Shown: one piece after another, positions 1 to 51,941 of the stretch
How the letters are laid out: every line of letters starts with the position of its first letter
Numbering within the stretch: position 1 is the first letter of the stretch
Assembly: GCF_002198735.1 (NCBI RefSeq)
Contig: NZ_MWLO01000152.1
Location: 1 to 51,941 of the forward strand
Direction: 5' to 3'
Origin: Ideonella sp. A 288
GTDB taxonomy: Bacteria > Pseudomonadota > Gammaproteobacteria > Burkholderiales > Burkholderiaceae_C
Length of the DNA stretch: 51,941 nucleotides
Notes under the pieces: generated by a model
The model's database searches: none
What the model saw: the letters and a program-made list of their open reading frames with translations, nothing else
What the model was told of the DNA's origin: nothing
Translations under genes and position numbers: made by a program

Positions 1-2
1 AG

Positions 3-1358
3 GAACACCTCGCTGGTGGCACCGTCGCCGCGCCCCAAGCCAACGGCCTGCCGGCCCGCATCGGCAAGTACCGCGTGCTGTCGCGGCTGGGCGACGGTGC
101 CACCAGCGAGGTGTTCCTCGCCGAGGACGAGTTCAACCACCGCCAGGTGGCCATCAAGCGCGTGCGCCCGGCGGTGCTGGGCGAGGGCCTGGAGAACCGC
201 TACCGCGCGCACTTCTTCGCGTCCGAGGCGGCGCTGGCCGGCAAGCTGCAGCACCCGAACGTGGTGCAGATCTTCGACGCGGTGGACGACCCGGTGGCGC
301 CCTTCCTGGTGATGGAGTACGTGCCGGGCGTGACGCTGCGCCGCTTTTGCCGCGCCGACGCGCTGCTGCCGCTGTCGCAGGTGGTGGAAATCGGCTTCAA
401 GTGCGCGATGGCGCTGAGCTACGTCTTCCGCCAGGGGCTGATCCACCGCGACGTGAAGCCGGCCAACATCCTGGCCCTGGTCGACCGCGAGGCGGTGGTC
501 GACGTGAAGATCACCGACTTCGGCAGCGCGCTGGACACCCTGTCGGACCGCACGCAGGTGTACCGCGTCGGCTCGCTGGCCTACATGTCGCCCGAGCAGT
601 TGGACGGCAGCTCGCTCGACGCCCGGGCCGACATGTTCTCGCTGGCGGCCGTGCTGTACCACCTGGTGGCCGGGCGTCCGCCCTTCGACGCCGTGCAGCA
701 GGGCGCGCTGATGCACCAGATCCTGAACCTGGCGCCGCCATCGCTGGTGCCGCTGCGCGACGGCGTGCCCGAGCGCATGGACGCGATCCTGCAGCGCGCG
801 CTGGCCAAGTCGCCGGCCGATCGCTTTGCGGGTTGGGACGAATTCGCGCTCGAATGGTCGTCGCTGGTGGCCCGGCACGAGGTGCCGCGCGGACCGCTTC
901 AGGAGGTGCTGGACTCGGAACGCTTCAACCTGCTGCGCAGCCTGGAGTTCTTCGCCGGCTTCGGCGACGTGGAGCTGTGGGAGGTGGTGCACCGTGCGCA
1001 GTGGCTGCGCCACAGCTACGGCGCCGCGCTGTACCGCAAGGGCGAGGAGGGCAACACCTTCCACATCATCGCCCAGGGGCGGGTCGACGTGTACCGCGAC
1101 GGCCAGCGCGTGGCCCAGCTGGGCGCCGGCACCTCGGTGGGCGAGATGGCCTACCTGGCGCCGAGCGACGAGCTGCGCGTGCACGCCGCCGACGTGATCG
1201 TCAGCGACGCCGCGACCACGGTGACCTTCACGCCGACGTCGATGGATTCGCTGGGGCCGGTCACCCGACACCTGTTCGACGCGGCCTTCATCAAGGTGCT
1301 GGTGCGGCGGCTGCACGCCGCGCACGAGTCGATGGCGCACCCGCGGCGCATCCTTTGA
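3..1358 (+). CDS. Ser/Thr protein kinase with C-terminal cyclic nucleotide-binding domain (5' partial)
   Basis: The reading frame is already open at the left edge, so the true start lies outside the window; the GTG at 75 falls inside the kinase glycine loop and cannot be the start. Kinase hallmarks appear in order: IGKYRVLSRLGDG (glycine-rich loop), VAIK (ATP lysine), IHRDVKPANI (catalytic loop) and DFG, followed by an SPEQ activation segment. After about residue 300 a cNMP-binding (CAP_ED-like) beta-roll follows, with GNTFHIIAQGRVDVY and VGEMAYL. I infer a cytosolic Hanks-type kinase that may be allosterically gated by a nucleotide. No transmembrane segment follows the kinase domain, unlike PknB-type receptor kinases. 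The family assignment is firm; the ligand and substrates are unknown. Confidence 0.92.
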   Translation, partial: EHLAGGTVAAPQANGLPARIGKYRVLSRLGDGATSEVFLAEDEFNHRQVAIKRVRPAVLGEGLENRYRAHFFASEAALAGKLQHPNVVQIFDAVDDPVAPFLVMEYVPGVTLRRFCRADALLPLSQVVEIGFKCAMALSYVFRQGLIHRDVKPANILALVDREAVVDVKITDFGSALDTLSDRTQVYRVGSLAYMSPEQLDGSSLDARADMFSLAAVLYHLVAGRPPFDAVQQGALMHQILNLAPPSLVPLRDGVPERMDAILQRALAKSPADRFAGWDEFALEWSSLVARHEVPRGPLQEVLDSERFNLLRSLEFFAGFGDVELWEVVHRAQWLRHSYGAALYRKGEEGNTFHIIAQGRVDVYRDGQRVAQLGAGTSVGEMAYLAPSDELRVHAADVIVSDAATTVTFTPTSMDSLGPVTRHLFDAAFIKVLVRRLHAAHESMAHPRRIL

Positions 1359-1536
1359 CATGGCTCATCCGCTGGCCCGTCGCGCCGGTGGAACGCCGAA
1401 AAGAATCGTCGGTGCGGTGTGCACCGCAAGGCGCGCATCGGCGTTGACCTCATTGCCGGTGCAGGTGCGCTCTGCTCCAATCGGCCCCGGCCATCCTGGC
1501 CGAGCACATCATCCAACGAGGAAGAGGACCCGCATC

Positions 1537-1839
1537 ATGTTCAAGCAGTTCACCGTCGCCGCCGCATCGCTCGTGTTGTGCGTGGGCCTGGCCCAGGCGC
1601 AGGCCTCCGGCCCGGCCACCGGCAAGGCCCCGAGCGCCCAGCAAAACAAGATGGGCGAGTGCAACAAGGAAGCCGCCGACAAGAAGGGCGACGAGCGCAA
1701 GGCCTTCATGAAGACCTGCCTGTCGGCCAAGAAGACCACCCAGCAGGACAAGATGAAGACTTGCAACAAGGACGCCGGCGACAAGAAGCTCAAGGGCGAC
1801 GACCGCAAGAAGTTCATGAGCGACTGCCTGAAGGCCTGA
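1537..1839 (+). CDS. PsiF-repeat family periplasmic protein
   Basis: This is a 100-residue protein with a clear Sec signal peptide (MFKQFTVAAASLVLCVGLAQAQA, cleaved after about residue 22). The mature part is two PsiF repeats, each of the form QQxKMxxCNKxAxDKK...ERKxFMxxCL, around residues 36-66 and 68-99. Each repeat carries two cysteines, which could form disulfides in the periplasm. E. coli PsiF is a phosphate-starvation-induced protein of unknown function. I chose the ATG at 1537 because it begins the signal peptide and has a GAGGAAGAGG stretch just upstream. In-frame codons further upstream lack any signal. Function is unknown; export and family are well supported. Confidence 0.93.
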   Translation: MFKQFTVAAASLVLCVGLAQAQASGPATGKAPSAQQNKMGECNKEAADKKGDERKAFMKTCLSAKKTTQQDKMKTCNKDAGDKKLKGDDRKKFMSDCLKA

Positions 1840-1930
1840 GCCAGCGCTCCCGGCGGCCGGTTCGACCGTCGGGGCGTGGCAAGCCGGCCGGGCGCTGCTC
1901 GGCGGCGGCCATCGACACGCCGGGCTCTGC

Positions 1931-2014
1931 GCCCGGCGTTGTCGTTTCATGCGCCAGGCCTGACGCCCGGCGTTGTCGTTTCATGCGCCAGGCCCAACGC
2001 CCGGCGTGGTCGCA
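1931..2014. repeat. 34-bp direct repeat, about 2.5 copies
   Basis: A unit beginning GCCCGGCGTTGTCGTTTCAT recurs at 1931 and 1965, with a third, truncated and slightly diverged copy (GCCCGGCGTGGTCGC) from 1999. The period is exactly 34 bp. The array lies in the spacer between psiF and the convergent membrane-protein gene and ends at that gene's stop codon. The copies abut without spacers, so it is not a CRISPR array. Confidence 0.85.
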
Positions 2015-2470
2015 TCAGACCGTGCCGATCCCGCGCGCCAGCATCACCGCCAGCAGCGGCACCAGCAGCATCAGGTGGGATGCTCGCATCACCCGCCGGC
2101 GCAGTACCGCCACCTCGTCGGCCGCCGGCAACCCGCCGGTCGAATGCAGCGCGCGCTGCCAGGCGCGCAGCGTGCGCTGGGTGCGCCAGGCGGCCAGCCC
2201 CATCAGCGCGAACAACGCCACCTTGCCCCAGAAGAGCGGCTGGCCGCCCATCCAGGCCACGCCCTTGATGCCCCACAGCCAGCGCGCCAGCCCGCTGGCC
2301 AGCACCAGCAGCGCGGCCACGTTGGCGATGCGGTCGACCACCACCAGCCGGTCGACCACGGCGGCGTTCAGCCACTCGGTGCGGGCCAGCGCGGCGGTGC
2401 TGGCGAGGAACACCACCCAGGTCAGGATGGCCAGCAGGTGGACGTAGGCGAGGACGGTTTCGAGGATCAT
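2015..2470 (-). CDS. DUF2214-like small integral membrane protein
   Basis: This is a 151-residue, strongly hydrophobic protein with about four predicted transmembrane segments: near residues 3-24 (VLAYVHLLAILTWVVFLAS), 42-65, 75-95 and 125-148. The pattern and the early histidine (AYVHLLA) resemble DUF2214/CopD-like membrane proteins of unknown function. Its ATG overlaps the TGA of the upstream LysR gene by 4 nt (ATGA), so the two are probably translationally coupled. The regulator may control, or be expressed with, this membrane protein. The function cannot be read from the sequence. Confidence 0.8.
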   Translation of the reverse strand: MILETVLAYVHLLAILTWVVFLASTAALARTEWLNAAVVDRLVVVDRIANVAALLVLASGLARWLWGIKGVAWMGGQPLFWGKVALFALMGLAAWRTQRTLRAWQRALHSTGGLPAADEVAVLRRRVMRASHLMLLVPLLAVMLARGIGTV

Positions 2471-3387
2471 GGGGTGGCACGGCGCCCGCGCCAGTAAGCC
2501 GCGTCGCCGTAGGTGTGCTTCAGGTAGTCGATCCACAGCCGCAGCCGCAGCGGCAGGTGCTTGCGCTGCGGTACCACGGCGTAGATGCCGTTGGGCGGCG
2601 CGGCGAAGTCTTCCAGCAGCGCCACCAGCTGCCCGGCGGCGATCTCGCGCTCCACCTCCCAGGTGCTGCGCCAGGCAATGCCCATGCCCTGCAGGCACCA
2701 GTCGTGCAACACCTGGCCGTCGCTGCAGTCGATGCGGCCGCTGGGGCGCAGGTGCGTCACCGCGCCGCCCACGGTGAACGCCCAGCCGCGCGTCTGGCTG
2801 GCGTCGGACGACAGCGTCAGGCATTCGTGGCGCGACAGCTCGGCCGGGCTGGCCGGCGTGCCGGCGCGCTTCAGGTACGAGGGCGCGGCCACGCACAGGC
2901 GCCGGTTGTCGGCCAGGCGCACGCTGACCAGGCTGCTGTCGGGCATGTCGCCCACGCGCACCGCGCAGTCGAAGCCTTCGTTGACGATGTCCACCACGCG
3001 GTCCGACAGGTTCAGCGACAGGCTCACGTCGGGGTGCAGCGCCAGGAAACCGGGCACCAGCGGGGCCACGTGGCGGCGGCCGAAACCGGCCGGCGCGGTC
3101 AGACGCAAGTGGCCACTGGCTTTCACGCCACCGGCGCTGACGCTGGCTTCGGCATTGGCGATGTCGGCCAGGATGCGCTGGCAGTCTTCGAGGAAGGCGC
3201 TGCCCTCGTGGGTGAGCGAGATGCGCCGGGTGGTGCGCACCAGCAGCTTCACGCCCAGGCGCTCTTCCAGCGCATCGATGCGCCGGCCGATCACCGCCGG
3301 GGCCACGCCCTCGGTCGACGCCGAGGCCGTCAAGCTGCCCTTCGTGGCCACGGCCACGAAGGACTCGATCTGCTTGAGCCGATCCAT
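2467..3387 (-). CDS. LysR family transcriptional regulator
   Basis: A 306-residue protein of typical LTTR length. The N-terminal winged helix-turn-helix (MDRLKQIESFVAVATKGSLT, then RRIDALEERLGVKLLVRTTR) spans residues 1-60, followed by a LysR substrate-binding domain of the PBP2_CrgA-like type (HLRLTAPAGFGRRHVAPLVPGF). I chose the ATG at 3387 because LTTRs usually start immediately before the first helix; longer starts add an atypical extension. It is divergent from the haloacid dehalogenase gene across about 90 bp, the usual arrangement for a LysR regulator and its target, and its 3' end overlaps the membrane-protein gene. The effector is unknown. Confidence 0.93.
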   Translation of the reverse strand: MDRLKQIESFVAVATKGSLTASASTEGVAPAVIGRRIDALEERLGVKLLVRTTRRISLTHEGSAFLEDCQRILADIANAEASVSAGGVKASGHLRLTAPAGFGRRHVAPLVPGFLALHPDVSLSLNLSDRVVDIVNEGFDCAVRVGDMPDSSLVSVRLADNRRLCVAAPSYLKRAGTPASPAELSRHECLTLSSDASQTRGWAFTVGGAVTHLRPSGRIDCSDGQVLHDWCLQGMGIAWRSTWEVEREIAAGQLVALLEDFAAPPNGIYAVVPQRKHLPLRLRLWIDYLKHTYGDAAYWRGRRATP

Positions 3388-3436
3388 GGGCGCGAAGATT
3401 ACACGCCGTTTGGTCATCAATCAATCGCCGCCGGTG

Positions 3437-3465
3437 CAATTAATGCGGTCGTGTGTTCGTAATAC
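3437..3465 (+). promoter_or_regulatory. LysR/dehalogenase divergent intergenic region with dyad and -10-like TAATAC
   Basis: Within the intergenic region an ATTA...TAAT dyad flanks a GC-rich core (about 3439-3463), and TAATAC at 3460-3465 could be a -10 element for the dehalogenase gene. No good -35 hexamer is visible, as expected if the LysR protein activates the promoter. This is weak and based on pattern only. Confidence 0.3.
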
Positions 3466-3478
3466 AGTCCGAGCCACG

Positions 3479-4171
3479 ATGGCCCCCGCTCACCCTTCGC
3501 CGCCCCAGGCGGTGCTGTTCGATGCCTACGGCACGCTGTTCGACGTGTACAGCGTGGGCCTGCTCGCCGAGCAGATGTTCGCGGGCCAGGGCGACGCACT
3601 GGCGCTGCTGTGGCGCGACAAGCAGATCGAGTACACCCGCCTCACGTCGATGAGCGGCCGCTACCGCCCGTTCTGGGAGCTCACCCGCGCCGGCCTGCGC
3701 TTCGCCGCGCAAAAGCTCAAGCTCGACCTGGCGCCCGACGCCGAAGACCGGCTGATGAACCAGTACCGCCACCTGTCGGCCTTCCCCGAGAACCGCGAGG
3801 TGCTGCTGGCGCTGAAGGCCCGCGGCATCCGCGCCGGCATCCTGAGCAACGGCGACCCCGAGATGCTGGACGTGGCCGTCAAGAGCGCCGGCTTCACCGA
3901 CCTGGTCGACCCGGTGCTCAGCGCCCACGCGGTGCAGCGCTTCAAGACCGACGCCGCGGTCTACGACCTGGGGCCGGCCGCCCTGGGCCTGCCGGCGAAG
4001 AAGATCCTGTTCGTCTCCAGCAACGGCTGGGACGCCATCGGCGCCACCTGGTACGGCTACACCACGCTGTGGGTCAACCGTGCCGGCGCGCCGCTCGACC
4101 CGCTGGACACCCAGCCCACCCGCACCGGCAGCAGCCTGCGCGACGTGCTGGACTGGTTTCCCGCCGCCTGA
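3479..4171 (+). CDS. Haloacid dehalogenase, type II (HAD superfamily)
   Basis: This 230-residue protein has all HAD motifs of L-2-haloacid dehalogenases: nucleophile Asp15 in [14 protein letters not shown], motif [12 protein letters not shown], the motif III lysine near [11 protein letters not shown], and motif [19 protein letters not shown]. The SSNGWD motif is typical of the type II dehalogenase subfamily. It would hydrolyse (S)-2-haloacids to (R)-2-hydroxyacids in the cytosol, although many members act on other small substrates. The ATG at 3479 follows the divergent promoter region. Malate synthase G starts 55 bp downstream on the same strand; a link through glycolate/glyoxylate (haloacetate to glycolate) is attractive but inferred. 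Confidence 0.9.
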
Positions 4172-4226
4172 CCGCTTTCCGTTCCCTGCCCTTCCCCTTT
4201 CCCTGACTCCGAGACCAAGGATTGCC

Positions 4227-6413
4227 ATGACCGAGCGCACCACCTGCCACCGACTCGAGGTGGCCACCGAGCTGTACCGATTCATCGAGGACCGCGTGCT
4301 GCCCGGCACCGGTGTGCCCAGCGAGGCCTTCTGGCTGGGCTTCGACGCCATCGTGCACGACCTGGCGCCGAAGAACGCCGCGCTGCTGGCCGAGCGCGAC
4401 CGCCTGCAAAGCGAGCTGGACGCCTGGCACAAGAAGCACCCCGGCCCGATCAAGAACATGCGCAAGTACCGCAAGTTCCTCACCGAGATCGGCTACCTGG
4501 TGCCGGTGCCGGCCAAGCTGAAGATCACCACGAAGAACGTCGACGCCGAACTGGCCCTGCAGGCCGGCCCGCAGCTGGTGGTGCCGATCACCAACGCCCG
4601 CTACGCGCTGAACGCCGCCAACGCCCGCTGGGGTTCGCTGTACGACGCGCTGTACGGCACCGACGCGCTGCCCGAGGACGGCGGCGCCGAGCGCGGCACC
4701 GGCTACAACCCGGTGCGCGGCGCCAAGGTCATCGAATATGCACGCTACGTGCTCGACCGCTGCGTGCCGCTGAAGAAGGGCTCGCACATCGACTCCACCG
4801 GCTACGCCGTGGTCGACAACGAACTGGCCGTGACGCTGAAGAACGGCCGCACCGTGGGCCTGAAGAACCCGGCGCAGTTCGTCGGCTTCCAGGGCGAGCC
4901 GGCCACGCCGTCGGCGGTGCTGCTGAGCCACCACGGCCTGCACATGGACATCCGCATCGACCGCGACACGCCCATCGGCCAGGGCGACCCCGCCGGCGTG
5001 GCCGACCTGGTGCTCGAATCGGCACTGTCGACCATCCTCGACCTGGAGGATTCGGTGGCCGTCGTCGATGCCGCCGACAAGGTGCAGGCCTACGGCAACT
5101 GGCTGGGCATCCTGCAGGGCACGCTGACCGAGTCGGTGAGCAAGGGCGGCAAGACCTTCACCCGCGGCCTGAACCCCGACCGCGAATACACCGGCCCGCG
5201 CGGCGAGGACGTGGCGTTGCACGGCCGCTCGCTGCTGTTCGTGCGCAATGTGGGCCACCTGATGACCAATTCGGCGGTGCTGTGGGGCGGCGGCCAGGAG
5301 ATCCCCGAGGGCCTCCTCGACGCGGTCGTCACCACCACCATCGCGCTGCACGACCTGCAGGGCGGGGGCCAGGGCGGCATCCGCAACACGCGGCATGGCT
5401 CGGTCTACATCGTCAAGCCCAAGATGCACGGCCCGGCCGAAGTGGCCTTCGCCGGCGAGCTGTTCGGCCGCGTCGAACAGATGCTGGGCCTGCCCGACAG
5501 CACCGTCAAGCTCGGCATCATGGACGAGGAGCGCCGCACCAGCGTCAACCTCAAGGCCTGCATCGCCGCGGCCACCAGCCGCGTGGCCTTCATCAACACC
5601 GGCTTCCTCGACCGCACCGGCGACGAGATGCACACCGCCATGCTGGCCGGCCCGATGATGCGCAAGGGCGACATGAAGCAGAGCGCCTGGATCCAGGCCT
5701 ACGAACGCAACAACGTGCTGGTGGGCCTGTCCAGCGGCCTGCGTGGCAAGGCCCAGATCGGCAAGGGCATGTGGGCCATGCCCGACCTGATGGCCGCGAT
5801 GCTGCAGCAGAAGATCGCCCACCCCAAGGCCGGCGCCAACACCGCCTGGGTGCCCAGCCCCACCGCCGCCACGCTGCACGCGCTGCACTACCACCAGGTG
5901 GACGTGTTCAAGGTGCAGAAGGAACTCGAGAAGGTGGACGCTGCCGCCGAGGCCGACGCCATCCTCGAAGGCCTGCTCACCATACCGGTGGTCAAGAAGG
6001 CCAAGTGGAAGGACGAGGAGAAGCAGCAGGAACTGGACAACAACGTCCAGGGCATCCTGGGCTACGTGGTGCGCTGGGTCGACCAGGGCGTGGGCTGCTC
6101 CAAGGTGCCCGACATCCACAACGTGGGCCTGATGGAAGACCGCGCCACGCTGCGCATCAGCAGCCAGCACATCTGCAACTGGCTGCACCACGGCGTGGTG
6201 ACCAAGGCGCAGGTGAAGGCCACCTTCAAGCGCATGGCCAAGGTGGTGGACCAGCAGAACGCCGGCGATCCGCTGTACAAGCCGATGGCCAAGCACCACG
6301 ACGGCGCCGCCTTCCAGGCCGCGCTCGACCTGGTGTTCAAGGGCAAGGCGCAGCCCAGCGGCTACACCGAGCCGCTGCTGCACGCGTCGCGCCTGAGGGT
6401 GAAGGCGGGCTGA
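4227..6413 (+). CDS. glcB: Malate synthase G
   Basis: A 728-residue protein, the length expected for the monomeric G isoform (about 720). It condenses glyoxylate with acetyl-CoA to give malate in the glyoxylate/glycolate pathway. Family signatures include [57 protein letters not shown] and [20 protein letters not shown]; the last carries the catalytic aspartate region. The start ATG at 4227 gives [12 protein letters not shown], in line with the family N terminus. A perfect 24-bp palindrome followed by Ts terminates it just downstream. It may be co-transcribed with the dehalogenase gene. Confidence 0.97.
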
Positions 6414-6436
6414 GGCTAGCGTCCGCCCCAACGAGA

Positions 6437-6460
6437 AAACGGCGCCCGCGGGCGCCGTTT
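6437..6460 (+). terminator. Rho-independent terminator after malate synthase
   Basis: A perfect 24-bp palindrome (AAACGGCGCCCG and its mirror) begins 24 bp after the glcB stop and ends in TTT-G-T. It lies between two convergent genes and the stem is symmetric with A- and T-runs on both sides, so it may act in both directions. Confidence 0.85.
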
Positions 6461-6490
6461 GTCATGGCCGGTCGGTGCGGTCGCCGGTGC

Positions 6491-6871
6491 TCAGCTCGGC
6501 GTCGGCGTGCCCGCCATGCGGTCGTGCTTGAGGAAGTACTTGCGCGCCATCGCCACGAGCTGGGCCTCGGTGGGGTGGTCCACCGTCTCGTAGCCGACGA
6601 TGTGCGGCACCAGCGCGGCGCGGTGCCTTTCGACGTAGTGCCTGAAGTCGGCCTGCGCGGTGCGCGAGCCGGTGACCAGCACCTCGGGGATGCCGGTCAT
6701 CGCGTCGCACACCAGCGCGAAGAACTCGTGCTCGGTGCGCACGTCGCTGCCGTGCTGGCGGGTGTGGCGGCTGCTGGACTTGACCTTCTGCGCCTCCACG
6801 TGCTCGGCGTCGAACTGCAGCAGCTGGGCGGTGTGGTGGTCGATCTGGACCACAGCGTGGAACATCGTCAT
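6491..6871 (-). CDS. eRF1/Pelota-like 'translational machinery' family small protein
   Basis: A 126-residue soluble protein with N-terminal FHAVVQIDHHTAQLLQFD and C-terminal VLVTGSRTAQADFRHYVERH...VGYETVDHPTEAQLVAMARKYF. From memory, this pattern matches short proteobacterial proteins annotated as 'translational machinery protein', related to the eRF1/Pelota C-terminal domain. The binding partner is unknown. Start: the ATG at 6871 or the one two codons later (6865). The gene lies downstream of the DksA-like gene on the same strand (76 bp gap), so the two could form a stress-related unit. The family call is moderate and no function is demonstrated. Confidence 0.65.
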   Translation of the reverse strand: MTMFHAVVQIDHHTAQLLQFDAEHVEAQKVKSSSRHTRQHGSDVRTEHEFFALVCDAMTGIPEVLVTGSRTAQADFRHYVERHRAALVPHIVGYETVDHPTEAQLVAMARKYFLKHDRMAGTPTPS

Positions 6872-6946
6872 GTGGAGTCTCTCGTTGACGGCGCCGCGGG
6901 CGCCGGGAATGGATCGAAGGGCTGTGCCGCGATCCGCTGTGTCAGG

Positions 6947-7336
6947 CTACAGGCTGGCCGTGCGCGGCGCCGTGCGCTCGCGCACCGACTCGCAGGCCAC
7001 GCAGCGCAGGGCCTGGGGCTCCAACGCCAGGCGGGCGTAGGGCACGTCGGCGCCGCAGTCGGCGCATTCGCCGTAGGTGCCGGCGGCCAGGCGCGCCAGG
7101 GCCTGCTCGGTGGCGGCAAACTCCGCGCCTTCGCGGTCGGTCATCGCGAAATCGACCTCGCGGTCGGCGTCGCGCTGCGGGCCATCGTCACCGTCCTGCA
7201 GCAGCACTTCGCGGGCGTGCTCGGCGCGGCTCAGGCCGTCCAGCTGGGTGGACATGCGCGCGCGCAGCGATTGCAGACGTTCGCGCAAGCGGGCTTCGAG
7301 CTGGCTGCGCTCGGCGGGGGTGAGGTGCTTGCTCAT
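6947..7336 (-). CDS. DksA/TraR family zinc-finger protein
   Basis: A 129-residue protein: an N-terminal coiled-coil-like helical pair (residues about 5-80, rich in Arg/Glu/Leu) and a C-terminal four-cysteine zinc finger C91-x2-C94...C112-x2-C115 (YGECADCGADVPYARL...RCVACESV). DksA-type proteins bind the RNA polymerase secondary channel and, with ppGpp, adjust transcription. The ATG at 7336 has AGGAG at a good distance, and longer in-frame starts lack one. The protein is shorter than canonical DksA (about 150 residues), so it is probably a paralogue. The acidic tip in the coiled coil is less clear (around QDGDDGPQRDAD). Confidence 0.9.
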   Translation of the reverse strand: MSKHLTPAERSQLEARLRERLQSLRARMSTQLDGLSRAEHAREVLLQDGDDGPQRDADREVDFAMTDREGAEFAATEQALARLAAGTYGECADCGADVPYARLALEPQALRCVACESVRERTAPRTASL

Positions 7337-7470
7337 GGTGGGTCTCCTGAAGCCCATGGTGGCACCACGAGGTGGCATGCGCGTTGATGCCCATCAAGCG
7401 CCAGACCGCCTCACGGCATGCCTCCCTACAATCGCCGACCGTGCCTGCGCCGCCCCCCTCGCGACCGACG

Positions 7471-8694
7471 ATGACCGACACCCTGCCCGACGCCTGCGAG
7501 GTGCTCGTCGTCGGTGCCGGCCCGGCCGGCAGCGCCTGCGCGCACTGGCTGGCGCGCCAGGGCCGGTCGGTGGTGCTGGTGGACCAGCACCCCTTCCCGC
7601 GCGACAAGGTCTGCGGCGATGGCCTCATCCCCGATGCGCTGCACGCCTTGCAGCGGCTGGGCCTGTTCGACGCCGTGATGGCCCGGGCGCAGCCGGCCCA
7701 GCACGTGGCCTGCATCGGCCCGCGCGGCGGCCGCGTCGACGTGCCGGGTCGCCTGGCGGTGCTGCCCCGCCGCGAGCTGGACGACCTGCTGAAGTGCGGC
7801 GCCGAGCGCGCCGGCGCACGCTTCTTCGCGCCCTGGCGCTTCGAGTCGCCGCTGGAGGAGGACGGCCGCGTCGTCGGCGCCCTGCTGCGCGGCCCGGACG
7901 TCACCCGGCCGCTGCGCGCGCGCTGGACCGTCCTGGCCACCGGCGCCGTACCGCGCGCCATGCTGGCCGCCGGCCTGTGCCAGCGCCACACGCCCAGCGG
8001 CGTGGCGCTGCGCGGTTACGTGCGGCACCCCGGCCTGGTGGGCCGCGTGCGCGCGCTCGAGGTGCTGTGGCACAAGCGCCTGCGCAAGGGCTATGGCTGG
8101 ATCTTCCCGGCGCCGGGCGGCGTGTTCAACATCGGCGTCGGCCTGGCGCACAGCCATGCCCGCGCCGGCGCCGACGGCCGCCGCACGATGGCCGACGTGA
8201 ACCTGCGCGAGATGTTCGCCACCTTCGGCGACCTGCACGCGCCCGCGCGTGAACTGCTGGCCCATGGCGAGTGGGTGGGCGAACTCAAGGGCGCACCGCT
8301 GCGCTGCTCGCTCGAAGGCGCACGCTCGTCGCGCCCGGGGATGCTGGCCACCGGCGAGGCCGTGGGCAGCACCTACGCCTTCACCGGCGAAGGCATCGGC
8401 AAGGCGCTGGAGACCGGCCTGCTGGCCGCCGAGGCCCTGCTGGCCGGTGGCAGCGACGCCGAGGTGGCCGCGCGCTACCACGCCGCGCTGCAGGTGCTGA
8501 AGCCGCGCTTCGATCTCTACGAGCGCGCCAACCAGATCAACGACCACCCCTGGCTGGCCGATCTGGTGATCTGGCGCGCCCGGCGCGACCCGCGCATCCT
8601 GCGCCGCATGGCCGGCGTGCTGGAAGAGACCAACAACCCCGGCCACCTGGTCTCGCTGCGTGGCCTCACGAAGCTGCTGCTGCCGGTGCGCTGA
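7471..8694 (+). CDS. Geranylgeranyl reductase-family FAD-dependent oxidoreductase
   Basis: A 407-residue flavoprotein. The N-terminal Rossmann motif is VLVVGAGPAGSACAHWLA (about residues 10-28), followed by the family CGDGLIPDAL motif, an ATGAVPRAML segment and the C-terminal FAD loop ATGEAVGSTYAFTGEGIGKALETG (about residues 291-314). Members reduce or oxidise isoprenoid chains and related lipids, and the family includes halogenase-like and hydroxylase-like enzymes. I chose the ATG at 7471 just before the dinucleotide-binding strand. The gene is monocistronic here, so the substrate cannot be inferred from its neighbours. Confidence 0.88.
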   Translation: MTDTLPDACEVLVVGAGPAGSACAHWLARQGRSVVLVDQHPFPRDKVCGDGLIPDALHALQRLGLFDAVMARAQPAQHVACIGPRGGRVDVPGRLAVLPRRELDDLLKCGAERAGARFFAPWRFESPLEEDGRVVGALLRGPDVTRPLRARWTVLATGAVPRAMLAAGLCQRHTPSGVALRGYVRHPGLVGRVRALEVLWHKRLRKGYGWIFPAPGGVFNIGVGLAHSHARAGADGRRTMADVNLREMFATFGDLHAPARELLAHGEWVGELKGAPLRCSLEGARSSRPGMLATGEAVGSTYAFTGEGIGKALETGLLAAEALLAGGSDAEVAARYHAALQVLKPRFDLYERANQINDHPWLADLVIWRARRDPRILRRMAGVLEETNNPGHLVSLRGLTKLLLPVR

Positions 8695-8703
8695 AGCGAT
8701 ACT

Positions 8704-8785
8704 GACCCCCACGCTTGTCGCTTCGCTCCGGCGCTGCCCCCCGAGGGGGCCCAGTCCGGCTTGGGGCGGCCCGGCGCCGGACTGA
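8704..8785. repeat. REP-like intergenic element (double hairpin)
   Basis: The spacer contains CGCTTCGCTCCGGCGCTGCC, then a GCCCCCCGAGGGGGC hairpin, then a second stem pairing CAGTCCGG (8752-8759) with CCGGACTG. From memory, this 'CGCTTCGCTCCGGCGCTGCCCCCCGAGGGGG' module recurs between genes in Comamonadaceae/Rubrivivax-type genomes. Only one full copy lies in this window. Confidence 0.6.
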
Positions 8786-8794
8786 GACCCAACC

Positions 8795-9556
8795 ATGTGC
8801 CAACTGCTCGGGATGAACGCCAACACGCCCACCGACGTGATGTTCTCGTTCACGGGCCTGGCCACGCGCGCCGACGAGCACAAGGACGGCTTCGGCATCG
8901 CCTTCTTCGAAGACCCGGGCCTGCGCCTGTTCGTCGACCACCAGAGCGCGCGGCAGTCGCCGGTGGCCGAGCTGGTCAAGCGCTTCCCGATCCACAGCGG
9001 CAACGTCATCGCCCACATCCGCAAGGCCACGCAGGGCCGGGTGGCGCTGCAGAACACGCACCCCTTCGTGCGCGAGCTGTGGGGCCGCTACTGGGTGTTC
9101 GCCCACAACGGCGACCTGAAGGGCTTCGAGCCGCGCCTGCACGGCAGCTTCCGCCCCGTGGGCGACACCGACAGCGAGCGCGCCTTCTGCTGGCTGATGC
9201 AGGAGCTGGCCAAGGCCCACGCGTCGGTGCCGTCGATCGACGAGCTGAGCCGCACGCTGGCCGAACTGCTGCCGCTGCCCGCGTCGCACGGCACCTTCAA
9301 CATGCTGCTGTCCAACGGACAGGCGCTGTGGGCGCACGCCACCACCTCACTGTTCTGGCTGGAACGGCGCCACCCCTTCGGCGCCGCGCGGCTGGCCGAC
9401 GAGGACCTGAGCGTGGATTTCGGCTCGCTCACCGCGCCCACCGACCGCGCGGCCATCGTCGCCACACAACCGCTCACCTGCGACGAGCCGTGGCAGGCCT
9501 TCGACAAGGGCGAGCTGCGGGTGTTCGTCGGCGGCCAGGGGCGGCGAATCGGTTGA
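8795..9556 (+). CDS. Class II glutamine amidotransferase (YafJ-like)
   Basis: A 253-residue protein starting MCQLLGMN, so that removing Met exposes the catalytic Cys2 required in N-terminal-nucleophile glutamine amidotransferases; this fixes the start at 8795. The motifs HIRKATQG, NTHPFV and FAHNGDLKGF match the GATase II glutamine pocket, and GDTDSERAFCWLM follows. It resembles YafJ-type stand-alone GATases and would hydrolyse glutamine or another gamma-glutamyl compound in the cytosol. No synthetase partner is adjacent, so the physiological acceptor is unknown. It is convergent with purB. Confidence 0.92.
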   Translation: MCQLLGMNANTPTDVMFSFTGLATRADEHKDGFGIAFFEDPGLRLFVDHQSARQSPVAELVKRFPIHSGNVIAHIRKATQGRVALQNTHPFVRELWGRYWVFAHNGDLKGFEPRLHGSFRPVGDTDSERAFCWLMQELAKAHASVPSIDELSRTLAELLPLPASHGTFNMLLSNGQALWAHATTSLFWLERRHPFGAARLADEDLSVDFGSLTAPTDRAAIVATQPLTCDEPWQAFDKGELRVFVGGQGRRIG

Positions 9557-9616
9557 GCGCCCCGGCGCGTGGGTAGGGCGCCACGGCGCGCGGGCTGAGC
9601 GCCCTGCCGGCGGGTG

Positions 9617-12087
<2,471 letters not shown>

Positions 12088-12150
12088 GGCGCGCGGCGGG
12101 TGCGAAGGCGGTTCGTGGGGCGGTGGCCACGACGGGGCAACGGCGGGCGG

Positions 12151-13338
12151 TCAGAGCCCGATGTCGACGCCCAGCACGTCGGCCGCGGCCTCACCGGTGG
12201 CCTCGGCCGCAGCCCGTCCCGGGGCCTGGGTGAGCCCGTCGAGATCGCAATAGGCCAGCAGGTGCACGGCCTCGAGCCGCAGGCGGGCGGTGTTCACCGC
12301 GGCGAAGGGCCGGTACAGGCCCAACGTGCACACCATCAGCAGCATGTTGCGCAGCGACAGCCAGGCCAGGTCGCGGTAGCGCAGCGTGCATTCGAAGCGC
12401 AGGTGGAACGAGGCCGTGCCGTTCCACAGCAGGTTCTGCAGCCGGGCGCTGAAGTAGGGCTGCGTCAGCGCGAACAGCACCAGGTAGCCCAGCAGGCCCA
12501 GCACGGCCGCACCGATGGCGGCGGCGCCGCTGAGCCGCCCGCCGACGGCCAGCCCCAGCGCGGCGACCACGCCCGCGGCGCCGGCCAACAGCAGGCCCGC
12601 CGCCAGGCTGACCAGGCCGGTGCGCATGAACAGGCCGTAAAAGGCCCGCGTGGGCACGGTCAGGCGAGTGGTCTCGCCGGCGTAGGCAAAGTGGTGGTGC
12701 TGGTAGCGCTTGATCGAGGCCAGTGCCATCGGCGTCAGCAGCAACGAGGCCAGCACGGCCACGCCCAGCACCATCGCCCCACCGATGGCCAGCGGCGACT
12801 GCCCGTCGCCGGAAGCGGCCGACGCCGCCAGCGCAATGCCCAGCGGCAGTGCCGGCAGGTAGGCGCCGTAGGTGCCGCCCAGGTCGCCGGTGAAGCGCAG
12901 CCGCAGCCCGCGCCAGCTGGTGTTGGCCAGCCGGAAGCGCATCGACGCCAGCCACAGCGCCGGCCACAGCACCGCAAACGCACCGGCGGCCAGCATCGCC
13001 GCGCCGGGCGAGACCTGGCCGGCCAGCGCATAACACCCGAAAAACGCGATCACGAGCAGGTAGCCGCGCAGCATGGCCCAGGGGTTGCCGTGGAAGCCCA
13101 GCGCCTCGTCGCCGACCAGCGTGTTGGCATGGAAGTAGCGCAGCTTGCGCGCCTTGGCGAAGGGGTGGTACAGGCTCAGCGTGACCAGCGTGAGCAGCAG
13201 GTTGACGATCCAGATTCGGAAGTACTCGCTGCCCGAGCCGGTGAACTGCACGGGCAGCCGGCGTGGCGTGGGCAGCAGGTCGAGGGCGATCGGCCTCGAC
13301 GACAGGCCCTGCCGTGTGCTGCTGGCGAAATCCCCCAT
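12151..13338 (-). CDS. YjgN family (DUF898) integral membrane protein
   Basis: A 395-residue protein with about 6-8 hydrophobic helices and the DUF898 motifs: YFRIWIVNLLLTLVTLSLYHPFAKAR near residues 40-65, repeated in diverged form near the C terminus (DLAWLSLRNMLLMVCTLGLYRPFAAVNTAR). This internal duplication of the 'LGLYxPFA' element is typical of YjgN. The function is unknown. It is the first gene of a two-gene unit with the M48 protease. A TAGAAT box lies about 75-80 bp upstream. Confidence 0.9.
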   Translation of the reverse strand: MGDFASSTRQGLSSRPIALDLLPTPRRLPVQFTGSGSEYFRIWIVNLLLTLVTLSLYHPFAKARKLRYFHANTLVGDEALGFHGNPWAMLRGYLLVIAFFGCYALAGQVSPGAAMLAAGAFAVLWPALWLASMRFRLANTSWRGLRLRFTGDLGGTYGAYLPALPLGIALAASAASGDGQSPLAIGGAMVLGVAVLASLLLTPMALASIKRYQHHHFAYAGETTRLTVPTRAFYGLFMRTGLVSLAAGLLLAGAAGVVAALGLAVGGRLSGAAAIGAAVLGLLGYLVLFALTQPYFSARLQNLLWNGTASFHLRFECTLRYRDLAWLSLRNMLLMVCTLGLYRPFAAVNTARLRLEAVHLLAYCDLDGLTQAPGRAAAEATGEAAADVLGVDIGL

Positions 13339-13413
13339 GTGGCGTTCCTGGATCGTGGTTGGTGCAGCGGGCGCGCCCGCGACGTGCCCGGTTCGTGGCC
13401 GAGCGTGTAGGGG

Positions 13414-13419
13414 ATTCTA
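13414..13419 (-). promoter_or_regulatory. Candidate -10 element (TAGAAT) for the yjgN-M48 unit
   Basis: TAGAATCCCC on the minus strand, upstream of the membrane-protein gene. It shares the core with the site before purB. There is no clear -35. Confidence 0.3.
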
Positions 13420-13504
13420 GACCGACGGCTAACGCCGAAGGCGCGGAGCCACCGGCGCGGCGTCCACCCGGCAGGGGACGCGCCGGCGGCGGTTTCGGTG
13501 CAGG

Positions 13505-14713
13505 CTACCGGGCCGAGCGCCGCGCCGTGGCCAGGGCCACCGGCACCGCCGCGGCCACCAGCAGCGCCGCCAGCACCAGCGCGGCGCGCGGGCCGATGGC
13601 CCCGGCCAGGGCGCCGCCGCCCAATGCGCCCACCAGTTGCAGGCCCTGGCCCAGCATGCGCAGCGTGCCGTCGACCCGCGCCAGCAGGTCGGGCGCCACG
13701 CCCGTCTGCCGCAGCGTGCGCTCGTGCACCTGGTGCAGGGTGGCCCCGGCGTCGCCGACCACCTGGTGGGCCACCAGCCAGGCCGCCCCCACCAGCGTGG
13801 CCGACGCCGCCAACGGGATGCAGGCAGCGCCGGCCGCAGTGGCGGCCAGTCCCAGCGCCATCGTGCGCCACGGGCCCCAGCGGCGGCCCAGCCGGACGGC
13901 CAGCGCGCCGCCGATCACCGCCCCCAGCGCGCCGGTGGCGGCGATGCTGCCGATGGCGCCGGGCCCGAAGCCAAGGTCGCGCACCAGGTAGACCATGTAG
14001 GTGGCGCCGGTCAGCCCCATCGCCAGCGACAGCAGCGATTCGATCGCGGCCATGCGGCGCAGCAGCGGCGAGGCGGACACCGCCGCCAGGCCCTGGTGCG
14101 CCTCGGCGCGCAGGCTGCGCCGAGCGGTCGGCCCGGCCGGCGCGCCGGGTGCCGCCGGCGCGTCCGCCAGGCCGCGCACGAACAGCGCCGAACCCAGGTA
14201 GCTGAGCGCATCCACGCCCAGCGCCACCACCGCCCCCAGGCCCTGGAACAGCCAGCCGCCCAGTGCGAAGGCGGCCGTCTCCGACAGGCTGCCGCCCATC
14301 GACAGCCGGGCATTGCACGACACCAGCGTGTCGGCGGCCAGGCCGCGCGCCATCCAGGCCGAGCGGGCCAGTTCGAAGGCCAGCGACAGCAGGCCGCCCA
14401 CGGCCGCGGCCAGCACCAGCAGCGGCATCGACAGCCACTGCAGCGCCGCCGCCACGGCCAACGCAGCCAGCAGCGCGGCGCGCGCCGCGTCGGCCGCCAG
14501 CATCACCGCGCGCGGCGGGTGGCGGTCCACCCAGGCGCCCAGCCACAGCGAACCCAGCGCACCCGCCGCCACGTCGGCGGCCACCAGCCAGCCCATCTGC
14601 CAGGGCGTGGCCTGCAGCGTGATCGCAGCCAGCCACGGGATGGCCAGCCGGCTGAGCATCGAGCCGAAGTTGGAGACGACCTCGGCCGCCACCAGGCGGT
14701 TCAGGGCCTGCAT
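13505..14713 (-). CDS. MFS transporter
   Basis: A 402-residue protein of about 12 hydrophobic segments, starting MQALNRLVAAEVVSNFGSMLSRLAIPWLA and containing the MFS motif A-like GAWVDRHPPRAVMLAAD between helices 2 and 3. This is the drug/metabolite:H+ antiporter-like subgroup (MFS_3/EntS-like, 'NLVAAEVVSNFGS'). Alanine content is very high, as in its neighbours. The 78-bp gap from the upstream PLP enzyme gene on the same strand suggests co-transcription, so it could export or import the amino acid handled by that enzyme. The substrate is unknown. Confidence 0.88.
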   Translation of the reverse strand: MQALNRLVAAEVVSNFGSMLSRLAIPWLAAITLQATPWQMGWLVAADVAAGALGSLWLGAWVDRHPPRAVMLAADAARAALLAALAVAAALQWLSMPLLVLAAAVGGLLSLAFELARSAWMARGLAADTLVSCNARLSMGGSLSETAAFALGGWLFQGLGAVVALGVDALSYLGSALFVRGLADAPAAPGAPAGPTARRSLRAEAHQGLAAVSASPLLRRMAAIESLLSLAMGLTGATYMVYLVRDLGFGPGAIGSIAATGALGAVIGGALAVRLGRRWGPWRTMALGLAATAAGAACIPLAASATLVGAAWLVAHQVVGDAGATLHQVHERTLRQTGVAPDLLARVDGTLRMLGQGLQLVGALGGGALAGAIGPRAALVLAALLVAAAVPVALATARRSAR

Positions 14714-14791
14714 CGTGTCTTGCTCGGACGGGTGCCCATCGGCGGTGGCAGTGCGCGGGCCGACGGCAAACGGCGCCAGCCGCGCGGCGCG

Positions 14792-16054
14792 TCAGAACCA
14801 GGTGACCAGCGCGTCGACGACGCGGTAGTCGTCGTCGACGATCGGCATCCAGCGCCACTTGTCGAAGGTGGTGCAGGGGTGCGACAGGCCCAGCGCGACG
14901 CGGTCGCCCACCGCCAGCGCGCCCGCGGCGTCGCCCAGCCGCAGGTGCGCATGCTGGTCGTTCAGGCCACTGATCGACCAGCCCGCTGGCGCCGGCTGCG
15001 GCACGCGCTGGCCGCGCGGGCACCAGGCCACCGGCATCGGCAGGCCCATGTCGAAGGAGATGTCTCGCCGGCCGGCCGTCAGCAGCGCCAGGCCGGGCTC
15101 GGGCATCGACTGCACCGTGGCCCACACCTCCATCGCTGCCTGCAGGCCGTCACCGCAACCGATGCGCTGGTTCACCAGCGACACCAGCCGCCGGTAGTGG
15201 CCCTGGTCGTGCGTGACGTAGCAGCCCGAGCGCAGCAGCCCCTGCACCGGGCGCGACAAGGTCGGCCGCAGCGCCGGCGCCACCAGGTCGAACAGGCCCG
15301 AGCCGCCGGCCGAGACGATGCACTCGTCGCTGTCGAACAGGCCTTCGCCGTCGCAGACCGAGGCCAGCGCCTGCACGCGCTGCATCAGCGCGGCGGCATA
15401 GGCGCTGTCGGCCGCCGTGTCGCCCTTCGCCGCCAGGCCCTCGTAGCACTCGATGCCGCACAGGCGCACCGCCGCGCTGGCGTGCGCCAGGCGGGCCAGC
15501 GCCAGCGCCTCGTCGTGGCCGCGGCAGCCGGTGCGGCCACCGGGCACGCCCACCTCGATCAGCACCTCGAAGGGCCGCGCCGGCCGGGTGCCCTCGACCA
15601 GCGCCAGTTGCGCCGCCGAGTCCAGCAGGAAGAGCACGCGCAGGTCGGCATGCCGGTCGCACAGCGCCGCGATCGTGCCCAGGTCGAGCGCGGTGAGCAC
15701 CTGGTTGGCGATCAGGCAACGGCGCACGCCCGCGGCCACGCCGATGGCCATCTGGCCCACGGTGGCGAAGGTGATGCCCCAGGCGCCATGTTCGAGCTGG
15801 GCCTGGAAGAGCTGCGGCGACATCGTCGTCTTGCCATGCGGCGCCAGCGCGATGCCGTGGTCGGCCACGAAGCGCTGCATCCAGCCCAGGTTGTGCTGCA
15901 GCGCCGAGCGCCGGACCACGGCCAGCGGCAGCGGCAGGTCGCCGGCCAGCACATGCCAGCCCTGTGCCCCCACCTGCGAGCGGCGCAGCGACGCGTGCGT
16001 GGCGGGGAAGCCCTTGAAGCGGGCATCGAGCAGCGGGTCGAGCAGATCGTCCAT
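14792..16054 (-). CDS. D-threonine aldolase/D-serine dehydratase-like PLP enzyme (amino acid deaminase)
   Basis: A 420-residue fold-type III PLP enzyme (alanine racemase N-terminal barrel). The Schiff-base lysine is Lys75 in LAPHGKTTMSP. The C-terminal metal-binding pair is His392 and Cys394 in LSHPCTTFDKW, as in DSD1/D-threonine aldolase-like enzymes, where it binds zinc or another divalent cation. EVGVPGGRTGCRG and SAGGSGLFD contribute to the phosphate-binding region. The probable reaction is dehydration or aldol cleavage of D-serine, D-threonine or 3-hydroxy-D-aspartate. It is followed on the same strand by an MFS transporter gene. The family is secure; the substrate is not. Confidence 0.9.
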   Translation of the reverse strand: MDDLLDPLLDARFKGFPATHASLRRSQVGAQGWHVLAGDLPLPLAVVRRSALQHNLGWMQRFVADHGIALAPHGKTTMSPQLFQAQLEHGAWGITFATVGQMAIGVAAGVRRCLIANQVLTALDLGTIAALCDRHADLRVLFLLDSAAQLALVEGTRPARPFEVLIEVGVPGGRTGCRGHDEALALARLAHASAAVRLCGIECYEGLAAKGDTAADSAYAAALMQRVQALASVCDGEGLFDSDECIVSAGGSGLFDLVAPALRPTLSRPVQGLLRSGCYVTHDQGHYRRLVSLVNQRIGCGDGLQAAMEVWATVQSMPEPGLALLTAGRRDISFDMGLPMPVAWCPRGQRVPQPAPAGWSISGLNDQHAHLRLGDAAGALAVGDRVALGLSHPCTTFDKWRWMPIVDDDYRVVDALVTWF

Positions 16055-16118
16055 GCGGCGATTGTGGCGCCGGGTGGGTTGACCGACCCAGGGCGCGGCG
16101 CTCGGGAACCTCAGCCGC

Positions 16119-16586
16119 TCACGCCTGGTCGGCCGACAGCACCGTGTGCAGCACCACCTCGTCGCCGGACTCGCGTTCGCGGCGGCGCAGCCACCAGATG
16201 GCGCCCTTGCGCACCACCCAGGGTTGCGTGGCGCCGGCCATCAGGTAGGCGGCCGTCAGGCCCAGCGTGAACTGGTGGCCCACCACCAGCACCGGCTCGC
16301 GGGCGTCGGGCCAGCGGGCGGCGGACAGCAGCGCGTCGACGGTCTGGTCGGGCGCCAGGCCCGGCACCAGCTTGAACTTTCGCTCCAGCGCGTCGGCCGT
16401 CTGGCGCGTGCGCAGCGTGGGGCTGACCAGCACCCGCGTGGTGTCGGGCAGGTGGTGGTTGAGCCACTGCGCCATGCGCCTGGCCTGCCGCTCGCCCTTG
16501 CTGGTGAGCGGCCGGTCGGCATCGGCCTCGTCGGGTCGCGCGTCGCGCGCATCGGCATGTCGCCAGAGGATCAGGTCCATGGCCAT
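16119..16586 (-). CDS. sixA: SixA-like phosphohistidine phosphatase
   Basis: A 155-residue histidine-phosphatase protein with catalytic LILWRHADA (Arg9-His10), the phosphate-binding SPTLRTRQTAD and the second histidine in VLVVGHQFTLG. The short length and WRHADA motif match SixA, which dephosphorylates phosphohistidine in signalling proteins. It starts at ATG 16586; the internal ATG at 16580 is equally good. It lies 75 bp downstream of ppk1 on the same strand, a recurrent neighbourhood that suggests a joint phosphate/phosphohistidine role (inference). Confidence 0.88.
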   Translation of the reverse strand: MAMDLILWRHADARDARPDEADADRPLTSKGERQARRMAQWLNHHLPDTTRVLVSPTLRTRQTADALERKFKLVPGLAPDQTVDALLSAARWPDAREPVLVVGHQFTLGLTAAYLMAGATQPWVVRKGAIWWLRRRERESGDEVVLHTVLSADQA

Positions 16587-16661
16587 CGCGGAGGTGTTCA
16601 GTCGGCAGCCCGGGGGGGCGGCGATGTCGGGCGGTGAGAGGACACGGCGCTGCGCAGGCCT

Positions 16662-18875
16662 TCAGTCGCCGTCACGGCGGCCGGCGGCATGCCGGCGCAT
16701 CAGGGCCTGCTGGGCCGACGGACCGCTGCCGTCGGCGGCGGTGTACCCACCGTCGGCGCCCAGCGTCCAGGCGTCGCGCCCATCGTGCAGGTAGGGCACC
16801 AGGCATTCGTCGATCACGCGCTGGCGCAGCGTGGCGTCGCGCACCGGCCAGGCCAGTTCCACGCGCCGGGCCATGTTTCGCGCCATCCAGTCGGCACTGC
16901 TGAGGTACAGCGCCTCGTCGGCCGCACCATCGCCCCAGCGGAAGTACAGCACCCGTGTGTGCTCGAGGAAGCGGCCGACGACCGAGCGCACCCGGATGCG
17001 GTCACCCACCCCGGGCAGCCCCGGCGGCAGCATGCAGGCGCCGCGCACGACGAGGTCGATGCGGGCACCGGCCCTGGCGGCCTGCACCAGCGCGTCCATC
17101 AAGCCGGGGTCGGTGAGCGCATTGACCTTGACCACCACGCGCGCGCTGCGCCCGGCGCGGGCGGCCTCGGCCACCTGGCCCAGCAGCGCGACGAAACGGG
17201 CGTGCAGGTGCAGCGGCGCGGCCAGCAGCACGCGCAGCCCCCGCGGCGGCGTACCGCCGGCCAGGCCGAAGAACATCGCGTCGGCGTCGGCGGTGAGATC
17301 GGGGTCGGCGGTGAGCATGCCGACGTCGGTGTACAGCCGCGCAGTGCGTGGGTTGTAGTTGCCGGTGGACAGGTGCGCGTAGCGCCGCAACACCACGTCG
17401 CCGGCACCCCGGCGGCCGCGCCGGCCGTCCGGCTCGCGCCGCGTCACCAGCAGCAGCTTGGCGTGCGTCTTCAGGCCGACGATGCCGTACACCACCTGCG
17501 CGCCGACGGCCTCCAGGCGTTCGGCCCAGTTGATGTTGGCCTCCTCGTCGAAGCGCGCCTTCAGCTCCAGCACCACCATCACTTCCTTGCCGCGGCGCAC
17601 GGCCTCGAGCAGCAGGTCCATCAGCACGCTCTGGCTGCCGGTGCGGTAGATGGTCTGCTTGATGGCCAGCACCTCGGGGTCGGCCACGGCCTCCCGCAGG
17701 AACTGCACCACCGGCTCGAAGCTCTCGAACGGGTGGTGCAGCACCACGTCGTGCGACTGCAGCGCCTCGAAGATCGAGCCCTGCGGCGGCAGCGCCGGCG
17801 TCCAGGCCGGCTCGTGCGGCACGAAGCGCAACTGCGGCGCGTCGGCCAGGTCGATCAGCTGGTTCATGCGCACCAGGTTGACCGGGCCGTTCACCGGGTA
17901 CAGCGCCGCCAGCGGCAGGTCGAACTGCTGCAGCAGCAGGTCGGACAACTCGGGCGGGCACGTCTTCACCACCTCCAGCCGCAGGGCCTGGCCGAAGTGG
18001 CGCGTGGTCAGGCCCGAGCGCAGCGCCTGGCGCAGGTTGGTGACGTCGTCCTCGTCGACCTCGAGGTCCGAATCGCGGGTGACGCGGAACTGCGAGAAGG
18101 CCTCGACCTCGCGGTCGGGGAACAGTTCGGCCAAGTGCGCGCGGATCACGCTGGTCAGCAGCACGAAGCCCTGTTCGCCGCGGCCCATCAGCGCATCGGG
18201 CAGGCGCATCACGCGCGGCAGCACCCGCGGCACCTTGACGATGGCCACCGCCCGCTCGCCGCCCGCCCCCGGCGCGGGCCCCAGCCGCACGATGAAGTTG
18301 AGGCTCTTGTTGGCCACCTGGGGAAAGGGATGAGACGGGTCGAGCGCCACCGGCATCAGCAGCGGCCGCACCTGCTGCTCGAAACAGCGCGCCACCCAAC
18401 GGCGCTGTGCGGCGTCGCGGTCGGCGTGGTTGAGGATGTGGATGCCCTGGGCGGCCAGCGCCGGCATCACCTCGTCGTTGAAGAGCCGGTACTGCTCGTC
18501 GATGATGGCGCGCGCACCGGCGGCGATGGCCTGGAAGTCGCCCGAGGCGGCACCCGGCAGGCCGGCGCGCAGGGCGTCCAGGTACTCGGCGACGCGCACC
18601 TCGAAGTACTCGTCCATGTTCGACGAGACGATGGTGATGTAGCGCAGACGCTCGAGCAGCGGCACGTCGGCGCGGCGGGCCTGGGCCAGCACGCGGTGGT
18701 TGAAATCGAGGATCGAGCGTTCGCGGTTCAGCGGCTGCCAGCCGGCCGGTGACGGCAGCCCCTGGCCCGCCAGCGCCTCGGCGTCGGACGACAGCGGCGG
18801 CCGCTCGTCGGGCAGCGCCGCACGGTCGGCCGACTGGCCCGCGACGAGGCCGAGTGACACCACGTTGGAAGACAT
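16662..18875 (-). CDS. ppk1: Polyphosphate kinase 1
   Basis: A 737-residue enzyme that reversibly polymerises ATP gamma-phosphate into polyphosphate. The PPK1 core begins about residue 49 (LNRERSILDFNHRVLAQARR). Catalytic histidines lie in GLKTHAKLLLVTRRE and EHTRVLYFRWGDG, and TGNYNPRTARLYTDVGMLTAD is also diagnostic. The first 48 residues (SSNVVSLGLVAGQ...) are not part of the usual fold, so the true start may be an internal GTG or TTG; I keep the ATG at 18875. A Pho-box-like element lies immediately upstream. The sixA-like gene follows. Confidence 0.96.
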   Translation of the reverse strand: MSSNVVSLGLVAGQSADRAALPDERPPLSSDAEALAGQGLPSPAGWQPLNRERSILDFNHRVLAQARRADVPLLERLRYITIVSSNMDEYFEVRVAEYLDALRAGLPGAASGDFQAIAAGARAIIDEQYRLFNDEVMPALAAQGIHILNHADRDAAQRRWVARCFEQQVRPLLMPVALDPSHPFPQVANKSLNFIVRLGPAPGAGGERAVAIVKVPRVLPRVMRLPDALMGRGEQGFVLLTSVIRAHLAELFPDREVEAFSQFRVTRDSDLEVDEDDVTNLRQALRSGLTTRHFGQALRLEVVKTCPPELSDLLLQQFDLPLAALYPVNGPVNLVRMNQLIDLADAPQLRFVPHEPAWTPALPPQGSIFEALQSHDVVLHHPFESFEPVVQFLREAVADPEVLAIKQTIYRTGSQSVLMDLLLEAVRRGKEVMVVLELKARFDEEANINWAERLEAVGAQVVYGIVGLKTHAKLLLVTRREPDGRRGRRGAGDVVLRRYAHLSTGNYNPRTARLYTDVGMLTADPDLTADADAMFFGLAGGTPPRGLRVLLAAPLHLHARFVALLGQVAEAARAGRSARVVVKVNALTDPGLMDALVQAARAGARIDLVVRGACMLPPGLPGVGDRIRVRSVVGRFLEHTRVLYFRWGDGAADEALYLSSADWMARNMARRVELAWPVRDATLRQRVIDECLVPYLHDGRDAWTLGADGGYTAADGSGPSAQQALMRRHAAGRRDGD

Positions 18876-18882
18876 CCGCGCG

Positions 18883-18916
18883 AGCTTAGCCCGGCCGTGT
18901 GACGGTGTCGTGACGG
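18883..18916 (-). promoter_or_regulatory. ppk1: Candidate Pho box and -10 of ppk1
   Basis: On the minus strand, CCGTCAC-GACA-CCGTCAC (18916-18899) has the 7-4-7, 11-bp-period layout of PhoB boxes (CTGTCAT-N4-CTGTCAY), matching at GTCA in both halves. Ten bp further on is TAAGCT (18888-18883), a -10-like hexamer at the spacing seen in PhoB-activated promoters. The predicted start falls almost on the annotated ATG, which hints that translation begins further in. Confidence 0.45.
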
Positions 18917-18943
18917 TGCGTCAATGGGCGCTGCGGTGCATCC

Positions 18944-18963
18944 CATCCGTCGGTTGACGGATG
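18944..18963. promoter_or_regulatory. 8-bp perfect inverted repeat (CATCCGTC-N4-GACGGATG) in divergent region
   Basis: The dyad, with loop GGTT, lies between ppk1 and the divergent 622-residue protein gene. It could be an operator or a small hairpin near the 5' end of the plus-strand transcript. There is no match to a named regulator that I can justify. Confidence 0.4.
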
Positions 18964-19100
18964 AACCACCGCCGTGGCGGGCCGCAGCGGCCAGTTTAGG
19001 GATGGCCGCCGCAGGGGCACGGGTCCAGATTTCGGCCCTCGGCCAGGCGTTCGCCGCAATCGGGCGGCGGCGCCCACCTTCATCCACCAGGAGTCACCTC

Positions 19101-20969
19101 ATGACCTACCTCGTCAAGGGCACGCTGCATGGCGCGCTCTGCACCGACTGCATCGAAGCGCTCGACGGCCTCGTCGTCCGGGCCTACGCACTGGCCCCCG
19201 GCCGCGACGCCGCGGCCCTGGCCGTGGCGCGCACCAAGGACACCTTCGAGGCCGTGGCCGACGCCGAGCGCGAGGCCAAGGCGCCGCGCCTGCTGGCCGA
19301 GGCCACCATCGACGCCTCGGGCCGCTTCACGCTGGACTTCTCGAAGGCCAAGGGCTACGCCGGCCAGGCCTTCGAGCTGGACCTGTACTGCACCACGGTG
19401 CCGCGCCGCAAGAGCGCCGAGGGCCTGCCGCCGCCGATGCAGTTTGCGCTGACGGTGGTGCAGCCCCAATGGCGCGAGGTGGGGCAGGACCGCGTCGCAG
19501 CCTGGGACCAGACCATCCCGTACCGCACCTGGTGCGGCGTGCGCGGCCGCTTCGGCGCCTGGGTGGTGTGCGGCCGGGTGCGGCACTGCGAGACGCAGGC
19601 GCCGATCGGCGGCGTGCGCGTGCGCGCCTTCGACGTCGACTGGCTGCAGGACGACGCGCTGGGCGACGCCATCACCGCCGCCGACGGCCACTTCCGCATC
19701 GACTACCTGGCCAGCGACTTCAAGCGGACGATCTTCTCGCCGACCATCAACCTCGAATGGACCGGCGGCCCCGACCTGTACTTCAAGGTCGAGACGCTGA
19801 GCGGCACCGTGCTGCTGGCCGAGCCGCCCTCGCGCGGCCGCGCCGCCGACCGCGAGAACGCCGGCCCGTGCTTCTGCGTGGCGCTGTGCCTGAAGGAGAC
19901 GCCGCCGGTCACCGAGCCGCTGCCGGTGTTCGATGCGCTGGGCGGCTACGCCTACGCCACGCAGATCGACTCGGCCGTGCCGGGCTCGGGCCTCACGGTC
20001 GGCGACGGCCGCGCGTTCTATTCCACCGTGCGCCTGAACGGCGTGCTGCCCAAGACCCTGGGCGGCCAGCCTCTGGAGTACCGCTTCGAGTTCCGCACCA
20101 CCGATGGCTCGGGCAACCCGGTGGGGCCGTGGACGCCGGTGTCCACGACGCAGTTCTCGGCCACCGTGATCGGCCGCGTCGAGCGCTTCGCCCCGGCCTT
20201 CCCGGGCGACCCCAACCCGGTGAAGACCTCACTGATGTGGGCCGACCCCGCCAACCCCGCCGCAGGCCCCAACCACGCGGCCATCGTCGCCGGCTGGATC
20301 CGCGTGCCGCAGGCCGCCAACGTCTTCGGGCCGGACGGCTTCTTCGTGCCCAACGGCGACATGTTGCGGGTAATCACCCCGCAACTGGTGGCGCAGCCGG
20401 CGCTGAACATGGCCAGCGTCATCGCTGGCGAGAGCAGCACCGCCCATGGCGCGCCGCTGGCGCAGAACCGCCACATCGCGCTGCGCATGCGGGTGCGCGC
20501 GGTGGGCCTGCCCGCCACCGAGGCCGATGCCGGGGTCTGCGCCCACGTGGCGATCGAGAACACGGTGTACCAGAACGTGCACAAGGGCGGCTCGTGGGCG
20601 CCGGTGGACGTGTCGGGGCAGTTGTGCGCGTGCTCGCTCGATTCGCTGCAGTTGCGCGCCGGCGGCTGCGCCGGGCTCAACGCCGCGCTGGACGTGCTGT
20701 TCACCGCCGCCCACCCCAACCTGGGCAGCGTGTCGGTGAGCATGAACGGGCCCGGTGGCCCCTATGGCTTCGGCATCCCGCCGATCGGGACACCGGGCGA
20801 CCACTTCGGGCAGGCCGTCAACGGGGTGGCCCCACCGGCCGGTGGCTGGACATTCGCCGCGCTGCCCGACTGCGCCTACATCGTCACCCTGTCGGCGTCG
20901 CTGCTGCTGACCACCGGCGACTCGTCACCGCTGCCGGTGCAGGACCAGATCGCGTTCTGCAAGAAGTAG
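19101..20969 (+). CDS. Uncharacterised 622-residue protein with transthyretin/carboxypeptidase-regulatory-like segments
   Basis: The ATG at 19101 has AGGAG 8-12 bp upstream (CCAGGAGTCACCTC). There is no signal peptide and no transmembrane helix. The N-terminal half has beta-rich segments resembling carboxypeptidase-regulatory/transthyretin-like domains: residues about 1-90 (YLVKGTLHGALC...GLVVRAYALAPG...GRFTLDFSKAKGY) and 140-250 (VVCGRVRHCETQAPIGGVRV, then DGHFRIDYLASDF). The rest, about 280-622, is beta-rich and unassigned. It has scattered cysteine pairs (CTDC, CFC, CAC, GGCAG). It is divergent from ppk1 and convergent with the fnr-like gene. No function is recognised; a cytosolic or non-classically exported structural protein is possible. 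Confidence 0.7.
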   Translation: MTYLVKGTLHGALCTDCIEALDGLVVRAYALAPGRDAAALAVARTKDTFEAVADAEREAKAPRLLAEATIDASGRFTLDFSKAKGYAGQAFELDLYCTTVPRRKSAEGLPPPMQFALTVVQPQWREVGQDRVAAWDQTIPYRTWCGVRGRFGAWVVCGRVRHCETQAPIGGVRVRAFDVDWLQDDALGDAITAADGHFRIDYLASDFKRTIFSPTINLEWTGGPDLYFKVETLSGTVLLAEPPSRGRAADRENAGPCFCVALCLKETPPVTEPLPVFDALGGYAYATQIDSAVPGSGLTVGDGRAFYSTVRLNGVLPKTLGGQPLEYRFEFRTTDGSGNPVGPWTPVSTTQFSATVIGRVERFAPAFPGDPNPVKTSLMWADPANPAAGPNHAAIVAGWIRVPQAANVFGPDGFFVPNGDMLRVITPQLVAQPALNMASVIAGESSTAHGAPLAQNRHIALRMRVRAVGLPATEADAGVCAHVAIENTVYQNVHKGGSWAPVDVSGQLCACSLDSLQLRAGGCAGLNAALDVLFTAAHPNLGSVSVSMNGPGGPYGFGIPPIGTPGDHFGQAVNGVAPPAGGWTFAALPDCAYIVTLSASLLLTTGDSSPLPVQDQIAFCKK

Positions 20970-21012
20970 CCGCAGCGGGGCGTCGGACCGTCCGGTGCCC
21001 GGCCCGCGGCCA

Positions 21013-21795
21013 CTACAGCGCCTGGCAGGAGCGCGAGAGCGCAGGCAGGTCGACGATGCGGATGCGCCGCTGGTCGACCTGCAGCAAGCCCCGCGCCTGC
21101 AGCGAGGCAAAGGTGCGGCACACGGTCTCGAGCGTCAGCCCCAGGAAGCTGCCGATGTCGGCGCGCGTCATGCGCAGGTTGAAGTCGTGCACCGAGTGCC
21201 CCTGCGCGCCACTGCGCTGCGACTGGTCCATCAGGAACACCGCCAGCCGCTGGTGCGCGTTCAGCGTGCCCAGCAACAGCATCTGTCGGTGCCCGCGCGA
21301 GATCTCGTGGCTCATCAGGCGGCTGAGCCCGCCCTCCAGTGCCGGGTCGCCGGAGATGGTGTCGATCAGCGGGCCATAGGCCACCGCACACACCTGCGAA
21401 TCCTCCAGCGCGGTGATCGTGGTGGCGTGGGTGCCACTGGCCACGCCGTCCAGCGCGAACACCTCGCCCGGCAGGTGGAATCCACAGATCTGGTCGCGGC
21501 CATGGGCTCGGGTCATGGTCGACTTCAGGGCGCCCGCGCGCACGGCATAAAGGCACTGGAAGCGATCGCCGCGCCGATACAGGTGCCGTCCGGCCGGCAC
21601 GTGCACTCGGGCGAACTCCACGCGCTGCCGGGCCGCCAGTGGTTGGCTGGCCAAGCCGCAGGGCGGACACAGCGTGGACAACTGGCAGCCCGTGCACGCC
21701 GTGTCCAGCACCTGGGCGCGCAGGCACCTCGTGCCGCTGCGGGGCGGGCCGACCTGGGCGATCGGGATGTCTGCGGTGCGTACTGCGTCGGGCAT
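21013..21795 (-). CDS. FNR-type [4Fe-4S] oxygen-sensing transcriptional regulator (Crp/Fnr family)
   Basis: A 260-residue Crp/Fnr protein. The N-terminal cluster is Cys34-x2-Cys37-x5-Cys43 (ACTGCQLSTLC) and the fourth ligand is Cys136 (DSQVCAVAYGPL). All four align with E. coli FNR Cys20/23/29/122 at a constant offset of 14. The cNMP-like barrel spans about 55-150, the dimer helix about 155-190 and the HTH about 209-238 (MTRADIGSFLGLTLETVCRTF). The recognition helix has Glu223 and Arg227 as in FNR (Glu209, Arg213), but position 226 is Cys where FNR has Ser212. The FNR Asp154 position is Gly168. The start at 21795 has CAGGAG upstream. The expected role is the switch to microaerobic/anaerobic gene expression. 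Confidence 0.9.
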   Translation of the reverse strand: MPDAVRTADIPIAQVGPPRSGTRCLRAQVLDTACTGCQLSTLCPPCGLASQPLAARQRVEFARVHVPAGRHLYRRGDRFQCLYAVRAGALKSTMTRAHGRDQICGFHLPGEVFALDGVASGTHATTITALEDSQVCAVAYGPLIDTISGDPALEGGLSRLMSHEISRGHRQMLLLGTLNAHQRLAVFLMDQSQRSGAQGHSVHDFNLRMTRADIGSFLGLTLETVCRTFASLQARGLLQVDQRRIRIVDLPALSRSCQAL

Positions 21796-22194
21796 GGCGC
21801 GCTCCTGCGGGTGTGTCGCTGGCAATGTTCGGCACTCCGCCACCGGCCCGAGCGTATGACGGCTCGGCCGCGCATCGGGTCTTCGACCCGACCGCAGGAA
21901 TGGTCTGTGCGACGCGGAGCTTAGCGGGCTGTCCACGTCCGACCCCGACAGTGCTTTGCCGCGCGCCAGCGGTCTGTGCGTTCGCCCACGCAACACGGCG
22001 ACGGCCAAGGGGCCTCCGACCGGCCCCGCCCGTGCTGGAAGCCCAAAACGACCCGCCGCGGCGGCACCTGGTCACCCCTGGCGCCGCAGGGGCCGGTTGA
22101 CCCGGCGCAGGACCCTCGACTTCAGAAACCCGCGCCACGGTCGAAAACGGCAGGAGAGGCCCAGCAACCCAACGCCCCCCCGGTGGAGCACCCC
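21796..22194. other. 399-bp divergent spacer without a gene
   Basis: This lies between the fnr-like gene and the small 90-residue protein gene. I find no convincing FNR box (TTGAT-N4-ATCAA), RNA gene or reading frame with coding character. A CAGGAGAGG and a GTGGAG near the right end are candidate ribosome-binding sites. Promoters for both flanking genes must lie here but cannot be pinned down by eye. Confidence 0.5.
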
Positions 22195-22467
22195 ATGCAA
22201 CCCAGTCACGACTTCGACGCCATGGCCAGAGAACTGCACGAACTCGGTTTCGACTCCGAGCAAGGCGCCCGCTACGACGAGGCTTTCGAGGCGACGAAGA
22301 TCTGCGTCGTCGCGCTCATGTGCGCCAAGTACGCTGTCGGCAAGGCCGAGCTGATCGAATCGCTGCGGCACAGCCGCAACCTCTCCGCCGAGGTGAATGC
22401 CCTGGTCGAACGCATCGAGGAATCGCCGGCCTTCGTCGGCTACATCCACAGCGGCCTGCGGTTCTGA
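22195..22467 (+). CDS. Small uncharacterised 90-residue protein
   Basis: A mostly helical, acidic soluble protein (MQPSHDFDAMARELHELGFDSEQ... to ...ESPAFVGYIHSGLRF) with two cysteines (KICVVALMC). The ATG at 22195 is preceded by GTGGAG. Codon third positions follow the GC-rich pattern of real genes, and the frame is open upstream without a better start. It lies divergent from the FNR-type regulator and convergent with the SHOCT protein gene. I recognise no family. Confidence 0.6.
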   Translation: MQPSHDFDAMARELHELGFDSEQGARYDEAFEATKICVVALMCAKYAVGKAELIESLRHSRNLSAEVNALVERIEESPAFVGYIHSGLRF

Positions 22468-22492
22468 GATCCCGCCGGCCGCCGGGCCGGGC

Positions 22493-23353
22493 TCACAGCC
22501 GGCTCAGCAGTTCCGCCTTCTTGGCCTGGAACTCGTCCTCGCCGAGGATGCCCTTGGCGCGCAGGTCGGCCAGGCGCTCGATGGTGGCGAAGACATCCTG
22601 CCCGCCCGCCCCGGCGGATGACGGGGCGCCCATGGGCGTGGCCACCGGCGGCGCCTGCCACGTCGGTGCGAGCGGCCGCGGCGGCTGGCCGTTGGACGAG
22701 ATCACCGGCAGGCTGGCCACGTCGATCAGCCCGTACTGGCTGTTGAAACCCAGCGTACCGCCCACCGACTGCTGCTGCGAGAAGCCGCCGATCTGGTGGT
22801 CCAGCGTGTCGTACACCGTGACCGTGCCGCCGAGGTCGATCACCAGGCGCCGGGCCTGGGCGAAGTACGCATAGCGCACGCCGTTCTGCGAGCCGGTGCT
22901 GTTGGGAAAGCGCAGGTCCGACGGCCACCAGTCGTTCGACGTGCCCGGCACGAACAGGCTGGCCGCGCCGAAGCCGCCGCTGCCCTGGGCCTGGCCACCG
23001 CCGCCGTGGCTGCTCTGCTGCTGGCCGTTGGCCCAGCTGCCGTCGCCCTGGCTCTGCGACTGGAAGCTGCCGCTGCGCACCAGGTCGGGCTGGCTGGCCA
23101 CCACGTCGGACAGTTCGGAGCACAGCGCGTCGACCCGGCCCTTCAGGTGGTTGTTGAACATGTCGGACACCATGGTCATGCCGCCACGCATCCACTGGCC
23201 GGAGCCGGCGAATTCGGGGTGGCTGAACTGCGCCATGCTGCCGTTGCCGCGGATCACCGCGTCGAGCATGCTGAGCGTGGCGTCCGTGCTGAAGCCGTGG
23301 CGCTGCGCAATGCCGTTGACGAGATCGTGGCCGGCGGGGGAGAGTTGTCGCAT
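22493..23353 (-). CDS. SHOCT domain-containing protein
   Basis: A 286-residue protein. The C-terminal 30 residues (FATIERLADLRAKGILGEDEFQAKKAELLSRL, split as two helices) form a clear SHOCT domain, a short oligomerisation or targeting module. The N-terminal 75 residues (RQLSPAGHDLVNGIAQRHGFS...DAVIRGNGSMAQFSHPEFAGSGQWMRGGMTMV) form a conserved-looking helical module. A Gly/Ser/Gln-rich linker follows (about 105-145), then a beta-rich central domain (WWPSDLRFPNSTGSQNGVRYAYF). It starts at ATG 23353. The SHOCT end closely resembles that of the SPFH protein at 35.5 kb. Function unknown. Confidence 0.85.
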   Translation of the reverse strand: MRQLSPAGHDLVNGIAQRHGFSTDATLSMLDAVIRGNGSMAQFSHPEFAGSGQWMRGGMTMVSDMFNNHLKGRVDALCSELSDVVASQPDLVRSGSFQSQSQGDGSWANGQQQSSHGGGGQAQGSGGFGAASLFVPGTSNDWWPSDLRFPNSTGSQNGVRYAYFAQARRLVIDLGGTVTVYDTLDHQIGGFSQQQSVGGTLGFNSQYGLIDVASLPVISSNGQPPRPLAPTWQAPPVATPMGAPSSAGAGGQDVFATIERLADLRAKGILGEDEFQAKKAELLSRL

Positions 23354-23647
23354 GGTCGTGCCTTGATGGGGCCGGCGTGGGCGGTGGTGCCGCGGCGCCT
23401 TGGGGTGATGGCGAGCGGCCGATGAGCCACCCGTGAGGGGACGGGACGATAACAGGATTACGGGGAAACCCGAACATGCCGGGCGGTCGCCCGCGCGATT
23501 TGGCGGAGATCGGGCGGAGGCCGGGCGCGACATGGGCCGGGCGCGACGCCGCCCGCCGCCCCGCAACGACTGCCGCGGGCGACGGCCCTGCCGTAGCATC
23601 GCGCCACCTCGGCCTTTTCAGGCACGCCACCCCGCGTGCGCACGACC

Positions 23648-25051
23648 ATGAGCCCCCACACCGCCTTCCGCCTGCCCCGGATCTGCCTGCCCCGGCCCGG
23701 CACCGACCTCGGCCGATGGGCGGTGATCGCCTGCGACCAGTACACCTCGGAGCCCGAGTACTGGCAGCAGGTGGAGCAGATCGTCGGCGACGCGCCGTCG
23801 ACGCTGCGCCTGACCTTTCCCGAGGCCTACCTCGACGCAGCCGATGCGCCCGCGCGCATCACCGGCATCCAGGCGGCGATGCGCCGGTACGTCGACGACG
23901 GCCTGCTGGTGGAACGCCCAGGCACCGTCCTCGTCGAACGCACCGTGGACGGCCGCACGCGGCGCGGGCTGATGCTGGAACTCGACCTCGAGCACTACGA
24001 CTACGCGGCCACGTCGACCAGCCTGATCCGCCCGACCGAGGGCACCATCGTCGCCCGGCTGGCGCCGCGCATCGCGGTGCGCGCCGGCGCGCCGCTGGAA
24101 CTGCCGCACGTGCTGGTGCTGATCGACGACCCGCAGGGCACCGTGGTGGAGCCGGTGGCCGCGGCGCGCGGACGGCTCGAGCGGCTCTACCAGACCGAGC
24201 TGATGCTGGGCGGCGGGCAGGTGTCGGGCTATGCGGTGGACGACGCGCTGGGTGAACGCGCGGCGCAGGCGCTGGACGCGCTGGCCCGCCCCGAGGTCTC
24301 GGCGCTGCGCTACGGCGTGCCGCCGGACACACCGGTGATGCTGTTCGCCGTGGGCGACGGCAACCACTCGCTGGCCACCGCCAAGTCGATCTGGGAGCGC
24401 ACCAAGGCCGAGGTCGGCATGGACCATCCCAGCCGCTGGGCGCTGGTCGAGGTGGAGAACATCCACGACCCGGCGCTGCACTTCGCGCCGATCCACCGCC
24501 TGCTGCTGGGCGTGACCACCGACGTGCGGGCCGCGCTGGCCCGGCACTTCGGCCACCGGCTGTCGGTGACGGACGTGGCCGATGCGGCGGCGATGCAGGC
24601 CGGGCTGGGTGCGCAGGCCAGTGGACAGGCGGGCGAAGCCGCCGGCGCACAGGGCGTCGGCGCGAACCCGTCGCAGGCCTTCGGCACGAACCCGTCGCAG
24701 GCCTTCGGCACGAACCCGTCGCAGGCCTTTGGCCTGGTGGGCCCCGGCGACCGCTTCAGCGTGGTCCGCGTCACCGACCCGCCGTCCTCGCTGGCCGTGG
24801 GCACGGTGCAGGCCTTCATCGACGCGCTCGTCGCCCAGGGCGGCATCGGCGCGGTGGACTACGTGCACGGCGACGACGTGCTGGCGCGGCTGGGCCGGCA
24901 GCCGGGCTGCGTGGGCTTCCACCTCGACACGGTGGGCAAGAGCGAGCTGCTGCGCCGCGTGATGCACGAAGGCCCGCTGCCGCGCAAGACCTTCTCGATG
25001 GGCGAGGCCCACGAGAAGCGCTACTACATCGAGGCGCGCCGGATTCGCTGA
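23648..25051 (+). CDS. DUF1015 domain-containing protein
   Basis: A 467-residue protein starting MSPHTAFRLPRICLPRPG; a GTG four codons earlier is possible, but the ATG fits better. Family hallmarks are WAVIACDQYTSEPEYW, FPEAYLD, FAVGDGNHSLATAKSIWE (the conserved GDGNHS motif) and the C-terminal MPR-like end (PLPRKTFSMGEAHEKRYYIEARRI). DUF1015 proteins are linked with serine/phosphoserine metabolism in some bacteria, but the biochemical role is unsettled. An insertion of about 40 residues (around 315-362) holds three tandem copies of the octamer GTNPSQAF, probably a disordered surface loop. It is convergent with the ALDH gene. Confidence 0.9.
   Translation: MSPHTAFRLPRICLPRPGTDLGRWAVIACDQYTSEPEYWQQVEQIVGDAPSTLRLTFPEAYLDAADAPARITGIQAAMRRYVDDGLLVERPGTVLVERTVDGRTRRGLMLELDLEHYDYAATSTSLIRPTEGTIVARLAPRIAVRAGAPLELPHVLVLIDDPQGTVVEPVAAARGRLERLYQTELMLGGGQVSGYAVDDALGERAAQALDALARPEVSALRYGVPPDTPVMLFAVGDGNHSLATAKSIWERTKAEVGMDHPSRWALVEVENIHDPALHFAPIHRLLLGVTTDVRAALARHFGHRLSVTDVADAAAMQAGLGAQASGQAGEAAGAQGVGANPSQAFGTNPSQAFGTNPSQAFGLVGPGDRFSVVRVTDPPSSLAVGTVQAFIDALVAQGGIGAVDYVHGDDVLARLGRQPGCVGFHLDTVGKSELLRRVMHEGPLPRKTFSMGEAHEKRYYIEARRIR
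24659..24735 (+). repeat. In-frame 24-bp tandem repeat (3 copies) inside the DUF1015 gene
   Basis: The core GAACCCGTCGCAGGCCTT starts at 24664, 24688 and 24712, an exact 24-bp period encoding (G)xNPSQAF three times. Copies are nearly identical at nucleotide level, so expansion was recent and probably slippage-driven. The repeat keeps the frame. Confidence 0.9.
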
Positions 25052-25088
25052 CACACAGGTTCAGCGTCCCCGAGCGCCGCCACGGCGC

Positions 25089-26594
25089 TCAAACGTCGAA
25101 CCGCACCCCTTGCGCCAGCGGCAGCGCGCGCGAGTAGTTGATGGTGTTGGTGGCGCGGCGCATGTAGTTGCGCCAGGCGTCCGAGCCCGATTCGCGGCCG
25201 CCGCCGGTCTCCTTCTCGCCGCCGAAGGCGCCGCCGATCTCGGCGCCCGAGGTGCCGATGTTGACGTTGGCGATGCCGCAGTCGGACCCGCGCGCCGACA
25301 GGAAGGCCTCGGCTTCGCGCAGGTCGTTGGTGAAGATCGCCGACGACAGGCCCTGCGGCACGCCGTTGTGCAGCGCCATCGCCTCGTCGAAGCTGTCGTA
25401 GCGCAGCAGGTACAGGATGGGCGCAAAGGTTTCGTGGCACACCACCGCCGTCTGCGCCGGCATGCGCACCAGCGCCGGCGCGGCGTACCAGGCATCGTCG
25501 GCGCCGGCGTGCGGCACGCGCTCGCCGCCGCTGACCTGCCCGCCCTGCTCGCGCGCCTGGGCCAGCGCCCACTGCATCGCGTCGAAGGCCGGCTTGTCGA
25601 CCAGCGGGCCCACCAGCACGCCGGGCTCGCGCGGGTCGCCCACCTTCAGGCTGGCGCGGGCGCGCTCCAGCCGCGCGGCCAGCTCATCGTGGAGGCTGGC
25701 GTGGGCGATGACGCGGCGCGTGGTGGTGCAGCGCTGCCCGGCGGTGCCGTAGGCGCCGAAGAGGATGCCGCGCACGGCCATGTCCAGGTCGGCGGTGGGC
25801 GCCACGACGATGGCATTGTTGCCGCCCAGTTCGAGCAGGCAGCGGCCGAAACGCGCCGCCACGCGCGGGCCCACCAGGCGGCCCATGCGGGTGGAGCCGG
25901 TGGCCGACACCAGCGCCACGCGCGGGTCGTCGACCAGCGCCTCGCCCACATCGGCATGGCCGATGAGCACCTGCGACAGGTGCGCTGGGGCCTGCTCGCC
26001 GAAGCGCGCCACCGCGCGCTCGAACAGCGCCTGCGTGGCCAGCGCGGTGAGCGGCGTCTTCTCGCTGGGCTTCCACAGCACCGAATCGCCACAGACCAGC
26101 GCCAGCGCGGCGTTCCAGGCCCACACCGCCACCGGGAAGTTGAACGCGCTGATCACGCCCACCACGCCCAGCGGGTGCCACTGCTCCATCATGCGGTGGC
26201 CGGGGCGCTCGCTGGCGATGGTCAGACCGTGCAACTGGCGCGACAGGCCGACGGCGAAGTCGCAGATGTCGATCATCTCCTGCACCTCGCCCTCACCCTC
26301 GCTGGTGACCTTGCCGGCCTCCAGCGTGACGAGCGCGGCCAGCGCGCGCTTGTGGGTGCGCAGTTCGTCGCCGAACAGCCGCACCAGTTCGCCGCGGCGC
26401 GGCGCCGGCACCTCGCGCCAGGCCGCGAAGGCCTCGTGCGCGGCGCCGATGGCCTGGCGCACCGTGGCGGCACTGGCCACGTGCACCTGCGCCAGCGTGG
26501 CGCCGTCGATCGGCGAGCGCGCGCGCAGCGTGCCGTGGTGCAGGGCCGACTCGGGCACGCCGAGCGAGAGGAGCAGTTCGTGGGCGGTGTTCAT
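25089..26594 (-). CDS. Aldehyde dehydrogenase, ALDH7 / alpha-aminoadipic semialdehyde (piperideine-6-carboxylate) dehydrogenase type
   Basis: A 501-residue NAD(P)-dependent dehydrogenase with ALDH catalytic residues Glu255 (LLELGGNNA) and Cys289 (AGQRCTTTRR). The ISAFNFPVAVWAWNAALALVCGD, GSTRMG and C-terminal GIANVNIGTSGAEIGGAFGGEKETGGGRESG motifs are those of the ALDH7 (antiquitin/AmaB) subfamily, which oxidises alpha-aminoadipate semialdehyde to alpha-aminoadipate in lysine catabolism. The start at 26594 (MNTAHELL) matches homologues; an alternative ATG at 26615 overlaps the upstream TGA by 4 nt. It is coupled to the saccharopine dehydrogenase-family gene. Confidence 0.93.
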   Translation of the reverse strand: MNTAHELLLSLGVPESALHHGTLRARSPIDGATLAQVHVASAATVRQAIGAAHEAFAAWREVPAPRRGELVRLFGDELRTHKRALAALVTLEAGKVTSEGEGEVQEMIDICDFAVGLSRQLHGLTIASERPGHRMMEQWHPLGVVGVISAFNFPVAVWAWNAALALVCGDSVLWKPSEKTPLTALATQALFERAVARFGEQAPAHLSQVLIGHADVGEALVDDPRVALVSATGSTRMGRLVGPRVAARFGRCLLELGGNNAIVVAPTADLDMAVRGILFGAYGTAGQRCTTTRRVIAHASLHDELAARLERARASLKVGDPREPGVLVGPLVDKPAFDAMQWALAQAREQGGQVSGGERVPHAGADDAWYAAPALVRMPAQTAVVCHETFAPILYLLRYDSFDEAMALHNGVPQGLSSAIFTNDLREAEAFLSARGSDCGIANVNIGTSGAEIGGAFGGEKETGGGRESGSDAWRNYMRRATNTINYSRALPLAQGVRFDV

Positions 26595-26611
26595 GCGCGG
26601 GACCTTGGATG

Positions 26612-27706
26612 TCATCCGATCGATTCGACCTGCCGCGACTGCTGGTACGCACTGCCGAAGCGGTTGGCCAGGAAGGCCGGCAACTCTACCTGCTCCTGCC
26701 GGATGAAGCCCCGCTGCGGCAGGTGACCCTCGCGGAACAGGTCCACCGCAGCGCAGATGCCGGCGGCGGTGGTGATCTGGATCGCCGACAGCGGCGCGCC
26801 CTCGGTGCGGTCGGCGAAGATCTTGCGCGCGAACACCTCCTGCATGAAGCTGCCGCCACGCAGGCCGCTGACGGTGACGAACACCAGCACCACGTCCTGC
26901 ATGGTGCCGGGCACGCTGCGGCGCAGGATGTCCTTGAGCGTGCCCTGGTCGTCCTTCAGCTGCAGGTCTTCGAGCAGCAGCTTCATCAGCGCGCAGTGGC
27001 CGGGGTAGCGCACGCTCTTGTAGTCCAGCGTGCGCACGCGCCCTTCGAGCGTTTCGCACAGCGTGCCCAGGCCGCCCGAGGTGTTGAAGGCCTCGTACTC
27101 GGTGCCGTCGAGCGAGAAGTGCTCCAGGCCCTCGAGCGCCAGCACGTCCAGGCGCTCGCCGTCGCGGATGGCCTCGCAGGGGTGGCAGTACTCGTTGATC
27201 AGGCCGTCGACGCTCCAGGTGAGGTTGTACTTCAGCGCATTGGTCGGGAAGGCCGGCAGCGCGCCGACACGCATCTTCACGTCGGTGAGCGTGTCGAAGC
27301 CTTTGGTCAGGTGGTGCGCCACGATGCCGATGAAGCCCGGCGCCAGGCCGCACTGCGGCATGAAGGCGGTGGGGGCGCCGTCGGCCAGCGCCTTGATGGC
27401 CTTGGTGGCGGCCACGTCCTCGGTGAGGTCGAAGTAATGGCAGCGGGCCTCGCGCGCCAGCGTGGCGGTGGCCACGGCCAGGTGGTAGGGCAGCGCGTTG
27501 ACGACCGTGTCGTGGCCCTGCAGCGCGGCCAGCAGCGCGCGGCCGTCTTCGGTGTCGACCTGGCGGGTGGTGACGCCACGGCCCGCGATGCGGGCCAGCG
27601 CGGCGGGGTTCTTGTCCATCACGGTGACCTGGTAGTCACCGCTGTCGCCGAGCAGGCGGGCGATGGTCTGGCCGATGTGTCCGGCGCCGAGCAGGGCGAT
27701 GCGCAT
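26612..27706 (-). CDS. Saccharopine dehydrogenase-family oxidoreductase
   Basis: A 364-residue protein with an N-terminal Rossmann motif (RIALLGAGHIGQTIARLLGD), the VNALPYHLAVATATLARE and YFDLTEDVAAT segments, and a saccharopine dehydrogenase C-terminal domain (MPQCGLAPGFIGIVAHHL, ALPAFPTNALKYNLTWSVDGLINEY). It would convert saccharopine to glutamate plus aminoadipate semialdehyde, the substrate of the next gene's product. The start at 27706 has AGGAG 7 bp upstream. Its TGA overlaps a possible ATG of the ALDH gene. No lysine-ketoglutarate reductase is present in the window, so the enzyme may be bifunctional in pathway terms or its partner may lie elsewhere. Confidence 0.9.
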   Translation of the reverse strand: MRIALLGAGHIGQTIARLLGDSGDYQVTVMDKNPAALARIAGRGVTTRQVDTEDGRALLAALQGHDTVVNALPYHLAVATATLAREARCHYFDLTEDVAATKAIKALADGAPTAFMPQCGLAPGFIGIVAHHLTKGFDTLTDVKMRVGALPAFPTNALKYNLTWSVDGLINEYCHPCEAIRDGERLDVLALEGLEHFSLDGTEYEAFNTSGGLGTLCETLEGRVRTLDYKSVRYPGHCALMKLLLEDLQLKDDQGTLKDILRRSVPGTMQDVVLVFVTVSGLRGGSFMQEVFARKIFADRTEGAPLSAIQITTAAGICAAVDLFREGHLPQRGFIRQEQVELPAFLANRFGSAYQQSRQVESIG

Positions 27707-27726
27707 GGGATTCTCCTGGTGTTCGA

Positions 27727-27820
27727 TTGACGAAAGCGATTGACGGAAGTCTAGGCAGGCCCGATGACGAAAGAAAGCGCAAGTTCGTCGAAACCATCGA
27801 CAATTCGGACGATTCGTCAA
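27727..27820. promoter_or_regulatory. Divergent operator region with repeated TTGACGAA half-sites
   Basis: Between the catabolic genes and the Lrp/AsnC gene there are TTGACGAA (27727-27734), TTGACGGA (27740-27747), ATGACGAA (27764-27771), the inverse TTCGTC (27784-27789) and TTCGTCAA (27813-27820). The outer pair forms a perfect 8-bp inverted repeat. The region is visibly more AT-rich than its surroundings. This is the expected layout for cooperative Lrp-type octamer binding. Confidence 0.6.
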
Positions 27821-27834
27821 CATGGATCGCCGAA

Positions 27835-28272
27835 ATGGCCAAGGACCCCACCGACCGCGCGCTGATCGCCCTGCTGCAGGCCAACGCCCGAGAGAGCACC
27901 GCCAACCTGGCGCGCAAGCTGGGCATCGCGCGCACCACCGTGGTCGCGCGGCTGGCCCGGCTCGAGCGCGACGGCGTCATCGTCGGCTACACCGTGCGCC
28001 TGGGCCAGGACGACGAGCGGCCGCAGGTGCGCGCGCACGTGGGCATCACGCTGCAGCCCAAGACCGCGCGCGACGTGGTGCGGCGGCTGCAGACGCTGCC
28101 CGAGCTGCGGCAGCTCAGCTCGGTGAGCGGCGAGTTCGACTACATCGCCCTGCTGCGCGCCGACACCACCGCGCGGCTCGATGCGCTGCTCGACGAGATC
28201 GGCGAGATCGACGGCGTGCTCAAGACCACCACCTCGGTGGTGCTGGCGGTGCGCATCGACCGCGGCACCTGA
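27835..28272 (+). CDS. Lrp/AsnC family transcriptional regulator
   Basis: A 145-residue protein with an N-terminal winged HTH (DPTDRALIALLQANARESTANLARKLGIARTTVVARLARLERDGVI, residues about 4-48) and a C-terminal RAM (ligand-binding) domain (HVGITLQPKTARDVVRRL...VSGEFDYIALLRADT). The ATG at 27835 puts the HTH at the usual distance from the N terminus; an in-frame ATG at 27763 would add 24 residues read through operator-like DNA. It is divergent from the saccharopine dehydrogenase/ALDH pair, which it probably controls with lysine or a breakdown product as effector (inference). Confidence 0.93.
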   Translation: MAKDPTDRALIALLQANARESTANLARKLGIARTTVVARLARLERDGVIVGYTVRLGQDDERPQVRAHVGITLQPKTARDVVRRLQTLPELRQLSSVSGEFDYIALLRADTTARLDALLDEIGEIDGVLKTTTSVVLAVRIDRGT

Positions 28273-28282
28273 GCCGTCCCGG

Positions 28283-29884
28283 TCAGAGCAGCGACTCGGG
28301 CACGAACAGCGAGATCAGCCACAGGCGCAGCCGCTCCCAGTGGTCGAACTCGGGGTCCTCGTCGAGCGTCTCGGTGCGGCCCTCGCCCAGCAGCGCCACC
28401 CACTGCAGGCTGCGGCCATCGGGCTTAAGGCGCACCTGGTAGGAGCCGCGCACGTCGGCACGCTCCTTCGAGTTGAACCACGCCAGGATCTCGCCGGTCA
28501 GCTCGCGGCTGCGGATCAGCAGCACCATCTCGGTGTTGGTGGTGGCCGAGCGTTGGTCGAGGTTCATCGAGCCCAGCAGCACCGCGCGGCGGTCGATCAG
28601 GGCCAGCTTGGCGTGCAGCTGCGCCCGCGACGCGCCGAACACGCGGCGCGTCGACTCGTCGCGCTGCGCCTGCATCGCGCTCACCTCGTACAGCTCGACG
28701 CCCATCTGCAACAGCGGCACGCGGTAGCGCTCGTAGGCCAGGCTGGCCTGCGGCTCGTCGGTGGCGCCCAGCGAGTTGGTGATCACGCGCACCGCGATGT
28801 TGAACTTGCGCGCCTCGCGCAGGCCGGCCAGGCCGCTCTCGCCGGGGACGAAGTAGGGCGAGAACAGCATCAGTTCCTGGCGCGATTCGCGAAAGCCCTG
28901 CATCGCAAAGCCCGTGGTCGTGGCGGCCAGGGTGACCGCCGGGCGATCGAGCTTGGCCGGCGCGTCGGCGAACACCGTGGCCTCGGCCCCGATCAGGCCC
29001 GGCAAGTCGTCGGCCAGCAAGGCGTCGAACCGCGGCGTGGTCCGGCCGCGCCAGGTGGCCGGCGCCACGAAGGGCGGCGCGCGCTTTTGCGTGGCCGCCT
29101 CGAAGCGCGCGCGCAGCGTCGGTGCCGGCTCGTCGGGCGCGGCCAGCGTCGCGATGTCGCGCACCTGCGCGCTGTTCCAGTACCGATCGAACACGGCGGC
29201 CAGTTCCGGCACCACCGCGCCGATGGCCAGCGCGTCGAAGTCGATGAAGTTGGCGCCGGCGTCGCGCTGGAAGTAGCCGTCGGCCAGGTTGCGCCCGCCG
29301 ACGATGGCCATCGTGCCATCGGCGATGAACAGCTTGTTGTGCATGCGGTGGTTCAGGCGCCGGAAGTCGCCGGCCATCTGCATCCAGCGCGCCAGGCTGC
29401 TGCCGCGCGCCCAGGCAAAGGGGTTGAACAGGCGCACCTGCGCCCCGTCATGCACCGCCAGGCCGAGCAGCAGGCCGTCCATGCCCGCGGTGTGGAAGTC
29501 GTCGATCAGCAGGCGCACGCGCACGCCGCGCAGCGCGGCGTCGCGCAGGGCGCGCAGCACCTCGTGGCCCACGCTGTCGTCGGCCAGGTGGTAGACCTGC
29601 AGGTCGATCGAGGCCCTTGCCTGGCGGATCAGGCTCAGGCGGGCATCGAGCGCCAGGCCCGGGTGGGCCATGCTCAGCACGCCCGTCGGGCCCTGGCCGC
29701 GCACACGCTCGGCAGCCCGGGCGGCGACGGCGCCGAGCGGCGTGCCGGTACTGGCCGCGATCGCCAGGCTGGGTGGGGACGCCAGCGACGGCGGCAGGCC
29801 GGCGCAGCCGCCGAGCAGCAGGGGCAGCAGGGGCAGCAGCAGGGCCGGCAGCAGCCAGGACAGCGAGAACGGGCCGAAGCTCAT
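28283..29884 (-). CDS. Phospholipase D-like (cardiolipin synthase-type) lipoprotein
   Basis: A 533-residue protein with two HKD motifs: His182-x-Lys (MHNKLFIADGTMAIVGGRN) and His424-x-Lys (LHAKLALIDRRAVLLGSMN), the paired active site of PLD/cardiolipin synthase enzymes. The N terminus is a lipoprotein signal (LLPALLLPLLPLLLGGC, lipobox LGGC at Cys27), so it is predicted to be anchored to the membrane facing the periplasm. This is unlike integral Cls enzymes but like YmdC/ClsC-related periplasm-facing PLDs. It is convergent with the Lrp gene, with 10 bp between stops. Likely phosphatidyl transfer or hydrolysis; the exact reaction is unknown. Confidence 0.9.
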   Translation of the reverse strand: MSFGPFSLSWLLPALLLPLLPLLLGGCAGLPPSLASPPSLAIAASTGTPLGAVAARAAERVRGQGPTGVLSMAHPGLALDARLSLIRQARASIDLQVYHLADDSVGHEVLRALRDAALRGVRVRLLIDDFHTAGMDGLLLGLAVHDGAQVRLFNPFAWARGSSLARWMQMAGDFRRLNHRMHNKLFIADGTMAIVGGRNLADGYFQRDAGANFIDFDALAIGAVVPELAAVFDRYWNSAQVRDIATLAAPDEPAPTLRARFEAATQKRAPPFVAPATWRGRTTPRFDALLADDLPGLIGAEATVFADAPAKLDRPAVTLAATTTGFAMQGFRESRQELMLFSPYFVPGESGLAGLREARKFNIAVRVITNSLGATDEPQASLAYERYRVPLLQMGVELYEVSAMQAQRDESTRRVFGASRAQLHAKLALIDRRAVLLGSMNLDQRSATTNTEMVLLIRSRELTGEILAWFNSKERADVRGSYQVRLKPDGRSLQWVALLGEGRTETLDEDPEFDHWERLRLWLISLFVPESLL

Positions 29885-30004
29885 GGGCGTCGATTCTCCG
29901 GCGCACCCGGCCCGGCCGCCGACGGTGTGTCAAAAGCGCCCGGGCACGACCGTACCCTGGGCCTGGCCGCCGTCCCGCAGCGCATGGCACGGTGCCTTGG
30001 CCGC

Positions 30005-30868
30005 TCACTCCTTGTAGTAGACGATCTGGTGTGTGCTGGCCAGCAGCGCGCCGTCGTGCGCCCAGACCTCGGCCGACTGGTCGAAGAAGCCCTTGCCGAA
30101 GCGCTGCGCGCGGGCCACGCCCAGCACCGGCTGCGTGCCGTGCGCGGCCAGCATCGGCGCGTCGGCATGGAAGTAGATGGTCATCGACACCGTGCCGGCC
30201 GGCGTCCATTGCCGGCGGCGCAGGTAGATGCGCGGGAAGAACACGTCGCACAACGCGGTGAGCGACGCGAAGTCGAGCGGCCGTGGCGGCTCGTCGCGCA
30301 TCCACAGCGTGGTGGTGGCGTCGGCATCGGCGCGGCCCTGCGAAAAGTCGGGGAAGCCGCCCGAGACGAAGCGCATCTCGTACTGCCGCGTCCAGGCCAC
30401 GCGGCCCAGCGGCGGCAGCGCTGGCACCGCCCCGGCGGCGGGCACCGCGGGAAAGCCGATCTCGGTGGACGCCCAGGTCTCGCGCCGCACGCCGAACACC
30501 GCGGTGGCGCTGACGGCCACCTGGCCGTCCTGCCGCAGCTCGGCGCGCCAGTGCTGGGTGGAGCGGTTGGTGCGCAGCGGCTCGGCCTGCACGCTGAAGG
30601 GCCCGTCGGCCACCGGCCCGGCGTAGTTGACAGTGAGCGCCAGCGGCTCGCCCAGCCGCGCCGGGTGGCCGCGCATGGCCTGCACCAGGGTGGCCGCGGT
30701 GATGCCGCCGAAGGGCCCGATCATGTTCGCGTAGGCCGGGCTGGTGTGGCCTGTGACGCTGCCGTCGCCCTCGGGCTGCAGCACCAGGGCCGCATCGAGC
30801 GGATGCATCGGCGGCGGCGCGGCGGCGGGGCCATCGGCCGGATCGATCGGTGCGGTCGTGCGGGTCAA
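30005..30868 (-). CDS. Acyl-CoA thioesterase family protein (TesB-like double hotdog)
   Basis: A 287-residue protein from a TTG start at 30868, chosen because AGGAG lies 6 bp upstream and the TTG overlaps the previous gene's TGA (TTGA). An ATG at 30808 is the alternative, with no ribosome-binding site. Two hotdog halves are visible: SPAYANMIGPFGGITAATLVQAM...VNYAGPVADGPFSVQAEPLRTNRSTQHWRAEL and, in the second, TVSMTIYFHADAPML...FGKGFFDQSAEVWAHDGALLASTHQIVYYKE. This matches acyl-CoA thioesterases of the TesB/4HBT_3 group. It is the last gene of a three-gene operon. Confidence 0.88.
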   Translation of the reverse strand: MTRTTAPIDPADGPAAAPPPMHPLDAALVLQPEGDGSVTGHTSPAYANMIGPFGGITAATLVQAMRGHPARLGEPLALTVNYAGPVADGPFSVQAEPLRTNRSTQHWRAELRQDGQVAVSATAVFGVRRETWASTEIGFPAVPAAGAVPALPPLGRVAWTRQYEMRFVSGGFPDFSQGRADADATTTLWMRDEPPRPLDFASLTALCDVFFPRIYLRRRQWTPAGTVSMTIYFHADAPMLAAHGTQPVLGVARAQRFGKGFFDQSAEVWAHDGALLASTHQIVYYKE

Positions 30869-32691
30869 CGGCGTCTCCTGGCGGGCGCGGGCGTGGCGGC
30901 GTGCGCGGTGGCGGGCTTGGTGCTGTTCGCGGGTGCTCGCACGTTCTGGCGCGGTGGCGAGGTGGGCGTCCGCCGCGGCTCGAACCGCAGCGCCCGGGCC
31001 TCGGCCCGCAGCCCGGCGCGGTCGATGGCGCGCAGCACGTAGGCGTCGTGCCACAGGTCGGCCACCTCGGACGGCCGCGCATCCCACATCGACGCCGGGA
31101 CTTCGTCGACCAGGGCCCGCAAGGCCGGCCAGGCGGGCGCCAGTGCCACGCGATCGACACCGGGCTGGCGCAGGCAGTGGTCGGCCAGCGTCAGCAGCAT
31201 CGGCGTGTCGATGCGGCGCAGGCGCCGGCCGGACCACAGCGCTGCCAGCGCGTCGCGCAGCGCGGCGGCGGGTGCGAACTGCGCGAGCAGCGGCAGTCGG
31301 TGGACGACCTGCACCGCCGTGCGCGGCTCCGGCAAGGCCGCCAACATCGACGGCAGTGTGTCGCGCAGAGCCCGGCCTCGGCGGGTGACTCGCCAGCGCC
31401 GCAGCCACTCGGCCGCCTCGGTGCTGCCGGCCTGGGCCAGCGCGGCCAGGCCGGTGGCGGCGTCGAGTTCGGCGCCCGCCCCCTCGGCACCGGCCTCGTC
31501 GCTCGCCGGCACCCCCTGCAAGGCCTGCTGGCACAGCGCCAGCGCCGCCGCCGCATGCCAGGCCCGGGCGCTGCGCCAGGCCGGGCGGGCGGCCTCGGGG
31601 TGGCGGCCCAGGGCCACCACCAGGGCCAGGTGCAGCGCCGCGGGGTGCTCCACCTCCATGCGATCGGGCTGCCGGCGTGCCGCCTGGGCAAAGTGCAGCA
31701 ACTCGTCGGCGGGCGATGCCGCGGCCACGCCAGGCTCGGCCACCGCGCCGCGCTCTGCGACGAGGCCGCGCTGGCCCAGGTGCGGCGCCAGGTCGTCGCC
31801 GGTGTGCAGCGGCAGCGCACCGGCCGGACGGCGGGCGATGTCCAGCAGGCGGACCCGCTCGGCGCCCAGCGCCAGCGACAGCCCGGCGTCATAACGGTGC
31901 AACTGCTCGGCCATGGGCTCGGGGCCGTACTTCTCCTCGAAGCGCAGGCGGGGCGTGGAGAGCAGGCGGTTGAGCTTGTCGTCCACCGCATCCTGCATCG
32001 CGGCCAGGCGCGGGTCGGCCGCGCCTTCGTGGTTGGCGGCCTCGGGCTGCAGCGCGCGCCGCAGTTCCAGCCACTGGGCGCGCCGCCAGGCCACGGACAG
32101 CGGCTCGTCGTCGCCGCGCGGCCCGCAGCCGGCGAGCCGGCGCTCGACCTCGTCCACGTCCACCGCACCGTCGCGCACGGCCTCGTAGCCGATGGCCTGC
32201 AGCACCGCCATCTCGCCGGTCCAGCGCTTGCGGCAGGTGTCGTGGTAGTACTCGCGGCAGGCCAGCGGGCGCGCCGGGTGCACGCTGCACACGCGCCGCG
32301 GCGTGCCGTCGGGCTCGGCGATGTACTTCAGGAACAGGCACGGGCTGGCCGCATCCAGCGTGCGCCGGCGCAGGAAGCTGACGACGCTGCTGCCGGGGTC
32401 GGCCAGCCATTGCCGGTAGCGCTCGCCGTCGGCGCCGTCGAAGCGGTCCTGCGTGAAGAGGCGGAAGAACTCGGCCGGCGGCAGGTCGAGCGCGGCGCAC
32501 AGCCGCAGCACGTCGAAGGCTGTGAGCGCGATCGGGCCCTCGGTGGTGCAGCAGGTGCCGCCCAGGCAGCGCTCGCAGATGGCGCGTTCGTCGCGCGGCG
32601 GCTGCTGCGCGTCGGCGCGGGCCGGGTAGCGGCGGTCGGGGCCGTGCAGCGGCTGCCAGTCGGAACCAGGGGGTGCGGCGGGGTCGCTCAT
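30865..32691 (-). CDS. YkgJ-type cysteine-cluster protein with long C-terminal extension
   Basis: A 608-residue protein. The N-terminal 160 residues carry the YkgJ (Zn/Fe-chelate-binding) pattern: Cys39-x2-Cys42-x4-Cys47-Cys48 (CERCLGGTCC), Cys118 (SPCLFLKY), Cys135 (RRVCSVHPARPLAC, with Cys145) and Cys153. YkgJ proteins usually have only 100-250 residues. Here about 400 further residues, Ala/Leu/Arg-rich and apparently helical, follow with no recognisable domain and a basic Arg/Pro-rich tail (PAPARRRR). It sits 47 bp after the cyclase-fold gene and overlaps the thioesterase start. A metal or Fe-S role is inferred from the family; the extension is unexplained. Confidence 0.8.
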   Translation of the reverse strand: MSDPAAPPGSDWQPLHGPDRRYPARADAQQPPRDERAICERCLGGTCCTTEGPIALTAFDVLRLCAALDLPPAEFFRLFTQDRFDGADGERYRQWLADPGSSVVSFLRRRTLDAASPCLFLKYIAEPDGTPRRVCSVHPARPLACREYYHDTCRKRWTGEMAVLQAIGYEAVRDGAVDVDEVERRLAGCGPRGDDEPLSVAWRRAQWLELRRALQPEAANHEGAADPRLAAMQDAVDDKLNRLLSTPRLRFEEKYGPEPMAEQLHRYDAGLSLALGAERVRLLDIARRPAGALPLHTGDDLAPHLGQRGLVAERGAVAEPGVAAASPADELLHFAQAARRQPDRMEVEHPAALHLALVVALGRHPEAARPAWRSARAWHAAAALALCQQALQGVPASDEAGAEGAGAELDAATGLAALAQAGSTEAAEWLRRWRVTRRGRALRDTLPSMLAALPEPRTAVQVVHRLPLLAQFAPAAALRDALAALWSGRRLRRIDTPMLLTLADHCLRQPGVDRVALAPAWPALRALVDEVPASMWDARPSEVADLWHDAYVLRAIDRAGLRAEARALRFEPRRTPTSPPRQNVRAPANSTKPATAHAATPAPARRRR

Positions 32692-32738
32692 GTCGTGCGG
32701 AGGTCCGATGGACAGGGTGGGGGCTGCCCGGCGCGCGC

Positions 32739-33710
32739 TCACGCTCGGCGGGCCCAGGCCTGCAGTTGCGGCAGCACCTCGGGGAAGGCGAGCCGGGGGC
32801 CGGTCCAGCGGTAGTCGCGCAGGCCGTCGATGGCCGCCCAGGCGGCGTGGAAGCCGGTGTAGAAGCTGTCGGCGTCCCAGGTGCCCCAGCTGCCGTCGGC
32901 GTTCTGGCTGTCGACCAGGAACTGCGCGCCCATGCGCACCTGGGTGTCGTCGTGCGGCACGCCGAAGGCCCGCAGCGTGTCGAGCAGTTCGCCGGTCAGG
33001 TCGGCGTCGGCGTCGGCGATGGCCTCGGGCAGCGCGGCGCGCAGGAACATGTACTCGTCGGGCAGCCAGCGCGGGTCGAGCGTGCTGTGGCCGTAGTCGT
33101 TGAGGGTGTAGACCACATGGGTGACGGAGTAGGCCACGTCGTGGAAGCGGCGCCGCGACTGCCGCCACGCGATGTCGTAGGGCCGCATGCGCGGCAGCCA
33201 GCACAGCACGTCGGCATAGCGCGCGCCCAACGGCACGCCGTAGCGCTCGCCGCACCAGGCCGAGGTGAGGCCGATGCACCAGGTGCGGTAGGCGCCCTCG
33301 CGGGCCACGGCCGGCGGCCCTCGGTCGGCGTCGAAGCCGATGAAGGCCCTCGAGCCGAAGGGCCGCGCGGCCTCGACCAACCACTCGCGCATGCCTTCGC
33401 GGCGCAGGCCCAGGCCTTCGCCGGCGCCATAACCGCGCACCGCCTCGGCCACCCAGTCGGGGTGGCGGAAGTCCGCCGCCTCGAGCGTGGACCGCTCCCA
33501 CAGCGCGAAGGCGTGGCGGCCCAGCAGCCGGGCGGTGCGGCGCAGCGCGTCGTCGGCCGAGGTGCGGGCCATCGAGCGCAGCGAATAGAGCAGCCCGGTG
33601 CCCAGGTGGGCCAGCAACGCGTCGTCGGCCGCGGCTTCGGCGATGAAGCGCATGCCCTTGCGGATGGCCCGCTGCCGCGCGGTGGCCAGGCGCCGGTCGA
33701 GGGCGGTCAT
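32739..33710 (-). CDS. Terpenoid cyclase/prenyltransferase-fold (alpha/alpha toroid) protein
   Basis: A 323-residue protein. Near the C terminus SQNADGSWGTWDADSFYTGFHAAWAAIDGL (about residues 268-297) is a QW-type repeat of squalene-hopene-cyclase/prenyltransferase alpha/alpha toroids; weaker repeats precede it. It is about half the length of a full squalene cyclase and lacks an obvious DxDD protonation motif, so it may be a non-catalytic or differently acting toroid. Start at ATG 33710. It is the first gene of an operon with the YkgJ-type protein and a thioesterase, and is divergent from the Pro-Lys-Leu repeat gene. Confidence 0.72.
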   Translation of the reverse strand: MTALDRRLATARQRAIRKGMRFIAEAAADDALLAHLGTGLLYSLRSMARTSADDALRRTARLLGRHAFALWERSTLEAADFRHPDWVAEAVRGYGAGEGLGLRREGMREWLVEAARPFGSRAFIGFDADRGPPAVAREGAYRTWCIGLTSAWCGERYGVPLGARYADVLCWLPRMRPYDIAWRQSRRRFHDVAYSVTHVVYTLNDYGHSTLDPRWLPDEYMFLRAALPEAIADADADLTGELLDTLRAFGVPHDDTQVRMGAQFLVDSQNADGSWGTWDADSFYTGFHAAWAAIDGLRDYRWTGPRLAFPEVLPQLQAWARRA

Positions 33711-33781
33711 CGACCGGCCGGGTCGCCGAGCGCGACCCGTGAGGACGTCGTCCGCACGGCGCAAACCGCGTGGCCCATCAA

Positions 33782-33810
33782 TTGACACTGCATGGGGCGG
33801 GTCCTACATT
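33782..33810 (+). promoter_or_regulatory. Strong sigma-70 promoter of the Pro-Lys-Leu repeat gene
   Basis: TTGACA (33782-33787, perfect -35) is followed by a 17-bp spacer and TACATT (33805-33810, 4/6 -10 match). It predicts a transcript starting about 33817 with a leader of about 85 nt. It is the best promoter match I saw in the window. Confidence 0.7.
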
Positions 33811-33856
33811 GCGCGTGCGTGACGGGCTCATCTCGAGCATGAGGTCACGGAGGTAG

Positions 33857-33910
33857 ATGGCGCCTCACCATTCATGTCGTGTCCACAAGAAAGGATGGCT
33901 CTCATGGTAA
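33857..33910 (+). CDS. Possible 17-residue leader peptide overlapping the next start
   Basis: GGAGG (33849-33853) is followed by an ATG at 33857 opening MAPHHSCRVHKKGWLSW, which stops at TAA 33908-33910, just inside the start of the downstream frame (ATG 33904). The spacing of 3 nt after GGAGG is short. It could couple translation or be fortuitous. Confidence 0.25.
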   Translation: MAPHHSCRVHKKGWLSW

Positions 33911-34191
33911 CGGGTCCAGGTGTTCCCAAGCTGCCGCCGAAGCTGCCGAAAACGCTGCCGAAGCTGCCCCCGAAACTTCCGAAGTTGCCGCCCAAGCTGC
34001 CCAAGCTTCCGCCCAAGCTGCCCAAGGTGCCACCCAAGCTTCCGCCGAAGCTGCCGCCCAAGCTCGATCCCAAGCTGATCCCCAAGGTCCTGCCGAAGAT
34101 CGTGCCGAAGCTGCTGCCCAAGCTGCCCAAGGTCTTGCCCAAGCTGCCGAAGGTGCTGCCCAAGATCGGCCCCGATCCCGGCCCGTTCTGA
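33904..34191 (+). CDS. Pro-Lys-Leu repeat protein (PKLP repeats), unknown family
   Basis: A 95-residue protein, almost entirely degenerate PKLP/PPKL/PKVLPKL units from residue 8 to 88. By count it has 33 Pro, 22 Lys and 20 Leu, with only two acidic residues and no Cys, Trp, Tyr or His; net charge is about +20. The short C-terminal cap is IGPDPGPF. I choose ATG 33904 because AAGGA lies 8 bp upstream; ATGs at 33874 and 33895 would add 10 or 3 residues. There is no signal peptide. Evidence that this strand is the coding one: a near-consensus promoter at 33782 and a classic terminator at 34225. Proline every two to four residues argues against long helices, and the alternating Lys/Leu is amphipathic, which suggests nucleic-acid, polyphosphate or membrane binding (inference). 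No known family fits. Confidence 0.65.
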   Translation: MVTGPGVPKLPPKLPKTLPKLPPKLPKLPPKLPKLPPKLPKVPPKLPPKLPPKLDPKLIPKVLPKIVPKLLPKLPKVLPKLPKVLPKIGPDPGPF

Positions 34192-34200
34192 CGGACGAGC

Positions 34201-34248
34201 GAGGCCTGCCGCAGGCCTCGGCGAAGGCGCCCCGCGGGGCGCCTTTTT
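34201..34248 (+). terminator. Tandem hairpins and rho-independent terminator
   Basis: A first perfect stem, GAGGCCTGC/GCAGGCCTC (34201-34219), is followed by AGGCGCCCCG/CGGGGCGCCT (34225-34244) and a run of five Ts. The T run follows on the plus strand, so it terminates the repeat-protein gene. The ubiH-like gene on the other strand stops 6 bp beyond. Confidence 0.88.
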
Positions 34249-34253
34249 CATGG

Positions 34254-35459
34254 TCAGCGCCGGCCGTACATCATCTGCCGGGCCAGCGCGCTCTTGAGGG
34301 CCGGCATCGACTGCAGCGCGGCCAGGCCCAGCCCGCGCACCGCCGGCAGGCCGGGCCAGCGCCAGGTGAAGCTGCGCGCCAGGAAATCGGTGGCGGCGAT
34401 CATGGCCCAGCGGTCGGGCGCGCGTGCCCATTCGACGCGGCGCAGGGCGGCGCGCAACGCGGCATCGCCGGGGGCATCGACGCGTCGCAGCGCCTGCACC
34501 AGCGAGAACGCATCGCGCAGGCCGAGGTTGAGGCCCTGACCGGCCACCGGGTGCAGCGTCTGCGCTGCGTTGCCGATGCGCACCGTGCAGCCGTCGACCA
34601 GCGTGCGCTCGGCGTTCAGGCCGAGCGCGAAGCGCTTCAGCGGCCCCAGGGCGACCACGCGGCCGGCCTCGGCCGGCAGGCGCGTGGCCAGCACGGCCAG
34701 GCGCTGCGCATCGTCGAGCTCGGCCACGGGGTCGTCGTCGGCGCCCACGCACCACACCATCGAGCCGCGGGCGCGGCCCTCGGCATCGGGGCGCAGCGGC
34801 AGCAGCGCCAGCGGGCCGTTGCGCGTGAAGCGCTCCACTGCCAGGCCTGGCACCGCACCCTCCAGCATCACCGTGCCCACCCACGCCGCCTGCTTGTAGT
34901 CGTGGGTGACGGCCTTGCGCGACTGGTCGGAGAAGACACCGCCCTCGGCCACCACCGCCAGGTCGAAGCGCTCGACCACGCCGGCATCCACCTCGACGCC
35001 ACCATCGTCGAGCGGCTTGACGACCGCCACCGCCGTGCCGAAGCGCGAGGCCAGCCGCTGCGGCTCGCGCGCCACGGCGGCCTGCCAGGCGGCCTGCATC
35101 GGTGCGACGAGCTGGCCATAGCTGAGCACTGCGCCCAGCATCGGCACCGCCTCGTCGATGGCGCGGATGCGCACGGCCGGCTCACCGCCGCCGAAATCCA
35201 GCGTGGGCGGCGCCTGCGACACATGCACCTGCAGGATGGGCTGGGCCAGGTCGGCCGGCCACACGTCCAGCCGCTGCAGCAGTTGCACGCTGCCCAGCGA
35301 CATGGCCAGGGTGCGCGGGTCGCCCGCCACGTCCTTGTCCGCCGGCCGGGCGTCGAACAGCGTGATGTGCGCCGCCGGCAGCAGGCGCGCCGCATGCAGG
35401 GCCAGGGCCAGGCCGGCCGGCCCGGCGCCGATGACGGCGATGTCGAGTTGGGGAGTCAT
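34254..35459 (-). CDS. FAD-dependent monooxygenase, UbiH/UbiF/VisC family
   Basis: A 401-residue aromatic-ring hydroxylase. Motifs: the N-terminal Rossmann DIAVIGAGPAGLALALHAARL, the central DLAVVAEGGVFSDQ (DG-like motif), and the C-terminal RIGNAAQTLHPVAGQGLNLGLRDAFSLVQAL, the strongly conserved FAD-ribityl/ubiquinone-hydroxylase signature. It probably hydroxylates a polyprenyl benzenoid in ubiquinone biosynthesis; which ring position cannot be told from the sequence. The start at 35459 faces the SPFH operon across 57 bp (divergent). Confidence 0.9.
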   Translation of the reverse strand: MTPQLDIAVIGAGPAGLALALHAARLLPAAHITLFDARPADKDVAGDPRTLAMSLGSVQLLQRLDVWPADLAQPILQVHVSQAPPTLDFGGGEPAVRIRAIDEAVPMLGAVLSYGQLVAPMQAAWQAAVAREPQRLASRFGTAVAVVKPLDDGGVEVDAGVVERFDLAVVAEGGVFSDQSRKAVTHDYKQAAWVGTVMLEGAVPGLAVERFTRNGPLALLPLRPDAEGRARGSMVWCVGADDDPVAELDDAQRLAVLATRLPAEAGRVVALGPLKRFALGLNAERTLVDGCTVRIGNAAQTLHPVAGQGLNLGLRDAFSLVQALRRVDAPGDAALRAALRRVEWARAPDRWAMIAATDFLARSFTWRWPGLPAVRGLGLAALQSMPALKSALARQMMYGRR

Positions 35460-35516
35460 GGTCGTATTATTCGCCGCACCCCGGATCGTCGGGGCGCCAC
35501 ACCGAAGGAGCACCTC

Positions 35517-36569
35517 ATGGGCCTGATGGACTTCATCAAGAAACAGTTCATCGACATCCTCGAATGGACCGAATCGGGCGACGGTGTGCTGGCCTGGCGC
35601 TACCCGATGGCCGACAACGAGATCCAGTACGGCGCGTCGCTCACCGTGCGCGAAAGCCAGATGGCGGTCTTCGTCAACGAGGGCAAGGTGGCCGACGTCT
35701 TCGGCCCCGGCATGTACAAGCTCACCACGCAGACGCTGCCGGTGCTGACCTACCTGAAGAACTGGGACAAGCTGTTCGAGAGCCCGTTCAAGAGCGACGT
35801 GTACTTCTTCAGCACGCGCCAGCAGATCGACCAGCGCTGGGGCACGCAGCAGCCGGTGACCATCCGCGACAAGGATTTCGGTGCCGTGCGGCTGCGCGCC
35901 TTCGGCAACTACGCCTACCGCATCGTCGACCCGAAGAAGCTGCACACCGAGATCTCGGGCACGCGCGACACCTACACCGTGGCCGACCTGGACGGCCAGC
36001 TGCGCGGCCTGATGCTGCAGCACATCAGCGACGCGGTGGCGCAAAGCGGCATCGCCTTCCTCGACCTGGCGGCCAACCAGATCGAGTTCGCCAAGCAGCT
36101 GCGCGAGGCCACCGCGCCGTCGTTCGAGGCGCTGGGCCTGGCGCTCGAGAGCGTCACGGTGCAGAACGTCTCGCTGCCCGAGGAACTGCAGAAGATCCTC
36201 GACCAGAAGATCGGCATGGGCATGGTCGGCAACGACATGGGCAAGTTCATGCAGTACCAGACGGCGCAGGCGATCCCGAAGTTCGCCGAGGGCGCGGGCG
36301 GCGGCGGCGGTGGCATCGCCGGCGACGCGATGGGCCTGGGCGCCGGCGTGGCGCTGGGGCAGGTGCTGGCACAGAACCTCCAGCAGGGACTGCAGGGCGG
36401 TGGTGCAGCCGCGGCAGCGGCAGCGGCGGCCGCACCGGCCGCTGCGGCGCTGAAGCCCGACGAGATCATGGCCACGCTCGAGAAGCTGGGCGAGCTCAAG
36501 GCCAAGGGCATCCTCACCGACGACGAGTTCTCTGCCAAGAAGGCCGAGCTGCTGAAGAAGCTGGTCTGA
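35517..36569 (+). CDS. SPFH-SHOCT protein (YdjI / 'virion core protein' family)
   Basis: A 350-residue protein with AAGGAG before ATG 35517. Residues about 1-240 form an SPFH/band-7-like domain of the YdjI type (MGLMDFIKKQFIDILEW, VFGPGMYKLTTQTLPVL, RDTYTVADLDGQLRGLMLQHISDAV, ALESVTVQNVSLPEELQKIL). A Gly/Ala-rich stretch (about 259-312) leads to a C-terminal SHOCT domain (IMATLEKLGELKAKGILTDDEF...). In Bacilli, YdjI acts with PspA/YdjF-type membrane-stress proteins. It is the first gene of the cluster with DUF4178, DUF350 and spermidine-synthase-like genes. It probably scaffolds them at the cytoplasmic face of the membrane (inference). Confidence 0.92.
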   Translation: MGLMDFIKKQFIDILEWTESGDGVLAWRYPMADNEIQYGASLTVRESQMAVFVNEGKVADVFGPGMYKLTTQTLPVLTYLKNWDKLFESPFKSDVYFFSTRQQIDQRWGTQQPVTIRDKDFGAVRLRAFGNYAYRIVDPKKLHTEISGTRDTYTVADLDGQLRGLMLQHISDAVAQSGIAFLDLAANQIEFAKQLREATAPSFEALGLALESVTVQNVSLPEELQKILDQKIGMGMVGNDMGKFMQYQTAQAIPKFAEGAGGGGGGIAGDAMGLGAGVALGQVLAQNLQQGLQGGGAAAAAAAAAAPAAAALKPDEIMATLEKLGELKAKGILTDDEFSAKKAELLKKLV

Positions 36570-36607
36570 GCATCCGCGCCGGTTCCTTGCCCGGGTAGCC
36601 CGCCCCC

Positions 36608-38179
36608 TTGGCCACCTCACCGCAGCGCGTCTGGCGCGCCGCCTGCCCCAACTGCGGCGCACCGGTCGACTTTGCCTCGGCCGCGTCGGCCAGCGCCGTC
36701 TGCGGCTTCTGCCGCTCCACGCTGCTGCGCGACGGCGAGGCGCTCAAGCGCATCGGCCAGAGCGCCGAGCTCTTCGACGACCACTCGCCGCTGCAGATCG
36801 GCGCGGCCGGCCGCTACATGGGCTCGGCCTTCACCGTGGTGGGCCGCCAGCAGCTGGGCGACGACCAGAGCCGCTGGACCGAATGGCATGTGCTGTTCGA
36901 CGGGGAGGCGGCCACCCGCAGCGGCTGGCTGTCGGAGGACAACGGCGCCTACGTGATGGCCTTCGACGCGCCGATCACCGGCCCGCTGCCGGCGCCCGAC
37001 GAACTGGTCGCGGGGGAGCAGCGGCTGGTCAATGGTGCGATCTGGTCGGTGGCCTCGCTGATGCAGGCGCGGGTGCTGGCGGCCCAGGGCGAGTTGCCCG
37101 CGCCGCCGCGGCTGGAGGGCCCGCCCTTCCCCATCGCCGACCTGCGCAACACGATGGGCGAGGTGGCCACGCTCGACTGGCGCGACCCGGCCCGGCCCGG
37201 CTGGTCGGTGGGCCGCGCCGTGCGGCTGGCCGAGCTGGCGATGAGCGGCCTGCGCGAGGTGGCCGAGAAGACGCTGGCCGGCCGCAGCATCGCCTGCCCC
37301 AGTTGCGGCGCCTCGCTCGAGCCCAAGCTGTCGACGACGCAGTCCATCGTCTGCGGCCAGTGCCAGGCGGTGGTCGACGTCTCGCAAGGCATCGGGGGCG
37401 AGCTGCGGCACTACGCGCAGGACAACCCGGGCCTGCCGCCGCAGATCCCGCTGGGCCGCACCGGCACGCTGCAGCTCGGCGCGCGCGCACCGGCACTGCC
37501 CTGGCAGGTGGTGGGCTATGCCGAGCGCTGCGAGGTCGACGTCGACCCCGGCGAAGAGCAGACCGCCTGGCGCGAGTACCTGATGTACCACCGCGAGGAG
37601 GGCTTCGCCTTCCTGGTCGATTCGGAAGACGGCTGGAGCTTCGCGCGCCCCGTCACCGGCGTGCCGCAAGTGCGCGGCGACCGCGCCACCTGGCAGGGCA
37701 AGACCTACGACAAGCTGTACAGCTACACCGGCGCGGTGACGCACGTGCTGGGCGAGTTCTACTGGCGCCTGACTCGCGGCGAACGCACCCGCAACACCGA
37801 CTTCGCCAGTGGCCCGCTGCGCCTGAACCGCGAGCAGGTGGGCAACGAGGTCACCTGGTCGGCCGGCGAGGCACTGGACGCCACCGTGGTGGCCAAGGCC
37901 TTCGGCCTGGGCACGGTGGAGGCCGCGGCCATCCGCCGCGACGTGACCCCGCTGTCGACCATGCCGGCAGGCACCAAGCTGCGCTGGATCGTCATCGCGC
38001 TGGTCGTCGTCTTCGTGCTGCCCACCCTGCTCAGCATGTGCAGCAGCGACGACTGCGACAGCACCCGCTCGGCCTTCGGCGAATCGAGCAACGAATACCA
38101 GCAGTGCCTGCGCAACCGCAGCAGCGGCTCGCGCGGGGGATCGTTCGGCGGCTTCAGCTCTGGCGGCGGCCACAAGTAG
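36608..38179 (+). CDS. DUF4178 zinc-ribbon membrane protein
   Basis: A 523-residue protein from a TTG start at 36608; an in-frame stop lies just upstream and no other suitable start exists. Zinc ribbons: Cys13-x2-Cys16...Cys32-x2-Cys35 (CPNCGAPVDF...CGFC) and Cys230-x2-Cys233...Cys249-x2-Cys252 (CPSCGASLEP...CGQC). Two DUF4178 beta domains follow the ribbons (FTVVGRQQLGDDQSRWTEWHVLF and WQVVGYAERCEVDVDPGEEQTAWREYLMYH). One transmembrane helix lies near the C terminus (WIVIALVVVFVLPTLLSMC, about 459-477), followed by a Ser/Gly-rich tail. It lies 38 bp after the SPFH gene and 22 bp before the DUF350 gene. The biochemical role is unknown. Confidence 0.9.
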   Translation: MATSPQRVWRAACPNCGAPVDFASAASASAVCGFCRSTLLRDGEALKRIGQSAELFDDHSPLQIGAAGRYMGSAFTVVGRQQLGDDQSRWTEWHVLFDGEAATRSGWLSEDNGAYVMAFDAPITGPLPAPDELVAGEQRLVNGAIWSVASLMQARVLAAQGELPAPPRLEGPPFPIADLRNTMGEVATLDWRDPARPGWSVGRAVRLAELAMSGLREVAEKTLAGRSIACPSCGASLEPKLSTTQSIVCGQCQAVVDVSQGIGGELRHYAQDNPGLPPQIPLGRTGTLQLGARAPALPWQVVGYAERCEVDVDPGEEQTAWREYLMYHREEGFAFLVDSEDGWSFARPVTGVPQVRGDRATWQGKTYDKLYSYTGAVTHVLGEFYWRLTRGERTRNTDFASGPLRLNREQVGNEVTWSAGEALDATVVAKAFGLGTVEAAAIRRDVTPLSTMPAGTKLRWIVIALVVVFVLPTLLSMCSSDDCDSTRSAFGESSNEYQQCLRNRSSGSRGGSFGGFSSGGGHK

Positions 38180-38201
38180 CACACACAGGAGGTCAACGAC
38201 C

Positions 38202-38423
38202 ATGGGATTCGAATGGCTCAAACCGGCCGTCGTGCTGGGATCAGTGATGTACGCCGTCATCGGCGTGGTGGTGCTGTGGGTCAGTTTCGTCGTCATCGAC
38301 AAGCTCACCCCGTACAAGCTCTGGGACGAGATCGTCGAGCACAAGAACGTGGCACTGGCCATCGTGGTGGCGGGCATGTTCATCGCCATCGGGCAGATCG
38401 TGGCGGCGGCGATCCATGGCTGA
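38202..38423 (+). CDS. DUF350 (YjfL-like) small membrane protein
   Basis: A 73-residue protein with two transmembrane helices (VVLGSVMYAVIGVVVLWVSFVVID, about 9-32, and ALAIVVAGMFIAIGQIVAAAI, about 51-71). The charged linker LTPYKLWDEIVEHKN between them matches DUF350, of which E. coli YjfL is a longer duplicated form; here there is a single unit. AGGAGG lies 8 bp before the ATG. It sits in the SPFH-DUF4178 operon. DUF350 genes often neighbour PspA-like and glutathionylspermidine-synthase-like genes; I infer a membrane partner for the polyamine enzyme that follows. Confidence 0.92.
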   Translation: MGFEWLKPAVVLGSVMYAVIGVVVLWVSFVVIDKLTPYKLWDEIVEHKNVALAIVVAGMFIAIGQIVAAAIHG

Positions 38424-38430
38424 GCCCGGA

Positions 38431-38495
38431 CACGGCACAGCACCTGCGTGCTGTGCCGTGCCTGGCGAAGCGGCCGCGCATGCAAAGCGCGGCCG
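38431..38495 (+). other. Two consecutive strong intra-operon hairpins
   Basis: The first hairpin is a perfect 13-bp stem CACGGCACAGCAC/GTGCTGTGCCGTG with loop CTGC (38431-38460). The second is a perfect 9-bp stem CGGCCGCGC/GCGCGGCCG with loop ATGCAAA (38471-38495). They fill the 87-bp gap between the DUF350 gene and the spermidine-synthase-like gene and end 15 bp before its ATG. No T run follows, so these are not ordinary terminators. They may be an RNA processing, attenuation or translation-control element. Confidence 0.7.
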
Positions 38496-38510
38496 TGGAC
38501 GATTGCCACA

Positions 38511-40088
38511 ATGGCCGTCGACGCACTGACACCGGCGCCCTCCGCCGTCGCGCGCATCGCACCAGCCGAGGTGGCGCTGCTCGCGTCGGTGTTCGTCGTG
38601 GCCGCCTGCGGGCTGGTCTACGAGCTGGCCGCCGGCGCGCTGGCCAGCTACCTGCTGGGCGATTCGGTGCTGCAGTTCTCCACCGTCATCGGCGCCTACC
38701 TGTTCGCGATGGGCATCGGCTCGTGGCTTTCGCGCCATGTCGAGCGGCAGCTGGTGGCGCAGTTCCTGCGCATCGAGCTGCTGGTGGGGCTGATCGGCGG
38801 CCTGCTGCCGGCGGCGCTGTTCACCGCGCACAGCCTGCTGCCTGCCGGCCATGGACACTCCTTTCGCGTGTTGCTTTACGGCCTGGTGCTGGCGGTGGGC
38901 ACGCTGGTGGGGCTGGAGATCCCGCTGGTCATGCGCATCCTCAAGCGCCACTTCCATGAACGCTATGCACTGAAAGACCTGGTCTCTCAGGTGCTCACCT
39001 TCGACTACCTCGGCGCGCTGGTGGTGTCGGTGGCCTTCCCGCTGCTGCTGGTGCCGCACCTGGGGCTGATCCGCACCGGCGTGTTCTTCGGGCTGCTCAA
39101 CACCGCGGTGGCGGTGTGGGCGCTGTGGCTCTTCCGCGCCGAGCTGCGCGCCTGGCGCGGGCATGCGCTGGCCTGCGCCGCGGTGGTGGCCGCGCTGCTG
39201 GCGGCGATGGCCGGCGCCGACCGGCTGACCACCTGGTCGGAGGACCGCTTCTACGGCGACCGCGTGGTGCTGCGCGAGACCAGCCCCTACCAGCGCGTGG
39301 TGGTCACCGCCGGGCCGGCCGGCGTGCGGCTGTTCCTCAACGGCAACCTGCAGTTCCATTCGCGCGACGAGTACCGCTACCACGAGGCCCTGGTGCACCC
39401 GGCGATGGCCGCGCACGGCGCGCCCAAGCGCGTGCTGGTGCTGGGCGGCGGCGACGGCATGGCGGTGCGCGAGGTGCTGCGCCACCCCGGCGTCGAGCAG
39501 GTGACGCTGGTCGAGCTCGATCCGCACATGACGCGGCTGTTTGCCGAGATGCCGATGCTCACCGCGCTGAACGGCGGTGCGTTGACGTCGCCCAAGGTCG
39601 AGATCGTCAACGCCGACGCCTTCGCCTGGCTCGAAGGCCACGAGCGCCGCTTCGACGTGATCGTGGTCGACTTCCCCGACCCCACCAGCTTCTCGCTCGG
39701 CAAGCTCTACTCCACCAGCTTCTACCAACTCGTCGACCAGCACCTGGCGGCCGGCGGCTATGCGGTGGTGCAGACCACCTCGCCGCTGCTCGCGCGCAAG
39801 AGCTTCTGGACGGTGGTGACCACGATCGAGGCCACCGGCCTGACCGCCACGCCCTACCATGCCCACGTGCCCAGCTTCGGCGAATGGGGCTTCGTGCTGG
39901 CCAGCCGCCGGCCCTGGCGCCTGCCGCCGGTGCTGCCCGAGGGCCTGCGCTTCCTCACGCTCGCGGGGCTGCCGGCGCTGCTGCAGTTTCCGCCCGACAT
40001 GGCGCGGGTGGCGGCCGAGCCCAACCGGCTGTCGAACCAGACGCTGGTGCACACCTTCGAAGAGGAATGGGGCAAGGTTCTGGAGTGA
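38511..40088 (+). CDS. Membrane-anchored polyamine aminopropyltransferase (spermidine synthase-like)
   Basis: A 525-residue protein with about six to seven transmembrane helices in residues 15-230 (VALLASVFVVAACGLVYEL, YLFAMGIGSWLSRHV, VLTFDYLGALVVSVAFPLLL and others), then a cytosolic SpeE-type domain. The substrate/SAM motifs are LQFHSRDEYRYHEALVHP, VLVLGGGDGMAVREVL and LVELDPHMT, and the catalytic aspartate region is VVDFPDPTSFSLGKLYSTSFY. It would transfer aminopropyl from decarboxylated SAM to a diamine or related amine. The membrane-fused form is typical of stress-associated clusters rather than housekeeping spermidine synthesis. It lies in the SPFH/DUF4178/DUF350 operon. Confidence 0.93.
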   Translation: MAVDALTPAPSAVARIAPAEVALLASVFVVAACGLVYELAAGALASYLLGDSVLQFSTVIGAYLFAMGIGSWLSRHVERQLVAQFLRIELLVGLIGGLLPAALFTAHSLLPAGHGHSFRVLLYGLVLAVGTLVGLEIPLVMRILKRHFHERYALKDLVSQVLTFDYLGALVVSVAFPLLLVPHLGLIRTGVFFGLLNTAVAVWALWLFRAELRAWRGHALACAAVVAALLAAMAGADRLTTWSEDRFYGDRVVLRETSPYQRVVVTAGPAGVRLFLNGNLQFHSRDEYRYHEALVHPAMAAHGAPKRVLVLGGGDGMAVREVLRHPGVEQVTLVELDPHMTRLFAEMPMLTALNGGALTSPKVEIVNADAFAWLEGHERRFDVIVVDFPDPTSFSLGKLYSTSFYQLVDQHLAAGGYAVVQTTSPLLARKSFWTVVTTIEATGLTATPYHAHVPSFGEWGFVLASRRPWRLPPVLPEGLRFLTLAGLPALLQFPPDMARVAAEPNRLSNQTLVHTFEEEWGKVLE

Positions 40089-40161
40089 CGGCGCCGTGCC
40101 GCTGCGCGATGGACGGCGCGACGTCGGTCGGCGGCCGGGACCGCCGCACCGGGGCGCGCCG

Positions 40162-41802
40162 GTGACCGCCCCGCTGCGCCGCCGCGCGCTGCTGGGCGCC
40201 TCGGCCGGGGCCGCCTTCGGCATCCTCGGGGCCGGCTGCCGCGACGCCCCGCCGGCCGGCTGGTCGGCCCACTGGGTGGGCAGCTCTCCGCTGCGCGGGC
40301 ACCGGCTGCGCGAGGCCCGGTCGGGCACGCTGCCCACCGCCGCGGTGCAGCGCCGGGCCCGCGTGCTGATCGTCGGCGCGGGCATCGCCGGGCTGTCGGC
40401 GGCGCGCGCCTGCCTGCGCCAGGGCGTCGACGACATCCGCGTGCTCGAACTGGAAGACAGCGCCGGCGGCAACAGCCGCGGCCACACGCTGGCCGGCCTG
40501 GCCTGCCCGCTGGGCGCGCACTACCTGCCGCTGCCCGGGCCCGCCGCGCACGAGGTGGCCGAGTGGCTGCACGAGCTGGGCCTGCTGCGCCACGAGCTGG
40601 GCCGCACCGTGGCCGACGAGCGCCACCTGTGCCACAGCCCGCAGGAGCGCCTGTTCATCGACGGCGCCTGGATCGAGGGCCTGCTGCCGCCGGCCGAGGC
40701 CGGCTCGGCCACCCTGGCGCAATACCGCACTTTCGCAGCGGCCATCGCCCAGGCCCAGCGCAGCGTCGGCTTCGCGCTGCCCAGCCACCGCGCCGGCTGG
40801 ACGGCGGCGCACCAGGCGCTGGACGCCGGCACCTTCGCCCACTGGCTGGACGCCCGCGGCCTGCGCGACGAGCGCCTGCGCTGGTACCTGGACTACGCCT
40901 GCCTGGACGACTACGGTGCGCCGGCCGACACCGTCTCGGCCTGGGCCGGCCTGCACTACTTCGCCAGCCGCCACGGCTTCCAGGCGCCGGGCGACGCCGA
41001 CGGCGAGCGCGACCCGGTCTTCACCTGGCCCGAGGGCAACGCCTGGCTGGCCACGCGGCTGGCCGCACCGCTGGGCGATCGGCTGCTGCCCGGCCGCACG
41101 GTGCTGCAGGTGGACGAGGGCCGCCATGGCGTGCACGTGCTGGCCTGGGACGAAGCCGCCGGCCACGCCGAGGCCTGGCAGGCCGACACCGTGGTGCTAG
41201 CGGTGCCGCTGTTCGTCGCGGCGCGGCTGATGCGGCAGGTGCCGGCCGCGCTGGAAGCCCTGGTGCCCGCCCAGCCCCACGCGCCCTGGCTGGTGGCCAA
41301 CCTGCACGTGACCGAGCCGCTGCTGCAGCGCCAGGGCATGCCGCCGGCCTGGGACAACGTGGTCTACGGCCGGCACGAGCTGGGCTACGTCGACGCGATG
41401 CACCAGTCGCTGCGGCCCGTGCCGGGCCCGACGGTGCTCACCGCCTATCACGCCATGACAGCGTCCGACAGGCCGGCGCTGCTGGCCGGCGAGGCCGCCG
41501 ACTGGGCCCGCCGTGTGGTCGATGGCCTGACCCCGCTGCACCCCGACCTGCCGGGCAAGCTGGCCCGCGTCGACCTCACCCGCCACGGCCACGCGATGAG
41601 CATCCCCGTGCCCGGGCTGCGCGGCCACCCGGCGCTGGCCGCGCTGCGCGCCGGGCGCGGCCGCGTGCGCTTCGCGCATGCCGACCTGGCGGGCTACTCG
41701 GTGTTCGAAGAGGCGTTCACGCTGGGGGCGGAGGTGGCCGGGTTCGGTTCGTCGACGACGCCGCGGCCGTGGCCCGCTGCCTCATCGTCTCGCCGCGGCT
41801 GA
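40162..41802 (+). CDS. Tat-exported flavin amine oxidase-like lipoprotein
   Basis: A 546-residue protein from a GTG at 40162. The N terminus [25 protein letters not shown] combines a twin-arginine-type motif (RRRALLG) with a lipobox (LGAGC, Cys27), so a folded flavoprotein would be exported and lipid-anchored. A Rossmann motif ([18 protein letters not shown]) is followed by an amine-oxidase-like body ([42 protein letters not shown]). An alternative GTG at 40096 would bury the Tat motif. The spermidine-synthase-like gene ends 73 bp upstream. A role in oxidising a polyamine product outside the cytosol is inferred only from context. Confidence 0.85.
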
Positions 41803-41860
41803 CCGACGGCGCACGCGCACCGGCACGCCCCTGCCAGGGGGACGGCTGGTCAGCCCCGGC

Positions 41861-41880
41861 GCGCCGCCGATCGGCGGCGC
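41861..41880. terminator. 20-bp perfect palindrome, possible terminator/processing site
   Basis: A self-complementary 20-mer centred on GATC (GCGCCGCC-GATC-GGCGGCGC) begins 59 bp after the flavoprotein stop. A smaller CCCC-TGCCA-GGGG hairpin precedes it and an 8-bp stem (CGGTGGCG/CGCCACCG, 41964-41986) follows. There is no T run. The 248-bp spacer up to the aldo/keto reductase holds no gene. Confidence 0.35.
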
Positions 41881-42050
41881 CGGCTGGCGGGTGGCGCCTC
41901 GCGGGGACGGCCAGCGCCACCGCGCGGAGGGAGATGCATGCAGGTATGCTGGCCCGCGGGCGCCGGTGGCGATGCGCCCGCCACCGCCCACGGGCAGGCC
42001 ATCGACGTGCCGCGCCACCCTCCATCGTCCGCACCGCAAGGATCCCACGC

Positions 42051-43031
42051 ATGCGCTACCGCCGCCTCGGCCCGTCCGGCCTGCAATTGAGCGAGTTGTC
42101 GCTCGGCTCCTGGGTCACGTACCACAACCAGGTGGACGTCGACGCCGCCGTCGAGATGCTGGCCGCGGCCTTCGACGCCGGCATCAACTTCTTCGACAAC
42201 GCCGAGGCCTATGCGCTGGGCAAGAGCGAGGAGGTGATGGGCCAGGCCTTGCGCCGCCTGGGCTGGGCGCGCGACAGCTACGTGGTGTCGACCAAGTTCT
42301 ACTGGGGCCTGGTGCGCGAGGGCTGCACCGTCAACCGCCGCAACACGCTGAACCGCAAGTACCTGATGCAGGCCATCGACGGATCGCTGAGGCGCTTCGG
42401 GCTGGACCACGTCGACCTCGTCTACTGCCACCGGCCCGACCCCCACACGCCGATCGAGGAAACCGTGGGCGCGATGAGCGACATGATCCGCCAGGGCAAG
42501 GCGCTGTACTGGGGCACCAGCGAATGGTCGGCCGACGAGATCCGCGCCGCCTGGCACATCGCCGACCGCCACCACCTGCACAAGCCGGTGATGGAGCAGC
42601 CCGAGTACCACCTGCTGCACCGCCAGCGGGTCGAGAAAGACTATGCGCGGCTGTACGAAGACATCGGCCTGGGCCTGACCACCTGGAGCCCGCTGGCCAG
42701 CGGCCTGCTCACCGGCAAGTACCGCGAGGGCGTGCCCGCCGGCTCGCGCGCGTCGATGGACTCGATGGCCTTTCTGCGCGACCGGCTCACCGACGCGCGG
42801 CGCAACGAGGCCGTCGCGCAGCTGGCGCCCATCGCCGCCGAGCTGGGCGGCACGCTGGCGCAACTGGCCATCGCGTGGATCACGAAGAACCCGCGCGTGT
42901 CCACGGTGATCACCGGCGCGTCGAAGCTGTCGCAGCTGCAGGAGAACCTGGGCGCGCTGGCCGTGGCCGACCGGCTGACGCCCGAGGTGATGGCGCGCAT
43001 CGACGCGATCACGGCGCCGCTGGCGCAGTAG
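42051..43031 (+). CDS. Aldo/keto reductase (voltage-gated K+ channel beta-subunit-like)
   Basis: A 326-residue TIM-barrel NADPH-dependent reductase. The motifs are [19 protein letters not shown], the catalytic-tetrad region [20 protein letters not shown] (Asp, Tyr) with STKFYWG (Lys) and [13 protein letters not shown] (His), and the cofactor-binding [14 protein letters not shown] and [20 protein letters not shown]. The close match to Kv-beta/YghZ-type AKRs suggests reduction of small aldehydes such as methylglyoxal. It follows the flavoprotein gene after a 248-bp spacer with hairpins and is probably transcribed separately. Confidence 0.95.
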
Positions 43032-43058
43032 GTCCGTCGCAGCGGCGCCGCGGGCGGC

Positions 43059-43802
43059 TCAGCCGCCCGACTCGGTCGGCGAGTTCACGATCGCATCGAA
43101 CTCGGCCTGGCTCAGGTGGCTGGGCACATACGAGCCGCCCTGCTGCACCAGCACCCTCATGTAGGCGCGCAGGTGGTTGCGCGAGCCGCGCAGCAGGTTG
43201 TCGTAGACGATGAGGATGTCGGCGTTGTCGATGCCCGGCTTCTGCGTGGCGATGTCGTGGATGTCGAGCTCTTCGATCTCGACGCCCACCTTCAACGCAT
43301 CGACCAGGCTGCGACGGCTGGCGGCGGTCAGGCTGTCGTACAGCGTCTGGAACGCCGCACTCGGGTAACTGCCGTTCGGCCGGCCCGCCAAGGGGTCGGC
43401 CAACTGGTAGCGGTCGAGCAGCGCCTTCACCGCCGCCGAGTGCGTGGTCTCGCTGGCCGTGATGTTGGCGAAGACAGGCATCGCCCACAGTGCGGCACTC
43501 ACCGCATACACGTCGTGCGCGAGCTGCTCTTCCTGCCTCATGAAGGCCAGGCTGGCAGCCTCGGCCGTGGACAGCGGCGCCAGCGGATAGCCCGCCAGCA
43601 CGGTGCCGAGCGCGGGCGCGTCGATGGTCGAATTGCCACTGCCGTCGACCCTCAGCATCGGCGCGGGATCGCCCCCACCGCCGCAGGCTGCGAGGGCCGC
43701 GACGAGCGTCGCCGTGATCGCCGCCTTGGCGGCGACGGCGCCCAAGCGCCTGGCGTCAACGACGCGCCGACGGGCCGGGCCGATGGACCCCGAGGTGCTC
43801 AC
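43059..43802 (-). CDS. DUF2202 (ferritin-like) secreted/lipoprotein
   Basis: A 247-residue protein from a GTG at 43802 that overlaps the upstream TGA (GTGA). The N terminus contains a hydrophobic signal with lipobox-like ATLVAALAACGGGG (Cys about 43). The body is DUF2202: LSTAEAASLAFMRQEEQLAHDVYAV, FANITASETTHSAAVKALLDRY, EIEELDIHDI and NLLRGSRNHLRAYM. The regularly spaced Glu/His pairs (EEQLAHD, ETTHS, EELDIHD, RNHLRA) match a ferritin-like four-helix bundle that could bind metal ions. It is translationally coupled to the Gly/Met-rich protein. A metal-handling role in the periplasm is inferred. Confidence 0.88.
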   Translation of the reverse strand: MSTSGSIGPARRRVVDARRLGAVAAKAAITATLVAALAACGGGGDPAPMLRVDGSGNSTIDAPALGTVLAGYPLAPLSTAEAASLAFMRQEEQLAHDVYAVSAALWAMPVFANITASETTHSAAVKALLDRYQLADPLAGRPNGSYPSAAFQTLYDSLTAASRRSLVDALKVGVEIEELDIHDIATQKPGIDNADILIVYDNLLRGSRNHLRAYMRVLVQQGGSYVPSHLSQAEFDAIVNSPTESGG

Positions 43803-44239
43803 GGCTTCAACGCCGCGCAGGCGTCGCGACGCGGCGTGGCCAGTGGCTTGCCACCTTTCTCTTTCGCGCGGGCGGCCATCTGCTCGCGGTGCTGCGCCAT
43901 GTAAGTGGTGCACTCGTCGCGGCTCTTCATGTCGCGCATGCGGGCCTGGTGCTCGGTGCGCTCCTGCGGGGTCATCAGCGTCCACCCGGGCGTCGTGTCG
44001 GCGTTGGCCTGCGCCATGCGGCCGCGGCCGGCGCCCATGCCCATGCCCATGCCCATGCCCTGACCCGCCATGCTCGCGCCGGGGCCGGCACCTTGCATGC
44101 CCTTGCCCGGCCCCATGCCACCGCCGGGGCCCATGCCACCACCAGGACCCATGCCGCCACCCGGCCCGCCTTGCGCCCAGGAAGCTCCGCCGATCAAGGC
44201 CATGGCCGCGGCAGCGACCAGCCAACGGGTGTGTTTCAT
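43799..44239 (-). CDS. Gly/Met-rich exported protein with C-terminal helical cysteine domain
   Basis: A 146-residue protein with a signal peptide (MKHTRWLVAAAAMALIGGASWAQ). Residues about 24-75 are low-complexity GPGGGM repeats followed by a GMGMGMGMGAGRG run, and the C-terminal half is helical with two cysteines (LMTPQERTEHQARMRDMKSRDECTTYMAQH...RDACAALKP). Methionine-rich periplasmic segments often bind Cu(I)/Ag(I). With the coupled DUF2202 gene this suggests metal handling, but that is inference. Upstream lies a dyad and a TATATT -10-like box. Confidence 0.85.
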   Translation of the reverse strand: MKHTRWLVAAAAMALIGGASWAQGGPGGGMGPGGGMGPGGGMGPGKGMQGAGPGASMAGQGMGMGMGMGAGRGRMAQANADTTPGWTLMTPQERTEHQARMRDMKSRDECTTYMAQHREQMAARAKEKGGKPLATPRRDACAALKP

Positions 44240-44594
44240 CGCGATCTCCAGCAGAATTGAACGAGCCTTCAATATAGGTGTGACCGTATACGGGCGCATT
44301 GCGAAACCGCAACGGCGGGGTGGGAACTTCGGCGGCCTGTCGAGGTCGCCAGACCGCCTCGATAGAACGCTTACTTCACGGGCCACAGACGATGGAGAAA
44401 CAAACCCTTCACATCCGGATCGCCCGGCGCCGCGTGGTGCGCCGAGGTGGCCCGATCGTCCCGCGCACACCGCCCGCCGCAGCCGCCGACCGAGGCCATG
44501 CGCGCCGCGGCCGACCTACGTTTGGTCACCAAGCCAAATGGCGGACGCGGCAATACCGCGATAGGGTGTCGCTTCCCGACGAGGAGGGGATTCG
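44240..44594. other. 355-bp divergent spacer without a supported gene
   Basis: The left part holds the promoter and dyad for the Gly/Met-rich/DUF2202 pair. The right part contains TTGGT-C-ACCAA (44522-44532) and GAGGAGGGG just before the PEP-CTERM start. A frame from ATG 44392 runs into the PEP-CTERM gene but has the Arg/Pro-rich composition of a non-coding frame, so I do not call it. Confidence 0.5.
44257..44293 (-). promoter_or_regulatory. Promoter/operator of the Gly/Met-rich-DUF2202 pair
   Basis: On the minus strand TATATT (44276-44271) could be a -10 box, giving a leader of about 25 nt. It overlaps an inverted repeat TTGAA-N6-TTCAA (44257-44272), and a 10-bp palindrome CCGTATACGG (44284-44293) lies in the -10/-35 spacer position. 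No consensus -35 is present, so a spacer-binding activator (MerR-like geometry) is possible. Confidence 0.4.
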
Positions 44595-45305
44595 ATGTCA
44601 AGTTGCCGATCCAGACCATGGCGAGCCTGGCCCGCCGCAGCGTCGACCTGCCTGTGCTTGACGCTGGCCGCGGCGCTGCCGTCCGCCCGCGCCGCCACGC
44701 TGACCGACGTGCTGCTGTCCGCCGTGCCGCCCGACAGCGGCAGCGCCAGCTTCACCGCGCCCGAGGCGCCCGGCTGGCTGGTCACGGTGCAGGAAATCGG
44801 CTCGGCCACCATGGTCGGCTCCGACCTGTTCGGCTACGAAGGCCTGTGGCTCGGTTCGCCCGGCCAGGGCGGTCGCTACAACGTGCTGTTCAGCCAGCCG
44901 GTGAGCTCGGTGTCGTTCTCCTTCGTCGCGCTGACGGCGTTCTTCGACGGTGGCGCCGAATCGCTGGGCTCGTTCATCGGCAACGTGGCGCTGTCCGCAG
45001 CATTCAGCAGCGTCGACGGCAGCGCGTCCTGGAACGGCTCGGTGCTCAGGGCGCTGGACGAGGACTCGCGCGCCGTGCTCACGTTCAGCACCGCGGCGGC
45101 GGGCGGCCTGCGCTCGATCGGCTTCCAGCACCTGCAGCCCGAGCCACTGCAGGGCTTCGTGATCGACCGAATCGATTTCGCACCGGCCCCGGTGCCCGAG
45201 CCGCCGGCGCTGCTGATGCTCGGCCTCGGCCTGCTGGGCATGGGACTCTGGCGGCGCCGCGCCGTGGCACCGTCGGTGACTGTCACCGGCCGTGGGTTGT
45301 CGTAA
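44595..45305 (+). CDS. PEP-CTERM sorting domain-containing exported protein
   Basis: A 236-residue protein: an N-terminal signal peptide (PAAASTCLCLTLAAALPSARA), a beta-sandwich-like body (VSSVSFSFVALTAFFDGG, SIGFQHLQPE) and the C-terminal sorting signal VPEPPALLMLGLGLLGMGLWRRRA, i.e. VPEP, a hydrophobic helix and an Arg cluster. This tail is recognised by exosortase in Gram-negative bacteria, usually alongside exopolysaccharide. GAGGAGGGG precedes the ATG at 44595. No exosortase gene is in the window. Function unknown. Confidence 0.92.
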   Translation: MSSCRSRPWRAWPAAASTCLCLTLAAALPSARAATLTDVLLSAVPPDSGSASFTAPEAPGWLVTVQEIGSATMVGSDLFGYEGLWLGSPGQGGRYNVLFSQPVSSVSFSFVALTAFFDGGAESLGSFIGNVALSAAFSSVDGSASWNGSVLRALDEDSRAVLTFSTAAAGGLRSIGFQHLQPEPLQGFVIDRIDFAPAPVPEPPALLMLGLGLLGMGLWRRRAVAPSVTVTGRGLS

Positions 45306-45369
45306 GCAAATGATCGCTGCCGCCGAGGCCCACGGCCCGGCACGGCGGCCCAGAACGAGGAGCGCTCCG

Positions 45370-47169
45370 ATGCGATCGACCTGGTGCAACAGCACGAACC
45401 GGCAGGCACCTTGCGGGCCACCGACCCGCTGGACCTTGCGAGCCCTGGCCGGCGCCCTCGCCGGCGCGCTGAGCGCCTGCGGCGGTGGCCTGGGGGGCGA
45501 CGCAGCGGTCCCCGAGGCCACCGCTGCCGCCTCGCCCACGGCAGCCGCCGCAGACGGCCGCCAGCGGGCGCTGGCGGTGACGACGCTGGCCACCCAGCGC
45601 GACGCGGTGCGCCTGGCCGACCAGGCCAGCTTCGGCGCCACCGAGGCGCTGGTCACCAGCATCCGCACGGTCGGCGCCGAGGCCTGGGTGGCCTCGCAGC
45701 TGGTCGCCACCGGGTCGAGCTACACCAGCGGCCAGACCGCGCTCATCCACCAGCCCGACGGCACCGACTTCTGCGCCACCCGCGGCAGCAACTGCTGGCG
45801 CGACCACTACAGCACCGAGCCCCTGGTCTGGGATTTCTACCGCAACGCCGTCACGCGCACCGACCAGCTGCGCCAGCGGGTGGCCTTCGCGCTGGGGCAG
45901 ATCGTGGTGGTGTCGGGCGTCGAAGAAAGCGGCACCTACGGCTTCCGCAATTACCACAACATGCTGCTGCAGAACGCGCTGGGCAACTACCGCGAGGTGC
46001 TGCGCAAGGTGACGCTGTCGCCGCTGATGGGCGACTACCTCGACCACGTCAACAACGACCGCCTGCAGCCCAACGAGAACTACGCGCGCGAACTGCTGCA
46101 ACTGTTTGCCATCGGCACCTGCCAGCTCAATGCCGACGGCACGCTGGTGGGCGGCAAGTGCCAGCCCACCTACGACAACGACGTGGTGCGCAACTACGCC
46201 TACGCCCTGACCGGCTGGACCTACCCGGCGGGCGGCAGTGCCACCTGGGGCTGCTGGCCGCAGGGCGCCAACTGCCGCTACTACACCGGCGACATGGTGG
46301 CCAGGCCGGCGATGCAAGACAACCAGGCGCGCACGCTGCTGGGCGGCCTGTCGCTGCCGGCGGTGCGCACGCCGGCGGTGGCCTTGAACACGGTGCTCGA
46401 CTCGCTGATGTCGCACCCGAACATGGCACCCTTCGTCGGCCGGCAGCTGATCCAGCACCTGGTCAAGAGCAACCCCAGCCCGGCCTACGTGCGGCGCGTG
46501 GCCACGGCCTTCGCCACCGGCCGCCACACCGGCGCCACCCGCAGCTTCGGCACCGGCGTGCGCGGCGACCTGGCGGCCACGGTGGCGGCCGTGCTGCTGG
46601 ACACCGAGGCGCGCAACGCGGCACCGCCGCTGGTGGCCGAGAAGCTGCGCGAGCCGGCGCTGATGATGACGGGCATCGTGCGCGCACTCAACGGCCGCAG
46701 CGACGGCAGCGCGCTGGCCTGGTGGTGGGGCGAAGAGCTGCGCCAGCACATGTTCCGCTCACCGTCGGTCTTCAACTACTACCCGCCGACCTTCCCGGTG
46801 GCGGGCACGCGGCTGGTGGGCCCGGCCTTCGGCATCTACAACGCCAACACCGCGTTCGCCCGGCTGAACTTCCTGAACCAGCTGCTGTACTGGGGCGGCA
46901 TGGGCGCCGACACCACGGTGCCGGCCGCCACCGGCACGTCGGTCACGCTGACCGCCTTCGAGGCCGACGCGGGCGATGCCGTCAGGCTGGTCGAGCGGCT
47001 GGCCGCGCTGGCCACCGGCGGGCGCATGACCGCCGCCACCAAGGCGCGCATCGTCGAGGCGGTCAACGCCTGGGACCCGCTGCAGCGCCCCACCGAATGG
47101 CGCCGCGAGCGCGTGCGCACCGCCGCCTACCTGGTGTTCGCCTCGCCGGCGTACCAGGTGCTGAACTGA
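45370..47169 (+). CDS. DUF1800 domain-containing lipoprotein
   Basis: A 599-residue protein with GAGGAG before ATG 45370. The N terminus has a lipoprotein-like signal (LRALAGALAGALSACGGG). The body shows DUF1800 motifs: AVRLADQASFGATEALV, WDFYRNAVTRTDQLRQRVAFALGQIVVVS, NENYARELLQLFAIG, TGWTYP, MSHPNMAPFVGRQLIQHLVKSNPSP and SPSVFNYYPPTFP. DUF1800 proteins are almost always paired with DUF1501 proteins, as here (16-bp gap), and are exported proteins of unknown function. The PEP-CTERM gene ends 64 bp upstream, so the three may form one unit. Confidence 0.93.
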   Translation: MRSTWCNSTNRQAPCGPPTRWTLRALAGALAGALSACGGGLGGDAAVPEATAAASPTAAAADGRQRALAVTTLATQRDAVRLADQASFGATEALVTSIRTVGAEAWVASQLVATGSSYTSGQTALIHQPDGTDFCATRGSNCWRDHYSTEPLVWDFYRNAVTRTDQLRQRVAFALGQIVVVSGVEESGTYGFRNYHNMLLQNALGNYREVLRKVTLSPLMGDYLDHVNNDRLQPNENYARELLQLFAIGTCQLNADGTLVGGKCQPTYDNDVVRNYAYALTGWTYPAGGSATWGCWPQGANCRYYTGDMVARPAMQDNQARTLLGGLSLPAVRTPAVALNTVLDSLMSHPNMAPFVGRQLIQHLVKSNPSPAYVRRVATAFATGRHTGATRSFGTGVRGDLAATVAAVLLDTEARNAAPPLVAEKLREPALMMTGIVRALNGRSDGSALAWWWGEELRQHMFRSPSVFNYYPPTFPVAGTRLVGPAFGIYNANTAFARLNFLNQLLYWGGMGADTTVPAATGTSVTLTAFEADAGDAVRLVERLAALATGGRMTAATKARIVEAVNAWDPLQRPTEWRRERVRTAAYLVFASPAYQVLN

Positions 47170-47185
47170 ACCGCCCGGAGCTGCC

Positions 47186-48652
47186 ATGCGACATCCCTTC
47201 CGTCCTTCCGCCGCCGACCACCCCACACCGGTTTCGCGCCGCCGCCTGCTCGGCTGGGGCTCTGCGGCGGTCGGCAGCGCGTTCAGTGGCGCGTTCGGCG
47301 CATCGGCGCTGGGCACGCTGCTGTCACCCGGCGTGGCCGCGGCCACCGACGACTACAAGGCCCTGGTGTGCCTGTTCATGTTCGGCGGCAACGACGGCAT
47401 GAACATGGTCACGCCGCGCGACGCCACGCGCCATGCCCGGTATGCGGCGGTGCGCGGCCCGCTGGCGCTGCCGCGCGCCAGCCTGGTGGGCCTGGGCACC
47501 GACTACGGGCTGCACCCGTCGATGGCCGCGCTGGCGCCGGTGTGGGCCGCCGGGGCGCTGGCGCCGGTGCTCAACGTGGGGCCGCTGTTCGCGCCGCTGA
47601 CCAAGGCCGCCTACCACGCCGCCGCCCAGGGCGACCCGCTGCTGCCCGACAGCCTGTTCTCGCACTCCGACCAGCAGTTGCTGTGGCAGGCCGCCAGCAC
47701 CGACGCGATGGAGCGCACCGGCTGGGGCGGCCGCGCGGCCCAGTTGCTGGGCACCACCAACCCGGTGATCTCGTTCGGCGGCAACGCGCACTTCGGCCTG
47801 GCCGACACCGTGGCGCCCTGGGTGCTGCCGGAGCCGGACTCGGGCTTCGGCGTCAACGGCTACTACCGCGACCCGCCGGTGGACGCGCGCCGCGCCGCGC
47901 TCGACGCGATCATGCGCGAAGCGCAGAAGAGCCCGATGGCCGAGGCCTACGCCCGCACCCAGCGCGAGGCCTTCGAGCTCGAAAGCCGGCTGGCCGGGCT
48001 GTTCGACTTCAACCCCGACCCGGCGGCCGACCCCAGCGGGGTCACCCAGGCCTTCGCACCTCTGATCAGCGGCGGCACGATCAATGGCGGGCTGGCACGC
48101 CAGCTCTACCAGGTGGCCCGCTTCGTCGGCGCGCGGGCCAAGGTGCGCGGCACGCGCCAGATCTTCTTCGTGCAGATCGGCGGGTTCGACAACCATGCCA
48201 ACCAGATCGGCGGCAGCGCGCTCGACGGCACGCATGCCGCCCTGATGGCCCAGGTGGGCAACGGCATGGCGGCGTTCTGGCGCGCGCTGCAGGCCCAGGG
48301 CGTGGCCGACCGGGTGACGCTGTTCACCCAGAGCGACTTCGGCCGCACCTTCGCCCCCAACCAGTCGGCGGGCACCGACCACGCCTGGGGCAACCAGCAG
48401 CTGGTGATGGGCGCGGCCGTGGCCGGCGGCGCCACCTACGGCCGCTACCCCGAGTTGGCCATCCGCGGGCCCGACGACGTCGGCCTGGCCGACTGGGAGC
48501 GCGAGGGCCGCTGGATCCCGTCGACCTCGGTCGACCAGTACGCGGCCACGCTGTTGCGCTGGTGGGGCCTGAGCGAGACCCAGCTCGACCTGGCGCTGCC
48601 CAACCTGCGCAACTTCGGCTCGGCCCGCAACCTGGGCTTCATGCGCGCCTGA
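47186..48652 (+). CDS. DUF1501 domain-containing Tat-exported protein
   Basis: A 488-residue protein with a twin-arginine signal (VSRRRLLGWGSAAVGSAFSGAFGASA). DUF1501 hallmarks are LVCLFMFGGNDGMNMVTPRD, LHPSMAALAPVWAAGALAPVLNVG, FFVQIGGFDNHANQIGG, VTLFTQSDFGRTFAPN and GTDHAWGNQQLVMG. The fold is related to sulfatase/alkaline phosphatase-like metal enzymes, with Asp/His ligands in GGFDNH, SDFGRT and DHAWGN, but the activity is unknown. It is coupled to the DUF1800 gene upstream. A GC-rich hairpin follows the stop. Confidence 0.94.
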   Translation: MRHPFRPSAADHPTPVSRRRLLGWGSAAVGSAFSGAFGASALGTLLSPGVAAATDDYKALVCLFMFGGNDGMNMVTPRDATRHARYAAVRGPLALPRASLVGLGTDYGLHPSMAALAPVWAAGALAPVLNVGPLFAPLTKAAYHAAAQGDPLLPDSLFSHSDQQLLWQAASTDAMERTGWGGRAAQLLGTTNPVISFGGNAHFGLADTVAPWVLPEPDSGFGVNGYYRDPPVDARRAALDAIMREAQKSPMAEAYARTQREAFELESRLAGLFDFNPDPAADPSGVTQAFAPLISGGTINGGLARQLYQVARFVGARAKVRGTRQIFFVQIGGFDNHANQIGGSALDGTHAALMAQVGNGMAAFWRALQAQGVADRVTLFTQSDFGRTFAPNQSAGTDHAWGNQQLVMGAAVAGGATYGRYPELAIRGPDDVGLADWEREGRWIPSTSVDQYAATLLRWWGLSETQLDLALPNLRNFGSARNLGFMRA

Positions 48653-48693
48653 TCGCTCGACCACCCGGTCGACGAGCCGCCGAGGCCGGCGCC

Positions 48694-48710
48694 CCCCCTC
48701 GCCGAGGGGG
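48694..48710 (+). terminator. Candidate terminator after the DUF1501 gene
   Basis: CCCCCTC-GCC-GAGGGGG forms a perfect 7-bp stem 42 bp after the stop. A TTTT run occurs 14 bp further on rather than adjacent, so termination efficiency is uncertain. Confidence 0.45.
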
Positions 48711-48789
48711 CTCTGCCGTGTGCGTTTTGCCCCACCGGGCCGGCACACCGGCCTGAGAGGGCCGGCGCGGCGGATAAAGTACGTGCCGG

Positions 48790-50829
<2,040 letters not shown>

Positions 50830-50896
50830 GCCTGCGCGGCGGCGGGCCACGGCCGGGCCGCTTGGCCGGACGGCGCCGTGCTGCCACACTGCGGCC

Positions 50897-51910
50897 ATGA
50901 ACCCGATGCCGGCCCCGATCGTCTGGAACACCCTGGTCGTGGGCAGCTGCAACCTGCTCAACCTGGCCCTGCCCGGCCGCGCCTACTACCCCAACCAGCC
51001 GCCCTACGACACCGACGACTACGCGCGCAAGACCGCCTGGCTCGGCGCCATGTTCGGCCGCCTGAACGCCGACCTGCTGGGCGTGCAGGAGGTGTGGGAC
51101 GAGGCGGCGCTGAAGGCCGCCGTGGCCGCCAGCGGCCTGCGCGGCCAGCAGGCCGTGGTGCCCGGCGCCGAGCAGGGCGCCATGGGCACGCCGCGGGTGG
51201 GCATCGTCACCCGGCTGGCCATCGACAGCGTCGAGTCCATCGCCGGCTTCGCGCCCGGCCAGTCGGTGCCGGTGCCCGAGCTCGGCGAGCACGACCGCTT
51301 CGAGCGGCCGGTGCTGCACGCGGTGCTGCGGTTGAAGGACGGCCGGCGCCTGCACGCGATGGTGGCGCACCTGAAGAGCAAGCGGCCGAAGTTCCTGCAG
51401 GACGCCGACGGCCGCCCCACCGAGGACACCGACGACCCCGCGGTGGTGGCGCGGGCCACGTTGCGCTCGCTGGTGATGCGCGGCGGCGAGGCCGCGGCGC
51501 TGCGCGGCCTGGTGCTGGGCGTGACGCAGCGCACCCGCGAGCCGCTGGTGCTGCTGGGCGACCTGAACGACGGCCCGCATTCGGTGACCAGCCAGCTCAT
51601 CGCCGCCACGCAGGCCGTGGCCTACGACGCGCAGGCGCGCGACGTGGCGCTGTACCACGCCTGGGACGTGCAGACCGAGCCCGGGCTGCGACGCGACATG
51701 GCCTACTCGCACGTGCACCAGGGCTGGCCCGAACTGCTCGACCAGGTGTGGGTCAGCGAGGAGTTCGTCGCCACGTCGAAGTTCTCGCTGGGCGACGTCA
51801 AGCGGGTCGAGGTGTTCAACGACCACCTGCACGAGAGCCGCGAGCGCTTTCGCAGCGACCACGGCTTCGTGCGCGCGCTGCTGCGGCTGCGCGGCACGCC
51901 GCCGGCCTGA
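50897..51910 (+). CDS. Endonuclease/exonuclease/phosphatase family protein
   Basis: A 337-residue protein of the DNase I-like metal-dependent phosphoesterase fold. Motifs: VVGSCNLLNL (Asn of motif I), ADLLGVQEVWDE (catalytic Glu), LHAMVAHLKSKRP (His), PLVLLGDLNDGPHS (Asp/Asn pair) and FRSDHGFV (terminal Asp-His). There is no signal peptide. Substrates in this superfamily range from DNA to phosphoinositides and other phosphodiesters, so the target cannot be read. ATG 50897 is preceded by no strong ribosome-binding site. It lies 67 bp after the kinase gene and ends 31 bp before the window edge, with a short GC hairpin following. Confidence 0.92.
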   Translation: MNPMPAPIVWNTLVVGSCNLLNLALPGRAYYPNQPPYDTDDYARKTAWLGAMFGRLNADLLGVQEVWDEAALKAAVAASGLRGQQAVVPGAEQGAMGTPRVGIVTRLAIDSVESIAGFAPGQSVPVPELGEHDRFERPVLHAVLRLKDGRRLHAMVAHLKSKRPKFLQDADGRPTEDTDDPAVVARATLRSLVMRGGEAAALRGLVLGVTQRTREPLVLLGDLNDGPHSVTSQLIAATQAVAYDAQARDVALYHAWDVQTEPGLRRDMAYSHVHQGWPELLDQVWVSEEFVATSKFSLGDVKRVEVFNDHLHESRERFRSDHGFVRALLRLRGTPPA

Positions 51911-51941
51911 ACGCCGCGGCCCTGGCCGCGCAGCCGCAGCA

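Follow-up and report, generated by a model that had tools for sequence, protein, structure and literature searches.

Ideonella sp. A 288 carries a short open reading frame (ORF) whose predicted product, here termed the PKL repeat protein, is made almost wholly of proline, lysine and leucine. The locus raises the question of whether this ORF is a real gene and, if it is, whether it stands alone or belongs to a larger unit. The window referred to throughout is the whole stretch of DNA that was analysed, 51,941 nucleotides in length. At the level of sequence it was established that the ORF has the anatomy of a gene and that the same divergent arrangement, with homologous neighbours, is present in Tahibacter soli, a member of the Gammaproteobacteria (Lysobacterales).

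The repeat gene, its reading frame and its expression signals

The PKL repeat ORF (33904-34191, plus strand) encodes 95 amino acids and ends with TGA. An earlier note on this DNA had given the composition as 33 Pro, 22 Lys, 20 Leu and two Asp with a net charge of about +20, and translation of the ORF returned the same counts and a net charge of +20. Proline, lysine and leucine together reach 89% in an 80-residue stretch of the product compared to a mean of 17% and a maximum of 37.5% elsewhere, the comparison set being 55,338 stop-free stretches of 80 amino acids from the six-frame translation of the window. Chance is excluded as the source of this composition. Proline precedes lysine in 22 of 22 cases, while the residue following lysine is Leu, Val or Ile in 21 of the 22 and Thr once. 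The protein matched no known family in Pfam, NCBIfam, PADLOC or PHROGs, in line with the earlier note, whose author knew of none with such a composition. The histone-H1-like Lys/Ala/Pro proteins of Burkholderiales are small Lys/Pro-rich polycations as well. The PKL protein differs from them in being rich in leucine, in its PK[LVI] repeat and in having no alanine among its 95 residues, so the earlier distinction from these Ala-rich proteins stands. A second Lys-rich stretch was seen at 1597-1836 of the window (plus strand), with 18 Lys in 80 residues and two Cys/Lys repeats. It presumably resembles a PsiF-type repeat protein.

Every frame at the locus is of low complexity and the reading frame was therefore tested in three ways. 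Six coding segments nearby served to train codon log-odds, and the summed synonymous score of the PKL frame was +38.3, compared to -2.3, -62.3, -32.5, +6.6 and -77.2 for the other five. The next best frame (+6.6) is antisense and the open Ala/Glu/Gln-rich forward frame scored -62.3. GC content at the third codon position (GC3) was 0.86 in the PKL frame compared to 0.41 in the Ala/Glu/Gln-rich forward frame. The ORF in that forward frame (33879-36569) passes through the terminator and then runs antisense to ubiH. Where two 30-base segments shared at least 80% identity, the lag between them was always a multiple of three (46, compared to 0 and 0). Mismatches between repeat copies numbered 76, 44 and 121 on codon positions 1, 2 and 3, respectively, as counted in overlapping windows that are not independent. 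The Tahibacter repeat gene agrees less sharply, with codon log-odds of +63.3 for the repeat frame and +41.4 for the best other frame, which is antisense.

A wrong frame, with the locus holding an off-frame Ala/Glu/Gln-rich gene, a gene on the opposite strand or a repeat without coding function in place of this protein gene, is extremely unlikely. It would account for the open forward +2 frame, which reads QAAAEAA, and for reverse frames that are open and of low complexity. It also draws on the PKLP-like matches in other bacteria that proved to be off-frame readings, and on the DNA alignment with the Tahibacter gene, which has no third-position excess (32, 25 and 34, each of 88) and is uninformative on the frame. 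Codon choice, GC3, start, Shine-Dalgarno, stop and terminator all speak against it, as does the agreement of the Tahibacter gene. The frame proposed in the earlier note fits each of these and is retained. The PKL ORF looks convincingly like a real gene, and codon choice favours the PKL frame.

Four PKLP-like matches were rejected as off-frame readings. Those from plasmids of Comamonas and Borrelia fall in genes whose annotated frames are Ala/Glu/Gln-rich and Ala/Glu-rich. In the two Lachnospiraceae contigs, longer ORFs with TQSPTQT repeats had been read out of frame on the same strand. Ala/Glu repeats such as GCC GAA GCT GCC give a PKLP-like reading in another frame, and Ala/Glu-rich repeat genes that mimic PKLP off frame were observed at L059 (1-1704) and L058 (5637-7451). 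Ala/Glu-rich genes read off frame are a general trap for low-complexity ORF calls.

A sigma70-type promoter, TTGACA-N17-TACATT, lies at 33782-33810 on the plus strand (10/12 match). It is the sole sigma70-type match in positions 20000-39999 of the window (shuffles: 0.5 ± 0.7) and in 33000-35200 (shuffles: 0.0 ± 0.2). A Shine-Dalgarno-like sequence, AAGAAAGGA (33887-33895, plus strand), was read 8 nt upstream of the ATG at 33904, which was taken as the start; in-frame ATGs at 33895 and 33874 are possible alternatives. Folding placed two hairpins at 34200-34248 (plus strand), which are a probable intrinsic terminator. The second hairpin (34223-34246) has 10 bp and runs into TTTTT. The fold 3' of the stop has an energy of -37 kcal/mol and a z-score of -2.98, and none of 200 shuffles was equally stable. 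The hairpin stretch at 34224-34253 recurs at 88-100% identity elsewhere in several related genomes, as a generic terminator would. The gene thus appears to have the promoter and T-tailed terminator of its own that had been described for it, though a simple terminator scanner reported no site at the 34200-34248 hairpins. A structured 5' leader or known RNA found no support: the leader was no more stable in folding than shuffled sequences (z 0.34), and there was no Rfam match at gathering thresholds.

The divergent neighbours and their counterparts in Tahibacter soli

The PKL protein was used in a peptide-pattern scan of an 84,980-species collection, from which records nearest its own genome were possibly left out. 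The scan returned 457 pattern stretches, of which three were confirmed by tblastn and one was credible, that of Tahibacter soli. This species was not among the same-genus genomes searched. Its repeat gene encodes 134 amino acids with a net charge of +35, beginning MPAGPKLPKLAKLPPAKLAKLPP, the start being chosen by its Shine-Dalgarno. Lysine is followed by Leu, Ile or Phe in 32 of 32 cases and preceded by Ala in 20, Pro in 10 and Thr in two. Repeat spacing and the choice of Pro or Ala vary; the lysine-aliphatic pair hardly varies.

In the window the repeat gene is divergent from two minus-strand genes that together span 30865-33710. The Tahibacter repeat gene is likewise divergent from a homologue of the nearer one, the toroid gene (2e-106, with 50% identity across 342 columns). 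Next to that homologue comes a counterpart of the cysteine-cluster gene (50% over 363, 1e-100), in the same order as in the window. The Tahibacter promoter, TTGACT-N17-TACAGT, is the counterpart of that in the window, and the distance from the -10 element to the ATG is 91 nt compared to 94 nt in the window. A strong hairpin without a T tail is found 3' of the Tahibacter stop (z -3.08, 3 of 200 shuffles equally stable). MAFFT alignment of the upstream regions leaves the two promoters unaligned, and leader conservation beyond the promoter is not clear. The genes outside are a thioesterase and a ubiH-type FAD protein in the window and, in Tahibacter, a 2038-amino acid ORF that is RHS-like by eye, among others. 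As the flanking genes differ, the shared unit is the three genes. Judged by gene order and homology, this is a rare three-gene cassette of the repeat gene with divergent toroid and cysteine-cluster genes, and the two in Ideonella and Tahibacter soli are those known. The repeat gene is therefore not stand-alone, contrary to the earlier note. That note had also pointed to ppk1 in the same window, a link that found no support: ppk1 is at 16662-18875, about 15 kb away. A limited literature search, covering the best-ranked open PMC papers, found no description of the cassette.

The toroid gene (32739-33710, minus strand) encodes a 323-amino acid protein classed as DUF6895-like or squalene-cyclase-repeat-like from profiles, motifs and a predicted helical model. 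The model, built from a two-sequence alignment, is all-helical with a pLDDT of 66 and a pTM of 0.68. The Tahibacter homologue scores 26.8 bits against DUF6895 (PF21836) compared to a cut-off of 23.8. The window gene scored 33 bits, above the cut-off, in a six-frame search and was not listed by hmmscan with the protein. In the toroid homologues the match covers profile positions 166/167-250 of 289, about 84 in all. The likeness to DUF6895 is in the region of YxxTHx6D[YF]G, DxDLxxE and QxxxGSW, motifs common to all four proteins aligned, and THx6D[YF]G and DxDL are also present in proteins well above the cut-off. One title in the reference list of PMC13352647 refers to a lasso-peptide epimerase in DUF6895. 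In contrast to such a system, no lasso genes were recognised beside the toroid gene, and the Tahibacter repeat protein has no Asp or Glu acceptor for a macrolactam ring.

The toroid protein is also like the C-terminal repeats of squalene-hopene cyclases (PF13243) in its QxxxGSWG repeat and helical prediction. It differs in being about half as long as the solved cyclases, in scoring below the PF13243 cut-off (25.4 compared to 26.1) and in having no terpene genes among its annotated neighbours. A fold search with the model gave no matches at E ≤ 0.001; the top Foldseek row was a cyclase with a weak E value of 0.049. Besides the toroid protein, Ideonella sp. A 288 has a bona fide member of DUF6895 (173.6 bits; L068 7923-9347, minus strand, contig C100 of G000), which carries YAFTHLMFYCTDFG and DYDLSAE. 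Two further DUF6895 proteins above the cut-off (L054 796-1929 and L055 1480-2547) have a membrane-anchor-like N-terminus by eye. Their genes, from two genomes of one genus in the same class, adjoin a conserved membrane-like ORF of 444-451 amino acids.

The second neighbour (30865-32691, minus strand) encodes a 608-amino acid cysteine-cluster protein with an N-terminal CX2CX4CC and C-x-x-HP-x-RP-x-x-CREYY, the cluster being followed by CSVHPARPLACREYY. It is 50% identical to its Tahibacter counterpart over roughly the first 370 residues, and eight cysteines are invariant between the two. Both proteins missed the cut-off of 23 for PF03692 (CxxCxxCC), scoring 17.6 in the window and 22.8 in Tahibacter. 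The structure model was unusable (pLDDT 40). To our knowledge the nearest worked-out enzyme is FliB. The fliB gene is located near that of its flagellin substrate, much as the gene for a Lys-rich protein is near the cysteine-cluster gene here, although the putative substrate is not flagellin. FliB is reported to have eight highly conserved cysteines; lysine methylation depends on its N-terminal CX4CX3CC, which binds [4Fe-4S] and which the authors liken to PF03692 (PMC8598068). The cysteine-cluster protein resembles FliB and PF03692 (YkgJ) in its N-terminal Cys cluster and eight conserved cysteines. The FliB spacing CX4CX3CC is absent from both homologues, which have CX2CX4CC instead, and the likeness to FliB is one of motif description. 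For the longer C-terminal half there is no counterpart in the PF03692 family.

Possible functions of the repeat protein

Both repeat proteins are without Cys, Glu, His, Gln, Ser, Trp and Tyr, which leaves lysine as the sole plentiful reactive side chain. Without Cys, cysteine-based thioether or thiazole chemistry is out, and the two Thr in each protein set a limit on hydroxyl chemistry. A lasso ring is ruled out for the Tahibacter protein, which has neither Asp nor Glu. What is left is chemistry on lysine, proline or the backbone, so lysine modification by the cysteine-cluster protein is the preferred reading.

We tentatively propose, at somewhat less than even confidence, that the PKL protein is made on the ribosome and serves as the substrate of two dedicated modifying proteins encoded in the cassette. 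As looked for in a RiPP cassette, a short gene is conserved beside two shared neighbours in two genomes, and these neighbours are putative modification enzymes. By analogy with FliB, the 608-amino acid CX2CX4CC protein would modify lysines in the [P/A]-K-[L/I/V] context, most simply by N-methylation. The DUF6895-like toroid protein may bind the extended PKL peptide or epimerise its residues. The outcome would be a polycation that is more hydrophobic and resists proteases, and that acts in the cytoplasm or after release.

Several observations count against this proposal. Because just two cassettes are known, the function is read from the neighbourhood. The cysteine protein falls short of PF03692 with a spacing unlike that of FliB, and the window toroid protein is missing from the hmmscan DUF6895 listing, with only about 84 of the 289 profile positions matched. 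Neither a transporter nor a protease of RiPP type was recognised next to the repeat gene, by Pfam for the window neighbours and by eye for Tahibacter. A clear RiPP leader is absent, with only about 4-7 residues before the first PK in both repeat proteins. By the filters used, none of eight other DUF6895-type regions (9.5-17 kb each) had a small ORF rich in Lys and Pro or a neighbour with a cysteine cluster. A wider claim, that this is a new class of protein polycation or ribosomal natural product combining FliB-like iron-sulfur lysine modification with DUF6895-like backbone epimerisation, is unlikely. If modified, the repeat protein would offer dozens of almost identical modification sites in one gene-encoded polymer, and would be handy for work on DUF6895 enzymes and on iron-sulfur lysine methylation of the FliB type. 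Even unmodified, it indicates that a conserved gene cassette can be flagged by an ORF of extreme low complexity, a kind that tends to be masked or dismissed.

The main rival to lysine modification is an unmodified polycation that binds a polyanion or a membrane. In the rather unlikely case of a cytoplasmic polycation, the protein would bind or condense with nucleic acid or polyphosphate, and its neighbours would use it as a scaffold or be co-regulated with it. The net charges of +20 and +35, with two acidic residues in the Ideonella protein and none in that of Tahibacter, are consistent with this, and no signal-like N-terminus was seen by eye. The near-constant [P/A]-K-aliphatic context and the conserved toroid and cysteine-cluster genes would be left unexplained, and for polyphosphate the distance to ppk1 is a further objection. 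The extended amphipathic polycation envisaged in the earlier note is possible, with the two conserved neighbours unaccounted for.

It is improbable that the protein is a membrane-active Lys/Leu polymer, directed against competitors in the manner of a bacteriocin or against the producer as a toxin, with the operon providing maturation or self-protection. Lysine and leucine do alternate, with proline, and the Tahibacter units KLAKLPPA presumably resemble the designed KLAKLAK membrane-active peptides. No exporter or immunity-like membrane gene was recognised, however, by Pfam in the window or by eye in Tahibacter, and PADLOC and PHROGs were empty for the window's two neighbours and both repeat proteins. 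A structural or surface role is very unlikely. The regular extended repeat could serve as a proline-rich spacer or as a biomineral or silica-type polycation, which may carry methyl groups like those of diatom silaffins. Against this, neither an export signal nor a cell-wall motif was seen by eye.

Distribution and genomic setting

The locus DNA was searched against 40 genomes (own included). Ten had a match and no repeat-gene homologue was found. Twelve rows came from genomes other than the own; nine of these fell on the terminator hairpins (query positions about 506-554) and the other three on short repeat or mixed stretches. The PKL protein was found in its own genome only among 21 same-genus genomes, and the PKLPPKLP DNA pattern, at four sites, in its own genome only among 299 family genomes (own included in both).

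The toroid protein was present in one of the 21 same-genus genomes (own included). Its profile matched three of 369 class genomes (own and two weak matches, G439 and G555), one of 399 order genomes and two of 197 Tahibacter-family genomes (Tahibacter and one weak partial match); plasmids, phages and viral contigs gave none. The cysteine protein was found in one of 398 phylum genomes at E ≤ 1e-8 and was absent from the plasmids and viral contigs searched. These genome samples overlap, own and query genomes are counted, and few candidates were scored per genome, so that members were possibly missed. No repeat proteins were confirmed in viral contigs, and none for the Tahibacter repeat protein in plasmids. 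The sparse distribution of the cassette would fit horizontal transfer or frequent loss.

On the other side of the terminator is the ubiH-type FAD gene (34254-35459, minus strand), which is conserved in the relatives read. By filter, no PK-rich ORF was present within about 1.5 kb on the cassette side of ubiH in 17 relatives, one of whose flanks ends after about 60 bases. One relative (G018) has ubiH and its 5'-side genes in common with the window. Its cassette side contains nothing from 26-34 kb of the window and only weak matches to 46-48.6 kb. The cassette may have been inserted beside ubiH. The 3' side of the ubiH-type gene varies across most of the 17 relatives (L021-L037), which makes it a variable spot in the genus.
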